From: a virus
Strand: one strand, 5' to 3'
DNA length: 44,686 bases
IMG/VR virus record: IMGVR_UViG_3300037585_004443
Span: 1 to 44,686 of that record
This document shows positions 1-44,686 of this stretch, one piece after another. The number at the start of each line of letters is the position of its first letter. Position 1 is the first letter of the stretch. A program made the translations under genes and the position numbers. The notes beneath the pieces were generated by a model. The model ran no database searches. It had not been told where the DNA came from and saw only the letters and a program-made list of their open reading frames with translations.

Positions 1-272
1 TAAATTTTATCCTCTATTTTTTCTAGAGTCTTTTTAATTTCTTTAACATCCTCTTGAGTTGTTAAAATAGTTTGTCGGATCATTTGATCTTTCATATCAA
101 ATTCCATTCTTGTAACTTCTGCTGCTGGTGGAATCGGTAGTTCTTTCGCGTCAGCTATATCTGCTTGTAGCATAAACCACATACTAATTATTGTTGCCAT
201 TGCAGCTCCTATCCCTATCAAAGTTTTAATACTTATATTAAAACCCGTGTCTTCATTTAATTCTTTTGCCAT
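1..272 (-). CDS. Single-pass membrane protein with coiled-coil tail (partial, cut by window edge)
   Basis: This reading frame starts with ATG at 272 and runs off the left edge without a stop, so only about 90 residues are visible. Residues 1-13 are polar (MAKELNEDTGF). Residues about 14-36 form one hydrophobic segment (IKTLIGIGAAMATIISMWF) that should span the inner membrane. After a Pro-rich linker (LPIPPAAEV), a charged, probably coiled-coil region follows. The start lies one base after the TAA of the upstream gene (TAACATG), so the two are probably translationally coupled. Small one-helix proteins with a coiled coil are often lysis accessory factors (holin-like or spanin-like) in phages, but nothing here proves that role. 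Presence of the gene is well supported; function is inference. Confidence 0.72.
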   Translation of the reverse strand, partial: MAKELNEDTGFNISIKTLIGIGAAMATIISMWFMLQADIADAKELPIPPAAEVTRMEFDMKDQMIRQTILTTQEDVKEIKKTLEKIEDKI

Positions 273-273
273 G

Positions 274-1074
274 TTATAATTTTCTTCCTATATTTACGTT
301 ACCTGATTTTGCTCTTTCTTTTAAACCTTTAACTGTAGCTTTTGCAACTTTTGGCGCAGTCTTAATTACATCATAAGCAGTTAAAGCAGCTCCAACAGGG
401 CCTAAAAATTTAGAACCAACTTTTTTAGCTATTTTTCCAAAGGCTTTTTTACCACCAATATTCGCAGCAGCTTTATTTGCAAACTGTTTAGGTACGTTTT
501 TCATTGCCTTAGTCGTACTACTTAAAGTTGAAATAGGTTTTTTAGAAACTTTAGGAAGCTTTCCGGCTTTACTACTTCCTTTCGCGTTAAAGTTTTTTGG
601 CAATTTAGATTTAACTTTTACCTTACCACTTGGTGTTACTTGAGTTGATCTTACAGTTGGAGTTTTACGTCCTTCTTTTCTAAAATTTTCGGTTTTAGCG
701 GCTTTTGTAGTACTATATCCTGGAGTTGTACTTTTACCTCCTGTTATATTAAAGTCTTTTGGTAAATAATCTTTTTTTACAGCTTTAACTTTAGGTTTAC
801 TTTTTGGAGCAACGGGTTTTGGGGTAATACTAGGTTTTTTAGCAACCGGAACTATTGGTGCTGCAGCTTGTGGTTCTTTTGATTTTTTTACACGGAGTTC
901 TTTTGGAGATTCTGAATCGGTTGATGGAGTAAAAGATCGATCTACATGAAATTGTCTTGGTTTAATATTAACATCCCCAGCGTCTCCAGTTACAGCATAT
1001 ATATCTGTAGGAGAAGATCCCATATTTTTGAATTTAGGTTTGTTGCCTGATTTTAATTTAAATGGTGTTCCCAT
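274..1074 (-). CDS. Lys/Pro-rich basic protein with N-terminal FKLKSGN peptide
   Basis: A 266-residue, strongly basic protein with no recognised enzymatic domain. The N-terminus reads MGTPFKLKSGN, then KPKFKNMGSSP, nearly the same as the start of the 247-residue protein at 41308-42051. The middle (about residues 60-190) is low-complexity Lys, Pro, Ser and Thr, probably disordered and able to bind nucleic acid. A Gly/Ala-rich, hydrophobic helix follows near the C-terminus (about 225-245, containing FLGPVGAALTAYDVI). Such a layout would suit a head-internal or membrane-interacting protein ejected with DNA, but this is inference. It lies between the beta-barrel-like gene and a one-helix membrane protein gene, far from its tagged relatives at 40-42 kb. 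Confidence 0.8.
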   Translation of the reverse strand: MGTPFKLKSGNKPKFKNMGSSPTDIYAVTGDAGDVNIKPRQFHVDRSFTPSTDSESPKELRVKKSKEPQAAAPIVPVAKKPSITPKPVAPKSKPKVKAVKKDYLPKDFNITGGKSTTPGYSTTKAAKTENFRKEGRKTPTVRSTQVTPSGKVKVKSKLPKNFNAKGSSKAGKLPKVSKKPISTLSSTTKAMKNVPKQFANKAAANIGGKKAFGKIAKKVGSKFLGPVGAALTAYDVIKTAPKVAKATVKGLKERAKSGNVNIGRKL

Positions 1075-1084
1075 AATTGTTTTT

Positions 1085-2167
1085 TTAAAATATTGTATAA
1101 TTTAATCCTAACTTAAAATCGTACCACTCACGATTCCAGTATTTGTTGTATTTACCCTCTACAAAATAACCTAGTTGTTTATTTACTTTTATCCCGTAAA
1201 TAAGTCCACCAGAATAATCATACCACTGCTCTCCATCGTTAAAGTTATGATAAGAGAATTCACTTTCATCATCGTAATGCCAAGGCATTAAACTTCCCCA
1301 AGCGTGTAACCAAGTATTTTTGTTATATTTATAGTAATCAAAACCTAACACTAAAGAGTGTTGAATTACTTTTTTTAATTTGTTTCTTTCTTTTTCAGTG
1401 TAATCAGCTAATACTTCTGGAATTACAACTGCCTCCCAAACCTCAGCACTAGTTGCTACGAGTTCTCCAGAAGGAGAGTAGTAGGAGTTGCTATACACAT
1501 CCACGTTATAACCCTCTTCTAGCGCTAAGTAAGTATAATGTAAGTTACCATTGTCTAATACCCACGCAGCCAAAGGATCATAACCATAAGGTTCAGCCAA
1601 ACGATGTGTTAACCCAACGTTCCACGATAGGTTTTTACTTTTACGTTGTCTATATCTTTCTGATGCTTCAAAATATTTAATATCTGCAAATCCATCTTCT
1701 AAGTATTCAATCTTTAAAGCAAAGAAGTTTATACATAACTCATCTGGACAGCCATCATCAGAGCTAAATCTAATGAAATGGTGTTGATCCATATAGTCTA
1801 CACCCTCTTGTCTTTTGTAATCAATCTCGAATAAATATTCAACCCCTTTTACTTTACCTACAGTAGCCGCATCACTGTAATTAGATTCTGTTCCATCGTA
1901 AAACGTTTGGGCTTTGTTTTCGTAGCCGAATCTAGCTATTTTACGTAGACCTACGGTAAAGTTATAATCATAAGGAGTTGAAATAGTCTTTGTAGACAAA
2001 CCATTATCTACAGAGAAAATATCAACATCTGATAGCGACGTTCCACCGTTTACAGCAGCATAGAACGTTGAATACTTCAACATCTTCTTAACGTCCTTAA
2101 TTCCATATGTTTGTGCTGCTGTTATATTAGATATAAGTAGTAGCAGTATTATTAGTCTTTTCACCAT
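1085..2167 (-). CDS. Secreted, probable outer-membrane beta-barrel protein
   Basis: A 360-residue protein with a clear signal peptide: positively charged start (MVKR), hydrophobic core LIILLLLI, and a likely signal peptidase I site at ITAA|Q (residues 18/19). Gln right after the cleavage site is common in Bacteroidota. The mature part has alternating aromatic/polar stretches typical of beta strands (for example YFVEGKYNKYWNREWYDF) and ends in GLNYTIF, with the C-terminal aromatic residue seen in many outer-membrane barrels. Two Cys are close together (DGCPDELC, about residues 140-145). A phage-encoded exported barrel could alter the infected cell's surface, for example to block superinfection, or be part of lysis. 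Its position among late genes fits both. The fold is inferred by eye; no family name can be assigned. Confidence 0.75.
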   Translation of the reverse strand: MVKRLIILLLLISNITAAQTYGIKDVKKMLKYSTFYAAVNGGTSLSDVDIFSVDNGLSTKTISTPYDYNFTVGLRKIARFGYENKAQTFYDGTESNYSDAATVGKVKGVEYLFEIDYKRQEGVDYMDQHHFIRFSSDDGCPDELCINFFALKIEYLEDGFADIKYFEASERYRQRKSKNLSWNVGLTHRLAEPYGYDPLAAWVLDNGNLHYTYLALEEGYNVDVYSNSYYSPSGELVATSAEVWEAVVIPEVLADYTEKERNKLKKVIQHSLVLGFDYYKYNKNTWLHAWGSLMPWHYDDESEFSYHNFNDGEQWYDYSGGLIYGIKVNKQLGYFVEGKYNKYWNREWYDFKLGLNYTIF

Positions 2168-2201
2168 TTCTATATAGTCACTTATTTTTTGAATTCTTTA
2201 C

Positions 2202-5200
2202 CTAATCGTGATAATAACAATACCCGCTTTTATTGCTTGTTTGCATTCCACATCTTTTTCCCCCTTTCTTTATTTTTTTACACTGAGTTTCCTTACCATC
2301 TTTTCTTTTAATAGTAGACTCATGAACCGTACAGAATGATTTTCCAGAAACAATCTTATTACCACACCTTTCACCTCCTTTACCTATAGCAGAACAAATC
2401 CCATCCTTTTTACTTTTCTTTTTATTCTCTTCTATTTTAGCTTCGTTTTCTTTTGCGGTTTGTATTTTCTTTTCTGCTTTTTTGATCTTAGCTTTTTCTT
2501 TAGATTCAATTTTCTTTTTTACTTTTATTGTTTCTTTAACTTCTTCTATTTTTTCACTATCTCCAAGCCCGATATTCCATTGACTCCAACCACCAAACAT
2601 TAAAGCTCTTTGATAAGCCGCGTGTTGATTGTTCAAGGATTGTCTAATATTTAGTGTTTTATTATATAATCTATTAAGAGGAACATTTGTTAAAGCTTCT
2701 ATATAACTAGTATTAGCTGACCATTGAGGATTATCAATATCAAAAGTCTCCATTTCTTTTATAACACTCTTGTTATAATTAAGAGTTCTTTCAGCATTAA
2801 CTATCTTTCTAGCTTTAATACCAAGTGGTGGTGATACATTTAACGCCTCAACAAGAACAGAAGCCTCATCACCATTCCAATCTTTCTCTCTTTGTTGGTG
2901 ATACGCTATAGCCATGTTTTTAACTGTAGAAACAACCGCACCCCAAACTCCAGAACCTCTTAATACAGAATCAAGAGTACCGTTTATTACTCTTTCTTTT
3001 TTCTTTAACATTCTTTCATCGTCTTCGTCATCGCTAAACATAGCTGAGAAAAGAGCTGTTTGTAAAGAATAGAATATTAAGTTTTGCACTGCAAAGTAGT
3101 AACCTATCCTAGAAGCATTAGATATGTCACTTTGTAATTGTGGATTACTAGCGTTTTTATATTCAGGACTTATTCTTCTGTTTTTAATATCTAAAAATGC
3201 TTTCTTACCTAATCTATTAAACTGAGATGTTACGTTTTGGAAAGCTAATATAATCTTACCAAGTGGAGAGGCTTGCTGTTGAGATACCATATCAGGTCTA
3301 GCCGACTGCTGAGTAGCCTCTGCTAAAGCTTCAAAATCAGTCCAAGCTTTCGACTCAGCTTCTGCTTTAGTCATTCCTTGTTTTAAATACGTATTAATTC
3401 TATTTCTATAGAAAGTAGCTCCACCAGTTGCGATCGCAAAGTTATCCCCAATTTGTGTTGGTTTAAAACCAAACTCTAATAACTTAGCTAGCAAAGCTCT
3501 AGGTGTATTTTTAGCACCACGAAGTGAAGCGGCTAATTCAGCACCATTAATATCTGTTTTAATACCACCACGTCTTTGCTTCATAAAGTCAGAGTTAAAT
3601 ATATAAGCCCAATCTCTATAATATTGTGGTTGATTAGCAAAAGCTTTACCAGCTGCATATACATTATTGTCATAAAAGTTTATGAAATTAACCATAGACA
3701 TTTGCTGTAACACCATAGATCGGATGTTAAAGAACATCGTCGCGGCAACAGATCCATTTAAATAATTCATAAATCTATTTGTAAGCTCGTTTTGCCCACT
3801 AGGTCTATTTCTACCAGTTTTAGTTCTATACAATATATCTTTTATAGCACTAACAACATCAGCTCCATAAATAGCTTCTATTTTATTTAAATTTTCTTGA
3901 GAAAATATTACTTCAGAATTTTCATTAAACTCAGTAAAGAAATCTGCTCTACCAACTCTACCTGTTGCATCATCTAAATCTGTTCTTATATCACCAGCAC
4001 TCCAACCTTCAGTAGGGCTTACGTAAGCATCTTGCTTAGATATTATGTTTAAAGTCTCCGCGTAAGTTTGTAACTGTGGGTCTGACGTTACTAATTCAGT
4101 TAGTTTTGCTTGGTCAGTTGGTGATAATCCAGGAATTTTGTGACCATGTTTATCCCACAAATATACTCTTACAGCGTCTTGATACGTAAAATCTCCATCT
4201 GGAGTTTTCTTTGGTAATTTCTTTTTAATGTCATTAAATTCTTTATTTAACGATTTAAAATCATTAGCAATAGATTGCTTAGCTGCGTTTAATTCTCTAT
4301 AAGCTCTGTTTAAAGGTCTAATTAAAGCTGTTTCAAAGAAATCTCTATGAGCATTACCTTCTTTTCCTTTGCCCATAAAGTTATATAATAACCCTACAAA
4401 ATCTTCGTGTGATGGTGGTATGAAAAATCTAAATTTACCTTTGTCAGCTCCACGTTTTCTAGCTTTAATAGCAGAAAACCTTTTTTCAGATTCAATACCA
4501 GTTATATTTTCTAATATATCATTAAATCCAGTATTCATATCTTTGCTAAACTTAACTTTAGCTTGTTGAACTTTAGACTTAACATCAAATTGATCTAGCA
4601 TATTTTTAACAGCTTGTACGTTCTGCAAAGCATCGTCTGCAAAATAAAAGTCATTATATCCTTCACCAACTTTTTCAGCAATCCAAAGTGCTTTAGCTTC
4701 AGCTGTAGAATTACCTAAACCAGTAATATTTTTTAAAGGTATATTTAAACCGTTTGCTTTTAAGAAATCAAATATAGCTTTTTGAGCAGCTGGTGGCCTA
4801 GCTGTTAATACAAACATGTTTTTAGGACCAAACTTACCTTGTAACTTCATTGCTTTATTAAACAGTGGAGCTAACTTACCTTTAACAACTTTATCAAATT
4901 CTGTAAAATCAAATTTATATCCTTGTTCTAATAAATCTTGATATTGTAAAGCGTACTGCTCTGCGTTTAAAGTCCCTTTAGTTCCATCAGGAGCTGTAAA
5001 TCTAACTAAAGATTTAGTTGTAGCTAATGTATCATCAAAATCTAACACTGTAATACCTTGAGATTCACTAATAGTTCTTGAATTATCAACTGCCGTTTTA
5101 AAATCTTTAGATTTTTTAACTTGATCTTTTATTAAATTAGCAGCGTCTGCAAAAGCCTTAGATTTAGCGTTAATTTTACCAGTTGAAAGATCTGTTAGAG

Positions 5201-8200
5201 GAATATTAATATCCCCAAAAGTTTTCATATTAAAATATCTGCTTAATATATCTTTGCCTAAAATCCAATCAGCAGGCATAGATTTTTTATAATATTGATC
5301 AACTATATCGGCTTGTTTTCTAGGTATAATAGCCACAGCAAAATCATCTAACAGTTTAGTAAATTGATTTTCATTAATAGTTCCAGCTATATAACTAGTC
5401 ATAGCCATGTTTATTACTCTTCTTGGTATTAAATGCTCGTATATATGTTTACTACTTGTTTTCTTACCGTCACTTGTCATGTATTGAACTTGTGCCGCTG
5501 TAGCTAAAGGCGTTCCCATACCACCATTACCTAAGGACATTTGTATCATGCCAATATCATTTTTAGTAATACCGCCGTCTTTTACTGGAATTTTCTCAAG
5601 TTTTACCATTACATCAGCTAGTTTTTTCAAAAACTTTTTATTTCTTTTTGCTGATGCTAGATTATCTTTGTAACTAAAATTTTTGTTTACAATACCGACA
5701 TTTTGAGCTGCATTAGATGGTATTTTACTTTTATAACCCTTTTTATATCCTTTTAAACCTTTTAAAATAAAATCTTCAAAATCAGCTCGACTTTTAAAAA
5801 TGCCATATGGGTGTTTAACTGGTTCTTTACCTTCTTCTATTGCTTTAATATATTTTTGTATTGTTGCGTCACTAACTTTTTGCTGTTTTTTGGTTAACCC
5901 TGTTTTAGCTTTTTCTTTTTCTATTTTATCTAACCAATACTCAGCGCCTCTACGCTCTAAACCATATTTACCTTGTACCGCAGAAGTACCACCAACTCTA
6001 CCTGTTCCATATAAAAACGGAAGAAATCTTATTAATTCATCTATACTTATATCTTCGTCTTTAGCTATTTGTCTTATAGCCTTTCTTGTATCTTCTAATT
6101 GGTCTAAATCTTGAAAATCTAAACTACCTTTAGATAATCCTAATATATCCTTAATTGCTTGTGCGTCGTCAAGAGCTTTTACTTCTTCTGTAACAAAGTC
6201 TTCGAATGTTTTTGGTAGCACTTCTCCAACTATATCATACGCTGTTCTAGCCCTGTCATAGACGCGCATATATTCAGTCATATCGTTGATAATAGACTCT
6301 CTATATTTACCGAAAGTTTCTTTACCATAAACCTCTTCAAAAGCATCTTCATAATTACCAAACTTAGCATATGCAATACCTAAATCTTTTAAACCTTTAA
6401 AAAATACTTTTCTTTCGTTTTCTGATAAATTAGCGATATCTTTAGAAAACTTAACAACATCTAGACTAGCTCGCTCAGTTTTCTTTTTATCTAATTGATT
6501 AGCTATTTCTCTAATTTCATTTTCAATACCAACCATAGAAGAAAATCCTTGATGCTTTTGTAGATCTTGTATCTTGGCTACAATTTCAGGATCTTTGGCT
6601 ATCTCATATGTAACGTCTTTAGCTAAAGACCGCGCTATTTCTGCCGCTAAAGCTTTTTGTCTAGCTCTTAATGTTGTAAGTTTACCGTTTAAAAAGTAAC
6701 TACCAAATTTAGATTTTATTATAGGTTTTATTTCAAAAATTCCTTTACCTGGATATGTAGCTTTACCAGTTATAGGATCTACTTTTTTATCATCTTCTCT
6801 AGCTATTTTAGTTATATTGAAAAGTTTACTGTATTTCTTTTTAATAGTTGCTATAGGTAATCCTTTAACTATAGTTTCAAAATTAGTATCATGAAAAGTT
6901 TTATATTCCTCGCTAGGTACAACTCTATCTCCCTCAGAATTTATAGTACCCATTTGAGCAACTATAATTTTAGAATATTCTTTTTCTATAGTTTGAGTTA
7001 TATTATCAAGTATTTCTACTGCTGTTACTGTAGGATTAACTAATGCTCTTGTGATAATATAAGATATACCGCTTTTAATTTTTTTAATAACTTTATCGTT
7101 GATTACATTAACGTCTTTTAAATCTCTTTTATCTCTTTTAGTTTCAGTTTCTTGATCAACCGTCATTTCAGCTGTCTCTGTAGCTTCCATGTTTTTCAAA
7201 GCGTCTAAGTCTTGAGAGTACTTTTCTTCTAAATTAGGAATAGCTGCTACACTAAATTCAATCATACGTTGTGGTAATAAACCATTTAAATATCTAGCTG
7301 GAGTTCTACCCTCTGCAGGTGTATATATTTTCTTGTTTGGTTTATTAACGTCTCTAAATAAAGAACCTCTAACACCACGAGAACTATGTAAAAACTCAAA
7401 CTTGAAAGTGTCTCTATCAAAATCGTCAAACGTTATATTGTTTTCGTTTTCAAAGTGTTTTATAGCCTTATTTATCATAGGTTCATAAGCTTCACCTATT
7501 TTGTTTAGTGCACTAAATGAATCTATTTTACCATCAATATGATCTTGATACGCTTGGTTAACCTCTCCCGCTTTAACAGTTCTAGCAGCATCAGTTGCAG
7601 CATTAAGTGCTTCTTTACCGGCTTTGGATAATATATCCATAGATGTTTTAGCTCTTACGGTTTCATTATCTTTCTTTCTCTGAGTTACGTCTAGATCTGA
7701 GGATATTTCAAAGTTACCTTTTAGTAACTGTTCAATACCTTTAGACATTTCACCTTTTTTCAAACTAGTACCATAATCTGCTAAAATATCAAGCATATCT
7801 TGAGCGTCGTCTATCAATAAATTTTGATTTTCTTTTGATACTCCTGCCTCATCAGAACCTTTTTTAAGTCCTCTTCGTATTCTAGAAATAATAGCTGGCG
7901 TTCTTTTTATTCTACCTAATCGCATACCATCAGCTATAGCCATTACAACTTCTTCGTAGTAATCTTCTGTTTTGCTTCCATCTTTATTTGTATATGATTT
8001 CATCCTACCTCCAATAGGTGTTGCTGCTTTAATGTTATTTTGCACCTCACCTACCAACCATTTATGACCTTCAGAGTCTGTTTCTTTTAATCTACCTAGC
8101 ATTGCTTCGGCCATTGGCTTAAAAGCTTTTCCAGACGCTTTAAACGCCTTGTAAACGATAGCGTGTAAAACTTCGTGACCCCTAGCTGTCCAATTTCCCC

Positions 8201-11200
8201 CAGCTTTTTGTCTTTCAGTATTTATTATAGATATTTGATGTTTATCAAACTTTCCTGTTTTTGGATCAGCAACATACTTTCCATTTTCATTTTTTGCTTT
8301 AGGTGTAAATATATAAGCAGAAGCTCCTTCCCCTATTTTAGCGCTCCAACTCTTTTTTGTTAATTGTTTGAGTTGTTCTTTTATCTCCGTCTCAGACAAT
8401 CCCTTATCCCTTAAACTTTGCACTAATAATTCTTTAGCTTGTTCTAAACTACTTGCTTCAAGTTGTTCTATGGGTAAACTTGGATCTATTCCATTTATCT
8501 GTTTTATTAAAGATTGCGCCTCGAACTTTTTTATATTATCATTTACAGCTGTTTTTGCTTCGTTAACTCTTGCGTCTGAATCATAATTTCCTTCGTCAAA
8601 TATTCTTTCTGCCTCTTGCTCGATCTGTTCTTGTGTAGGTTCTTTTCCTTCGTTTTTATCTTTTAAATTTTGAACAGCTTGTTGCTCTAGATTATTTATT
8701 CTATTACCGTGTTCTAACTTATATTTATTTTTGTTATTAATTATTTTAGCTTTCTGCTCTTCTATGAGTTTAAACTGATCTTGAAGATTTTTAAGTTTTT
8801 CTCTTTTTTCAGTTGTAGTTAAATCGTCGTCAAGTTTTACTTTGTTAGCTTCAGTTCTTAGTTTGGCCCCTTCCTTTGCCAACTCTCTTAATTTATTCAC
8901 AGATTTAGTACTCATCGAACCAAATCTATTTAAAATTTTACTAATAAGAGTTTCACTATTTAAATTTTCTTTCTCAAGTTTTGCTTCTAAATCTTGCTTT
9001 TGACTAGTTAATTTTTTAAAGTTAGGATCACTAGGTTTTAATTTCTTTAATTGTTTGTCAATATATTGTATGCTACTAGTTATATCTACTAAATTATCAG
9101 AGTTTTTGAGCATTTGTTCTTGTTCTGATTCAAGATACATTCCATTAGCTAATAATAAACTTCCTTGCAACGCTGTTGGCGCTGTAGTGAATACACCAGT
9201 AGAACCAACAACTTTTATAAAGAAATCAGCATCTATACCATCAGACATATGAACATCTTCTTCGTCTTGTAAATATTTTCTTGTCCAATTTTGCCCTATT
9301 TGTGTCATTGTCTCTTGTGGAAGCTCCATTCCAATACCTCTTGAAAGGTTTTTTCCATAACCCAAAACTTTTTCCCCAACATTACTCCAAAAAGTAGGAT
9401 TATTAGCAACGTCAATATTTTTCCCGCCAAACTTATTAGCACCTTTTAACGCGCCACGCATCATGTATATTTCTGGAATCATTGTTATAGATTCAAAAGC
9501 ACCATGTGCTACTGGAGCTAAAATCATTTGAGTAGTAGTATACTGTTTATCTCCTCTTTCCACTTCTTTTAGCATTTCGTAATGCTTATCACCAGTACCA
9601 GATATACCAAAGACCGCCATATTCGCAGCAATAGAACCACCACCAGTATAAGCAGCTAAGGCTAAATGAGGAGCGTTTTCAGCAACACCAATTAACATTT
9701 TTTCCGCCACATTGTTCCATCCTTTTGGTAAATCTTTCAAATGTTCCTTGTGCTCGGCGGATGTCTTTTTTAAATAATCTCCTAAATAAATTTGTCCATC
9801 AGTCATTTTATCAAACATTTGATAATAAGGATGGTTTTTAACGTTTTTCTTATCAACGCCAGATAGCTCGGATATACCACTAGCCATTAAACTTAAACCT
9901 CCTTTTTGTATAGAACCTCCAAGATGAATAAATGATCCCGCTAAATCCTCAACGCTAGTACCAAGTGTTGCTAATAAGTTCACTGTAGCGCTATTTATAT
10001 TATCAAGATAATCTCTTGCAATAACCGTACTTTCTAGTTCTTTAAATTCAGAAGCGTAATCTTCTTTTAATTCACTTACAAGTTGTTGTTTATTATTTAA
10101 AGCTACTTCAGCTTTTTGAAGTACATCAATCTTTCCTTTTGCTTCGTTTTCTATTATGCTTATTTGCTCTTGTATTTCTTTCTTATACTCTGCATTAGCT
10201 TCTTCAACAGGAATTTCGCCATTATTAACCATTGCTTGGTAACGAGCTATAGCGGCATCTGAATAATTTTTCAATTTTTGTTCCGCTGTTCCGCCTTCAA
10301 GATTATCTAAAACAGATTTAGCTAAAGAATTATAATCAGTTACTTCTTTATTATAAGATTCGTTTAATATCCTTACTTTTTGAAAGTTTTCTACATTTTC
10401 TTTATAATTAGCAGTCATTTCTCCTTCACGTTCTTCTGCTCTTTCTTTTGCATAATCTTCTTCTTCAGATGGTAAATCTTCTAAATACTCATTAACATCA
10501 CCTTTTATTTTGTTTTTTGTTAATTCTTTCTTTTTTTCTATTAAAGCTCTATCTGAAAGTAGTTTTTGTTTAAGACTAGGATCTTTAATTATTTGATCGT
10601 GAAGTGCTTTATCATAATTAGGAGATTCAGGATTAGTTCTATCAGCAAGATATTCGGTAGCTTTTGAATAGGCCTCACCTTTTTGATCTAACACTCCAGA
10701 TGCTAAGTCAAATCCTTTTGAAATAAGTTGACTAATACCCGGTAAATTTCCAGTTGTAGTAGATACATTTTTAAATACATCAGAAAGTTTTTGTTGAACA
10801 CCCTTACTGTGTACGGCATCTCTAGCGTCTTCATCAATCTCTGCTGTCTCGTCTTCTGTAAGTTGTTTGTTAGATATTCTTATAACATCGTCAACCGCTG
10901 TTGGTAGTCGATGTGTTTGATCTATTTGTTCTTGAGATGGGTTTGGTGCGTATTTAGTTAAATAATCATTAAATCTTCTTTTTAAAGCAGGGTTTCCTAA
11001 AGTAGTCCATTGATCATGAGATATAGTTATACCATCACCTTTGTCATCTTTATGTTTTACTTTTATTCTATCTCCACCCAATGCTTGAGTAAACTCAAAA
11101 CCTAAATGACCATATATTCTATTATAATGAGTCTCGGCTTCCTCTTCTTCCATTGCTAACTCCTCATCGCCAATAGGTCTTATACTAGTTCGCTCTTCAT

Positions 11201-11414
11201 CTACTGGTGCTAACGATTCTTTATCGAAAGTAGTTACATCAATAGACCCTTCGTCAGTACCAAAAGTTTCTGTTTTTATCCCGTAATCTTTCCCTGGTTT
11301 ATCTTGTCTTCTTTTTTTTAAGTCTGCTCTAGCTTCCTCGTCAGTCCAAGGTTTTCCAGTTACTGGATTTATAGTTCCATCTTTAAAATAGTCAATAGCT
11401 ATGTTTTCAGGCAT
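2202..11414 (-). CDS. Giant 3070-residue polyvalent/internal virion protein with HExxH, HAD and zinc-knuckle domains
   Basis: The largest gene in the window. It begins one base after the previous stop (TAATATG). Visible parts, in order: an acidic, coiled-coil N-terminal third; Gly/Ala-rich hydrophobic segments near residues 575-625; an HEVLH metallopeptidase motif (H1080, E1081, H1084); a long helical middle; a HAD-type phosphatase domain with DFDDT (2125-2129), the motif II Thr in VLTARP (about 2204) and acidic motif FADDA (about 2258-2262); hydrophobic segments around 2765-2795; and two C-terminal C-x9-C-x10-C-x2-H zinc knuckles (Cys3007 to His3031 and Cys3045 to His3069). Giant multidomain phage proteins like this (polyvalent proteins) are thought to be packaged in the head and delivered with DNA. 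Candidate roles are ejection through the envelope and modification of host components. Domain calls are firm by motif; the overall role is inferred. Confidence 0.88.
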   Translation of the reverse strand: MPENIAIDYFKDGTINPVTGKPWTDEEARADLKKRRQDKPGKDYGIKTETFGTDEGSIDVTTFDKESLAPVDEERTSIRPIGDEELAMEEEEAETHYNRIYGHLGFEFTQALGGDRIKVKHKDDKGDGITISHDQWTTLGNPALKRRFNDYLTKYAPNPSQEQIDQTHRLPTAVDDVIRISNKQLTEDETAEIDEDARDAVHSKGVQQKLSDVFKNVSTTTGNLPGISQLISKGFDLASGVLDQKGEAYSKATEYLADRTNPESPNYDKALHDQIIKDPSLKQKLLSDRALIEKKKELTKNKIKGDVNEYLEDLPSEEEDYAKERAEEREGEMTANYKENVENFQKVRILNESYNKEVTDYNSLAKSVLDNLEGGTAEQKLKNYSDAAIARYQAMVNNGEIPVEEANAEYKKEIQEQISIIENEAKGKIDVLQKAEVALNNKQQLVSELKEDYASEFKELESTVIARDYLDNINSATVNLLATLGTSVEDLAGSFIHLGGSIQKGGLSLMASGISELSGVDKKNVKNHPYYQMFDKMTDGQIYLGDYLKKTSAEHKEHLKDLPKGWNNVAEKMLIGVAENAPHLALAAYTGGGSIAANMAVFGISGTGDKHYEMLKEVERGDKQYTTTQMILAPVAHGAFESITMIPEIYMMRGALKGANKFGGKNIDVANNPTFWSNVGEKVLGYGKNLSRGIGMELPQETMTQIGQNWTRKYLQDEEDVHMSDGIDADFFIKVVGSTGVFTTAPTALQGSLLLANGMYLESEQEQMLKNSDNLVDITSSIQYIDKQLKKLKPSDPNFKKLTSQKQDLEAKLEKENLNSETLISKILNRFGSMSTKSVNKLRELAKEGAKLRTEANKVKLDDDLTTTEKREKLKNLQDQFKLIEEQKAKIINNKNKYKLEHGNRINNLEQQAVQNLKDKNEGKEPTQEQIEQEAERIFDEGNYDSDARVNEAKTAVNDNIKKFEAQSLIKQINGIDPSLPIEQLEASSLEQAKELLVQSLRDKGLSETEIKEQLKQLTKKSWSAKIGEGASAYIFTPKAKNENGKYVADPKTGKFDKHQISIINTERQKAGGNWTARGHEVLHAIVYKAFKASGKAFKPMAEAMLGRLKETDSEGHKWLVGEVQNNIKAATPIGGRMKSYTNKDGSKTEDYYEEVVMAIADGMRLGRIKRTPAIISRIRRGLKKGSDEAGVSKENQNLLIDDAQDMLDILADYGTSLKKGEMSKGIEQLLKGNFEISSDLDVTQRKKDNETVRAKTSMDILSKAGKEALNAATDAARTVKAGEVNQAYQDHIDGKIDSFSALNKIGEAYEPMINKAIKHFENENNITFDDFDRDTFKFEFLHSSRGVRGSLFRDVNKPNKKIYTPAEGRTPARYLNGLLPQRMIEFSVAAIPNLEEKYSQDLDALKNMEATETAEMTVDQETETKRDKRDLKDVNVINDKVIKKIKSGISYIITRALVNPTVTAVEILDNITQTIEKEYSKIIVAQMGTINSEGDRVVPSEEYKTFHDTNFETIVKGLPIATIKKKYSKLFNITKIAREDDKKVDPITGKATYPGKGIFEIKPIIKSKFGSYFLNGKLTTLRARQKALAAEIARSLAKDVTYEIAKDPEIVAKIQDLQKHQGFSSMVGIENEIREIANQLDKKKTERASLDVVKFSKDIANLSENERKVFFKGLKDLGIAYAKFGNYEDAFEEVYGKETFGKYRESIINDMTEYMRVYDRARTAYDIVGEVLPKTFEDFVTEEVKALDDAQAIKDILGLSKGSLDFQDLDQLEDTRKAIRQIAKDEDISIDELIRFLPFLYGTGRVGGTSAVQGKYGLERRGAEYWLDKIEKEKAKTGLTKKQQKVSDATIQKYIKAIEEGKEPVKHPYGIFKSRADFEDFILKGLKGYKKGYKSKIPSNAAQNVGIVNKNFSYKDNLASAKRNKKFLKKLADVMVKLEKIPVKDGGITKNDIGMIQMSLGNGGMGTPLATAAQVQYMTSDGKKTSSKHIYEHLIPRRVINMAMTSYIAGTINENQFTKLLDDFAVAIIPRKQADIVDQYYKKSMPADWILGKDILSRYFNMKTFGDINIPLTDLSTGKINAKSKAFADAANLIKDQVKKSKDFKTAVDNSRTISESQGITVLDFDDTLATTKSLVRFTAPDGTKGTLNAEQYALQYQDLLEQGYKFDFTEFDKVVKGKLAPLFNKAMKLQGKFGPKNMFVLTARPPAAQKAIFDFLKANGLNIPLKNITGLGNSTAEAKALWIAEKVGEGYNDFYFADDALQNVQAVKNMLDQFDVKSKVQQAKVKFSKDMNTGFNDILENITGIESEKRFSAIKARKRGADKGKFRFFIPPSHEDFVGLLYNFMGKGKEGNAHRDFFETALIRPLNRAYRELNAAKQSIANDFKSLNKEFNDIKKKLPKKTPDGDFTYQDAVRVYLWDKHGHKIPGLSPTDQAKLTELVTSDPQLQTYAETLNIISKQDAYVSPTEGWSAGDIRTDLDDATGRVGRADFFTEFNENSEVIFSQENLNKIEAIYGADVVSAIKDILYRTKTGRNRPSGQNELTNRFMNYLNGSVAATMFFNIRSMVLQQMSMVNFINFYDNNVYAAGKAFANQPQYYRDWAYIFNSDFMKQRRGGIKTDINGAELAASLRGAKNTPRALLAKLLEFGFKPTQIGDNFAIATGGATFYRNRINTYLKQGMTKAEAESKAWTDFEALAEATQQSARPDMVSQQQASPLGKIILAFQNVTSQFNRLGKKAFLDIKNRRISPEYKNASNPQLQSDISNASRIGYYFAVQNLIFYSLQTALFSAMFSDDEDDERMLKKKERVINGTLDSVLRGSGVWGAVVSTVKNMAIAYHQQREKDWNGDEASVLVEALNVSPPLGIKARKIVNAERTLNYNKSVIKEMETFDIDNPQWSANTSYIEALTNVPLNRLYNKTLNIRQSLNNQHAAYQRALMFGGWSQWNIGLGDSEKIEEVKETIKVKKKIESKEKAKIKKAEKKIQTAKENEAKIEENKKKSKKDGICSAIGKGGERCGNKIVSGKSFCTVHESTIKRKDGKETQCKKIKKGGKRCGMQTSNKSGYCYYHD

Positions 11415-11415
11415 A

Positions 11416-13959
11416 TTATTTTATTGGATTTTCTTTATTTAAAAGATCTTTACCTAAACCGGTATTAGTTGGTTGTTGTGCTGCATTTACAGCTACCTTG
11501 GCATCTTTTTTCAAAATCTCTTCTTTTTCTTTCTCCATCTTTTTAATCTTAGCATCAGTCAAACCTGTTGGATATACAGTTCCGTCAAAAGTAAAATGTT
11601 TCATACCACTCTCTTCGGCTTTGTTCTTAGCCATTTTAAACCTTTGTTTCTTAAGTTCGTTTTGCTTCAATCTCATTATTTCTAATCTACCTTCTTCGTA
11701 TCCCATAGCTTTCCACCAAGCGTTCTCAATTCTATAAGTATAATATTCTTTTACTAAAGTTCTAAGTAATTTTATATCAAAGAAAGGATTGTCTACGTTA
11801 CAGATAGCATCGACAAGTTTTAACTTATCCATACCATCAAGGTTATCATGCCAATAATTTTTATCTCCAGGCCCAAGATCTGGTTGAAATTCCATACTTT
11901 CAAAATCAAATCCTCCGTAATTTAAATTCTTTATATTAGGATGCTCATACAAATGACGTCTAAAACTACTACCATCCTTAAGTAAATGTTCGTCCCAACA
12001 AAATTGTAAAACTAATCTGTCTTGTTGTTTAGTAGCCGTACCGTCATTACTTCCAAAGAATAAATCTATTTTATAATTAATTCCACCTAAATCAATTTTA
12101 ACCACAGCTTTACTTTCTCTAGCTTGAGCTGCCTTATCAGTATATGTCTTAATAAAACCAATGTATTCTATAGCTCTATTAGCGTTTACCCACCAAGCAT
12201 TTTTATTACCAGATATAACATTTATAAACCCATGCTCTCCATTAAAATCTTCAACAATTGCATAACAAGCATCTTCAACAATAGGGTCTCCATAAACATC
12301 TAATTGGCCTCTAGCAACATCTCCAGCTTCTGCGTGCATTATTGATAAATCTGGATTTTTACAATATATTTGAGTTGCGTAACTAAGCTGTTGTGGAGAT
12401 CCAGATTTAGATAAAAAACTATCTGGAGCAAAATGATTTTCAAAAAACGTTTGCGTTTCTTCTCTAAATCTAGTCATATCTGTTTTCAAACCAGCAAGCG
12501 TACTTTTGGATTCTTCTTGCGCTTCCATATCTTCGTTTTGAACGGCTTGATATAGCTCTTCTTGTAATTGTTTTAATTTCTTATATAAAGAATCCTTATA
12601 TTTATCAGAATTACCTATACCTTGAATTCCCGGAGCATGTATAACAGCGTTATCTCCTAATAATTCTTTTTGGTTATTTCTTAAAATTTGATCTTTAGCT
12701 TTTCTTGTTTGCATCGCCTCTGGCTCTATAGCTAAAGCTTCTTGTTGTATTTCTTCCCAGTTCTTTCTTCTAGCAGCTTCTGATAATATATCCATACCAG
12801 CAGACATCATCCCCTCGTTTTGCTGTTGTTGTTGCTGTCCTTGTGGCGATAATTGTTTTAATGGTGATGGTTTTATTTCTTTCATATCTATGTCTATTAA
12901 ATTATAATTTACAGTATAATAACCATTTCTAGTTCCAACAGCATCTTTCCTTCCTAGTTTTAATAAATCTTGAGCCATAGTTCCGCTCCAAGTTTTTGCT
13001 TTACCTTTGTAGTTAAAGTGGTATATTGGTATTCCTGAATTTGAATATTTTATTTTTATTATGTTTTCTTTTAATCTTTCGTCACTGAATAAGTTACCAA
13101 AGAATCCTTTATCTTTAGGTGCGTTTGCTTCGGCTCCTTGCGCTGTAATTTTACTCATTTGCATTTCCATTTGAGTTTTTTGCTTACCAATCTCTTGCTC
13201 AGAGCTCCACATATCACCTTCTCCTTTTAATTTTTGAACATCCATATCTCCCTGTGCTTCTGCCATTTGTAAGTTGGTAGCGTTTTGCGCTTCCGCCATT
13301 TGGAGTTTAGATGCTTCACCAAGTTTTGTGGCCTGTAATGCTTCATCAGCACCAAGTATCTTGTTCTGTATATCCATGTCTGCAGAACGTTTTTGAGAGT
13401 CAAGCCTTGATTGTTCTCCAGCAGTTTTTAAAGTTATATCTTGTTCGGCTTCAGCCGCTTTCTTTTGGTTCTCCGCTTCTTGAGCACCAATAGATGCTGA
13501 TGCTTTTTGAGCTTGTAATGAACCTTGATTAGCCATAGATTGTGCCAACGCAGCGATACCAGAGCCACCAGCAGATCCAGACATTTGAGCCATAATATTA
13601 GCTTGGTTCTGTTGATTTTGTTGAGCTTCAAATTCAGCTTGTTGAGTGTTAACGGTTAAATCTTCAAAGGCATTCTCCATGTCTTCAAACGCATTCTTTT
13701 GCCCTTCAAATGCGTTTTTCATTTTACCTGCATAAACGTTTTCAGCCCCTTCATAAACGTTGTCAAGATCAGCCATTTTATTATCTAAACCTGCAAATGC
13801 GTTTTGAGCATTTTCGTAAGGATTACTCGTGTCAATATCCATTAAGTCACTAGTCATATTATCTAGCGCTTTCATAGAGTTCTTCATGTCTTTCCCCGCG
13901 TTCTTTCGGTCTTCATTATCTCCAAAAGCCCAGTTTCCTAATTTTTTAAGCCATCCCAT
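11416..13959 (-). CDS. Tail/internal protein with central S74-type intramolecular chaperone domain
   Basis: An 847-residue protein. Residues about 48-101 carry a short NAFE-containing seven-residue repeat (NAFEGQK, NAFEDME, NAFEDL). Residues 102-280 are Ala/Gln/Met-rich and probably a long coiled coil. Residues about 291-357 match the peptidase S74 (endosialidase-type intramolecular chaperone) signature: FSDERLKENI, then a SGIPIYHFNYKG strand, then WSGTMAQDLL. Ser292 corresponds to the nucleophile that cuts these proteins just before the Ser. Usually this domain ends a fibre; here it is followed by a Gln run (about 370-377) and some 460 further residues with a Trp/Asp-rich region. The gene precedes the giant internal protein. 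A trimeric fibre-like or internal virion part is plausible. S74 recognition is good; the downstream domain is unknown. Confidence 0.85.
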   Translation of the reverse strand: MGWLKKLGNWAFGDNEDRKNAGKDMKNSMKALDNMTSDLMDIDTSNPYENAQNAFAGLDNKMADLDNVYEGAENVYAGKMKNAFEGQKNAFEDMENAFEDLTVNTQQAEFEAQQNQQNQANIMAQMSGSAGGSGIAALAQSMANQGSLQAQKASASIGAQEAENQKKAAEAEQDITLKTAGEQSRLDSQKRSADMDIQNKILGADEALQATKLGEASKLQMAEAQNATNLQMAEAQGDMDVQKLKGEGDMWSSEQEIGKQKTQMEMQMSKITAQGAEANAPKDKGFFGNLFSDERLKENIIKIKYSNSGIPIYHFNYKGKAKTWSGTMAQDLLKLGRKDAVGTRNGYYTVNYNLIDIDMKEIKPSPLKQLSPQGQQQQQQNEGMMSAGMDILSEAARRKNWEEIQQEALAIEPEAMQTRKAKDQILRNNQKELLGDNAVIHAPGIQGIGNSDKYKDSLYKKLKQLQEELYQAVQNEDMEAQEESKSTLAGLKTDMTRFREETQTFFENHFAPDSFLSKSGSPQQLSYATQIYCKNPDLSIMHAEAGDVARGQLDVYGDPIVEDACYAIVEDFNGEHGFINVISGNKNAWWVNANRAIEYIGFIKTYTDKAAQARESKAVVKIDLGGINYKIDLFFGSNDGTATKQQDRLVLQFCWDEHLLKDGSSFRRHLYEHPNIKNLNYGGFDFESMEFQPDLGPGDKNYWHDNLDGMDKLKLVDAICNVDNPFFDIKLLRTLVKEYYTYRIENAWWKAMGYEEGRLEIMRLKQNELKKQRFKMAKNKAEESGMKHFTFDGTVYPTGLTDAKIKKMEKEKEEILKKDAKVAVNAAQQPTNTGLGKDLLNKENPIK

Positions 13960-14004
13960 ATTGTATTGTATATTTGTTATTCATATTATTACACTTTTTA
14001 GCAA

Positions 14005-14391
14005 TTATTTACTACTAGGAGCATATTCAGTAGCTGCAGCGAACATTTCAGCTTCTTTTTTACTACCATTTCTAAATTCAGCTAAAGAGTAGTATCCTAA
14101 CAATCCAGAAGTATTAACTCTTCTATCTTTACTAAAAAATAAAAAGTCAGTGGTTTTCACTACCCATGGCGTATAATTAGTGTCATCTACAGTGATTCTT
14201 CTATTTCCATGATCAACCGCCGGGAAACCGCCTCCTGCCCTTATTGTACCAACAATTCTTGGTCTATTAGTACCAAAAGGATTATTAGTACCTGCTTGTG
14301 TTTCATTGTCTAAACTAGTCGCATATAAAATGTCTGTTTCTTGAATAGACACGTTTAAAGGTTCTGAAAATGTTATTTGATGTAATGCCAT
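14005..14391 (-). CDS. Small putative tail-associated structural protein
   Basis: A 128-residue protein starting MALHQITFSEPLNVSIQ. It looks beta-rich, with alternating hydrophobic and polar residues, a Gly-rich turn (RAGGGF) and a C-terminal LLGYYSLAEFRNGSKKEAE segment. It resembles small proteins I recall beside tail genes in marine phage contigs, where they are unannotated. It sits between two tail-associated genes, so a virion part or tail adaptor is likely. The leader before the ATG is A-rich (CTTAAAAACAAACT) with no Shine-Dalgarno sequence. No motif gives an activity. The gene call is solid; the role is inferred only from neighbours. Confidence 0.78.
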   Translation of the reverse strand: MALHQITFSEPLNVSIQETDILYATSLDNETQAGTNNPFGTNRPRIVGTIRAGGGFPAVDHGNRRITVDDTNYTPWVVKTTDFLFFSKDRRVNTSGLLGYYSLAEFRNGSKKEAEMFAAATEYAPSSK

Positions 14392-14410
14392 AGTTTGTTT
14401 TTAAGTTACG

Positions 14411-16075
14411 TTAAACATCTTTTCTCGCTAAGAAATTATCTAATTTTAAAGCTATTGTGTCACCAAGTTTACCAATAGTTTTTACAACAATCCTTCCTCT
14501 CATGACTACTGATCCATACGATTGTAAAACTATATCACTTACGGTTTCTTCACCAAGAACTTTACCAACACCTTCAACACGCATTTTCATTAATATATTT
14601 GAATTCTCTTGAACCGTAGTCCAATCCCAATCACTTACTATTTTAGTTGAACCGTTAGATGCTAGCTTAGCTAATTTTTGAGCTGTACTAGGAGTTCCTC
14701 CATCAGTAACAAAATTATCTTCACCAGCTTTTTCTGGCATCACAAACATAGGTTGTCTAATTAATTGAACTCGACCGGTTGATTGTATTCTAGCACTAAA
14801 ATCATATGTACCTGGTTTTGTAATTTTAAGAGTTTCTCTACCTTCTTTACCTAAATATATTTGTTGAGTCTCAGTTGTCACTCCACTTATGTCAACATCT
14901 ACTTTAGGGCCTAAGAAATCACCTAGCGTTACACTGAATACTAAAGTTGGAGTTGTTAACGATACTTTGTCAAGCGCTTGATCTTGAGTTTTGTTTTGAG
15001 CAACATTTATTAACTCCGTAACATTTTCACCTGTTTTTGTAGCTTTAGCTATAGCTATTTCTATTTTCTTATTTTGTATAGTTGGGTCTTCATCTTTGAA
15101 AAATTGAGTAGTAACAGTTTGTGCTGCTGATGTTCTAGGTATATTTAATCTTATAATAGACTCACCATAAGATTTGTTGTTTTTAGGTTTTGGTATTATA
15201 CCAGACATAGGTTCACCAGTACCCGTAAAACCCCCACTATTTATATCGTAAATAGCTCCATTTGAATCTGATACTAAAAATTTAAATGTAGAACCTGGAA
15301 CACCTTTTACTACAATTCTTTTTTGTCCTCCCAACGGGCCAGGATCCACTCCTTGATTTACAGAATATATTTTATTTTCTTTTATACCTGTAGCATATAA
15401 TTCAGAAACCTGTGGAGTCTTGTCGTTAGCACGAGCTGTAAATCTAATTATACTATCCTGTGATGATGTTATTATTTTTGGAGAAGTATAATAAAATTTA
15501 AAAGTTTTACTAATTACTTCTTTCTTATTATTTTTCTTAAATTCAGTAACAACTTTATATCTATTAGCATTACCGGTTATAGTATAAGTTGGGGGTTTTG
15601 TAAATTTAAAACCGTTAATAATAATAAAAGTTTTGCTAAATACTAGAATCTTCTTTCCTAAACTATTTTTTATAACATACTTTGTTTCGTCATTAACTAC
15701 AGATTTAGGAAACGAAGAAGAACTATTTGATAAAATACCCCCTTGAATAGTCGATAACTCTGTTACGTTAAAAACATCTTGTTTCATAACACTTGTTCCG
15801 CTAATAGGTATATCCAAAACTACCGCTTTAGTTGAAACAATTTTTTGTTTTATAAACACAATAGCAATAACTTTATCTCCTAAATCCTCAAATTCCACCT
15901 TAGACACGTTGGCTGGTAAAAGTCCTACGCGAAAATCTTTAGCATATATTAATGTTGATTTCTTAGGTCTTATTATTAATTCTACTTTCCCTTTTTCAAA
16001 AGGAAGTTTAATTACTTTTTGTTGAATATTAAAAGTTGTGCTTGCGCTATTTGATTTTACTACTAAATTCGCCAT
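14411..16075 (-). CDS. Beta-rich tail-associated protein of unknown function
   Basis: A 554-residue protein made mostly of short predicted beta strands, with many Thr, Val, Lys and Ile residues and very few Cys. Recurrent strand/turn patterns (for example TFNIQQKVIKLPFEKGKVEL at the start and GVGKVLGEETVSDIVLQSYG near the end) suggest a chain of Ig-like or jelly-roll domains. A central segment (about residues 250-290) includes a Gly-rich GGFTGTGEPMSG stretch. There is no signal peptide or membrane segment. It follows the nozzle-like protein by three bases and precedes a small tail-associated gene, which suggests a distal tail or fibre-attachment part. No family is recognised; the function is inference from position. 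Confidence 0.8.
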   Translation of the reverse strand: MANLVVKSNSASTTFNIQQKVIKLPFEKGKVELIIRPKKSTLIYAKDFRVGLLPANVSKVEFEDLGDKVIAIVFIKQKIVSTKAVVLDIPISGTSVMKQDVFNVTELSTIQGGILSNSSSSFPKSVVNDETKYVIKNSLGKKILVFSKTFIIINGFKFTKPPTYTITGNANRYKVVTEFKKNNKKEVISKTFKFYYTSPKIITSSQDSIIRFTARANDKTPQVSELYATGIKENKIYSVNQGVDPGPLGGQKRIVVKGVPGSTFKFLVSDSNGAIYDINSGGFTGTGEPMSGIIPKPKNNKSYGESIIRLNIPRTSAAQTVTTQFFKDEDPTIQNKKIEIAIAKATKTGENVTELINVAQNKTQDQALDKVSLTTPTLVFSVTLGDFLGPKVDVDISGVTTETQQIYLGKEGRETLKITKPGTYDFSARIQSTGRVQLIRQPMFVMPEKAGEDNFVTDGGTPSTAQKLAKLASNGSTKIVSDWDWTTVQENSNILMKMRVEGVGKVLGEETVSDIVLQSYGSVVMRGRIVVKTIGKLGDTIALKLDNFLARKDV

Positions 16076-16078
16076 AAT

Positions 16079-19000
16079 TTAACTAATATTTGTAATTAGT
16101 GATGGACGTCCTAATCCTTGTAACGAAAACTCTCCAGAATCTAAACTATCCTCTACACCAAAAGTTCCTAAACCTGTTATGTGATTAAACCATTTATTCT
16201 CTTTGCTTATAAACTCTTCAACTTTACCCTCTTGCATATCTGTTTCAATGTGCTGAACAAACCAACCTATTTTAGCCCAATTATCATAATATATTTCACC
16301 AAGCTCAGTTGGGTTATTACCTGCGTCAAAAATTCGATATTGATTATTTATATTTTGAAGAGTTTTTGCTTGAGATCCTTCATAGTCTAAAGTTTTAAAT
16401 CTTTTAACAGTTCCTTTGTCTCCATTAAATAAAACTTTAATCATTGAGTAATGCTTAGAATTATTATAAAAAACGTCTCTAGGGGTTGTAAACGTTATCT
16501 CAGTCCCAGCCGTAACTCTAACGTTATTGTTTAAGTTTAAAGTCCAAGTGTCACCATTATTATTTACCGCTTTAACTACTGTTGTATCTATAGGTATACC
16601 GTTACCCTCTACATACATATGCTCTGTTATAACTCCACCCGCGTTATCGTCTACTATAATTTGCATCCCATTAGAATTACCTGTAGCGGCTCTTGTTAAT
16701 TTTTGATCTAAAGAATGTCTCCATAACTCTCCTAAACCTTCATCATTTACATTATAACTTATACCCCAAGGATCCAAAACATCAACTCGAGAATATCTAT
16801 TATGAGGGAACGTGTAATAAGAATTTTTATGACTAATACCACCTTGAGTTATAAAACTTTTAAAACTCACCCATCCTTTTTTCTTTTCTGTATAACTAAC
16901 AGTATATGCTTTTGGTTTATCAGTACTTAAATCAACCGTATTTATAGTTAAATTATATTGATCATCTCTATTATCATAACTACCTATTAATTCTTTTGCG
17001 TTACGTAGATTGTCTTTAAACCAATCTTTCATACCTTGGTCTGATATAGGCGTTAAACCGTCTCTAGATAGTCTTAAAACAGCACCTCGATCTTTATCTG
17101 TAAAATAAACTCTATACGATTCAGAAGCGAATGATTCTGGATTTTTAGATATACCATATTCACCGGTAAATGGCATTGATTGTCCTAACACCATTGCGTT
17201 AGAGGTTATATTAGTGTTTCCATCCGCGTTATATAGCGCATCTTTTTTTGCTAATATTTTAAATACTTTGTTTTCACAGAAAGTAACTAAATCAGTATCT
17301 CTAGCAAATAGTTTTTGAATACTGCCATTTATAGGGTTTAAATCTTTAGTTATAGGTTCTGCTTGTATAAATTGATTTGTTTCGTTTATACCACTAGTAG
17401 AATTGTATATACCAGAAAATATTAACCCACTTGATCTTCTTTCTTCTTCATACGGAGTTGCTAAAGGCATAGACGCTTTAACACCTTTGTCTACTGTAAT
17501 AGCGTTATAATCATCTCTAACTCTATTACTTTCAACTCCATTGTTATAACCCCAACAATTAAAGTAACCTAATCCTACTTCGTTATTATGTGTTAAGGGT
17601 CTTACTTTATAACTAGTTGGTGATATAGAATGTAGAATTTCAAACTTCATATACTCTTCATCATTTCCAACACCGTAGTAAGTACCTTCCCCACGCCAAG
17701 TTACTTTGATCACATCTCCACTGCTTAATTCTACCATCTTTACATCACCAGCATCACTATATATATTGAAAGAACTACCCGTGTTTGAATCCGTAGGGGT
17801 TAACCAAATAGTATTACCCTGTACAGCGCAAACAATAGGTTGGCTAAGGCTAAGAGAAGTGGGATTATCAGGGTCAGGACTTGGATTTGCAGAACTTACA
17901 AGAGTAACTTGAGAACCAACTTTTATAACTTCTTCTCCTCTGTTAGAGTAATCATACCAATCAGCTCCATGCATGTCCCAACCTACGTCCAAACTAGTTA
18001 ATGTTTCAGGGTTTTCTCTATATCTTTCTAAATTTATAGGATAAGAAGGGGATGCCGCGTAATAAATGTCTAAACCAACATCTTCTAAAGGTTCTGTTTC
18101 CCAAATAGCCGGATTAGTACTCATAGGTCTATCTCTATCTTCACCTTTATATGGTGTTACAATTTCAATTTCAGTTTGATTCAATCCTCTCTCGTGAAGT
18201 CCAATATAAGCAAATGGATTTCTTGAGTAAAAATTATCAGCATCATTGAGATCCATATATTCAGGTTGAGTATAAGCGGCTCCATCAGCACTTCCATTAG
18301 GCTTTTTTGAACCAGTATCTCCCCCGGTTGTATTCCAACCACTATTAGATGCGTCTCCACCGGTAATATCACTCCAAATAGGAGGAGAACCAACGTTCCA
18401 CGTGTTATTCCGTGTAGTATTCCAATAACTAGATAAATTGTAATACTCAATATGATTACCACCTGACGAACCGAAAAATATAGTTCCCCCTTTCTCAGGT
18501 GTTACGTGCGCGAAACTTGTTGAATAAATAGCTCTACCAAGTTCTATATTTGATTTATACATAGGTACTCCATCTACCTCTACAGGTTCTACGTGATTAT
18601 ACAAGGGGTGAAAGCGATGCTCTCCTTGCGATCCAATTATTTTATCTAAAGTTAAAGTCCATCTAATCCTTTTATTGCTTGGATGACTACCTGTCATATC
18701 ATATTGCTCAGCATCACTAAATAAATCAGATATATAAGCTCTACCACCAGTTAATGGCCCAGCTTTAGTTCCCATACTAGGCGCGGGAGAATTCCAACCA
18801 ATTCCACTACCACCACTTATAACACCGTTATCATCTTCTATACCCCAAGCTCCTTGAGGCGCCTCATAATTATAAACATCATTTTCCTTTGTATTCGTAA
18901 TTGTATAAACAATTTGATCGGGATCATATTTAAATCTAAATTGAGTTCCAGGAGTTCTTAAAGCTTGAGCAAAACCATGTTCATTATCATTAAATTGCTT

Positions 19001-22000
19001 CATTGTCTCCCCAAAAGCACTGTGGTGTCTAGCCTCTAATCCTAACGTGTCTGCTCTACCAACACCCCAGAAAGATATATCCATATATCCTGTTCCTGTT
19101 GTTTCATTCGCCCATATACCATTACCAGAATAACCCTGTGCTGCGCCAACTTTATCAATAATCCATCTTTGTGGGCTATGCTTGGCAAACGGCCAACTCT
19201 CATGTACACCATCTCTTCCGAGCCACAAACCATACCAATCTTCTCTTAATTTTTCAAAAGTACCGGCGTTCCACGTGTGATCTCCCCCGTAACTTGTTGC
19301 TACCCCATTATAATCATGGTGTCCTGGATAACTCGTATTTGCTTCATTACTTCCACAACCCGTACAAGTTCCTCTAAAAAAATCTTCTTGATTCCCCCAT
19401 ATCGCAGGTATTTGCGTAGGATTAGCTCCTTGTAAATAATTATTTTCATTATGACTAGTTGTAATTCCAGAGTGTTGAATGCCAGAACCACTTATTCCAC
19501 CAGGATTTAAAGCGGGCGCTCCAGTTAATTCTATAATATCGTGGTCAGTTATATTATTTTGAACTCTATTTGCATAAGGCCCATCTGCCGATATTGCCCA
19601 ATCAAATGTATCGGTTTCATATTTTAAATATGGACTATATTTTTCAGGACCAAAACTCGGCCAATCTCTTTGTTTACCTTCTAAACTAAACTCTAAATCT
19701 GCGTTTGTTGTAGGAGTAAAGCCCAAAGGCCCAACAACATCACCAATATTTACCCCAGTATTTAACGGTGGATTACCACCAACCCCAGGATCATCTGCCA
19801 ACCTATAACTTGGCCATATTAATTTATCACCAGCAACCCATTTTTTTAAATTTTTAAAATGTGGAAGAGTTGGATCTCCCCAAATAGCATCGTCAAAAGC
19901 TCCAACTGCTGCTGGCCCAGGACCAATAGGCCACATTACTTTGTCTCTATGGTATATAGAAGCATACATACTAGCCCCGTCTGGAGCTTCTTCAACTTGT
20001 CCTAATGGATTTATATAACTAGCACCTGTTCCAGCATGAGCATAACTTAAACTACTAACAATTCTAGGATCTGGATGGGTATAATTATCAACATTGTAAA
20101 GTGTTTCGTTTATACCACTACTAAACCCATTACCCCACGTGTTTCCATATTTAAAATTCTGTTGAGGAGGAACTTCTATTCTTTGAACAATACCAACAGG
20201 TATAAAGTTAGGTATATTGTTTGTATCGTGTATTCTACCCTGGAAGTCTATCAACTTTTTAGACCAATCTTGCATACCTGGATGAGCTGCGCAAATATAT
20301 TTTAATTTTCTAGAAAATAAAACTTGATATTTATCTTCGGTATCTAATTGTGGTTGTACGATGTTTAGTTCAACATTAGCATCTCTGAGTATTTTAACAA
20401 AGAATCTACCTTCGAATTGTGATTTATCTCTAACAATTTTTGTTCTACATTCTATCGACAAACCTCTAGCTAAAGATAAATTATCATCTGGCTCACAAAA
20501 TAGCGCATCGTTACCAAAAGCTTTTTCTAAAGAAACTCTTACTAATTGCTCTTGCTGTCCAGGTGTTTCTACTAGTTGAGTGGTTTCTATAAGAGTAGTA
20601 GGATCTGTTGTTGTAATTTGTTGTGTTTGAGGTGGAGAACCAATATATGTTATACTAGCTATATCATACCAATGGGTTTTATTTGTGGTATCACTAGTAG
20701 CGGCATTATAAGCAGACGCCTGACCGACACTTTGTACTACGCGTATTTGCGCGCCTGACATACTAGTCAATTCGTTGAATGAAGATTGATCCCAATACTC
20801 TGCAAATATATCTAAATACATTCTATTAGGTAAAGGTAATCCAGTGTTATAAAACATACCAGAATCCCAAGAACCTAAATCTGACCATCCTGGTGGTGGT
20901 AACATCATAGGTAAACTACCCCAATATTTATTCTCAGTTTTAATAAAAGTAGGAGCATCATTCTTTAAAGATAATATTTTATACGTAGTATCAAAATCAG
21001 TGAATACATCTGTATCATGTTGCTTTTTTAATATTAAATTTGTTCTTTCTGTAATTTTATTTCTTTCAGAAGAAGGAAATGATAACCATACTCCTCCGTC
21101 TTCTGCATCAAACCAACGATCCATTGATAAATTGTAGTATTCGTTTGAAGTTTCTTTAATATAAAAAGTATATGATTCAGCCCAATTAGGTGGTGCGTTT
21201 TCCAGTTTTACACTTAATCTATTTTGAAGTTTAGCAGAACTTTTAGGTATTTTTATAGAACCAGACTCAGAAGTCATAACTGGTGTTTCTCTACCATATT
21301 TATCTCTATAAACAACACCAAGTTGATACGTACGCATAGATTTAAGAGATTTACCAGGTTGACCAGGGTAAGGAGTTTCAGAACCTGTAGAATAATCTCT
21401 AGAATTAATACTAGGTATAAAGTGAGCTTTTACTTCTTTATTTTCTTTATCTTTAAGATCATAGTTTTGAACGTAATTAGCAAAAATTAATCTATTAGCT
21501 GTAACTTCTTGCGCTAAAGCTCTTTTAGGAACATTGTCCCAAGGTCTTAGCATTTGATTACTTTTAACAACTTTATGTATTAACTCAGATGTTATTCTAT
21601 AATAACCACCATGTCCACCACTACCTGATGTTTCCCAATAATTTAACCCACTATTATTAGGTCCATTTCCTTCTATTGGATCCTTTTTCTTGTGACTACT
21701 TACAGTATATATGTTTGGTGAATTTGATTCTTTATATAGTATGTCTACTTGTATAACATCTTTAGGAATATTTTTTGGAACCCAATTGGTTATATTTAAA
21801 CTTCTTAATCTATTTTGCATTCCAAGATTATAACCTTTTTTAGGTAAATAATCAAATTGTCCAGGAATAAACGCTATCTCAGACCAAGGAGCAAAAACTG
21901 AATACTCTCCATCTGCATACTTATATCTGTAAGAAAACTTTGGGAATTTAATTTCAAATATTGGTGGTGATTGTACGAGTTTTACTGTATATAAATCTTC

Positions 22001-22927
22001 ATCTGTAATATTTCCTTGTGGAAAATTACCAGTTATACTTACTAACTTTGCTACAATATGCGTTTCTGCCCAGAATTGACCCCAACCGAGCGCGCTACCA
22101 GCGGCTGGATAATATCCCCAACCTCTTTCACCAGCCCACGGGGTCATTGGGAATTCTACTGGATCAAACGTGTTACCAAATTGATCTACAGGCAACCATC
22201 CGTCAGCGGCTAATATTTCTATTGTTAATCTAGCTGTAGCTCTTCTTATACTACCAAAACTATCAGCATATTCGTGTTCTATTATAATATCGTCTCCTAC
22301 CTTCCAATCTTCTTCAGTTCTAGCTATATCAATTGGAATTTTTATACTATCACCTGGAGAAACTAATTCTTTATTTGCTTTATAAAACATACTAATATCT
22401 TGTCTATCAAAAGCAGTACCATTAGTATTATAGTGACCATCTGGATCTCCCCAATAATTACCAGTATCAAACTCACTTGGAGCATCTACCCCTATTGGAT
22501 TGTGAAAATTGTCAACATTAGCGTAATTACTAGATTGATGCATTCTACTACCAAGAAAGCTTGCGTGAATAACTGCGTCATCTGTTATTCCAGCGGTTTC
22601 ATTAATATCAGATCTTGACTTTACGCTTCCATCCGGCATTAATACTTCTTGTTCGTAAGCATGCATTTCTAGTCGCGGAGCCATTGTAGGTCCGTTTCTA
22701 ATAACAGTTATATGCTTTTCTAAAGCAAATACAGGTCTAGTTATTTCATTATGACTTTCGCAATCGTCAATATAATAATCTCTATTGCTTACACTAAGAA
22801 CAGATTGCCCATCTAAAGAAGTATAATATGACAATCCTGACAAGGCTAAACCTTGCGCATTACCAAAGTTTGAAGCGAGTTCTGATGAATGAATAGGATA
22901 TCCAAATTGACCGATAGTTAATGACAT
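16079..22927 (-). CDS. Tail nozzle/stabilisation-type protein, C-terminal part of a split gene
   Basis: A 2282-residue protein. Residues about 70-110 contain LEKHITVIRNGP, which in my recollection of related phage proteins directly follows the FWTDN...EPKKINIERS segment now found in the upstream gene. Later blades carry typical phrases: NPAIWETEP (about 1590), then RSSGLIFSGIYN, LARGLSIECRT, and KNPESFASESYRVYFTDKDR (about 1990). GSYDNRDDQYNLTI follows. The C-terminus ends in LQGLGRPSLI. Such repeated blades suit the beta-propeller nozzle or stabilisation proteins of short-tailed phages. A Gly/Asn/Trp/His-rich region (about 930-1480) may be an elaborated surface insertion. The ATG follows six AAT codons and lies in the same frame as the upstream gene. 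Role as tail tip/nozzle is inferred with moderate confidence. Confidence 0.8.
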   Translation of the reverse strand: MSLTIGQFGYPIHSSELASNFGNAQGLALSGLSYYTSLDGQSVLSVSNRDYYIDDCESHNEITRPVFALEKHITVIRNGPTMAPRLEMHAYEQEVLMPDGSVKSRSDINETAGITDDAVIHASFLGSRMHQSSNYANVDNFHNPIGVDAPSEFDTGNYWGDPDGHYNTNGTAFDRQDISMFYKANKELVSPGDSIKIPIDIARTEEDWKVGDDIIIEHEYADSFGSIRRATARLTIEILAADGWLPVDQFGNTFDPVEFPMTPWAGERGWGYYPAAGSALGWGQFWAETHIVAKLVSITGNFPQGNITDEDLYTVKLVQSPPIFEIKFPKFSYRYKYADGEYSVFAPWSEIAFIPGQFDYLPKKGYNLGMQNRLRSLNITNWVPKNIPKDVIQVDILYKESNSPNIYTVSSHKKKDPIEGNGPNNSGLNYWETSGSGGHGGYYRITSELIHKVVKSNQMLRPWDNVPKRALAQEVTANRLIFANYVQNYDLKDKENKEVKAHFIPSINSRDYSTGSETPYPGQPGKSLKSMRTYQLGVVYRDKYGRETPVMTSESGSIKIPKSSAKLQNRLSVKLENAPPNWAESYTFYIKETSNEYYNLSMDRWFDAEDGGVWLSFPSSERNKITERTNLILKKQHDTDVFTDFDTTYKILSLKNDAPTFIKTENKYWGSLPMMLPPPGWSDLGSWDSGMFYNTGLPLPNRMYLDIFAEYWDQSSFNELTSMSGAQIRVVQSVGQASAYNAATSDTTNKTHWYDIASITYIGSPPQTQQITTTDPTTLIETTQLVETPGQQEQLVRVSLEKAFGNDALFCEPDDNLSLARGLSIECRTKIVRDKSQFEGRFFVKILRDANVELNIVQPQLDTEDKYQVLFSRKLKYICAAHPGMQDWSKKLIDFQGRIHDTNNIPNFIPVGIVQRIEVPPQQNFKYGNTWGNGFSSGINETLYNVDNYTHPDPRIVSSLSYAHAGTGASYINPLGQVEEAPDGASMYASIYHRDKVMWPIGPGPAAVGAFDDAIWGDPTLPHFKNLKKWVAGDKLIWPSYRLADDPGVGGNPPLNTGVNIGDVVGPLGFTPTTNADLEFSLEGKQRDWPSFGPEKYSPYLKYETDTFDWAISADGPYANRVQNNITDHDIIELTGAPALNPGGISGSGIQHSGITTSHNENNYLQGANPTQIPAIWGNQEDFFRGTCTGCGSNEANTSYPGHHDYNGVATSYGGDHTWNAGTFEKLREDWYGLWLGRDGVHESWPFAKHSPQRWIIDKVGAAQGYSGNGIWANETTGTGYMDISFWGVGRADTLGLEARHHSAFGETMKQFNDNEHGFAQALRTPGTQFRFKYDPDQIVYTITNTKENDVYNYEAPQGAWGIEDDNGVISGGSGIGWNSPAPSMGTKAGPLTGGRAYISDLFSDAEQYDMTGSHPSNKRIRWTLTLDKIIGSQGEHRFHPLYNHVEPVEVDGVPMYKSNIELGRAIYSTSFAHVTPEKGGTIFFGSSGGNHIEYYNLSSYWNTTRNNTWNVGSPPIWSDITGGDASNSGWNTTGGDTGSKKPNGSADGAAYTQPEYMDLNDADNFYSRNPFAYIGLHERGLNQTEIEIVTPYKGEDRDRPMSTNPAIWETEPLEDVGLDIYYAASPSYPINLERYRENPETLTSLDVGWDMHGADWYDYSNRGEEVIKVGSQVTLVSSANPSPDPDNPTSLSLSQPIVCAVQGNTIWLTPTDSNTGSSFNIYSDAGDVKMVELSSGDVIKVTWRGEGTYYGVGNDEEYMKFEILHSISPTSYKVRPLTHNNEVGLGYFNCWGYNNGVESNRVRDDYNAITVDKGVKASMPLATPYEEERRSSGLIFSGIYNSTSGINETNQFIQAEPITKDLNPINGSIQKLFARDTDLVTFCENKVFKILAKKDALYNADGNTNITSNAMVLGQSMPFTGEYGISKNPESFASESYRVYFTDKDRGAVLRLSRDGLTPISDQGMKDWFKDNLRNAKELIGSYDNRDDQYNLTINTVDLSTDKPKAYTVSYTEKKKGWVSFKSFITQGGISHKNSYYTFPHNRYSRVDVLDPWGISYNVNDEGLGELWRHSLDQKLTRAATGNSNGMQIIVDDNAGGVITEHMYVEGNGIPIDTTVVKAVNNNGDTWTLNLNNNVRVTAGTEITFTTPRDVFYNNSKHYSMIKVLFNGDKGTVKRFKTLDYEGSQAKTLQNINNQYRIFDAGNNPTELGEIYYDNWAKIGWFVQHIETDMQEGKVEEFISKENKWFNHITGLGTFGVEDSLDSGEFSLQGLGRPSLITNIS

Positions 22928-22945
22928 ATTATTATTATTATTATT
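22928..22945 (-). repeat. Six tandem AAT codons between two in-frame reading frames
   Basis: On the minus strand, the six AAT triplets (plus strand ATT x6) come directly before the ATG of the 2282-residue tail gene. The upstream gene's TAG and a second stop TAA are in the same frame, followed by TTA and AAC. A triplet tract can change length by slippage without shifting frame. It also gives an A-rich leader of the kind used for translation start in Bacteroidota. Confidence 0.9.
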
Positions 22946-22954
22946 GTTTAATTA

Positions 22955-25900
22955 CTAAGTCCCAGAACATTCTCCACAGTGTGTATAACTAGAAGTTGCT
23001 TGACCTGGCTCTTGAGTGTATGAGTTGGTTTGGACATATAGAGTGCCCCAGGCGTTCGTAGCAATTGAACCGCCTGTTCCAGTTGGTCCGGGCATTTGAC
23101 TAGGAAAATCGATACAATAACCCCTATAAGTACCATTTAATAGAGTATTTGCAAAATCAGGATTCCCTGTGGTATACACGTCTGTTGGAGTATTATTTGG
23201 ATATGCCGCGGTGTTATGAGCATCAATTATAGCTCCTGTTTGAGTTACTCCATTTACAGGAACTTCAGATGCATGAAGACCCCATGTTTGATTTGCTGGC
23301 CACCAGTGAGCACCCCAAAGAGCATACCAGAAATATGGATAAGCTTGACTACATCCAGGATGTGGATTGTTTGGACCAATAGGACCATTACCATTAGATG
23401 AGTTTGGTGGGTTAGTATAATCGAACTCAGCGTAATCTGTAGTTTGTGTCACTCCACCAACAACAGTTTGACCAGCACCTTTAGCTGTATATGCAGGGAG
23501 TACGAAAGGGGTGGTATTAGCGGGTCCACCACTCGCAAACGTATGATCCGCACAACATCCAGGATAATAACATGGATCTGTACCTTGATTATAATTATAT
23601 GCTCCAGGATCTTGACAAGGTGGAACGGCAGGGGCGGCACAGTTACTAGTACAGTAAGTTTCTATGCCAGCCTTATTTGTTGCCATATCTGAAGGGCCGT
23701 AAGTACCATAATAAGCAGAGGTATTTGTTAGTGAATTTACAGCGGGGTTCCCAAAATCATTCCCATGAGCTGCGATGCCACCCGGATTAGAGGTACAACT
23801 ACCATTATCACAATATGAACTCCAATCTCTACAACCAGCAACAGTACTGTTGTTAATATCAGATTCACAATACGTTTGAGCGTCTGCGTAACTATAAGTA
23901 GTAGCACCCGCGTCAGTATAACCACCAGTACCACTTGAGTTCAAAACACATCCAATATTTCCAGCAGAAATTACACAATCATATGTATCAGGAATTACTC
24001 CATTATAACAACCACCACTAGGGATAGTTGTAGAAGTTTGACAAGCATTTAGTGCCGCTGTTCCGGTTGTATAACTTATACCATCTACAACAAAATCACC
24101 ACTACCAGCTCCTGGATCAGAACAAGCTCCTAAGCCAGCACCATTACATGTATAACTTTCAAACTCACAACTATTACTAGCCCCATCACAATCCCATTGC
24201 GTCCAGTAACAATCATTAATATTATTAGTAGCGGTTATACAAGCATTCCAAGAACCAGAGCGACATTGTGGACCACCATCACACCAATACGCGTCCATGC
24301 TTTTACAATTGGAGTTCGTTATGCAATCAGTAAAGCCACTATACTGTCCACCTGGTGTTGGTATACATCCTTGGTGTGGATCACAATCGTATTCCGTAGT
24401 ACCATTAGAACAAGCCGCGTGGCAAGTAATTGGATTAGTATATTGACCATTTCCAGTTCCTGGATTAATACAATTCCCATTTCCATCACAATCCCATGAA
24501 GATCGTATATTACACCAAGTATTACAAGCACCAGCTGATGTATAAGCGCCCGTACCACTCATATTCTGCGAGCAAATTCCATTACCATCACAATCCCATG
24601 TTTCTGGAATAACAACACAATCAAGTTCACACTGTGTTAATCCTCCGTTTGTAGAATTATAAAACCCATTTCCTGTTCCAGGATCATAACAAGAACCAGC
24701 ATTACTACCTGACACATCGCAATCCCAAGATGGTATTACAAATGGAGAGCAATGATTTTGACATATACTCATCGAAGCAAACGCTCCGTTACCAGTTCCT
24801 GGATCAAAACAGGTACCATTAATACAATCAAATGATGGTTCTACACAATTATCTACACAATTTTGGAGTGAAGTAAAACCTCCAGGATAACTAGGTGTAC
24901 CTCCAAAAATTTCAACACAATTATAATATGGATCACAATCCCACGTTTGATCATAAGTACAACTACCATCATCAATCGTTGCATTTATGTTATAATTATT
25001 TGCATTTGAATCCGTACAACCTGCACACGAAACATAATCACAAGTACCATCATCTGTAGTAACATTATCACCACAAGGAACAGTTGAGGTTGGATTTATT
25101 GTTGTAGCGCAATCATGGTTACAAGCCAAAGGATCTGTACATCCAGGTATTCCTTCACAACTACCGTTATCAACCGTTGCCAAAGGGTTATAGTTTGAAT
25201 ACATAGGATCCGTGCAGCCTTCGAGTTCATACTCACAACATTCGTTACTACCTGGACCATCACAATTCCCAATTATAATGGCATCATTATTTAAATCAGT
25301 TCCATTATCACAACCCATAAGAGTTGCATCACAAGGACAACCAGCATTAGGATCATAGTTGTTAGCTAAAATATCCATACATCCATACACAGGAGCAGTA
25401 GCACAGCACCCAGTAGTTTGTAAAGTTAAATTAGCAGTTTCACAATCAAGTTCGGATGGCCAAGTTAGCTTTCTACCACCAGGAGCGACCTCTATACATT
25501 CACATGGATCTTCTGTATTTACTATCCAAACTGTATCATAAGTACAACTACCATCGTCTATAGTTGCATTTGGATCTAGGTTATTTGCAGCTGGATCTGT
25601 ACATCCTTCTAAACACCCAACATACACGCATCCAAACATTTCAGTTCCCGCGGCAAAGGTATATCCGCTCGGAGTAGTAATTGAATCTTCTAAAATATCT
25701 CCTTGCACAGAGCAACATGCGTTTGGATCAAAGTTACACGCGCCACTACCATGATTTATAACTAAATTATTAGTTGGATCAGGTGTATCAAAACCACAAG
25801 CATGCCAAGGACTAGATAACCCATCGCAGTTTGTCGGGCACATAGCGTTGTTAGTATCTGCTGTAGCTTGATCAACTACGCACCAACCATCATCTATACA

Positions 25901-27028
25901 CCCAGTAATATAACAACAACTACCATCGTTAAAAGTTGCCTCTGGATCGTAAGTACAAGAATTCACATCAGTACAACCTTCGTATCTATAAACGCAACAA
26001 CTCCATCCCGGATCACTTGGGGAATTAGGTGATATATAACTATTGTCGTAAATATCTGCTCCAGAACAATCATAATCGGATTTTGCATCGTAGTTAATAG
26101 CTGATGGATCCGTACAACCTTGAGCACTAAAACAACCTGATTCATCTAAAATTGTATCTACTGGATTTGCATCCTCTACAACTAAAAGCGTGTGTTGGTT
26201 AAAGTCATCTATTTTTTTAGTACCCCTACCTATATTCCACTTTCCACTATCACACCCATCTTTACTTCTTTCTATATTTATTTTTTTAGGTTCAGATACG
26301 TTATCTGTCCAAAAAATCATATCGTCAACTACATTGATACCAGTTATACTTCTTAGTTTTTGACCCCCACCTGTGTTTCCAAAATTTAAATTTCTATCAC
26401 CAAGAAAAGTGATAGATTGACCTTGTGAATAATTTATGGTTTTATTTAATGTTATTTTTTTATCTACGTCGGAATAATCAACTTCTACAACAGTGGCATC
26501 AGTACCCTCAACCCTCATTCCCCATCTAACTTGATTAGCGTTTCTCGTGATGGAAATAGTAGAAGTAGTAGAAGTACCTTGTTCCTGACAATCCTCTTCA
26601 TAAGTTTGAACGTTAGAGTGAACCTTAAAAATATCAACAAAAACAGCGTGTTCTTTTTCGTCCCAAGGATCGTGTATTTTTTTACTAGTATCAAACTCTA
26701 GTATTCTATCCATCCAAATTCCTTGATCTGGAGAGGCTGTATGAACAAATCTATAAAGCATATTTGTTTGGGGATTTACAATAGCTGCAACATGATAATT
26801 TGCTCCAAAATACTCTTCTCCTCCTTCCCCATTTACATAACTTCGGTGCTGAATAACTTCTGTAACTTTAGTATTACCTAATATATTTTGAGCGGCACCA
26901 ACATCAGAATCTTCTGAGGTAGCGATGCTTATGTTTAAAGCTTCTCTATATAATCCATTTTGAACAATTCTTTCATCGGTGTCTTTATCCATCTTACCAC
27001 CGGTAAAAGTACGTTTTAATTCAGCCAT
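22955..27028 (-). CDS. Tail nozzle N-terminal part fused to a large Cys-rich repeat array
   Basis: A 1357-residue protein. Residues 1-285 look like the start of a marine-phage tail nozzle/stabilisation protein: AELKRTFTGGKMDKDTDERI, GLYREALNI, DVGAAQNILGNTKV, then DDMIFWTDNVSEPKKINIE near 235-250. From residue 304 the nozzle sequence gives way to Cys-rich repeats: about eight GCTDPxAxNY...DDGSC-like units (304-694), about ten WDCDGxGxC...PGTGNG units (695 to about 1129), and a last degenerate GxxDPGAYNY unit. The final 200 residues are Gly/Asn/Thr/aromatic-rich. It ends TAG TAA, in frame with the next gene. Similar Cys repeats occur in surface proteins of Flavobacteriia. An adhesive arm held by disulfides or metal is plausible. 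The N-terminal recognition is from memory of related proteins. Confidence 0.85.
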   Translation of the reverse strand: MAELKRTFTGGKMDKDTDERIVQNGLYREALNISIATSEDSDVGAAQNILGNTKVTEVIQHRSYVNGEGGEEYFGANYHVAAIVNPQTNMLYRFVHTASPDQGIWMDRILEFDTSKKIHDPWDEKEHAVFVDIFKVHSNVQTYEEDCQEQGTSTTSTISITRNANQVRWGMRVEGTDATVVEVDYSDVDKKITLNKTINYSQGQSITFLGDRNLNFGNTGGGQKLRSITGINVVDDMIFWTDNVSEPKKINIERSKDGCDSGKWNIGRGTKKIDDFNQHTLLVVEDANPVDTILDESGCFSAQGCTDPSAINYDAKSDYDCSGADIYDNSYISPNSPSDPGWSCCVYRYEGCTDVNSCTYDPEATFNDGSCCYITGCIDDGWCVVDQATADTNNAMCPTNCDGLSSPWHACGFDTPDPTNNLVINHGSGACNFDPNACCSVQGDILEDSITTPSGYTFAAGTEMFGCVYVGCLEGCTDPAANNLDPNATIDDGSCTYDTVWIVNTEDPCECIEVAPGGRKLTWPSELDCETANLTLQTTGCCATAPVYGCMDILANNYDPNAGCPCDATLMGCDNGTDLNNDAIIIGNCDGPGSNECCEYELEGCTDPMYSNYNPLATVDNGSCEGIPGCTDPLACNHDCATTINPTSTVPCGDNVTTDDGTCDYVSCAGCTDSNANNYNINATIDDGSCTYDQTWDCDPYYNCVEIFGGTPSYPGGFTSLQNCVDNCVEPSFDCINGTCFDPGTGNGAFASMSICQNHCSPFVIPSWDCDVSGSNAGSCYDPGTGNGFYNSTNGGLTQCELDCVVIPETWDCDGNGICSQNMSGTGAYTSAGACNTWCNIRSSWDCDGNGNCINPGTGNGQYTNPITCHAACSNGTTEYDCDPHQGCIPTPGGQYSGFTDCITNSNCKSMDAYWCDGGPQCRSGSWNACITATNNINDCYWTQWDCDGASNSCEFESYTCNGAGLGACSDPGAGSGDFVVDGISYTTGTAALNACQTSTTIPSGGCYNGVIPDTYDCVISAGNIGCVLNSSGTGGYTDAGATTYSYADAQTYCESDINNSTVAGCRDWSSYCDNGSCTSNPGGIAAHGNDFGNPAVNSLTNTSAYYGTYGPSDMATNKAGIETYCTSNCAAPAVPPCQDPGAYNYNQGTDPCYYPGCCADHTFASGGPANTTPFVLPAYTAKGAGQTVVGGVTQTTDYAEFDYTNPPNSSNGNGPIGPNNPHPGCSQAYPYFWYALWGAHWWPANQTWGLHASEVPVNGVTQTGAIIDAHNTAAYPNNTPTDVYTTGNPDFANTLLNGTYRGYCIDFPSQMPGPTGTGGSIATNAWGTLYVQTNSYTQEPGQATSSYTHCGECSGT
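23640..24946 (-). repeat. Protein-level tandem repeat, type B (WDCDGxGxC...PGTGNG), about ten units
   Basis: Within the 1357-residue tail protein, residues about 695-1129 repeat a 30-50 residue unit. The core is [ST]WDCDGNGxC, then a PGTGNGxY-type turn, then C-x3-C (or close variants). Clear copies start at TWDCDPYYNC, SFDCINGTC, SWDCDVSG, TWDCDGNGIC, SWDCDGNGNC and YDCDPHQGC. Later copies grow longer and more diverged. Four Cys per unit suggest two disulfides each. At the DNA level the copies recur as related but non-identical sequence, so the array is old rather than a recent slippage product. I do not recognise a named family. Confidence 0.85.
24947..26119 (-). repeat. Protein-level tandem repeat, type A (GCTDPxAxNY...DDGSC), about eight units
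   Basis: Residues 304-694 of the tail protein contain about eight units beginning GCTDPSAINY, GCTDVNSCTY, GCIDDGWC, GCLEGCTDPAANN, GCMDILANNY, GCTDPMYSNY, GCTDPLACNH and GCTDSNANNY. Most close with [DN][DN]GSC or DDGTC. Several units carry long Cys-rich insertions, so spacing is irregular. The Asp/Asn-rich loops look suited to Ca2+ binding. This unit is widespread in secreted proteins of marine Flavobacteriia, which supports both the host guess and possible transfer from host to phage. Confidence 0.88.
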
Positions 27029-27031
27029 TTA

Positions 27032-28465
27032 CTAATGTTTAATCCATTTTGATTTACCCCTGAATACCTGAGATATTTCTTCGATTTTAATATTTGATAA
27101 TCTTAACTTTGCTTTTCTAGTTTCAGCAGCTTTTTCTTTTTTGAATCTAGCTATAGTACCAGGGTCAACGTCTGATCTAGCTTGAGCACACCCATAAGCT
27201 ATCCATTTATATGCTGCTTCTTCAGCTAACTTAGGAATTATTTGTTCATATTCAGTACCATGCCCATCACTAATATATTTTAGTGTGATAGTTTTACCAG
27301 CCAATGCTGAACCAAAGTGTATATTTCCACGTAAGTAATCAATAAAATAACTTCCGTTAGCTTGAGCGTGCTCTGGTTCTAAACCATATCTTTCCCCTGT
27401 ATTTGTAAAATAATTACTATTATCTATTGCTGGATTTAATGTATCTGTAACTCCAACTGTAGTTCCTGATGCTCCAGAATAACTATCCCAAGTATTTGAA
27501 AAAAACGTGCAAGTTTCACTAAACGATCCTTCTAATAAAGGAAAACTTAATTCATCAAGAAATTTATCTACCATGTGTACATTAATCTGTGCTTGAGGAC
27601 TATTTCCTAAAGTACCAACAAATATTGTATTATCAAGATCCCAACTATGATTATTCATGCCAGAAAAAGGAGGTCCTTCCCAACCCCCAATCAATGGTAT
27701 GCCTATAAAGTTATATTGCTGAAATCGATTTTCGAATTTCCATTTCATAGGTTTTCCACAAGAAAACGACTCATCTCCAGTGTAAGTTCTAGCACATTCA
27801 CAATAATCATCTATAAGTTGTGAAATATACATATATAAATGGTATGGCTTATCAAACGTAACGGTTTCGTGAGTACCGAACTCGTTTTCACCTATAGAAA
27901 TTGGGTATTGGTGATCATCTAAATAGTTTTTGGAATTTGTTCCTAAACAAGCTTTCAACCACGCCTGCATGGTGTCTGGATTACACTCTGTTACGGTTGA
28001 AGCTACACAAGTTGATTGGTGTTTTAATTCACCACTTTCCATATCATAACCACACCCATCTGATTGATTTATCGAAAATGGATTACTAGTATTCCTAGCT
28101 GGATAAAGCACGTGCTCAATACCATTACTATCTAATGAAGTTAGCTTTACATAATTAACATAATCGTGAGGAAGTGGCATTTTAAGCGAAGGACACACTT
28201 CTATTTCTTGAGATTTTACAGACCTTAAAGTATCATAAGATAATTCTTGTAATGCTCTATGTGCGTGGAAATTTACGTCAGATCTTGTGACACTAGCTAA
28301 TATTTTATTCGTACCTGTATAAGCAGCTATAAAGTTATCAACTATTTCAGTTAAATATATATAACCATATTCTCCAAAATTAGTTGGATTAGTATTATAG
28401 TAAGTATTGTGGGAAGTTGCCCCACCTCCACCAATCGCGTTTGTAAGAGGATTCCAATTTGCCAT
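27032..28465 (-). CDS. Connector/tail-ring type structural protein
   Basis: A 477-residue protein between the smaller connector candidate and the nozzle-like protein, in the place where short-tailed phages encode ring, adaptor or tail-tube proteins. The N-terminal half includes YIYLTEIVDNFIAAYTG and a ...FHAHRALQELSYDTLRSVK helix; the phrase LPHDYVNYVKLTSLDSNG (about 120-137) is a strand-rich turn. The C-terminus is basic and helical (FKKEKAAETRKAKLRLSNIKI), likely reaching into the neighbouring ring. I recall similar proteins in marine phage genomes, annotated only as structural. Assignment to a specific ring is not possible by eye. Virion role is well supported by position, the exact role less so. 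Confidence 0.82.
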   Translation of the reverse strand: MANWNPLTNAIGGGGATSHNTYYNTNPTNFGEYGYIYLTEIVDNFIAAYTGTNKILASVTRSDVNFHAHRALQELSYDTLRSVKSQEIEVCPSLKMPLPHDYVNYVKLTSLDSNGIEHVLYPARNTSNPFSINQSDGCGYDMESGELKHQSTCVASTVTECNPDTMQAWLKACLGTNSKNYLDDHQYPISIGENEFGTHETVTFDKPYHLYMYISQLIDDYCECARTYTGDESFSCGKPMKWKFENRFQQYNFIGIPLIGGWEGPPFSGMNNHSWDLDNTIFVGTLGNSPQAQINVHMVDKFLDELSFPLLEGSFSETCTFFSNTWDSYSGASGTTVGVTDTLNPAIDNSNYFTNTGERYGLEPEHAQANGSYFIDYLRGNIHFGSALAGKTITLKYISDGHGTEYEQIIPKLAEEAAYKWIAYGCAQARSDVDPGTIARFKKEKAAETRKAKLRLSNIKIEEISQVFRGKSKWIKH

Positions 28466-28467
28466 AA

Positions 28468-29193
28468 TTATTTATTTTGTTGTTGTTCGTTTTGAGCTTC
28501 TTCTCTTGCTCCTGCTTGATAAAGTTCCTGATCTTCCATTGATATACCAGCTAATTTTAATATTTTAGACACTAAATCTGGTAATTCTGATTCGTGTAAA
28601 GCAAAGTTATTACTTGCTGCAGGATCATAAACAGGTTTTTCATTTATTACTACATATCCCCAAGACGCTAATCCAGGAAAACCTCTGATTTCTTCGTAAG
28701 TTATTAAGTTAGGACCTGTCATTTCTCCGGTACCACTAAAAACTCGTATATAACTATACCCATCTTCAAAATAAACAAAGTTATCAAATCCTTGTCTATG
28801 CCATCTAGAAGCAATAGTATCATAAATTTCATCTATATCTTCTATTTGTGTTAGAGTTCTAGGAGTTCCATTATCATCACAAAATATTTTACCAGTAAAA
28901 TTTATAGGATTAATTAAGTATCCTCTACCACCCACGTACGTAGCTGTTGCTTCGTCAATTGTAACTCCTGCTGTGTTTTGTATTTTAAATAATATGTGAT
29001 TTAAACTATCTCCTAATTCTCTTTTTAACGGTCCCGCTTCTCTTACGGCATCTAAATCATATAGATATTGTTCGAATATATCTTGTTGAGCCTGGGTAGC
29101 AATCAAGTTGAATTCTTGAGGTGTTAGATAACCTCTTTGCTCTTTATTAGCTAAAGTCTGTACTGTTTGATATACCGCATCTACATTTATCAT
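28468..29193 (-). CDS. Head-tail connector/ring candidate
   Basis: A 241-residue protein starting MINVDAVYQTVQTLANKEQR, followed by GYLTPQEFNLIATQAQQDIF. This helical N-terminus, with a predicted coiled arm and the LTPQEFNLIATQAQ segment, is the standard start of an unnamed family next to capsid genes in marine phages. A beta-rich centre and a C-terminal helix ending in a Gln/Asn-rich tail (EEAQNEQQQNK) follow. The next gene, at 28465, starts after two bases, so the pair is likely made in step. By position between capsid and tail-nozzle genes, it should be a head-completion or ring protein. Ring identity is inferred. Confidence 0.8.
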   Translation of the reverse strand: MINVDAVYQTVQTLANKEQRGYLTPQEFNLIATQAQQDIFEQYLYDLDAVREAGPLKRELGDSLNHILFKIQNTAGVTIDEATATYVGGRGYLINPINFTGKIFCDDNGTPRTLTQIEDIDEIYDTIASRWHRQGFDNFVYFEDGYSYIRVFSGTGEMTGPNLITYEEIRGFPGLASWGYVVINEKPVYDPAASNNFALHESELPDLVSKILKLAGISMEDQELYQAGAREEAQNEQQQNK

Positions 29194-29198
29194 TATTT

Positions 29199-29369
29199 CT
29201 ATTTTTTATAAGGAAACGCTTTGTTTAAAGCTTCCTTTCTTTTATTACAACCACAGTCTTTCTTTTTTCCAAACACTCCATTTCTAGCTAAGACATCTGC
29301 GAATGTTTTTATTCCAGTGGCTGTTGTAATTTTTTCTATTGAATCTCCTAGTCCTTTTGATTTTGCCAT
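29199..29369 (-). CDS. 56-residue conserved Cys-rich small protein
   Basis: A short gene of 56 codons plus TAG. It starts at ATG 29369 (MAKSKGLGDSIEKITTATG) and ends KKDCGCNKRKEALNKAFPYK. Its CGC knuckle and the ...LN..FPY ending match a small family I have seen in many phages. Those proteins pair a short acidic/helical start with a basic DCGCxKRK...LNxxFPY C-terminus. The two Cys and Lys/Arg cluster could bind metal or nucleic acid. It stops six bases before the next gene start and sits directly after a UUCG hairpin. No experimental role is known to me. Length and conservation of ending make it a real gene despite its size. Confidence 0.78.
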   Translation of the reverse strand: MAKSKGLGDSIEKITTATGIKTFADVLARNGVFGKKKDCGCNKRKEALNKAFPYKK

Positions 29370-29386
29370 ATAATTTGATTTAATAA

Positions 29387-29410
29387 ATGGTCGCCCCGAA
29401 GGGCAACCAT
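29387..29410 (-). terminator. UUCG-loop hairpin after the 284-residue gene
   Basis: On the minus strand this reads ATGGTTGCCC-TTCG-GGGCGACCAT: a ten-base-pair stem with one G-U wobble, capped by the very stable TTCG tetraloop. The following sequence (TTATTAAATC) is not a strong T run, so it may act as an RNA-stabilising or weak terminator element rather than a full intrinsic terminator. It lies between a 284-residue virion-type gene and the 56-residue gene. Confidence 0.65.
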
Positions 29411-29420
29411 ATTATTGTTA

Positions 29421-30275
29421 TTATTCATTCAATCTTTTCTCTATATTAGAGTAAATTTCCATACCTTCATCAGTTTTAAACCAATGTGCTAAAGCAGTAT
29501 ATGGATGCTCATCAAATGGTATAACCATTAGTTTTCTTCCATTACTACCCCACAAAAAGTTTCTTTGATCAGAAGATAATCTTAGTATTCCAGCTTCTAC
29601 AGCTCTAATACCAAAGTTTCTTAGCATTACATTTTCATCATCCGCTAACTCTAAGAAGAGTTTAGGATTATTCCTTGCAAATACTAATAAATCTCTTTTA
29701 AGTTCCTTAGAACTTAACTCAGATACCTCAGAACCTTTCTCTACACGCATAATAGCTTCAGCCATATCTATGTCAATATTTCTAGCAGCAACTAAAGCGT
29801 CGACCTGCATATTTAAAACATCTATCTCTTCAGATGCTAATTTCTGTGGTTTATACTCTTCGTATATTTGATCTTTATGTGGATGGTACAAGGTTAATAA
29901 TTTTTGTAAAGTTTGTTGATTTCTTGGAACAAACAACATACCAGATCTAAAAACTATATGTTCTAATCTTTGATCACCATTCATCTCATCAACAAATGGA
30001 GTTTTTTGATTTTGACAATATTTAAGTTCTCTTTCATAACCTTTTTCTTCGTCAAAATAAAATATATTTGTAGCTTTGATTGATCTTGATAGCGGTTTAT
30101 CTTTTCCTTTTAAATAATAAACTCTATCTTTTACCTCCCACTCATTAGTAGGTTTCTTTCTTTCTCTTGGTTTTTCTTCTATAACCAATTCTTTAAGTTG
30201 TTCTTTTGTTGGTTCAACTGTTATTTCTTGAACCATAGGTTCTTCAACCTCTATTGTTTTTTGTTTTTTTGCCAT
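29421..30275 (-). CDS. Head-proximal structural protein of unknown fold
   Basis: A 284-residue protein. Residues 1-45 are highly charged (KKQKTIEVEEP, KEQLKELVIEEK) and look disordered, like a tether. Residues about 45-135 include EWEVKDRVYYLKG and RSGMLFVPRNQQTLQKLLTLYHP. The C-terminal half is helical, with ...LLVFARNNPKLFLELADDENV and MEIYSNIEKRLNE at the end. The place right after the major capsid gene suggests a head-associated or connector protein. UUCG hairpins bracket the gene on both sides (30306-30335 and 29387-29410), which could set its mRNA level apart from capsid mRNA. I do not recognise a named family. Confidence 0.8.
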   Translation of the reverse strand: MAKKQKTIEVEEPMVQEITVEPTKEQLKELVIEEKPRERKKPTNEWEVKDRVYYLKGKDKPLSRSIKATNIFYFDEEKGYERELKYCQNQKTPFVDEMNGDQRLEHIVFRSGMLFVPRNQQTLQKLLTLYHPHKDQIYEEYKPQKLASEEIDVLNMQVDALVAARNIDIDMAEAIMRVEKGSEVSELSSKELKRDLLVFARNNPKLFLELADDENVMLRNFGIRAVEAGILRLSSDQRNFLWGSNGRKLMVIPFDEHPYTALAHWFKTDEGMEIYSNIEKRLNE

Positions 30276-30300
30276 AATATAATATATAATAAAATTAATA

Positions 30301-30335
30301 AAAATAAAAGGCCGAGGCCGAAGCCCCGGTCTTTT
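30301..30335 (-). terminator. Intrinsic terminator downstream of the major capsid gene
   Basis: The minus strand reads AAAAGACCGGGGC-TTCG-GCCTCGGCCTTTT then ATTTTT. The stem pairs AAAAG/CTTTT, CCG/CGG and GGC/GCC around one mismatch and one G-U wobble, with a TTCG tetraloop and a U-rich tail at its 3' side. This is a convincing rho-independent terminator shape. It lies 14 bases after the TAG of the major capsid gene, where partial termination would raise capsid mRNA over the following genes. Confidence 0.8.
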
Positions 30336-30348
30336 AAAATAATTGTGC

Positions 30349-31836
30349 CTACTTCATTAACATGAAATTGTTAGCACCTTGTGTAACTAAACATCTTTCT
30401 GATAACATATGGATTTGCATCGCGTCAAGTGCAGATGTAGCAGCACCAACCGAACCAGTAACCCAAGTTTTTAACTTTCTATCATCAGTTTTAGAAGCTC
30501 TATAACGAACGTGTAAGAAAGGACGTTTAAGGTTCTTTCCTAATTGTTGGTCATAAACAGTTGAAGTTCCAGCTGGAATCATAACTCCTCTAATTGCGCC
30601 AGCACTATAAGCAGCGTTAATACCACCTCTAGTAGCTTTGTCGTTTAAGTATCTCATATCTGATTTGTAGAAATCATAAGAACCACGTCTAAAACCAGAG
30701 AAACCTAAATTAAGCGCCATATCTTCTGAGTTGTTAAATACTCCATAAGAAGTACCACCAGCTCCATAAGAATTCATAGAAGCTAACATGTCATCCATTG
30801 CTAACGAAGTAGCTCTATTAACGAACATCATATTTTCTTCAATAGCACCTTGAGAGTCAAATTCAGCTAAAATAGCATCAAATTCAGCTAAATCAGTAGC
30901 CGCGTTAACGCCAGTAATACCAGAAGTTAAATTACCTCTAGCAGTGATAGCAGCGAATAAACCTTCAGTACCAACAGTATTAGCACCATCCGCACCGTAA
31001 ATAAAGTCTTCAACAGCATTTGCACTTGCGTCAAGACGATCGATTTCACCTTCTAACATTGCCATTTCTAAGTAATCAGTAAAACGTGCTCTTGTGTCAG
31101 CCTCAGCTTTTAAGTACCATAAGTAACCTGATCCACCTTCTTCAGAAGTAGTTTCAACCCAACCAACTCTAGCTGTATCAGAACCTGATACTTCGTAGTA
31201 GTCTTTTAATATAATTGGTTTGTTGCTAAAAGTTTTGAAATCTGGTTCATTAGCACCTCTTGATTCTACTGTAGCAGAAGCACCTTTTTGGTTATAACCA
31301 ACACCTTTCGCATATTCAGAACCATAAACTAATATAGTAGTTGCTTGTTCAGCAGTATTTCCTGAAGTTGGTATTGTAGTTGCATCGTAAGTTTTAACAG
31401 TAATATCAGCTCTGTTAGAACCATCAATAGCTGTTACCATACCTTTGTAAACACCAGTAGGTGCAGCTACGATAACTGTATCATTTAATCTAACACCGTG
31501 AGTAGTCATACCAGTTAATGCATAACCATTTCCATCTATATCAGATTGAATAGTTATAACGTGATCAGCATCGATAACACATTTGTAAGATAAGTGTAAA
31601 CGACCTTGCTCAGACCAAACAACTTGATCAGCTTGCATCGCTTCTTCAGCTCCTACTTGTGAAAGAAATCCAGATATAGTCCTAGGACCAAATACCTCTG
31701 CTTCTTTCTCCATAAGATCTGGTAAATATTGTTGAGCCCAACCCATGTCTGTGTTGAAGTCTAGGTAATTTGTAACTAGTGTTTGTTGCACTGGTGCTGG
31801 AACACTATTCAAACTACCCCCTGGAGTAATTGCCAT
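30349..31836 (-). CDS. Major capsid protein
   Basis: A 495-residue protein positioned after portal and scaffold, the usual place for the major capsid protein, and closed by a strong terminator, as expected for the most abundant product. The N-terminus (MAITPGGSLNSV, then LVTNYLDFNTDMGWAQQYLP) has a long N-arm and helix; the phrase ...FLSQVGAEEAMQADQVVWSE follows. A middle beta-rich insertion (about residues 85-170, with VRLNDTVIVAAPTGVYKG) could be a surface domain. MMFVNRATSLAMDDMLASM and a SYDFYKSDMRYLNDKATRGG stretch are typical of major capsid proteins I recall from marine phages. An HK97-like fold is likely but not proven. The ATG follows an A-rich leader (AAAAAAAATAAATT). Confidence 0.88.
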   Translation of the reverse strand: MAITPGGSLNSVPAPVQQTLVTNYLDFNTDMGWAQQYLPDLMEKEAEVFGPRTISGFLSQVGAEEAMQADQVVWSEQGRLHLSYKCVIDADHVITIQSDIDGNGYALTGMTTHGVRLNDTVIVAAPTGVYKGMVTAIDGSNRADITVKTYDATTIPTSGNTAEQATTILVYGSEYAKGVGYNQKGASATVESRGANEPDFKTFSNKPIILKDYYEVSGSDTARVGWVETTSEEGGSGYLWYLKAEADTRARFTDYLEMAMLEGEIDRLDASANAVEDFIYGADGANTVGTEGLFAAITARGNLTSGITGVNAATDLAEFDAILAEFDSQGAIEENMMFVNRATSLAMDDMLASMNSYGAGGTSYGVFNNSEDMALNLGFSGFRRGSYDFYKSDMRYLNDKATRGGINAAYSAGAIRGVMIPAGTSTVYDQQLGKNLKRPFLHVRYRASKTDDRKLKTWVTGSVGAATSALDAMQIHMLSERCLVTQGANNFMLMK

Positions 31837-31856
31837 AATTTATTTTTTTTAAATTG

Positions 31857-33083
31857 TTATTTTTTATTTTTAATTTTAAATTTGAAATCAGCAGATGTAT
31901 CCCCTAGCACCTTTACTTTCATTCCCCCAATATTTAAACTAGGATCTAAAGTTTGCCTAGGTGTCATGTTTACGTTTTTGGCTTCTTCAACACTTGTTTT
32001 TAAAGCGTCGGCTTTGCCTTGTTCGTAAAAATGATTCGCAATTTGATCTGGATTCATAGCTGTATATAATCCCTTGTGGTATCCTGATGGATCCGTCATA
32101 TTCATATCTTTATCAAGAAACTTTCCTATAAAGTTATTTATATCACTTTGAGATTTTTTAACTTTCTGTGTATCACTAACATTAACTCTAAATTTCTTAT
32201 CTCCGACATTGTATTCAAAACCTTTGAATTTGTCTCCAAAAAATCTATTTGTTTTGTTTAAAAACTTATTAGTAATATCCTCTTCATGCTGCGACTTTTG
32301 CTGTATTTCGCTGTAGAAATTAATAGCTTCTTGTTGCTCACTTGTGAGTTTCGATCCGCTTTTAATTTCTTCATAGTATTTAGACTTTTGCCCGTCTAAG
32401 TGGCTTTTAGCGTTGGCAACTTGCTCTTTTAACGCTAGTTTTTTTCTTTTAATTTCTCTATCGTCATCTGTATCTTCGTCGAAAGAGAATTGATCTTCCA
32501 TAAGGAAGTTAATTTCTTCGTTATTTAAATGAGGTTTTGTTTGCTTGTAGTATTCGTGTAATAAATCTTGACTATCTAATTCACTGTAATCTTGGTTAAG
32601 TTTAACATAATCATTTAAATCCCCTCCAGTTTCTTCCATAAAGTTTACTAACTTTTGAATATTCTCAGGAAGAGGTTCACCGGTTTCCATTGATTCTTTA
32701 ATAGCTTCTTCAGCTACTTCAGCAACTTCCTCTGCTTTTGTTTCTTCAGTAATTTCTTCTAATACTGGAGTTTCTTGTGCTTGAACTTCCGGTTGTACTT
32801 CTTCTTGTTCTTGTGGGGCATTGGCATCTTCATTGACTCCAACCACTCCCTCGTCGTTAGTGTTATCTTCTTTAACTTCATTTTCTTCTGGTTTTTCTGG
32901 TTTATTTAAATCAACCTTAGTTATAGTTTCTTTTTCTATAATAGGTTTCATTTTCATTTTTTCTTTAACCTTTGTAACATTACCTTTAGTCTCGTTACCT
33001 GTAGGTTGTTTTTCTTTTTGTTCTTTTACTTTCAATGAACCAGTTTCGTTATCCACGACTGGTTTTTCTTTTTTCTTTGCCAT
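31857..33083 (-). CDS. Scaffold-like acidic protein
   Basis: A 408-residue protein. Its first 150 residues are Lys/Glu/Gln-rich and disordered (for example NAPQEQEEVQPEVQAQETP, then TEETKAEEVAEVAEEAIKE). The middle (about 150-320) is charged and helical, containing the acidic FDEDTDDDREIKRKKLAL. The C-terminal part has a GGMKVKVLGDTSADF ending and a Lys-rich tail (FKIKNKK). Low complexity, acidity and position between portal and major capsid protein fit an internal scaffold that leads capsid assembly and then leaves. No protease motif is visible in it. Scaffold identity is inferred from composition and context. Confidence 0.78.
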   Translation of the reverse strand: MAKKKEKPVVDNETGSLKVKEQKEKQPTGNETKGNVTKVKEKMKMKPIIEKETITKVDLNKPEKPEENEVKEDNTNDEGVVGVNEDANAPQEQEEVQPEVQAQETPVLEEITEETKAEEVAEVAEEAIKESMETGEPLPENIQKLVNFMEETGGDLNDYVKLNQDYSELDSQDLLHEYYKQTKPHLNNEEINFLMEDQFSFDEDTDDDREIKRKKLALKEQVANAKSHLDGQKSKYYEEIKSGSKLTSEQQEAINFYSEIQQKSQHEEDITNKFLNKTNRFFGDKFKGFEYNVGDKKFRVNVSDTQKVKKSQSDINNFIGKFLDKDMNMTDPSGYHKGLYTAMNPDQIANHFYEQGKADALKTSVEEAKNVNMTPRQTLDPSLNIGGMKVKVLGDTSADFKFKIKNKK

Positions 33084-33110
33084 AATATAATATAATAATA
33101 GTTAATAAAT

Positions 33111-35516
33111 TTACAATCCTAAATTAAATCCACCTAATGTATCATTTGCAGATTCAAAATTTTGGGATGGTTTTTGATTTTCCTTCTGATCAATCATTGC
33201 TGATTGTTGTGTTGCTTGCATTCTTGTTCTATCGTCTTTACGATTTTCAGTTAATAATTGTGTAGCTGATTTAGTTTTAGCTTCTAATTGTTTTAATTGC
33301 ATTTCATATTGAAATTCTAATTGCATTAATCTTTCTTTGATAGAAGCTTCTTTATCTAACACACTATTCTTACCAGTTGTTTTTATACCTTCAAGTTTAA
33401 TTTCATTTTCCAAAGCAGCTTTTCCTTTATCGATTTCAGCTTTAGCCCCTGCTGCCGCTACTTTTTCTTGCGATCTACCCTGGGCTTCGGTTTGTTGTAA
33501 CTGATTCGCTTGATCTTCATCTGCTTTTTTCTTTCTTCTAAGTTTAAGCATTTGATTTGCTAACTTCACATTTCTTATTTGACGTAAATCAATAGCATCT
33601 TCTAGGTTAATTCCTTGCTGTCCTAACGCCGCTTGTATATTGTTTTCTAATAATTGCTTATCTTCTTCGTCAGGTTCTAGTTCTAAAAATATTCCAAAAT
33701 CATAAAGATGTAAATTAGACATTTCTTCTAATGTAGCTATATTATGAGCGCCTATAGCCTCAATAAAAGCTTTTTTAGTTGGTGAATATTCTATAATATC
33801 AGAAATTCTAAGTGATAATTGCTCAGCAACATCAACAGTTAAAAACATACCTGACTGCAATATATGTCTTGTAGCTGTATTAGAATTTGCTGCGGCCATT
33901 TTTTGTACGCCTACTAAAGATCTTTCAGCTGGAGTTGAACCATCACTTGCTTCATTTAATCCGGTTACGTCTCTTATCATTTGTAAGTAATAATTATATG
34001 TACCTATTAATTGCTGCATCTTATTACTACCAGCTCCTGATTGTATTTCTTGAATTGGAATTTTACCAGGATTTTGATCACCATCTATAGTCATAGATCT
34101 ACCAACTATACTACCAGTTTGGAAGAACATGTTTAAAGCTTCTTGGGGATTATAGTTTGTTCCGTTACCTAAATCAACTTCAGCTAAACCATCTACATCT
34201 AAGAAAATACCATCTGGAGTCATTCGAGATAATACTTGTTGTATTTTTAGGTGAGTCAATTGGATCATGTCAGCAAAACCAGTTATTCTACCTACAAGTG
34301 ATTCTATACGTCCCTCGTACATTCTAGGAGCAACTATACTATAATTCATTTTAACTTTAGTATAATCACTTTTAGTACGCATCATATTATTAGCCCTCTC
34401 CCATTTTATAAGTTTATTTGCACCTAATATATACGCTCCTTCATATAAACATTCTACCGATTTAGATAGTCTTTCATATTTACCTTCTAAACTTTTTGGA
34501 GGATTAAAACTATCATCTTTTTTAACAGCTTTTTCTCCACCTGTTGAGTTTTCTTTTATTTTATAAACCTCATTCATGTAGGTTTTATAGTTAAAATACA
34601 ACACGTCTACTTTGTTGTTGTCTGAATCAGCATTCCTAGAATTAGCACCGTAGTAATTAGCATTAGTACCAGAACTGCTATTAGATATTTCTTCTAAAGC
34701 TTCATGATCTAAATATGGAAATTGTTTTTTAAGTTCATTAATAGGAATAGATTTAACCTCTCCAACATAATATATATCTTCGAAATAAGGTGATTCCGTA
34801 TAAGAGTAAACAAGATTAGCTGGATCAACATAATCAATTACAACACCTTCAGCAGTGTTGAACGAAGTTTTAACCGCACCAATCCCTAACACTGTTAAAT
34901 CATGATAAAATCTTCTTTTTATTAAATCATACCTACTTCCTTGCATTAAAGTTTCTATAGCTTGCTCTTCAGCTATTTCAACCTCTTGCTTATAGTTAAG
35001 TTGCATATGTAATTTAAATTCTTCATCGCTTGTTGGTAAGGTTTCTTTACCAGTATCTACAACTGTGATCTGGAAAGTTTCTTCGCAAAAGTCATAAAAA
35101 TCTTTCATTTTCATGTCTTTCTCAATATTCTGCATATATTCTGTTCTCTTAAGAACGCCATAAGGATCTTGAGAATAGGCTTTTATTTTGTATAATCTTT
35201 CAGCTATACCATTAACTACAATGTCTACAAATTTAGGTATTATCGGAACAGGTGTCCAATCTAAATTTAAATAGGACAAATCACCGTTTATAGATAACTC
35301 ATCCTTATATTTTTGTATAGATTGCTCGCCTCTCGCGTACAAACGTAATTTATGAAATTTAGATATGTTGTTACGAAATCTATCACTACTATGTGATTTT
35401 GTGAACCATTCGTATTGAATTGCTTTTGCAACTTTTAATCCATAGTCATGACTCATTTTCTCTAAGTCACTAACTACTTGGCTAGGAAAATGTCTATTTA
35501 TAATTGATTCAGCCAT
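33111..35516 (-). CDS. Portal protein
   Basis: An 801-residue protein directly after the large terminase, starting two bases after its stop. It has helical N-terminal sequence (VVSDLEKMSHDYGLKVAKAI), a central region rich in Tyr (for example ...DPANLVYSYTESPYFEDIYY, about residues 230-250), and a clip/stem-like GRITGFADMIQLTHLKIQQV. It ends in a long Gln/Lys/Ala coiled coil (about residues 670-780), probably the barrel reaching into the head. Order terminase-portal-scaffold-capsid is the classic one for tailed phages. I recognise the family from marine phages but give no symbol. Portal assignment is well supported by order and layout; no single residue motif proves it. Confidence 0.85.
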   Translation of the reverse strand: MAESIINRHFPSQVVSDLEKMSHDYGLKVAKAIQYEWFTKSHSSDRFRNNISKFHKLRLYARGEQSIQKYKDELSINGDLSYLNLDWTPVPIIPKFVDIVVNGIAERLYKIKAYSQDPYGVLKRTEYMQNIEKDMKMKDFYDFCEETFQITVVDTGKETLPTSDEEFKLHMQLNYKQEVEIAEEQAIETLMQGSRYDLIKRRFYHDLTVLGIGAVKTSFNTAEGVVIDYVDPANLVYSYTESPYFEDIYYVGEVKSIPINELKKQFPYLDHEALEEISNSSSGTNANYYGANSRNADSDNNKVDVLYFNYKTYMNEVYKIKENSTGGEKAVKKDDSFNPPKSLEGKYERLSKSVECLYEGAYILGANKLIKWERANNMMRTKSDYTKVKMNYSIVAPRMYEGRIESLVGRITGFADMIQLTHLKIQQVLSRMTPDGIFLDVDGLAEVDLGNGTNYNPQEALNMFFQTGSIVGRSMTIDGDQNPGKIPIQEIQSGAGSNKMQQLIGTYNYYLQMIRDVTGLNEASDGSTPAERSLVGVQKMAAANSNTATRHILQSGMFLTVDVAEQLSLRISDIIEYSPTKKAFIEAIGAHNIATLEEMSNLHLYDFGIFLELEPDEEDKQLLENNIQAALGQQGINLEDAIDLRQIRNVKLANQMLKLRRKKKADEDQANQLQQTEAQGRSQEKVAAAGAKAEIDKGKAALENEIKLEGIKTTGKNSVLDKEASIKERLMQLEFQYEMQLKQLEAKTKSATQLLTENRKDDRTRMQATQQSAMIDQKENQKPSQNFESANDTLGGFNLGL

Positions 35517-35518
35517 TT

Positions 35519-37735
35519 TTAATTTTTAATTATTTTACTCATATTACCTCGTTGCTCATATTTAGAAAAGTTTATGTTCACTGGTGATCTTTCTATTTTA
35601 GGATTTGGAGCATAAAGATGTCTATTATTAGCCATTATAGCTAAACCAGAACTTATAGATGCATCATGTTTTGTTCTTTTATTTATATCAAATCTAGTCC
35701 AATCATTTAGCAAAGCATTAAAATATAAATCTCCAAACGTACCATCTTGCTTCATACCAACATGATCTTGTATATACATTTCAATTGCAGCAGCATGAGC
35801 TTGTTTTATATCTTCACTTGAATTAGGTATTCCACCAACTTCTTTTTCTGCGACAGATAATTTATTCCATTTTTTATCAGGTCTATTCATACTAAACCCT
35901 CTATATCCTCTTCGCCTTAAATAGTACAGCAATCTAGGTTTGTTATTCTCTGCAAGTATTGGCATACCATAAAACACTATTGCCATTAAAACGTCTTCAA
36001 AAAACATTTCAGCTGTAGGTGGTCTAGATAAGTATTCTAAAAAGAAGCTGTTCGCGGGAGCGTCCTCCATACTAAACTTGGTTAAGCCGTGTAATGCTCC
36101 TTTAGAACCTTCTCCATCTACAGTACCTGATATATCATAAGAGTCACAACCAAATGCTCCCATGTGTTCATTACCAGGATATTTTATACCGTTTTTAAGT
36201 ACCACTCTATTTTGTAACTGCTGGGGTGGAACCCAACTAACTTTAAATCTACCCTTTGGATCTGGATAGAATATTACTTGCGTATCTTTAACACCACTCA
36301 CCCACTGAAAATTACCTTGAGTAATACCTAATGTTCTAGCCATTTCCTCGTTGTAATCTATTTGTTCGTATATTTTAATTAAATTAAATATACTTCCTTT
36401 CGCCTCATCTCTAAAGGCATGCTCTGTAGTTTTTGGAAACTGACGATAAAACTCATTTAAAGCATCTTGATCTGTCTTTAGTCCATCAGCTTCATTTTGC
36501 CAATGTTCTATAATACCGTAATCTATTAATTCACCGTCTGGTCCGAGGACATCATCGTCTGGATTATCAAAAACTGGATATCCGTATTCGTCAATGAAGC
36601 CTTCGTAGTTCCACTCCATTGGAATAAAAAGAGAATATAAGCCAGATTTTGTCTGTCCATTACGATTTCTTTTTGTGACGTCTGAAGCATTGTATAGTTT
36701 TTTAAAGTTTTCCCCACCTTTATCTAAAGCATTTGAAGTACTACCCATCATACATTTACCTACTACCCTGCTACCTAATCGTAAACATGTTTTCGTAACT
36801 CTCCAATTGTTTAATATGTTATCGGGTCTTTCCCATTTCCCACTTTCATCATGTACTAGTAAAGCTAGCTTCTCACCATCATAACTATTATCACCTGTAT
36901 TCTTCCAATCAATAGTTGTATCTAAACCTTTTAAATCCTCTAACTTTTCGTTAGCTGTTATTTTTTTCCTTGTAAACTTACTAGCTGGTACTCTATATGC
37001 TAATTCAGTTTTAGGTCTATCCATACCATCTTGAATCGGTTTAAAGAAAAATGGATAATTTATACTAATTGGTACAACTTTGTCTGTAAACATCTTCTTT
37101 GCATCAGAACCAGTTTTAGAGAGTATACCGTATCTAGCATCGCTATCTAAAGTAGCTAAGTTAACCGTTTCCGCAGATGACATAAAAGAAAATCCAGAAC
37201 GTCTATTTTTTAAATAACTCATTCCGTAACATCTTCTATCAGCCTTACAGGCTTCCCAAAATATAAAGAACAATCTGTTTGCTTCCCTATAATCAGGTGC
37301 TCCAACATCGATTTTACTCCATTGAAGATACATATAATGCGTTCCTACTATATAAGTTGGTTTATCTTTATTCATAAACCAAAACCCTTCTTCTCTTCTT
37401 TTAAACTCCTCGTCTATATAATCAAACCACTGTTCCTTTTGTTCGTCTGGATAATTTCTCCAATCAAATATATTTTTTAAACGTGCTAATTCCTTAGGTT
37501 GTTCAAATTTTACCCATTTGTTTTTGGGGTGCACGTACACTCCTTTTGGTTCCAACGGCAAGCCAATTCGCAAGTTTTGGATTTCAAGTATTTCACCAAT
37601 TTTACCCGTTTTTGATATAACGACAATATCATGTTCTTTATCATATCCATATTTCCATTTTTTACCTTTATTAAGACGACTAATAGTCGTTCTTTTAATT
37701 GGTTCTATTGTTTTAACTAAATTTTGCTCGTACAT
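35519..37735 (-). CDS. Large terminase subunit (packaging ATPase-nuclease)
   Basis: A 738-residue DNA-packaging motor. The ATPase domain shows a Walker A-like KNRRSGFS (residues 176-183), with the unusual Arg-Arg-Ser found in some large terminases instead of GKT. A Walker B LALLVHDES (about 290-298) and a coupling motif GSTSNALDKGG (about 331-341) follow. The nuclease domain has an acidic GCDSYDISG (Asp531, Asp534) and, near the end, KHDASISSGLA (Asp691), which would bind the catalytic metals. Its start overlaps the upstream stop by one base (TAATG), so translation is coupled to the small-terminase candidate. It would cut and pump genome into the prohead through the portal. High confidence. 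Confidence 0.94.
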   Translation of the reverse strand: MYEQNLVKTIEPIKRTTISRLNKGKKWKYGYDKEHDIVVISKTGKIGEILEIQNLRIGLPLEPKGVYVHPKNKWVKFEQPKELARLKNIFDWRNYPDEQKEQWFDYIDEEFKRREEGFWFMNKDKPTYIVGTHYMYLQWSKIDVGAPDYREANRLFFIFWEACKADRRCYGMSYLKNRRSGFSFMSSAETVNLATLDSDARYGILSKTGSDAKKMFTDKVVPISINYPFFFKPIQDGMDRPKTELAYRVPASKFTRKKITANEKLEDLKGLDTTIDWKNTGDNSYDGEKLALLVHDESGKWERPDNILNNWRVTKTCLRLGSRVVGKCMMGSTSNALDKGGENFKKLYNASDVTKRNRNGQTKSGLYSLFIPMEWNYEGFIDEYGYPVFDNPDDDVLGPDGELIDYGIIEHWQNEADGLKTDQDALNEFYRQFPKTTEHAFRDEAKGSIFNLIKIYEQIDYNEEMARTLGITQGNFQWVSGVKDTQVIFYPDPKGRFKVSWVPPQQLQNRVVLKNGIKYPGNEHMGAFGCDSYDISGTVDGEGSKGALHGLTKFSMEDAPANSFFLEYLSRPPTAEMFFEDVLMAIVFYGMPILAENNKPRLLYYLRRRGYRGFSMNRPDKKWNKLSVAEKEVGGIPNSSEDIKQAHAAAIEMYIQDHVGMKQDGTFGDLYFNALLNDWTRFDINKRTKHDASISSGLAIMANNRHLYAPNPKIERSPVNINFSKYEQRGNMSKIIKN

Positions 37736-38010
37736 TACTTAGATCTACCTTCTGCGAATCCTTTAAAGACTTTTTCCTTTGTCTTTTCAGGTGTTTTACC
37801 CTCAAGCAAGTTTGCTTCTTCTTGAATTCTGTTAAGTATTTCGAATGCGTCAAATATAGCTAGTTTTTTAGTAGCTGCGGCATTCTTAAGTCTATCAGCG
37901 GTTATATCATCTCCAGAATCTACAATAGCTTCCTTCGCAACTTTAATAAGCTCTTCAACAGCTCTGTGCCCAGCTTGGATTATATTCTTCTTCGTCTCCT
38001 TGATATTCAT
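37735..38010 (-). CDS. Small terminase subunit candidate
   Basis: A 91-residue helical protein. I chose the start MNIKETKKNIIQAGHRAVEE at 38010, because the sequence conserved in related marine phages begins there; an upstream in-frame Met at 38058 adds 16 residues that look like coding shadow. The text GDDITADRLKNAAATKKLAIFDAFEILNRI is a helix-turn-helix-like, conserved stretch. It overlaps the tandem GroES-like gene by 56 bases and its TAA overlaps the large terminase ATG by one base. Position directly before the large terminase and the compact helical build suit a small terminase, which recognises packaging sites. This role is inferred; it could be another small assembly factor. Confidence 0.6.
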   Translation of the reverse strand: MNIKETKKNIIQAGHRAVEELIKVAKEAIVDSGDDITADRLKNAAATKKLAIFDAFEILNRIQEEANLLEGKTPEKTKEKVFKGFAEGRSK

Positions 38011-38545
38011 ATTTGATTGTAATAAAATTAGATAAAACTCTGTATAATCTTTCTCCATCGATTATAAACTCATATTCACTACTTGGTCTAAAACCAACTA
38101 GATCGCCAACCTTAACTGTACCGTCTGAATATTTAACAATACCTTGTAAAGGTTTTTCTAAATCCACATTTAGTGGATTTTGTGCTTTTAAAGGTATCAC
38201 AAAACAATATCCTTTTGGAACTATCCATTTATCATCTCTTTTATATAAAAAGATTTGATCTTGATTTATAAGATAAGTAGATTCATCAAAAAAACTTCTA
38301 CTGTTTTTTTCAACACCTTTTACATCATTCCATCTTCTAAAAACATTATGATGTACTACAACGGTATCTCCTACCTCTATATCTGTATCGCCTATAATTG
38401 GTTTTGATAAAACAATAGCTTCTCTATTTATATATTGATGATTAAATATATCGGTGTTTAAGATCAACTCTCCACCATCAACCTTTTTCTTATTGTTATA
38501 TCTTTCTCCTTTTGGCGTTACAACGAAGTTGTAAACACTCTTCAT
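37955..38545 (-). CDS. Tandem double GroES-like (Cpn20-like) protein
   Basis: A 196-residue protein that reads as two GroES-like domains in a row. First half: VYNFVVTPKGERY, then GGELILN (compare the GroES mobile loop GGIVLTG), then INREAIVLS, then DIEVGDTVVVHHN, and INQDQIFLYKR at the end. Second half: GYCFVIPL, then LQGIVKYSDG, then TVKVGDLVGF, then IIDGERLYRVL and ITIKYEY, matching GroES VKVGDxVxF...IDxExxLIM...ILAIVE. Two GroES domains in one chain are known in chloroplast Cpn20. The gene starts where the upstream stop overlaps (TAATG). It might cap GroEL or serve another role. The second mobile loop lacks the GG-hydrophobic pattern. Fold is by eye, moderately sure. Confidence 0.68.
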   Translation of the reverse strand: MKSVYNFVVTPKGERYNNKKKVDGGELILNTDIFNHQYINREAIVLSKPIIGDTDIEVGDTVVVHHNVFRRWNDVKGVEKNSRSFFDESTYLINQDQIFLYKRDDKWIVPKGYCFVIPLKAQNPLNVDLEKPLQGIVKYSDGTVKVGDLVGFRPSSEYEFIIDGERLYRVLSNFITIKYEYQGDEEEYNPSWAQSC

Positions 38546-38766
38546 TAGTATTCTAGATTATATTCTACAGATACTGCCATGTTTTTATTAAAATCTTTCC
38601 AAGGTAACACGTCCTTTTTCTTTTTAATATAAACAGAAAACTTATCGTCTTCTTCTATGATATCACAAATAGTATGACCACCATACACTTCTTGCCCCAC
38701 GGCATAGTGCATAGCGTCATTCTTATAATCTTTACCGATACTAATCTTTCTTATCAGCTTCGCCAT
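38545..38766 (-). CDS. Small conserved protein, function unknown
   Basis: A 73-residue protein starting MAKLIRKISIGKDYKNDAM. Text such as VYGGHTICDIIEEDDKFSVY and IKKKKDVLPWKDF suggests a small beta-rich fold with strands and a Trp near the end. The gene starts inside the upstream coding region (26-base overlap) and its stop overlaps the next gene by one base (TAATG). Such tight joins suggest coupled translation. It resembles a small unnamed protein found beside packaging genes in marine phages. No role can be given. Confidence 0.72.
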   Translation of the reverse strand: MAKLIRKISIGKDYKNDAMHYAVGQEVYGGHTICDIIEEDDKFSVYIKKKKDVLPWKDFNKNMAVSVEYNLEY

Positions 38767-39052
38767 TTTCTTTCGCGTGGTTTATCTCACCTGTTTCAAT
38801 ATTAATATCATTAGTACCGTATTCTTTTTCCAAAGTATCTTGTAGTAAAGTTAATTCATCGTTAACCCCAGCGATCATATGTAATATTTGGTGTTTTCTA
38901 GCTTCTAATTGCCCAATATTCATTTGAGCACTATTTATTTTATTAACAATTCTTTGAATACTTTGTAATTGCTCTGGTGATACCTTTTCAGGTTTTTCAA
39001 CCTTAAGTTCTTTGATTTTTGCGTTTGTTCCTTTTGTTTTTGTTGTTGCCAT
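38741..39052 (-). CDS. Small coiled-coil protein, function unknown
   Basis: A 103-residue protein. The first 20 residues are Lys/Thr-rich (TTKTKGTNAKIKELK). Residues about 25-80 form a helical coiled coil (QLQSIQRIVNKINSAQMNIG, then LEARKHQILHMIAGVNDEL), followed by EYGTNDINIETGEI and an acidic end (ENGEADKKD). This coiled coil with the YGTNDINI...TGEI ending recurs in marine phages without annotation. It overlaps the next gene by 26 bases. A coiled-coil assembly or adaptor factor in packaging is possible; nothing proves it. Confidence 0.74.
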   Translation of the reverse strand: MATTKTKGTNAKIKELKVEKPEKVSPEQLQSIQRIVNKINSAQMNIGQLEARKHQILHMIAGVNDELTLLQDTLEKEYGTNDINIETGEINHAKENGEADKKD

Positions 39053-39084
39053 TTTTATTTAATTTAAGTTAATTTAATTTATTT

Positions 39085-39864
39085 TTATACTCTTTCAAAT
39101 CCAAATATTACTTTTATTGGAGTTGCATTCATTATTTCATCATTATTAGCTACAGCAGCGCCGTTGTTTGCTGTTAATTCAATTCCAGTATTTGTTACTG
39201 AAGCAACTGTGCCAAGCGCTGTGTCTACATCGTGAACATACACAATGTCATCTTTTTGAAAGCATTTTCTAGCGTCTACTGTTTGCACTACTATACTCGT
39301 TGTAGAGTCAGCGCTAGGAGCTCCAGAAGAGTAATTCGCTAAAACACCAGTTGAAAAATCAATTGCGCCACCAGCAAAACCAGCTACGTATATAACATCA
39401 TAACCAACATTTTGACCACTATCAGGTTCGCCTTCTAGAACTAGATCTACTGTAAAGCCGTTACTACCGCCTTGATGTCCAGAACTAAATGTATCTCCAA
39501 AAGCAGCGCCAATCGTAGGTCTTCCAGTGCCTTCAACACTAGCCGTTCCAATGTAATGTAATGGTAATTCAAAACACGCTGTTTGTGCATCGTTTTCTTC
39601 GCCTAAAGTTGTTGGAGCTACTCCGTTAACTGATTTTGCGAATATAAACTCTATATCAGAGTTAATCTGTACGCCACCATCTTGACCCATCATATAACCC
39701 GATATACTAACTAGTCTATTAGTTCCTTTTGGAACTTGTAATGCTTGCCAATCAAAAAGTATATCTCCAGCCCCAAATGGCGCGTCAGTCTTATCGCTTG
39801 CTATTATTTTAGATACATCTCCATCTATTATGTCCGGTGCTATTCTTACTGTATAATATCCCAT
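39085..39864 (-). CDS. Putative beta-rich virion protein (decoration or fibre-like)
   Basis: A 259-residue protein, Gly/Ala/Val/Thr-rich, without Lys-rich or coiled segments. It begins MGYYTVRIAPDIIDGDVSKI and has a middle PLHYIGTASVEGTG, then a ...GHQGGSNGFTVDLVLEGE stretch, ending in TPIKVIFGFERV. The many alternating hydrophobic strands suggest a beta sandwich. Similar proteins occur near small putative virion genes in marine phages. It follows two small helical packaging genes and precedes (in transcription order it comes after) the holin-like gene, so a head or tail surface protein is likely. No motif gives activity; virion role is inference. Confidence 0.72.
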   Translation of the reverse strand: MGYYTVRIAPDIIDGDVSKIIASDKTDAPFGAGDILFDWQALQVPKGTNRLVSISGYMMGQDGGVQINSDIEFIFAKSVNGVAPTTLGEENDAQTACFELPLHYIGTASVEGTGRPTIGAAFGDTFSSGHQGGSNGFTVDLVLEGEPDSGQNVGYDVIYVAGFAGGAIDFSTGVLANYSSGAPSADSTTSIVVQTVDARKCFQKDDIVYVHDVDTALGTVASVTNTGIELTANNGAAVANNDEIMNATPIKVIFGFERV

Positions 39865-39868
39865 AATT

Positions 39869-40255
39869 TTATTTTTTTACTTTTTCTAGTGATCTACCAC
39901 CAAAATAGGCACCGATCACGGTTATTAATACTAATTGAAGTAAATCCACCCATGATGATTTTACTTCGAAATTTATCGCACCAGCATCAATAAATATTAA
40001 TAGCATGGTGCATACTATTAAAAAAATCACTACTAATGGTCTAACGTTTTTGCTAAGCCATGAATCCGATTTTAAATCTGCTTCCCATCTGCTTGTGATG
40101 TTTTTCTCCATCTCAGCTTCGTGGTTAGCTATAATTTCTTTTATTTTTCTTTCTGCCTCAAGCTTTTCTTCCTTAGATGTGTGTAGACTATCTATTACTC
40201 CACCTACACCTTTTACTAATTCAGCAGCTCCTCCAGAAAACAAGTTACCTAACAT
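39869..40255 (-). CDS. Holin-like membrane protein
   Basis: A 128-residue protein. Residues 1-25 are Gly/Ala-rich and amphipathic (MLGNLFSGGAAELVKGVGG). Residues 26-65 are a charged helix. Then come two membrane helices: about 72-90 (RPLVVIFLIVCTMLLIFID) and about 102-120 (WVDLLQLVLITVIGAYFGG). A basic end (RSLEKVKK) follows. The phrase SDSWLSKNVRPLVV before the first helix and GAYFGGRSLEK after the second recall the three-transmembrane holin family (Holin_3TMs) found in phages and gene-transfer agents. It would make the holes in the inner membrane that let lysis begin. No endolysin is visible nearby; the holin call is good on layout. Confidence 0.75.
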   Translation of the reverse strand: MLGNLFSGGAAELVKGVGGVIDSLHTSKEEKLEAERKIKEIIANHEAEMEKNITSRWEADLKSDSWLSKNVRPLVVIFLIVCTMLLIFIDAGAINFEVKSSWVDLLQLVLITVIGAYFGGRSLEKVKK

Positions 40256-40258
40256 ATA

Positions 40259-40519
40259 TTATTTTTTTGGTTGTTTAAATAAATCTGGATTGGGTTGCCA
40301 ATTACCAGGATTTTTAATACCATGTACTCTTTTTTTAGGACCGTCCTTCATAACTTTAGGCATTTTGATATTAGTGCTTACAGCCTTCTTATCTTCCTCA
40401 TACTCTAATTGTGCATCATTTAATTGACCATGAGCAGTTGTCGTAGATTTTTTAACTTTTTTCTTTGGATCTGTTTTAAAAGGAAAACCTCCTTTCGTGT
40501 ATTTCATTCCGTATCCCAT
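40259..40519 (-). CDS. Small basic protein with degenerate N-terminal tag
   Basis: An 86-residue Lys-rich protein. I chose the ATG at 40519 because it lies one base after the upstream TAA (TAACATG). An in-frame start 48 bases upstream would run inside the previous gene. The N-terminus MGYGMKYTKGGFPFKTDPKK resembles a degraded form of the FKLKSGN...FK tag found on nearby proteins. The centre contains HGQLNDAQLEYEEDKKAVS and the end NPGNWQPNPDLFKQPKK. High positive charge suggests DNA or capsid-interior contact. No known family. Confidence 0.66.
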   Translation of the reverse strand: MGYGMKYTKGGFPFKTDPKKKVKKSTTTAHGQLNDAQLEYEEDKKAVSTNIKMPKVMKDGPKKRVHGIKNPGNWQPNPDLFKQPKK

Positions 40520-40520
40520 G

Positions 40521-40919
40521 TTACTTATTTTCTCTATGTTTATCCCAAATCGCTTTACCTTTAGCATCTAAATCAGAACGTTTTACTGGTGGCTCATATC
40601 CAGGTTTTCCAGGAGTACCAGGTGCATCTGGATCAACTTTTTTCTTTCCAACGTTTTTCTTTGCTATTTTTGAAAACTTTTGAGAATTAGGCGTTGATCC
40701 TTTTCTTCTAACTGTTTGTAGTTTTTCTGGTCCTTCAGTACGCGCAGCTGCTTCATTATGAGTTTCCTCTTTAATGTTTTTCTTAGTTGCTCTAGGTCCA
40801 ACTGGTTTTTTATACGGAGGTTTCATTTTTAAATCACTTCTTACTTTTGTGTATTTTTTCTCACTTCCTAGGCTCTTAAACTTAACCCCTGAATTCCCAC
40901 GCTTCATATTATATCCCAT
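40521..40919 (-). CDS. Basic, partly collagen-like small tagged protein
   Basis: A 132-residue, strongly basic protein. I chose the ATG at 40919, after an A-rich leader (AAAAATAAAAATT) and twelve bases from the upstream stop; an ATG nine codons upstream lies in the previous gene's coding end. The N-terminus MGYNMKRGNSGVKFKSLGSE aligns with the FKLxSGNxPxFKxMGSSP tag (SGV...FK and LGS conserved). The middle is Lys/Arg-rich, with a short PGTPGKPGYEPP stretch near 100-112. Disordered and basic, it may bind packaged DNA. It belongs to the tagged group at 40-42 kb. Role is inference. Confidence 0.72.
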   Translation of the reverse strand: MGYNMKRGNSGVKFKSLGSEKKYTKVRSDLKMKPPYKKPVGPRATKKNIKEETHNEAAARTEGPEKLQTVRRKGSTPNSQKFSKIAKKNVGKKKVDPDAPGTPGKPGYEPPVKRSDLDAKGKAIWDKHRENK

Positions 40920-40930
40920 AATTTTTATTT

Positions 40931-41305
40931 TTAATGTTTTTCCCAAGGAAAATCTCTAGTACCCTCTGGTAACCATTCTCCGTTATAATTAATTTTTCCG
41001 TTTTTTCTATCATACTTTTCTCCCATCCAAGTTATACTATCATCATCATACGATAATTTACCAACTTTCATATCAACAATATGTTTCATTTCGTGCATTA
41101 GTATAGCTCTCTCTTCTTCACTTCCAGGAGTAACAGATTCGTCTAGAAATATACTACCATCTATATTCGCCTCAGCTTTAACACCTCCTTCTAATTTTTT
41201 TCTAATAACAGCTGTACCAGGAATAGAAGCATCGTCTTTGTTAAAGCGATTCTTAGCAGTATCGTAATTCATCTTTCTATTTTCACTTCCTAGTTTAAAT
41301 GTCAT
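40931..41305 (-). CDS. Small HExxH metallopeptidase-like protein
   Basis: A 124-residue protein carrying HEMKH at residues 71-75 in the context AILMHEMKHIVDMKVGKL, the two-His/one-Glu motif that binds zinc and activates water in gluzincin/metzincin-type peptidases. Downstream Asp/Glu residues (Asp78, or those in YDDD) could be the third ligand. The N-terminus MTFKLGSEN resembles the FKLxSGN tag on neighbours. A substrate cannot be named; a maturation protease acting on tagged or scaffold proteins, or one acting in the host after ejection, are both possible. It sits between two tagged basic genes. The motif is firm; activity is not shown. Confidence 0.78.
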   Translation of the reverse strand: MTFKLGSENRKMNYDTAKNRFNKDDASIPGTAVIRKKLEGGVKAEANIDGSIFLDESVTPGSEEERAILMHEMKHIVDMKVGKLSYDDDSITWMGEKYDRKNGKINYNGEWLPEGTRDFPWEKH

Positions 41306-41307
41306 AT

Positions 41308-42051
41308 TTAATATTTTGGTGCACCTTTATGATCCCATTTTCCAGTTTTTTCAAAAATACCTTGTTGTCTTTTCTTCTCTTTAACATATTGGTCGTGGGA
41401 GTAGTTTTTGTATTGCTTACCACGGTTTTTATAATCAGGATCTTCTTCTACTTTAATTTTTTTTTCTGGATCAGTTGCAATATTAGTTATTTCACTAGGT
41501 TTGTAAGTATCTTCTTTGGTATCACCTTTTGTATTTTCATCTTCTGGATCGTACTCAACATTTTCGTTTTGTGAATTGTGATATTTATCTAATCTAGCGC
41601 GTCTTTCTTCATCTTCGAGTTTTTGAGCTTCTCTTTGTGCTTGTCTTTCATCTGGTCTTTTACCATCTAAAAATATATATTCTAAGTTATCAGCTATCGT
41701 TTTCCTTTTTTGTTTTCTTAAAGCTAGTCGTTTTTCAGGAGTATCTGCGGCCGCTATTGTTTTTGCTTTAACAAGTTTTTTATCAGATCGTCTTTGTTGA
41801 ATATTATCTACTATCTCATTCTTTTTATCTTTCAAGAATTTTTTTACTTTTTTACTAACTGATTTTTTCTTTGGTGTTGGTGGGGTAGCTTTTTCAAGAT
41901 TAGGTTCTTTAGTTTCATTATCCAACTTTTCAACCTCTTTAGTTGGCATTTTGCTTATCACATCATCACCAAATATTCCTTTTTTTACTGGCGAACTACC
42001 CATTTCTTTAAATTTTAACGGTCCATTACCTGATCTTAGTTTAAATCCCAT
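41308..42051 (-). CDS. Basic coiled-coil protein with N-terminal FKLRSGN tag
   Basis: A 247-residue, highly charged protein. It starts MGFKLRSGNGPLKFKEMGSS, nearly identical to the 266-residue protein at the other end of the window. After this tag come Lys-rich, helical segments (KKVKKFLKDKKNEIVD) and a long Arg/Glu/Gln helix (about residues 115-160, ERQAQREAQKLEDEERRARL). It ends in Lys/Asp/Gly-rich sequence (KTGKWDHKGAPKY). Charge pattern and disorder suggest a head-interior DNA-associated protein. It leads the cluster of four small genes at 40.3-42.1 kb. Function is inferred. Confidence 0.8.
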   Translation of the reverse strand: MGFKLRSGNGPLKFKEMGSSPVKKGIFGDDVISKMPTKEVEKLDNETKEPNLEKATPPTPKKKSVSKKVKKFLKDKKNEIVDNIQQRRSDKKLVKAKTIAAADTPEKRLALRKQKRKTIADNLEYIFLDGKRPDERQAQREAQKLEDEERRARLDKYHNSQNENVEYDPEDENTKGDTKEDTYKPSEITNIATDPEKKIKVEEDPDYKNRGKQYKNYSHDQYVKEKKRQQGIFEKTGKWDHKGAPKY

Positions 42052-42053
42052 AA

Positions 42054-42494
42054 TTATCTATCTTTGTCTTTAATCATATCATCTATAGCTTTATTGTAAA
42101 CTTTATCTGTATATGATTTATTCTTATAAAATACACTTCTCTCTGAAGTGGGTAAGTCTTCCTCACCTAATAGGATACGATATATCCTACTAATCATTTG
42201 AGAGCATTTCCATGAGGTTTTAAATACGGAGTATTTTATAGTGGTTCTATTTCTGTGTCTCCAAGTATCTATCCAACCTTCTCTTTTTAATCTCTCCCAT
42301 CTTGCTTTATCCCACGAATATGTATAAACTCCGTTGATAAAATCGTTTCGTGTAAATCTTCCTTTACAATCTAAATAAATTAATAATTCTAAATCTGCAT
42401 CTTTTAACCCGTAAGTTTTACAGACCCACTTTCTAGTGAGCCTGTAATACTTAAGGATATTTAATTCACGCAGATCCTGCGCGGTTAGTCTCAA
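42054..42494 (-). CDS. Winged helix-turn-helix-like DNA-binding protein
   Basis: A 146-residue protein that starts with TTG at 42494 (no ATG fits; TAA-TAG-TTG follows the upstream gene). The text NILKYYRLTRKWVCKTYGLK, then ADLELLIYLDCKGRFTRNDF, has the helix-turn-helix layout of MarR-type wings: a long helix, then a DLELLIYL helix and a Gly turn. A basic recognition-like segment (WERLKREGWIDTWRHRNRTT) with a beta-wing pattern follows. It might regulate late genes or bind packaged DNA. It sits between the paralogous virion genes and the tagged cluster. Family placement is by eye, moderately sure. Confidence 0.7.
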   Translation of the reverse strand: MRLTAQDLRELNILKYYRLTRKWVCKTYGLKDADLELLIYLDCKGRFTRNDFINGVYTYSWDKARWERLKREGWIDTWRHRNRTTIKYSVFKTSWKCSQMISRIYRILLGEEDLPTSERSVFYKNKSYTDKVYNKAIDDMIKDKDR

Positions 42495-42497
42495 CTA

Positions 42498-42875
42498 TTA
42501 TGAATCAATAGTAATGACTACAGCCGATATAGTTGGCATTGTGCCAAATGTAACGTTGTTAGTAAGATCTACCATAGTATGCATAACTCCACCGTGTGGA
42601 TGTGCGTTAATAGCCTCAGCAATAGCATTAGCTATTTCTCTTGCTTTGTGACCATTAAGATCAGCTTGGTCGTCTAATACTGTTGATGAGTTTAAGTGAG
42701 TTAATCTAACCTTGTCAACACCATCACCTACACCTGTTTGACCTTCAAAGTAAACATCTGTAGTTGTTACAGATACTGGATCTACTCCCAGAAATCTTGA
42801 AGCTGGCCACATAGCCGCATCGCCTGTTGCATCCGCTCCATCACCATCTGAGAAATATAAATAATTTTCTTTCAT
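42498..42875 (-). CDS. Small putative virion protein (paralogue 2)
   Basis: A 125-residue, Asp/Ala/Val-rich protein. It starts MKENYLYFSDGDGADATGD and contains MWPASRFLGVDPVS, TTTDVYFEGQTG and GHKAREIANAIAEAINAHP. The YLYF...PASxxLG pattern, the mid-protein strand and a later helix match the gene next to it at 42901-43338, so they look like old duplicates. Two similar small proteins beside the chaperonin genes hint at capsid surface parts. The role is inferred from resemblance to unannotated marine phage proteins. Confidence 0.72.
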   Translation of the reverse strand: MKENYLYFSDGDGADATGDAAMWPASRFLGVDPVSVTTTDVYFEGQTGVGDGVDKVRLTHLNSSTVLDDQADLNGHKAREIANAIAEAINAHPHGGVMHTMVDLTNNVTFGTMPTISAVVITIDS

Positions 42876-42900
42876 TTTTTTTATTTTTTTAAGTTAATGA

Positions 42901-43338
42901 TTAAGCTATTGTACAGCCTGTTACGTTTCCTAAGAATTCTTTATGGTATACCGCCGCTTTCTTTCCGTATTTAGCTGGAGAATAAGATGTACCAGCGCCA
43001 CCTGTAGCCGTTGTTAATTCTTTAGCCTCAGTAGTTTCAGCATCAGCTACTACTATAATCCCTGCGTTTCTTTTGTTAGGATTAGGATTCATTATAGATG
43101 CTAAAGAAGCCATAACTTCTTTATGTGTATCTGTTTTGATAGCCAGTGTTACTACTTTTACAGTGTCTGCACCTAGAGTGTCCATGAAATTTAATGTCAT
43201 AGCGTTATCACCTGTTGGGTTAGCTCCTAAATAAGCACTAGCTGGTATGCATATAGCCTCTGTTGTTGTTTCAACAGCTGCTTCTGCAAAGTAAAGATAA
43301 GGTCCTTTTTGTAAACCTCTAATGTTTTGTACTGCCAT
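42901..43338 (-). CDS. Small putative virion protein (paralogue 1)
   Basis: A 145-residue protein starting MAVQNIRGLQKGPYLYFAEA, with CIPASAYLGANP and THKEVMASLASIM. Its YLYF, PASxYLG and HK...A...A positions align with the shorter neighbour at 42498-42875. The C-terminus (PAKYGKKAAVYHKEFLGNVT) is extra. A 71-base, A-rich spacer separates it from the GroES gene. That is the longest clear gap near here, so an internal start of transcription is possible, though I see no convincing promoter. Likely an abundant virion protein; this is inference. Confidence 0.72.
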   Translation of the reverse strand: MAVQNIRGLQKGPYLYFAEAAVETTTEAICIPASAYLGANPTGDNAMTLNFMDTLGADTVKVVTLAIKTDTHKEVMASLASIMNPNPNKRNAGIIVVADAETTEAKELTTATGGAGTSYSPAKYGKKAAVYHKEFLGNVTGCTIA

Positions 43339-43409
43339 TTGTTTTGTTTTTGTTAATTAATAATTTGTTTTATGTTTTAAGTTTTGGGGTTTGCGGGTTG
43401 TGGTTTAGG

Positions 43410-43667
43410 TTAATCTACTAGAACTACGTCACCATCACGAATGACCCGGTAAAGTACATCTTTCCATGATATATCGTGTCCAGCATGTTTATCGTAATAT
43501 ATCGTATCACCATCTTTTAGTCCTTCCACAAGATTTCCACACGATATTATTTTTGCTTTTATATAACGGTTGTCTACATCCGTATCATCCGTCATTATAA
43601 GACCAGCAACCGTTTTAGGTTCTGTCTTTATTCTATCTACTATAATATATCTATTAATTGCTTTCAT
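43410..43667 (-). CDS. groES: GroES-like co-chaperonin
   Basis: An 85-residue co-chaperonin (usual GroES about 97). It contains RYIIVDRIK, AGLIMTDD (mobile loop with LIM as the hydrophobic tripeptide that contacts GroEL), KAKIISCGN, LKDGDTIYYDKHAGHDISW and VLYRVIRDGDVVLV, matching GroES strands in order. It caps the GroEL ring and closes the folding chamber. Its ATG lies 14 bases inside the end of the GroEL gene, so both are made together. Gene order is GroEL then GroES, the reverse of bacterial operons. Phage T4 uses its own Gp31 for capsid folding; a similar late role for capsid or tail proteins is likely here. Confidence 0.88.
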   Translation of the reverse strand: MKAINRYIIVDRIKTEPKTVAGLIMTDDTDVDNRYIKAKIISCGNLVEGLKDGDTIYYDKHAGHDISWKDVLYRVIRDGDVVLVD

Positions 43668-44686
43668 TCATTCTCATATTTGAAATTACACAATCTGCAG
43701 ATATAATTGTTGATACTACACTCACTGCATTTTTGAGCGCCGATTTTGTAACCAAAACCGGATCTATAATACCGGCTGAGATCATTATAGCATTTTCTCC
43801 TGTCACCACATCTATACCTTGTCCTTCTGGTTCGCTGTAATTTATATAATCTATACCAGCATTGTTAAGTACAGTATAAAAAGGAGCTTGAATAGCTTTT
43901 AGTAGTATCTCTTCACCCACCGCTTTAGCGGAGATTTTCTGAGATGCGTTTAGTAGTGCCACGCCTCCTCCTGGTACTATCCCTTCTTTTAATGCTGCTT
44001 TTGTAGCGTAAATAGCGTCTTCTATTCTATCTTTCTTTTCTTTGAGTTCAACCTTGGAATCAGCACCTACTTTTACCATTCCAACACTTCCCGATAGCAT
44101 AGCTAATCTTTCTCTATGTTTCTTTTGTATAAACGGGTTTTTATCCCATTTATCTATAGTTTTTTTAATACTCTCGATTCTCTCTTCCATCTCGTCCTCT
44201 GGAGTCTCTATGGTAAGAACTGTATTTTTGTCATCTGTAATTGCAGTATAAGCTTCACCTAAACAATCTACATCGATTAAATCAAGATCATCACCTAATT
44301 GCTCGTTAATTACTTTAGCTCCAACAAGGAAAGCAAGATCTGCAATAGTATCTTCTTTGGTTGGCCCAAAGCCTGGTAAGTCAACTATATTAACTTTTAT
44401 ATTACCTTTCACCTTATTCATAAGAAGAGCAGCTTTAACTTGTTGGTCAACTGGAGCGACTATAAGTAATGGACGCTTAGTTTTTATAACATGCTCTAAT
44501 ACTGTTTGTATTTTCCTTATATTTGGTATTTCTGAAGATACTATTAATACTAATGGGTTATCAAGCTCAGCTATCTGCTTGTCCTTATCAGTAACGAAAT
44601 GTGGGGATGTGAGTCCTGAGTCGATTTGAACACCGTCAACAACTTCAACGTATGTCTCTTCAGTTGGAGACTCTTCCATTAATACC
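43654..44686 (-). CDS. groEL: GroEL chaperonin, C-terminal two thirds (cut by window edge)
   Basis: About 343 codons are visible; the frame stays open to the right edge, so the first third (equatorial N-terminus, roughly residues 1-180) lies outside. Seen in order: the apical start VDGVQIDSGLTSPHF, LLIVAPVDQQVKAAL, VDLPGFGPTKEDTIADLAFL, then KEKKDRIEDAIYATKAALKE and GIVPGGGVALL. The Asp in RIEDAIYATKAA matches the ATP-hydrolysis Asp398 of E. coli GroEL. It ends NMRMNESN, without a GGM-repeat tail. Phage-encoded GroEL is known but uncommon. It overlaps groES by 14 bases. It would fold phage proteins within the double ring (or a smaller ring). Strong call. Confidence 0.93.
   Translation of the reverse strand, partial: VLMEESPTEETYVEVVDGVQIDSGLTSPHFVTDKDKQIAELDNPLVLIVSSEIPNIRKIQTVLEHVIKTKRPLLIVAPVDQQVKAALLMNKVKGNIKVNIVDLPGFGPTKEDTIADLAFLVGAKVINEQLGDDLDLIDVDCLGEAYTAITDDKNTVLTIETPEDEMEERIESIKKTIDKWDKNPFIQKKHRERLAMLSGSVGMVKVGADSKVELKEKKDRIEDAIYATKAALKEGIVPGGGVALLNASQKISAKAVGEEILLKAIQAPFYTVLNNAGIDYINYSEPEGQGIDVVTGENAIMISAGIIDPVLVTKSALKNAVSVVSTIISADCVISNMRMNESN

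Follow-up and report, generated by a model that had tools for sequence, protein, structure and literature searches.

The muzzle is the gate or plug of the crassvirus tail and a hallmark protein of the Crassvirales. The nozzle of phage T7, gp12, is one chain and has no crass domain. In its propeller and ring-joining domains it resembles the muzzle (PMC10172136). In PhicrAss001 the muzzle is gp44 (PDB 7qok, 7qol; PF25731 crAss_MUZ, PF25729 crAss_MUZ_C), a single chain in which the first Ig domain (IG1, residues 163-292) sits between blades 2 and 3 of the propeller (PMC10172136). The muzzles of Cellulophaga phage phi38:1 (gp97, 1324 aa) and of the Flavobacterium elemo phages (1493 aa) belong to the same family as the proteins described below and have the same genomic neighbours, but are undivided and lack a Cys array. 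A muzzle made from two genes occurs in Cellulophaga phage phi18:3 (gp114 and gp115, both annotated as virion proteins by MS/MS) and in phi13:2-like phages. A literature search for split muzzle or nozzle genes gave nothing relevant.

Two adjacent genes encode one muzzle

The window (the whole stretch of DNA that was analysed, from a crAss-like marine phage; 44,686 nt, IMG/VR record IMGVR_UViG_3300037585_004443) encodes its muzzle, typically a single polypeptide, in two genes that follow those for terminase, portal, major capsid and connector-type proteins:

35519-37735: terminase (phrog_6681)
33111-35516: portal (assigned by position)
30349-31836: capsid-type gene (phrog_13704)
28468-29193 and 27032-28465: connector-type genes
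22955..27028, minus strand: chain 1 gene (1357 aa), coding for the N-terminal muzzle module and a Cys-rich tail
22928..22957, minus strand: junction between the genes of chain 1 and chain 2, TAG TAA TTA AAC (AAT)6, with ATG next
16079..22927, minus strand: chain 2 gene (2282 aa), coding for the Ig and crass parts of the muzzle and the rest of its propeller

Gene order from terminase to muzzle is identical in three relatives (L008, L009 and L011). The common reading frame, the lengths of the two ORFs and the sequence of the junction, as given in a first-pass annotation of this DNA, all match the window exactly.

A single Crassvirales muzzle protein is divided between chains 1 and 2: the match of two neighbouring ORFs to adjacent parts of one protein family is above chance. 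PHROG 14478 (1474 positions) matches chain 1 at positions 1-95 (3e-16) and chain 2 with its best stretch at 900-1138 (2e-107), and the muzzles of phi38:1 and the elemo phages show ~32-37% identity to the window over core blocks (tblastn). Against Pfam crAss_MUZ chain 1 scores 17.1 bits (E 0.0015), under the cut-off of 27, and chain 2 matches neither crAss_MUZ nor crAss_MUZ_C; the latter profile is passed by the undivided relatives L006, L004, phi38:1 and L007, and the former by L007. At the level of sequence profiles the window muzzle is thus a divergent family member, and its membership therefore rests on the PHROG and on its relatives. A search of the two proteins against NCBIfam gave nothing useful.

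Since a PDB sequence search with two muzzle profiles gave no match, the link to PhicrAss001 rests on Pfam and on a fold search. The full-length fold model is that of undivided relative L007, not of the window, and has a low mean pLDDT (59); it matches the PhicrAss001 muzzle (7qok_A/7qol_P) with a Foldseek E of about 1e-15 (1e-15 to 2.8e-15, prob 1.0) and a Z of 20.9 over 518 residues; propellers and other phage tail proteins come next, at Z ~15. Single propellers align to residues ~50-890 of the model: the propeller is therefore built from both ends of the chain. The likeness to gp44 is one of fold, as seen in an undivided relative of the window muzzle, and probably of domain order (blades 1-2, an insert of Ig and crass domains, then the other blades and the C-terminal domain); gp44 is one chain, whereas the window has two, the first with a Cys-rich tail of 1064 residues. 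The first-pass annotation had called the product a nozzle/stabilisation protein. It is a Crassvirales muzzle and not a nozzle proper; its propeller and ring-joining domains resemble those of the T7 nozzle.

The undivided gene and its inserts

Both parts lie in one ORF in 136 relatives, where FWTDN..EPKKINI stands ahead of HITVI (median linker 33.5 residues): the two chains were therefore once one gene, as had been proposed. The undivided sisters L026, L267 and L268 carry an insert at exactly the cut site, 257 to ~620 residues long and containing Cys repeats, which supports the earlier suggestion that the array arrived first and the cut followed. We regard it as very unlikely that two genes came first and were later fused into the long single gene. 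Undivided L267 nests inside the cut lineages, so fusion may happen, and the node joining L262/L266 to undivided L026/L268 is unresolved, but 145 of the 167 sampled window-like muzzles are undivided, and this form is found in phi38:1, the elemo phages and PhicrAss001, on all sides of the cut clade. With a single ancestral gene, the position of L267 means either re-fusion after one cut or several cuts, and the tree leaves both.

Cys-rich tails are a roaming accessory of the muzzle family, most often found at the C-terminus of the undivided gene; the array is therefore not unique to the loop at the cut site. By BLAST the tail of chain 1 is similar to arrays that relatives carry at the C-terminus of chain 2 or of an undivided muzzle. 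Relocation of the array from C-terminus to loop is ruled out as a general rule by L257 and L258, in which both chains end in Cys-rich tails; the contigs of L254, L255, L256 and L266 stop short of the end of chain 2.

At least 14 phages have the same cut

The same cut is present in at least 14 distinct phages (the window plus 13 relatives) from many samples. The split reported by the first-pass annotation is thus real but, being common to all of these phages, did not arise in this genome. Long intact frames with a proper start are seen in all 14, and the cut chains are under purifying selection where measured: for the L091-L092 pair (= L251/L253) dN/dS is 0.19 for the chain 1 module and 0.15 for chain 2. 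Frameshift-type breaks are known in the muzzle family, for example in Maribacter phage Panino and in L135, and could suggest that the window holds a pseudogene or an assembly error. These breaks look different, however – the sequence merely runs on in another frame – and they were left out of the count of true cuts, together with what is probably a third in L223. Given 14 distinct phages, intact frames and low dN/dS in the pairs measured, such an error is scarcely credible.

Because the chains share a frame in the window, readthrough of TAG TAA, or slippage on (AAT)6, might be thought to yield a single fused protein. The common frame is uninformative, since the offset of the second gene varies freely among the 14 phages (+0 in five, +1 in four, +2 in five): in nine the second gene is in another frame, junction sequences differ, and in one relative stop and start overlap as TAATG. 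At the window junction two stops stand in succession, the AT-rich leader resembles other starts in the genome, and TAG is a normal stop there (4 of the 24 main genes checked). No tRNA genes, and hence no suppressor, were found within the window, and the leaders of chain 2 are not conserved. We therefore rejected a recoded or readthrough gene, which has at most a very small chance of being correct. An intein or self-splicing intron was also rejected: just 27 nt separate the first stop of chain 1 from the next ATG, between Cys tail and leader, and no intein, intron or homing endonuclease families are among the Pfam, PHROG and NCBIfam matches of the two proteins.

Organization of the two chains

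The segments of both chains, in the order of translation, are as follows:

26153..27028, minus strand: N-terminal muzzle module, chain 1 residues 1-292; blades 1 and 2 of the propeller, interrupted by a small barrel (~131-211)
26255..26350, minus strand: motif ITGINVVDDMIFWTDNVSEPKKINIERS (N2), last shared block ahead of the cut
26153..26155, minus strand: Thr292 of chain 1, site of the relatives' conserved Cys 'A1' (alignment and covariation)
22958..26149, minus strand: Cys-rich tail of chain 1; 8 GC[TMI]D starts, then WDC..C..PGTG.G..C..C units
22733..22927, minus strand: leader of chain 2, residues 1-65; new, and variable among relatives except for C-x-P directly before HITVI
22739..22741, minus strand: Thr63 of chain 2, site of the relatives' conserved Cys 'B2'
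22658..22732, minus strand: VFALEKHITVIRNGP block (H), where ancestral sequence picks up again
21692..21958, minus strand: FEIKFPKFSYRYKYADGEYSVFAPWSE block (F), judged by position to begin the Ig-like region (domain order from PMC10172136)
16934..17440, minus strand: C-core (LIFSGIYNSTSG...GISKNPESFAS...), later propeller blades
16103..16387, minus strand: Z block, the C-terminal domain of the muzzle; matched by Pfam crAss_MUZ_C in undivided relatives

The AlphaFold model of the chain 1 module (residues 1-293, 87-sequence alignment) has a mean pLDDT of 81.7. Its residues 55-256 align with ~100-111 residues of beta-propellers at a Z of ~6 (VIA-align), which by itself is not decisive, and Foldseek with the module alone gave no significant match. 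Residues 239-255 read FWTDNVSEPKKINIERS; beyond the module, residues 294-1357 contain 93 Cys in 1064 residues. Family sequence resumes at residue 69 of chain 2 with LEKHITVIRNGP. No close relatives came up when the 5' part of chain 2 served as query, and the chain terminates just past FSLQGLG, without a Cys array.

Since 1064 of its 1357 residues are Cys-rich tail, and since chain 2 has gained its own leader, chain 1 might have left the muzzle as a separate surface protein, with chain 2 alone forming a muzzle whose propeller is incomplete. In L254, L251 and L253, however, chain 1 is only 322-382 aa long, almost the blade module alone, and in L251/L253 it is under purifying selection; across the clade the module is 48-77% identical and keeps the same invariant motifs as in undivided genes. 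The cysteines on either side of the cut, moreover, disappear together: of 17 genes, 14 have both A1 (chain 1) and B2 (chain 2), three have neither and none has just one, the three losses lying on separate branches. Departure of chain 1 from the muzzle is for these reasons improbable, although less so than the other alternatives.

Among 33 column pairs A1/B2 is the sole identical variable pattern, and the second cysteines beside the cut (A2/B1), which served as a control, show no covariation; the pattern was noticed post hoc, involves three losses only and is marginal after correction for the 33 pairs. As judged from these alignments, an A1-B2 disulfide probably spans the cut in most relatives. 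The window is among the three genes without the pair: it has Thr at both sites (T-R-P where relatives have C-x-P), and its chains must therefore hold by non-covalent contacts.

A propeller probably closed by two chains

That the two ORFs are the chains of a split muzzle, which arose by insertion and then cutting and which together close the ring, is in our view likely. An insert with Cys-rich repeats would have arrived first, in a solvent-exposed loop between blade 2 and the first Ig domain (a position derived from the order of the strands and from residue ranges in the literature). Inside the insert a stop and a new start would then have arisen, giving two neighbouring genes from which both chains are produced. 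Because the cut is common to at least 13 related phages, we infer, on indirect support, that the halves rejoin in the virion, as the first-pass annotation had suggested. In the hexameric muzzle, the stoichiometry assumed here, chain 1 would give blades 1-2 of the seven-bladed propeller and dock on chain 2, which would provide all other blades along with the Ig and crass domains, so that two chains jointly close the ring. Chain 1 would have a new, free C-terminus bearing a large, presumably exposed, Cys-rich domain of the type that in relatives is attached to the C-terminal end of the entire protein. A propeller to which a second protein adds the missing blade in trans is familiar from Sec13-Nup145C and Seh1-Nup85, although these proteins are unrelated to the muzzle and involve no gene fission.

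The series from short loop to loop with insert to cut loop documents, unusually fully, how a gene of a large assembly was split. It amounts to a natural split-protein design, and the cut clade marks where the muzzle tolerates free ends and large surface domains. It also carries a warning for annotation: a hallmark gene in two halves will go unrecognised by automatic calls, the window chains being under the Pfam muzzle cut-offs.

More broadly, the balance of evidence leans towards one marine crassvirus lineage in which the propeller is closed by two chains, usually stapled by a disulfide, and in which fission frees a C-terminus for the exchange of Cys-rich domains, the same tail protein being cut at different loops in other lineages. 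In phi18:3 the first piece, like chain 1, has an additional stretch at its end, but the cut lies further downstream, before the C-terminal domain (C|Z), and not after blade 2 as in the window. Among relatives the second muzzle piece is often located one or more genes downstream.

Two adjacent genes probably encode one muzzle

Two open reading frames of the window carry parts of a single Crassvirales muzzle:

16079-22927 (-): chain 2, 2282 aa
22955-27028 (-): chain 1, 1357 aa

As described in the first-pass annotation, which was made from the sequence alone, the two share a frame and are separated by TAG TAA TTA AAC (AAT)6 before the next ATG; positions and sequence are as claimed. Because TAG ends 4 of the 24 main genes and no tRNA genes were found in the window (a complete 44.7-kb virus record, possibly itself a fragment), there is no hint of recoding. 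The second ATG is preceded by an AT-rich leader resembling other gene starts of this genome.

Profile searches matched both chains to PHROG 14478 (1474 positions); chain 1 covers positions 1-95 (E 3e-16), and the best match of chain 2 spans 900-1138 (E 2e-107). Single-gene homologues were found by tblastn in Cellulophaga phage phi38:1 (gp97, 1324 aa) and in the Flavobacterium elemo phages (1493 aa), and the gene order of the window – terminase, portal, capsid, connectors, muzzle – is crAss-like. Pfam muzzle models recognise relatives; neither of the window's own two chains scores above their cut-off. L007 is an undivided and nearly complete relative of 1122 aa; its AlphaFold model reaches a mean pLDDT of only 59, and the top PDB matches of this model are to the PhicrAss001 muzzle (E 1e-15, probability 1.0; next match 4e-4). 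In VIA-align the pair scores Z 20.9 across 518 residues, the runners-up being tail proteins of SU10, Carin 1, LME-1 and A4 (Z about 15).

According to published residue ranges (PMC10172136), the PhicrAss001 muzzle has its first Ig domain, IG1 (163-292), inserted between propeller blades 2 and 3. Aligned to the L007 model, single propellers match residues from about 50 to 890, that is, both chain ends. The chain 1 module of the window (residues 1-293; pLDDT 81.7) aligns to roughly two propeller blades (Z about 6) and contains a small barrel at residues 131-211; the HITVI and YRYKY blocks that start chain 2 follow directly in order. This order and the residue ranges, rather than a residue-level superposition, would place the cut at the outer edge of blade 2, immediately before the Ig region.

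History of the cut

In 136 ORFs holding both motifs that flank the cut (EPKKINI-type and HITVI), the linker has a median of 33.5 residues (90th percentile 64), and a few undivided genes have long inserts at the exact place. Among these are three close relatives of the window, L026, L267 and L268, whose insert includes the same GCTDPxAxNYxPxATxDDGSC-type repeat. Since these genes bear the repeat and are nonetheless undivided, they support the order first proposed, in which an ancestral gene received a Cys-rich array and was then divided.

The five closest relatives by C-core (the later propeller blades; 79-88% identity to the first sequence of the query profile) all share this cut site; searching with the chain 1 module added eight further phages, giving 14 distinct phages, window included. 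Their junctions run from an overlap (TAATG) to a spacing of about 27 nt, and relative to the first gene the second is offset in frame by +0 (five phages), +1 (four) or +2 (five). For the pair L091-L092 (loci L251 and L253), dN/dS values of 0.19 (chain 1 module) and 0.15 (chain 2) show purifying selection on both chains. Values for more distant pairs are near saturation and less reliable.

In trees, all 17 genes with the cut or the insert fall into a single clade (FastTree support values). Near the base of the clade are L268+L026 and L262+L266, grouped with a support of 0.50. L267 (10001-19645, +), an undivided gene whose insert is very long, groups with L265 and L263 within the cut lineages (support 0.94-1.0); it is possibly a re-fused split gene. 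The trees fit both a single cut followed by two re-fusions and repeated cutting in a lineage that bore the insert.

Cuts at other loops

In a sample of 167 window-like muzzles (near-identical ones removed, and enriched by design for the window's clade), 145 are undivided, 12 have the window-type cut (counting those complete enough to reach the C-core), 6 are cut between C-core and C-terminal domain and 3 elsewhere; a fourth (L135) is a frameshift. Within the phi13:2/phi18:3-like group, most muzzles are cut before the C-terminal domain (46/68, the frameshift of Maribacter phage Panino included). Both gp114 and gp115 of phi18:3, the latter carrying this Z domain, are annotated from virion MS/MS; phi18:3 thus sets a direct precedent, cut at another loop, for virions whose muzzle has two chains.

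In phages of this group (L009 8010-13577 and loci L171-L250), the crAss_MUZ_C-like C-terminal domain normally has a gene to itself, about 250 aa long, which in some cases lies one or more genes further downstream. For the Panino muzzle (PP540027, CDS0075/CDS0074; L010 8352-8463), the split in the annotation is a frameshift, the sequence going on in the next frame, and could be a sequencing error. At L223 (7995-13796) the muzzle lies in several consecutive pieces with the appearance of frameshifts; Rfam gave no match.

Cys-rich tails

The last 1064 residues of chain 1 hold 93 cysteines, in GC[TM]D-type units followed by WDC..C..PGTG.G..C..C-type units. In BLAST (E-values inflated, low-complexity filter and composition correction being off) this tail resembles those at the C-terminus of undivided muzzles and of relatives' chain 2. 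Such a tail is carried by chain 1 in the window, L259, L262, L263 and L265, by chain 2 in L251, L269 and mostly in L253, and by both in L257 and L258. No Pfam or NCBIfam family matched the repeats, which, judging by analogy and position, may be disulfide-rich surface domains located at the tip of the tail. A gene between two muzzle pieces in L194 (12429-14351, +) has a stretch similar to the window's array.

Cysteines flanking the cut

Most clade members have a chain 1 cysteine (A1) some 35-70 residues past the EPKKINI motif (e.g. HTVLVVKEDVRYDC) and a chain 2 cysteine (B2) immediately ahead of HITVI (e.g. ICRPHFLLEK). Both are present in 14/17 genes, both absent in 3/17, and neither ever occurs alone; the three losses fall on separate tree branches.

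Residues at A1/B2 where both cysteines are absent
window: T/T
L256: E/R
L263: L/S

Among 33 Cys-bearing column pairs across the two parts this is the sole pair with identical variable patterns, and the neighbouring cysteines A2 (chain 1) and B1 (chain 2) show no covariation. The simple probability of the pattern is 1/680; since the pair was singled out post hoc and 33 were compared in all, the covariation is suggestive and no proof. We give an A1-B2 disulfide in the relatives an even chance or slightly better. In undivided sisters it would pin together the base of the inserted loop, and in cut genes it would be an interchain bond; the PhicrAss001 tail employs disulfides at other places (PMC10172136). 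The window lacks the pair, and its halves must therefore hold together without that bond.

Most likely, the two neighbouring genes would each yield a chain, and the chains would fold and dock while the tail is being assembled, chain 1 supplying blades 1-2 and gaining a free C-terminus for a surface domain, chain 2 supplying the remainder. That the muzzle is split and both chains dock we hold to be highly probable.

Unrelated inserts of 122-206 residues occupy the same loop in the undivided muzzles L118, L077, L085 and L104; that of L118 likewise has flanking cysteines.

Other proteins of the window

The 3070-aa protein at 2202-11414 (-), without a match in Pfam, contains a HAD-like stretch (VLDFDDTLATTKS) and, at its C-terminus, two Cys/His knuckles, and is perhaps an ejected cargo protein. 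The 847-aa protein at 11416-13959 (-) belongs to PHROG 6121; residues 292-334, mid-protein and not at the C-terminus, form a Peptidase_S74-type endosialidase chaperone domain.

Follow-up and report, generated by a model that had tools for sequence, protein, structure and literature searches.

Two proteins encoded 40 kb apart in the genome of an uncultured virus start with almost the same peptide, which raises the question of what this peptide does there. The window analysed was the whole IMG/VR record IMGVR_UViG_3300037585_004443 (44,686 bases). Its late genes lie on the minus strand in the order GroEL (partial), GroES, small genes, holin, GroES-like protein, terminase, portal protein, a 408-aa protein, probable major capsid protein, and tail and other large proteins. 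A model that had read the DNA and its translations (hereafter, the sequence-only reading) had taken the peptide for an address label, comparable to the capsid-targeting sequence (CTS) of phage T4. The features discussed are listed in Table 1.

Table 1. Features of the window, by position; nucleotide positions of the tags are given in brackets.
Feature	Position	Strand	Remarks
266-aa basic tagged protein	274-1074	(-)	gp3-gp1 slot; tag = residues 1-22 (1009-1074); begins MGTPFKLKSGNKPKFKNMGSSP
3070-aa protein	2202-11414	(-)	no PHROG match; no tag
1357-aa Cys-rich protein	22955-27028	(-)	
Probable major capsid protein	30349-31836	(-)	matches PHROG 13704 (virion structural protein); candidate receptor of both the tag and the scaffold tail
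Scaffold-position protein, 408 aa	31857-33083	(-)	between portal and capsid genes
Scaffold tail	31860-31928	(-)	GGMKVKVLGDTSADFKFKIKNKK (...DFKFKIKNKK); tag-like core FK[MLFIV][KR]
Portal protein	33111-35516	(-)	landmark; alternative candidate receptor
Terminase large subunit	35519-37735	(-)	lineage marker
GroEL, GroES and second GroES-like protein	37955-38545 and 43410-44679	(-)	second GroES-like protein (PHROG 13932) directly upstream of terminase
Holin	39869-40255		PHROG 3427
86-aa protein	40259-40519	(-)	ATG at 40519; possible variant tag
132-aa protein	40521-40919	(-)	ATG at 40919; variant tag (40860-40919)
HExxH (minigluzincin-like) protein	40931-41305	(-)	tag = residues 1-9 (41279-41305)
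247-aa charged tagged protein	41308-42051	(-)	gp146-holin slot; tag = residues 1-21 (41989-42051); begins MGFKLRSGNGPLKFKEMGSSP

Tagged proteins of the window

The N-termini of the 266-aa and 247-aa proteins were identical at 17 of 23 residues (pairwise E = 1e-5), and no further meaningful similarity was found beyond the N-terminus in the pairwise comparison. The near-identical peptide on two otherwise unlike proteins had been described correctly by the sequence-only reading, coordinates included. The 266-aa protein also contained a Gly/Ala-rich hydrophobic stretch in its C-terminal third.

Weaker forms of the tag had been assigned to two further proteins and, tentatively, to a third. The HExxH protein, which begins MTFKLGSEN, was found in all 12 long lineage records compared, and M1, F3 and K4 were at least 90% conserved among 58 relatives, with a stretch behind them that was variable in length and sequence. 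The 132-aa protein starts with MGYNMKRGNSGVKFKSLGSE; a relative in another genome (G007) begins MAFKMKGFPKQEV, and the window copy is therefore read as a degraded or variant tag. The 86-aa protein, proposed as perhaps tagged, carries MGYGMKYTKGGFPFKTDP, which matches the subtype FK(M/L)KYKN.AFPFK with other examples outside the window (MPFKMKYKNEAFPFKGES, MPFKLKYKNTAFPFKTS, MAFKLKHTGRAFPFKTHK), and its tag is still classed as possible.

Phage lineage and host

At least 600 relatives of the window terminase were present in IMG/VR, the best 80 of which had 75-89% identity. When the annotated phage collection was searched with this terminase, no member of the lineage was found; the nearest annotated phages were one uncultured genome (64%) and isolates of Flavobacterium (Elemovirus, 46%), Cellulophaga (38-39%) and Tenacibaculum (32%). 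The tag-bearing lineage probably consists of marine, podovirus-like phages that infect Bacteroidota. The titles of metagenome-assembled genomes to which lineage contigs had been assigned also named mainly Bacteroidota, which is weak evidence for the host because of binning errors.

Distribution of the tag

IMG/VR was scanned for the core MxFKMKG using the query ATGNNNTTYAARATGAARGG, in which codon 2 was left free. At least 145 matches were obtained, representing at least 119 new loci. Among the matches listed, the ATG started an ORF of at least 45 aa in 131 of 145 cases, and the free second residue was Ala in 106 of these 131 ORF starts. Genes homologous to those of the window phage were present at 103 of the 119 loci among the matches listed, and the tag therefore belongs to this phage lineage. 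A permuted control (ATGNNNAARTTYATGAARGG), run against the whole IMG/VR collection, gave 111 matches with a single lineage locus; the ORF starts numbered 11, among which one protein was represented by several copies. For genome comparison, 12 long lineage records including the window were used. The strict tag M.FK[ML]K was found at the start of 27 ORFs in these records, and none was found for each of 11 permutations of the motif. A chance origin of the tag was rejected on the basis of these near-zero permuted controls.

The 138 unique tagged proteins among the matches listed were compared behind residue 22 and fell into 69 clusters, of which 52 were single. When the matches listed were pooled with other loci and the genomes, 174 tagged proteins formed 90 clusters, with a median length of 118 aa and a net charge of approximately +6 per 100 residues. 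Because the clusters were built with BLAST (E ≤ 1e-3 or 1e-4) from fast-evolving, partly low-complexity proteins, the true number of unrelated families is probably lower, and a few entries are chance matches. The collection of phage proteins starting with the peptide, as proposed by the sequence-only reading, thus yielded about 70-90 clusters of protein bodies within one lineage.

No matches were obtained when the tagged proteins were used as queries, each of them evolving too fast, or when the consensus tag was used in tblastn. The small proteins of the isolates checked carried no tag. Pfam and PHROG matches of the tagged proteins were mostly to families of unknown function; the recognisable bodies included the HExxH peptidase, DUF6321, DUF5872, and a family with the motif RGLW.NIHAKRKR. 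Text searches of an open-access library, which leaves out most subscription journals and bioRxiv preprints, gave no account of the tag.

Sequence features of the tag

The core of the tag was [F/Y]-K-[M/L]-[K/R/G]-[G/S] following M-A or M-G, typically MAFKMKG, with MAFKMKG[FS][PS] as the commonest form. Longer subtypes recurred on different proteins, including FKMKG(F/S)P..., ...RNFGIG.SP.K, FKLKS.N.P.FK.MGSSP, and the FK(M/L)KYKN.AFPFK form mentioned above; the third of these is the type of the window and was also found in L152. A second element, S[PS][LAMIF][KQ] (e.g., SP[LAM][KQ]), was located behind the core in 25% of tagged proteins compared with 3% of other genes.

When the HExxH protein was modelled with AlphaFold2, nearly all of residues 1-25 had pLDDT values below 50, and most of the remainder was predicted with confidence. 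In this protein, the sole tagged fold modelled, the tag is predicted to be disordered and to lie outside the fold. The sequence-only reading had named a folded domain containing the peptide, shared by full-length homologues, as the finding that would speak against it; the model disfavours such a domain.

Three additional observations were made on related peptides. A 370-aa protein encoded next to the HExxH gene in G002 (L223:6871-7983) had a tag-like end, SRFKVKGYKMSGFGNKASKK, which is possibly a C-terminal tag; clear N-terminal tags were not seen in that genome. Several tagged proteins had another short motif in common, DGR..SS[AP][FLY]Q, which some HExxH proteins carried at their C-terminus (L107, L116, L154, L157, L158, G008 (L205), and G010 (L208)). 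Further, repeats of the AMK[LM]K type formed long internal arrays in several tagged proteins (L155, L170, L193, and L195) and resemble multiplied pieces of the tag core.

Genomic location of tagged genes

With a relaxed motif, 49 candidate tags were detected in the 12 long records, 48 of them on the late strand (Fisher p = 2e-7); two or three look like chance occurrences (e.g., MGEQAGIDWYKMG, MGYKMKTCLISG), and one is the scaffold-position protein. Most tags were held by three slots, namely the position before GroEL, the gp146-holin slot, and the gp3-gp1 slot, and the two strongest tags of the window occupy the latter two. The proteins found in the gp3-gp1 slot across genomes were tagged and mostly non-homologous, and some records had none there. 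Up to nine tagged proteins were encoded in one genome (G010). Many tagged genes adjoined groEL/groES, and the conserved late genes alongside carried no tag.

For two of the tagged families, untagged relatives were identified in unrelated phages. The DUF6321 protein of L082 matched 501 records, mostly from cyanophages and pelagiphages, and many of these aligned only from about residue 14. Similarly, a 52-aa protein of G009 (MAFKMKSPLKG-KRGLWDNIHAKRKR...) was matched from residue 9-12 onward by proteins of T7-like cyanophages, pelagiphages, and roseophages. The untagged relatives were encoded between the scaffolding (capsid assembly) and capsid genes in pelagiphages HTVC142P and Eistla, roseophage CRP-804, and cyanophage S-TIP37; S-RIP2 showed a similar layout with unnamed genes, and in cyanomyoviruses DUF6321 formed the end of a large protein. 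These bodies therefore exist without the tag, and in the head module of several phages.

Scaffold-position protein

The 408-aa protein is predicted to have an acidic disordered N-terminal region, a helical core, and a basic disordered tail. Together with the position of its gene, these predicted features suggest a scaffold or core protein. PDB sequence searches gave only chance-level matches for the scaffold profile and no match for the capsid profile, and a fold search with the scaffold model returned nothing below E = 2. Homologues of the 408-aa protein were annotated as 'structural protein', and it may therefore stay in the virion.

Of 61 scaffold homologues, 52 (85%) had the motif FK[MLFIV][KR] within their last 20 residues, compared with a mean of 2.1 and a maximum of 8 for shuffled tails, a count that overstates the evidence because the homologues are related and not independent. 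Anywhere in the sequence, the motif was found in 93% of the homologues. Among 23 lineage families, it was frequent only in the HExxH protein (as the tag) and in the scaffold-position protein, and all others had it at 9% or less. When 60 conserved families were ranked by the match of their termini to the tag profile, the HExxH family came first and the scaffold second. Some scaffolds with no tail motif had an N-terminal one (MSETVKQEGDFKLKSK in G011, MSEIVKQEGDFKLKKKK in L163), and a distant homologue from Elemovirus begins MFKMKLEG. No obvious covariation was seen between tag and scaffold tail. The link between the two is regarded as suggestive.

Proposed function in head cargo loading

The explanation that we consider probable is that the peptide serves as an N-terminal tag for loading cargo into the phage head, working like the T4 CTS and possibly imitating the scaffold tail. 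The tag core at a terminus of the scaffold-position protein and the untagged relatives encoded between scaffold and capsid genes provide new support for a head destination. Tagged genes are located alongside head and lysis genes, and their products would be made late. The flexible tag would then bind the site normally taken by the scaffold tail, either at the inner capsid lattice or within the scaffold core, as is suggested by the core motif common to both. Its Phe/Met residues alternate with Lys, a pattern that would be suitable for an additional beta-strand at the edge of a sheet, and the inner capsid surface would be the simplest partner. The closing prohead would enclose the tagged proteins, which would leave with the DNA at infection. 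Since the tag would suffice for loading, the protein behind it could be swapped, and unrelated tagged proteins do occupy the same slots in related phages. As a counterpoint, no tag is present on the phage's large proteins of virion type. The annotation of a distant isolate, phi38:1, fits the head-loading reading: three of its small proteins, encoded upstream of terminase, are named 'structural protein' by similarity to another phage.

The address label suggested initially thus holds in part: a short motif occurs on many different, mostly basic proteins of the late strand, selection appears to act on the peptide, the tag lies outside the predicted HExxH fold, and it is grafted onto bodies that are untagged elsewhere. 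If loading is its function, sequence would be enough to list what uncultured marine phages bring into their hosts in the way of proteins, a set otherwise invisible without virion proteomics. It would also mean that head loading can be run by just a few residues that recur on dozens of different proteins, and the tag would offer a compact signal with which proteins could be packaged in phage shells. The resemblance to the scaffold turns the entry of internal proteins into a simple question of binding and competition.

Comparison with known loading systems

In T4, the CTS is carried by the internal proteins IPI, IPII, and IPIII, and 10 residues are enough to load foreign proteins into the head (PMC9026906). 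The tag is likewise a short N-terminal peptide on small, otherwise divergent proteins of one phage, encoded by late head-associated genes. It differs from the CTS in its apparently unrelated sequence, the motif [FY]K[ML][KRG] being specific to this lineage, in its spread over about 90 clusters with as many as nine tagged proteins in a genome, and in its resemblance to the terminus of the scaffold-position protein. T4-type cleavage sites ([LI].E) within residues 1-30 were found in 15% of tagged genes compared with 24% of other genes, and PHROGs gave no prohead protease for those head-module proteins that were scanned. A T4-type cleaved propeptide was rejected, and the tag is not a CTS in the strict sense, because (L/I)xE sites were not enriched near it. 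Of the T4-like targeting originally suggested, a head destination is supported by the head-module relatives and the core at the scaffold end.

In P22, cargo has been loaded by engineered fusion to the scaffold (PMC9962691). As proposed for the tag, the cargo of such fusions enters the procapsid by carrying the capsid-binding part of the scaffold. The C/Nu3 proteins of lambda and UL26/UL26.5 of herpesviruses are natural cases in which proteases share scaffold sequence, a whole domain being shared by means of nested genes. Unlike the engineered P22 fusions and these nested genes, the tag would be a short peptide reused on many separate genes. Encapsulin cargo-loading peptides are short terminal motifs, usually C-terminal and of the GSL type, that dock cargo inside an HK97-fold shell. 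The tag is similarly a short linear motif at a protein end, but it is N-terminal and its shell would be the phage head. The C-terminal GSL-type motif was present in 0% of the 174 tagged proteins, and an encapsulin-type peptide was rejected on this ground. The cargo proteins in the virion of crassvirus phi-crAss001 are large (60-277 kDa), and the text of that paper names neither a scaffold nor a loading signal (PMC10172136). As proposed for the tagged lineage, phi-crAss001 is a tailed phage of Bacteroidota with cargo proteins in its virion.

Alternative explanations

The tag might instead direct proteins to another lineage-specific partner in the infected cell, such as the phage GroEL/GroES, a replication or packaging site, or the membrane, so that they never enter the virion. 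The many tagged genes beside groEL/groES would agree with this, but tagged genes are also found far from groEL, in the gp3-gp1 slot. In addition, no further family except the scaffold-position protein has the core motif, and the head modules of other phages contain untagged relatives. We regard this explanation as unlikely.

Attachment to the portal, the tail, or the outer capsid surface, which would make the tagged proteins minor structural or decoration proteins and not enclosed cargo, would agree with late expression, basic charge, and the likeness of the tag to the scaffold terminus, and also with the structural annotation of the small phi38:1 proteins. However, the core that the tag has in common with the scaffold-position protein points inside, and genomes with as many as nine different, interchangeable tagged proteins suggest stored cargo more than fixed structural roles. 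Such attachment is, in our estimate, quite improbable.

A further explanation, which we consider very improbable, is that the conserved start is a nucleic-acid element, either a translation-initiation enhancer or a recombination site for gene shuffling, and that the peptide has no function. GCA was favoured at codon 2 of the tag, an exception to its background codon use, and short repeated starts could aid gene exchange. However, the Phe and Lys codons of the tag were close to the codon usage of the lineage and all four Gly codons were used, and therefore the peptide is what is kept. The motif was also preserved when shifted by up to nine extra residues before it (12 genomes), K/R and M/L exchanges were tolerated, and neighbouring late genes had no such motif. 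It is extremely unlikely that the tagged proteins are a single diverged family with the tag as its most conserved piece: fast-evolving basic proteins can lose detectable similarity and the unrelated families may be fewer than the clusters, but distinct families were recognised behind the tag, two of them with untagged relatives elsewhere, and in the AlphaFold model of the HExxH protein the tag is not part of the fold.

Head cargo loading by the tag may be extended to a natural modular loading code, in which the capsid-binding end of the scaffold has been copied onto any head cargo and the genes are freely swappable. The tag would then also admit the zinc peptidase encoded in every long record compared, a possible maturation protease or injected effector. 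We put forward this extension only tentatively, and it is rather doubtful as a whole.

Other genes of the window

The window encodes its own GroEL and GroES and a second GroES-like protein (Table 1). By eye, the 3070-aa protein contained GHEVLHAIV, a stretch of HExxH type, and VLDFDDTLA, which is HAD-like, together with paired Cys/His motifs at the C-terminus; in appearance it is a large multidomain protein that is part of the virion or injected. In addition, repeated units of the type GCTDP.A.NY...A..DDGSC were present in the 1357-aa Cys-rich protein.
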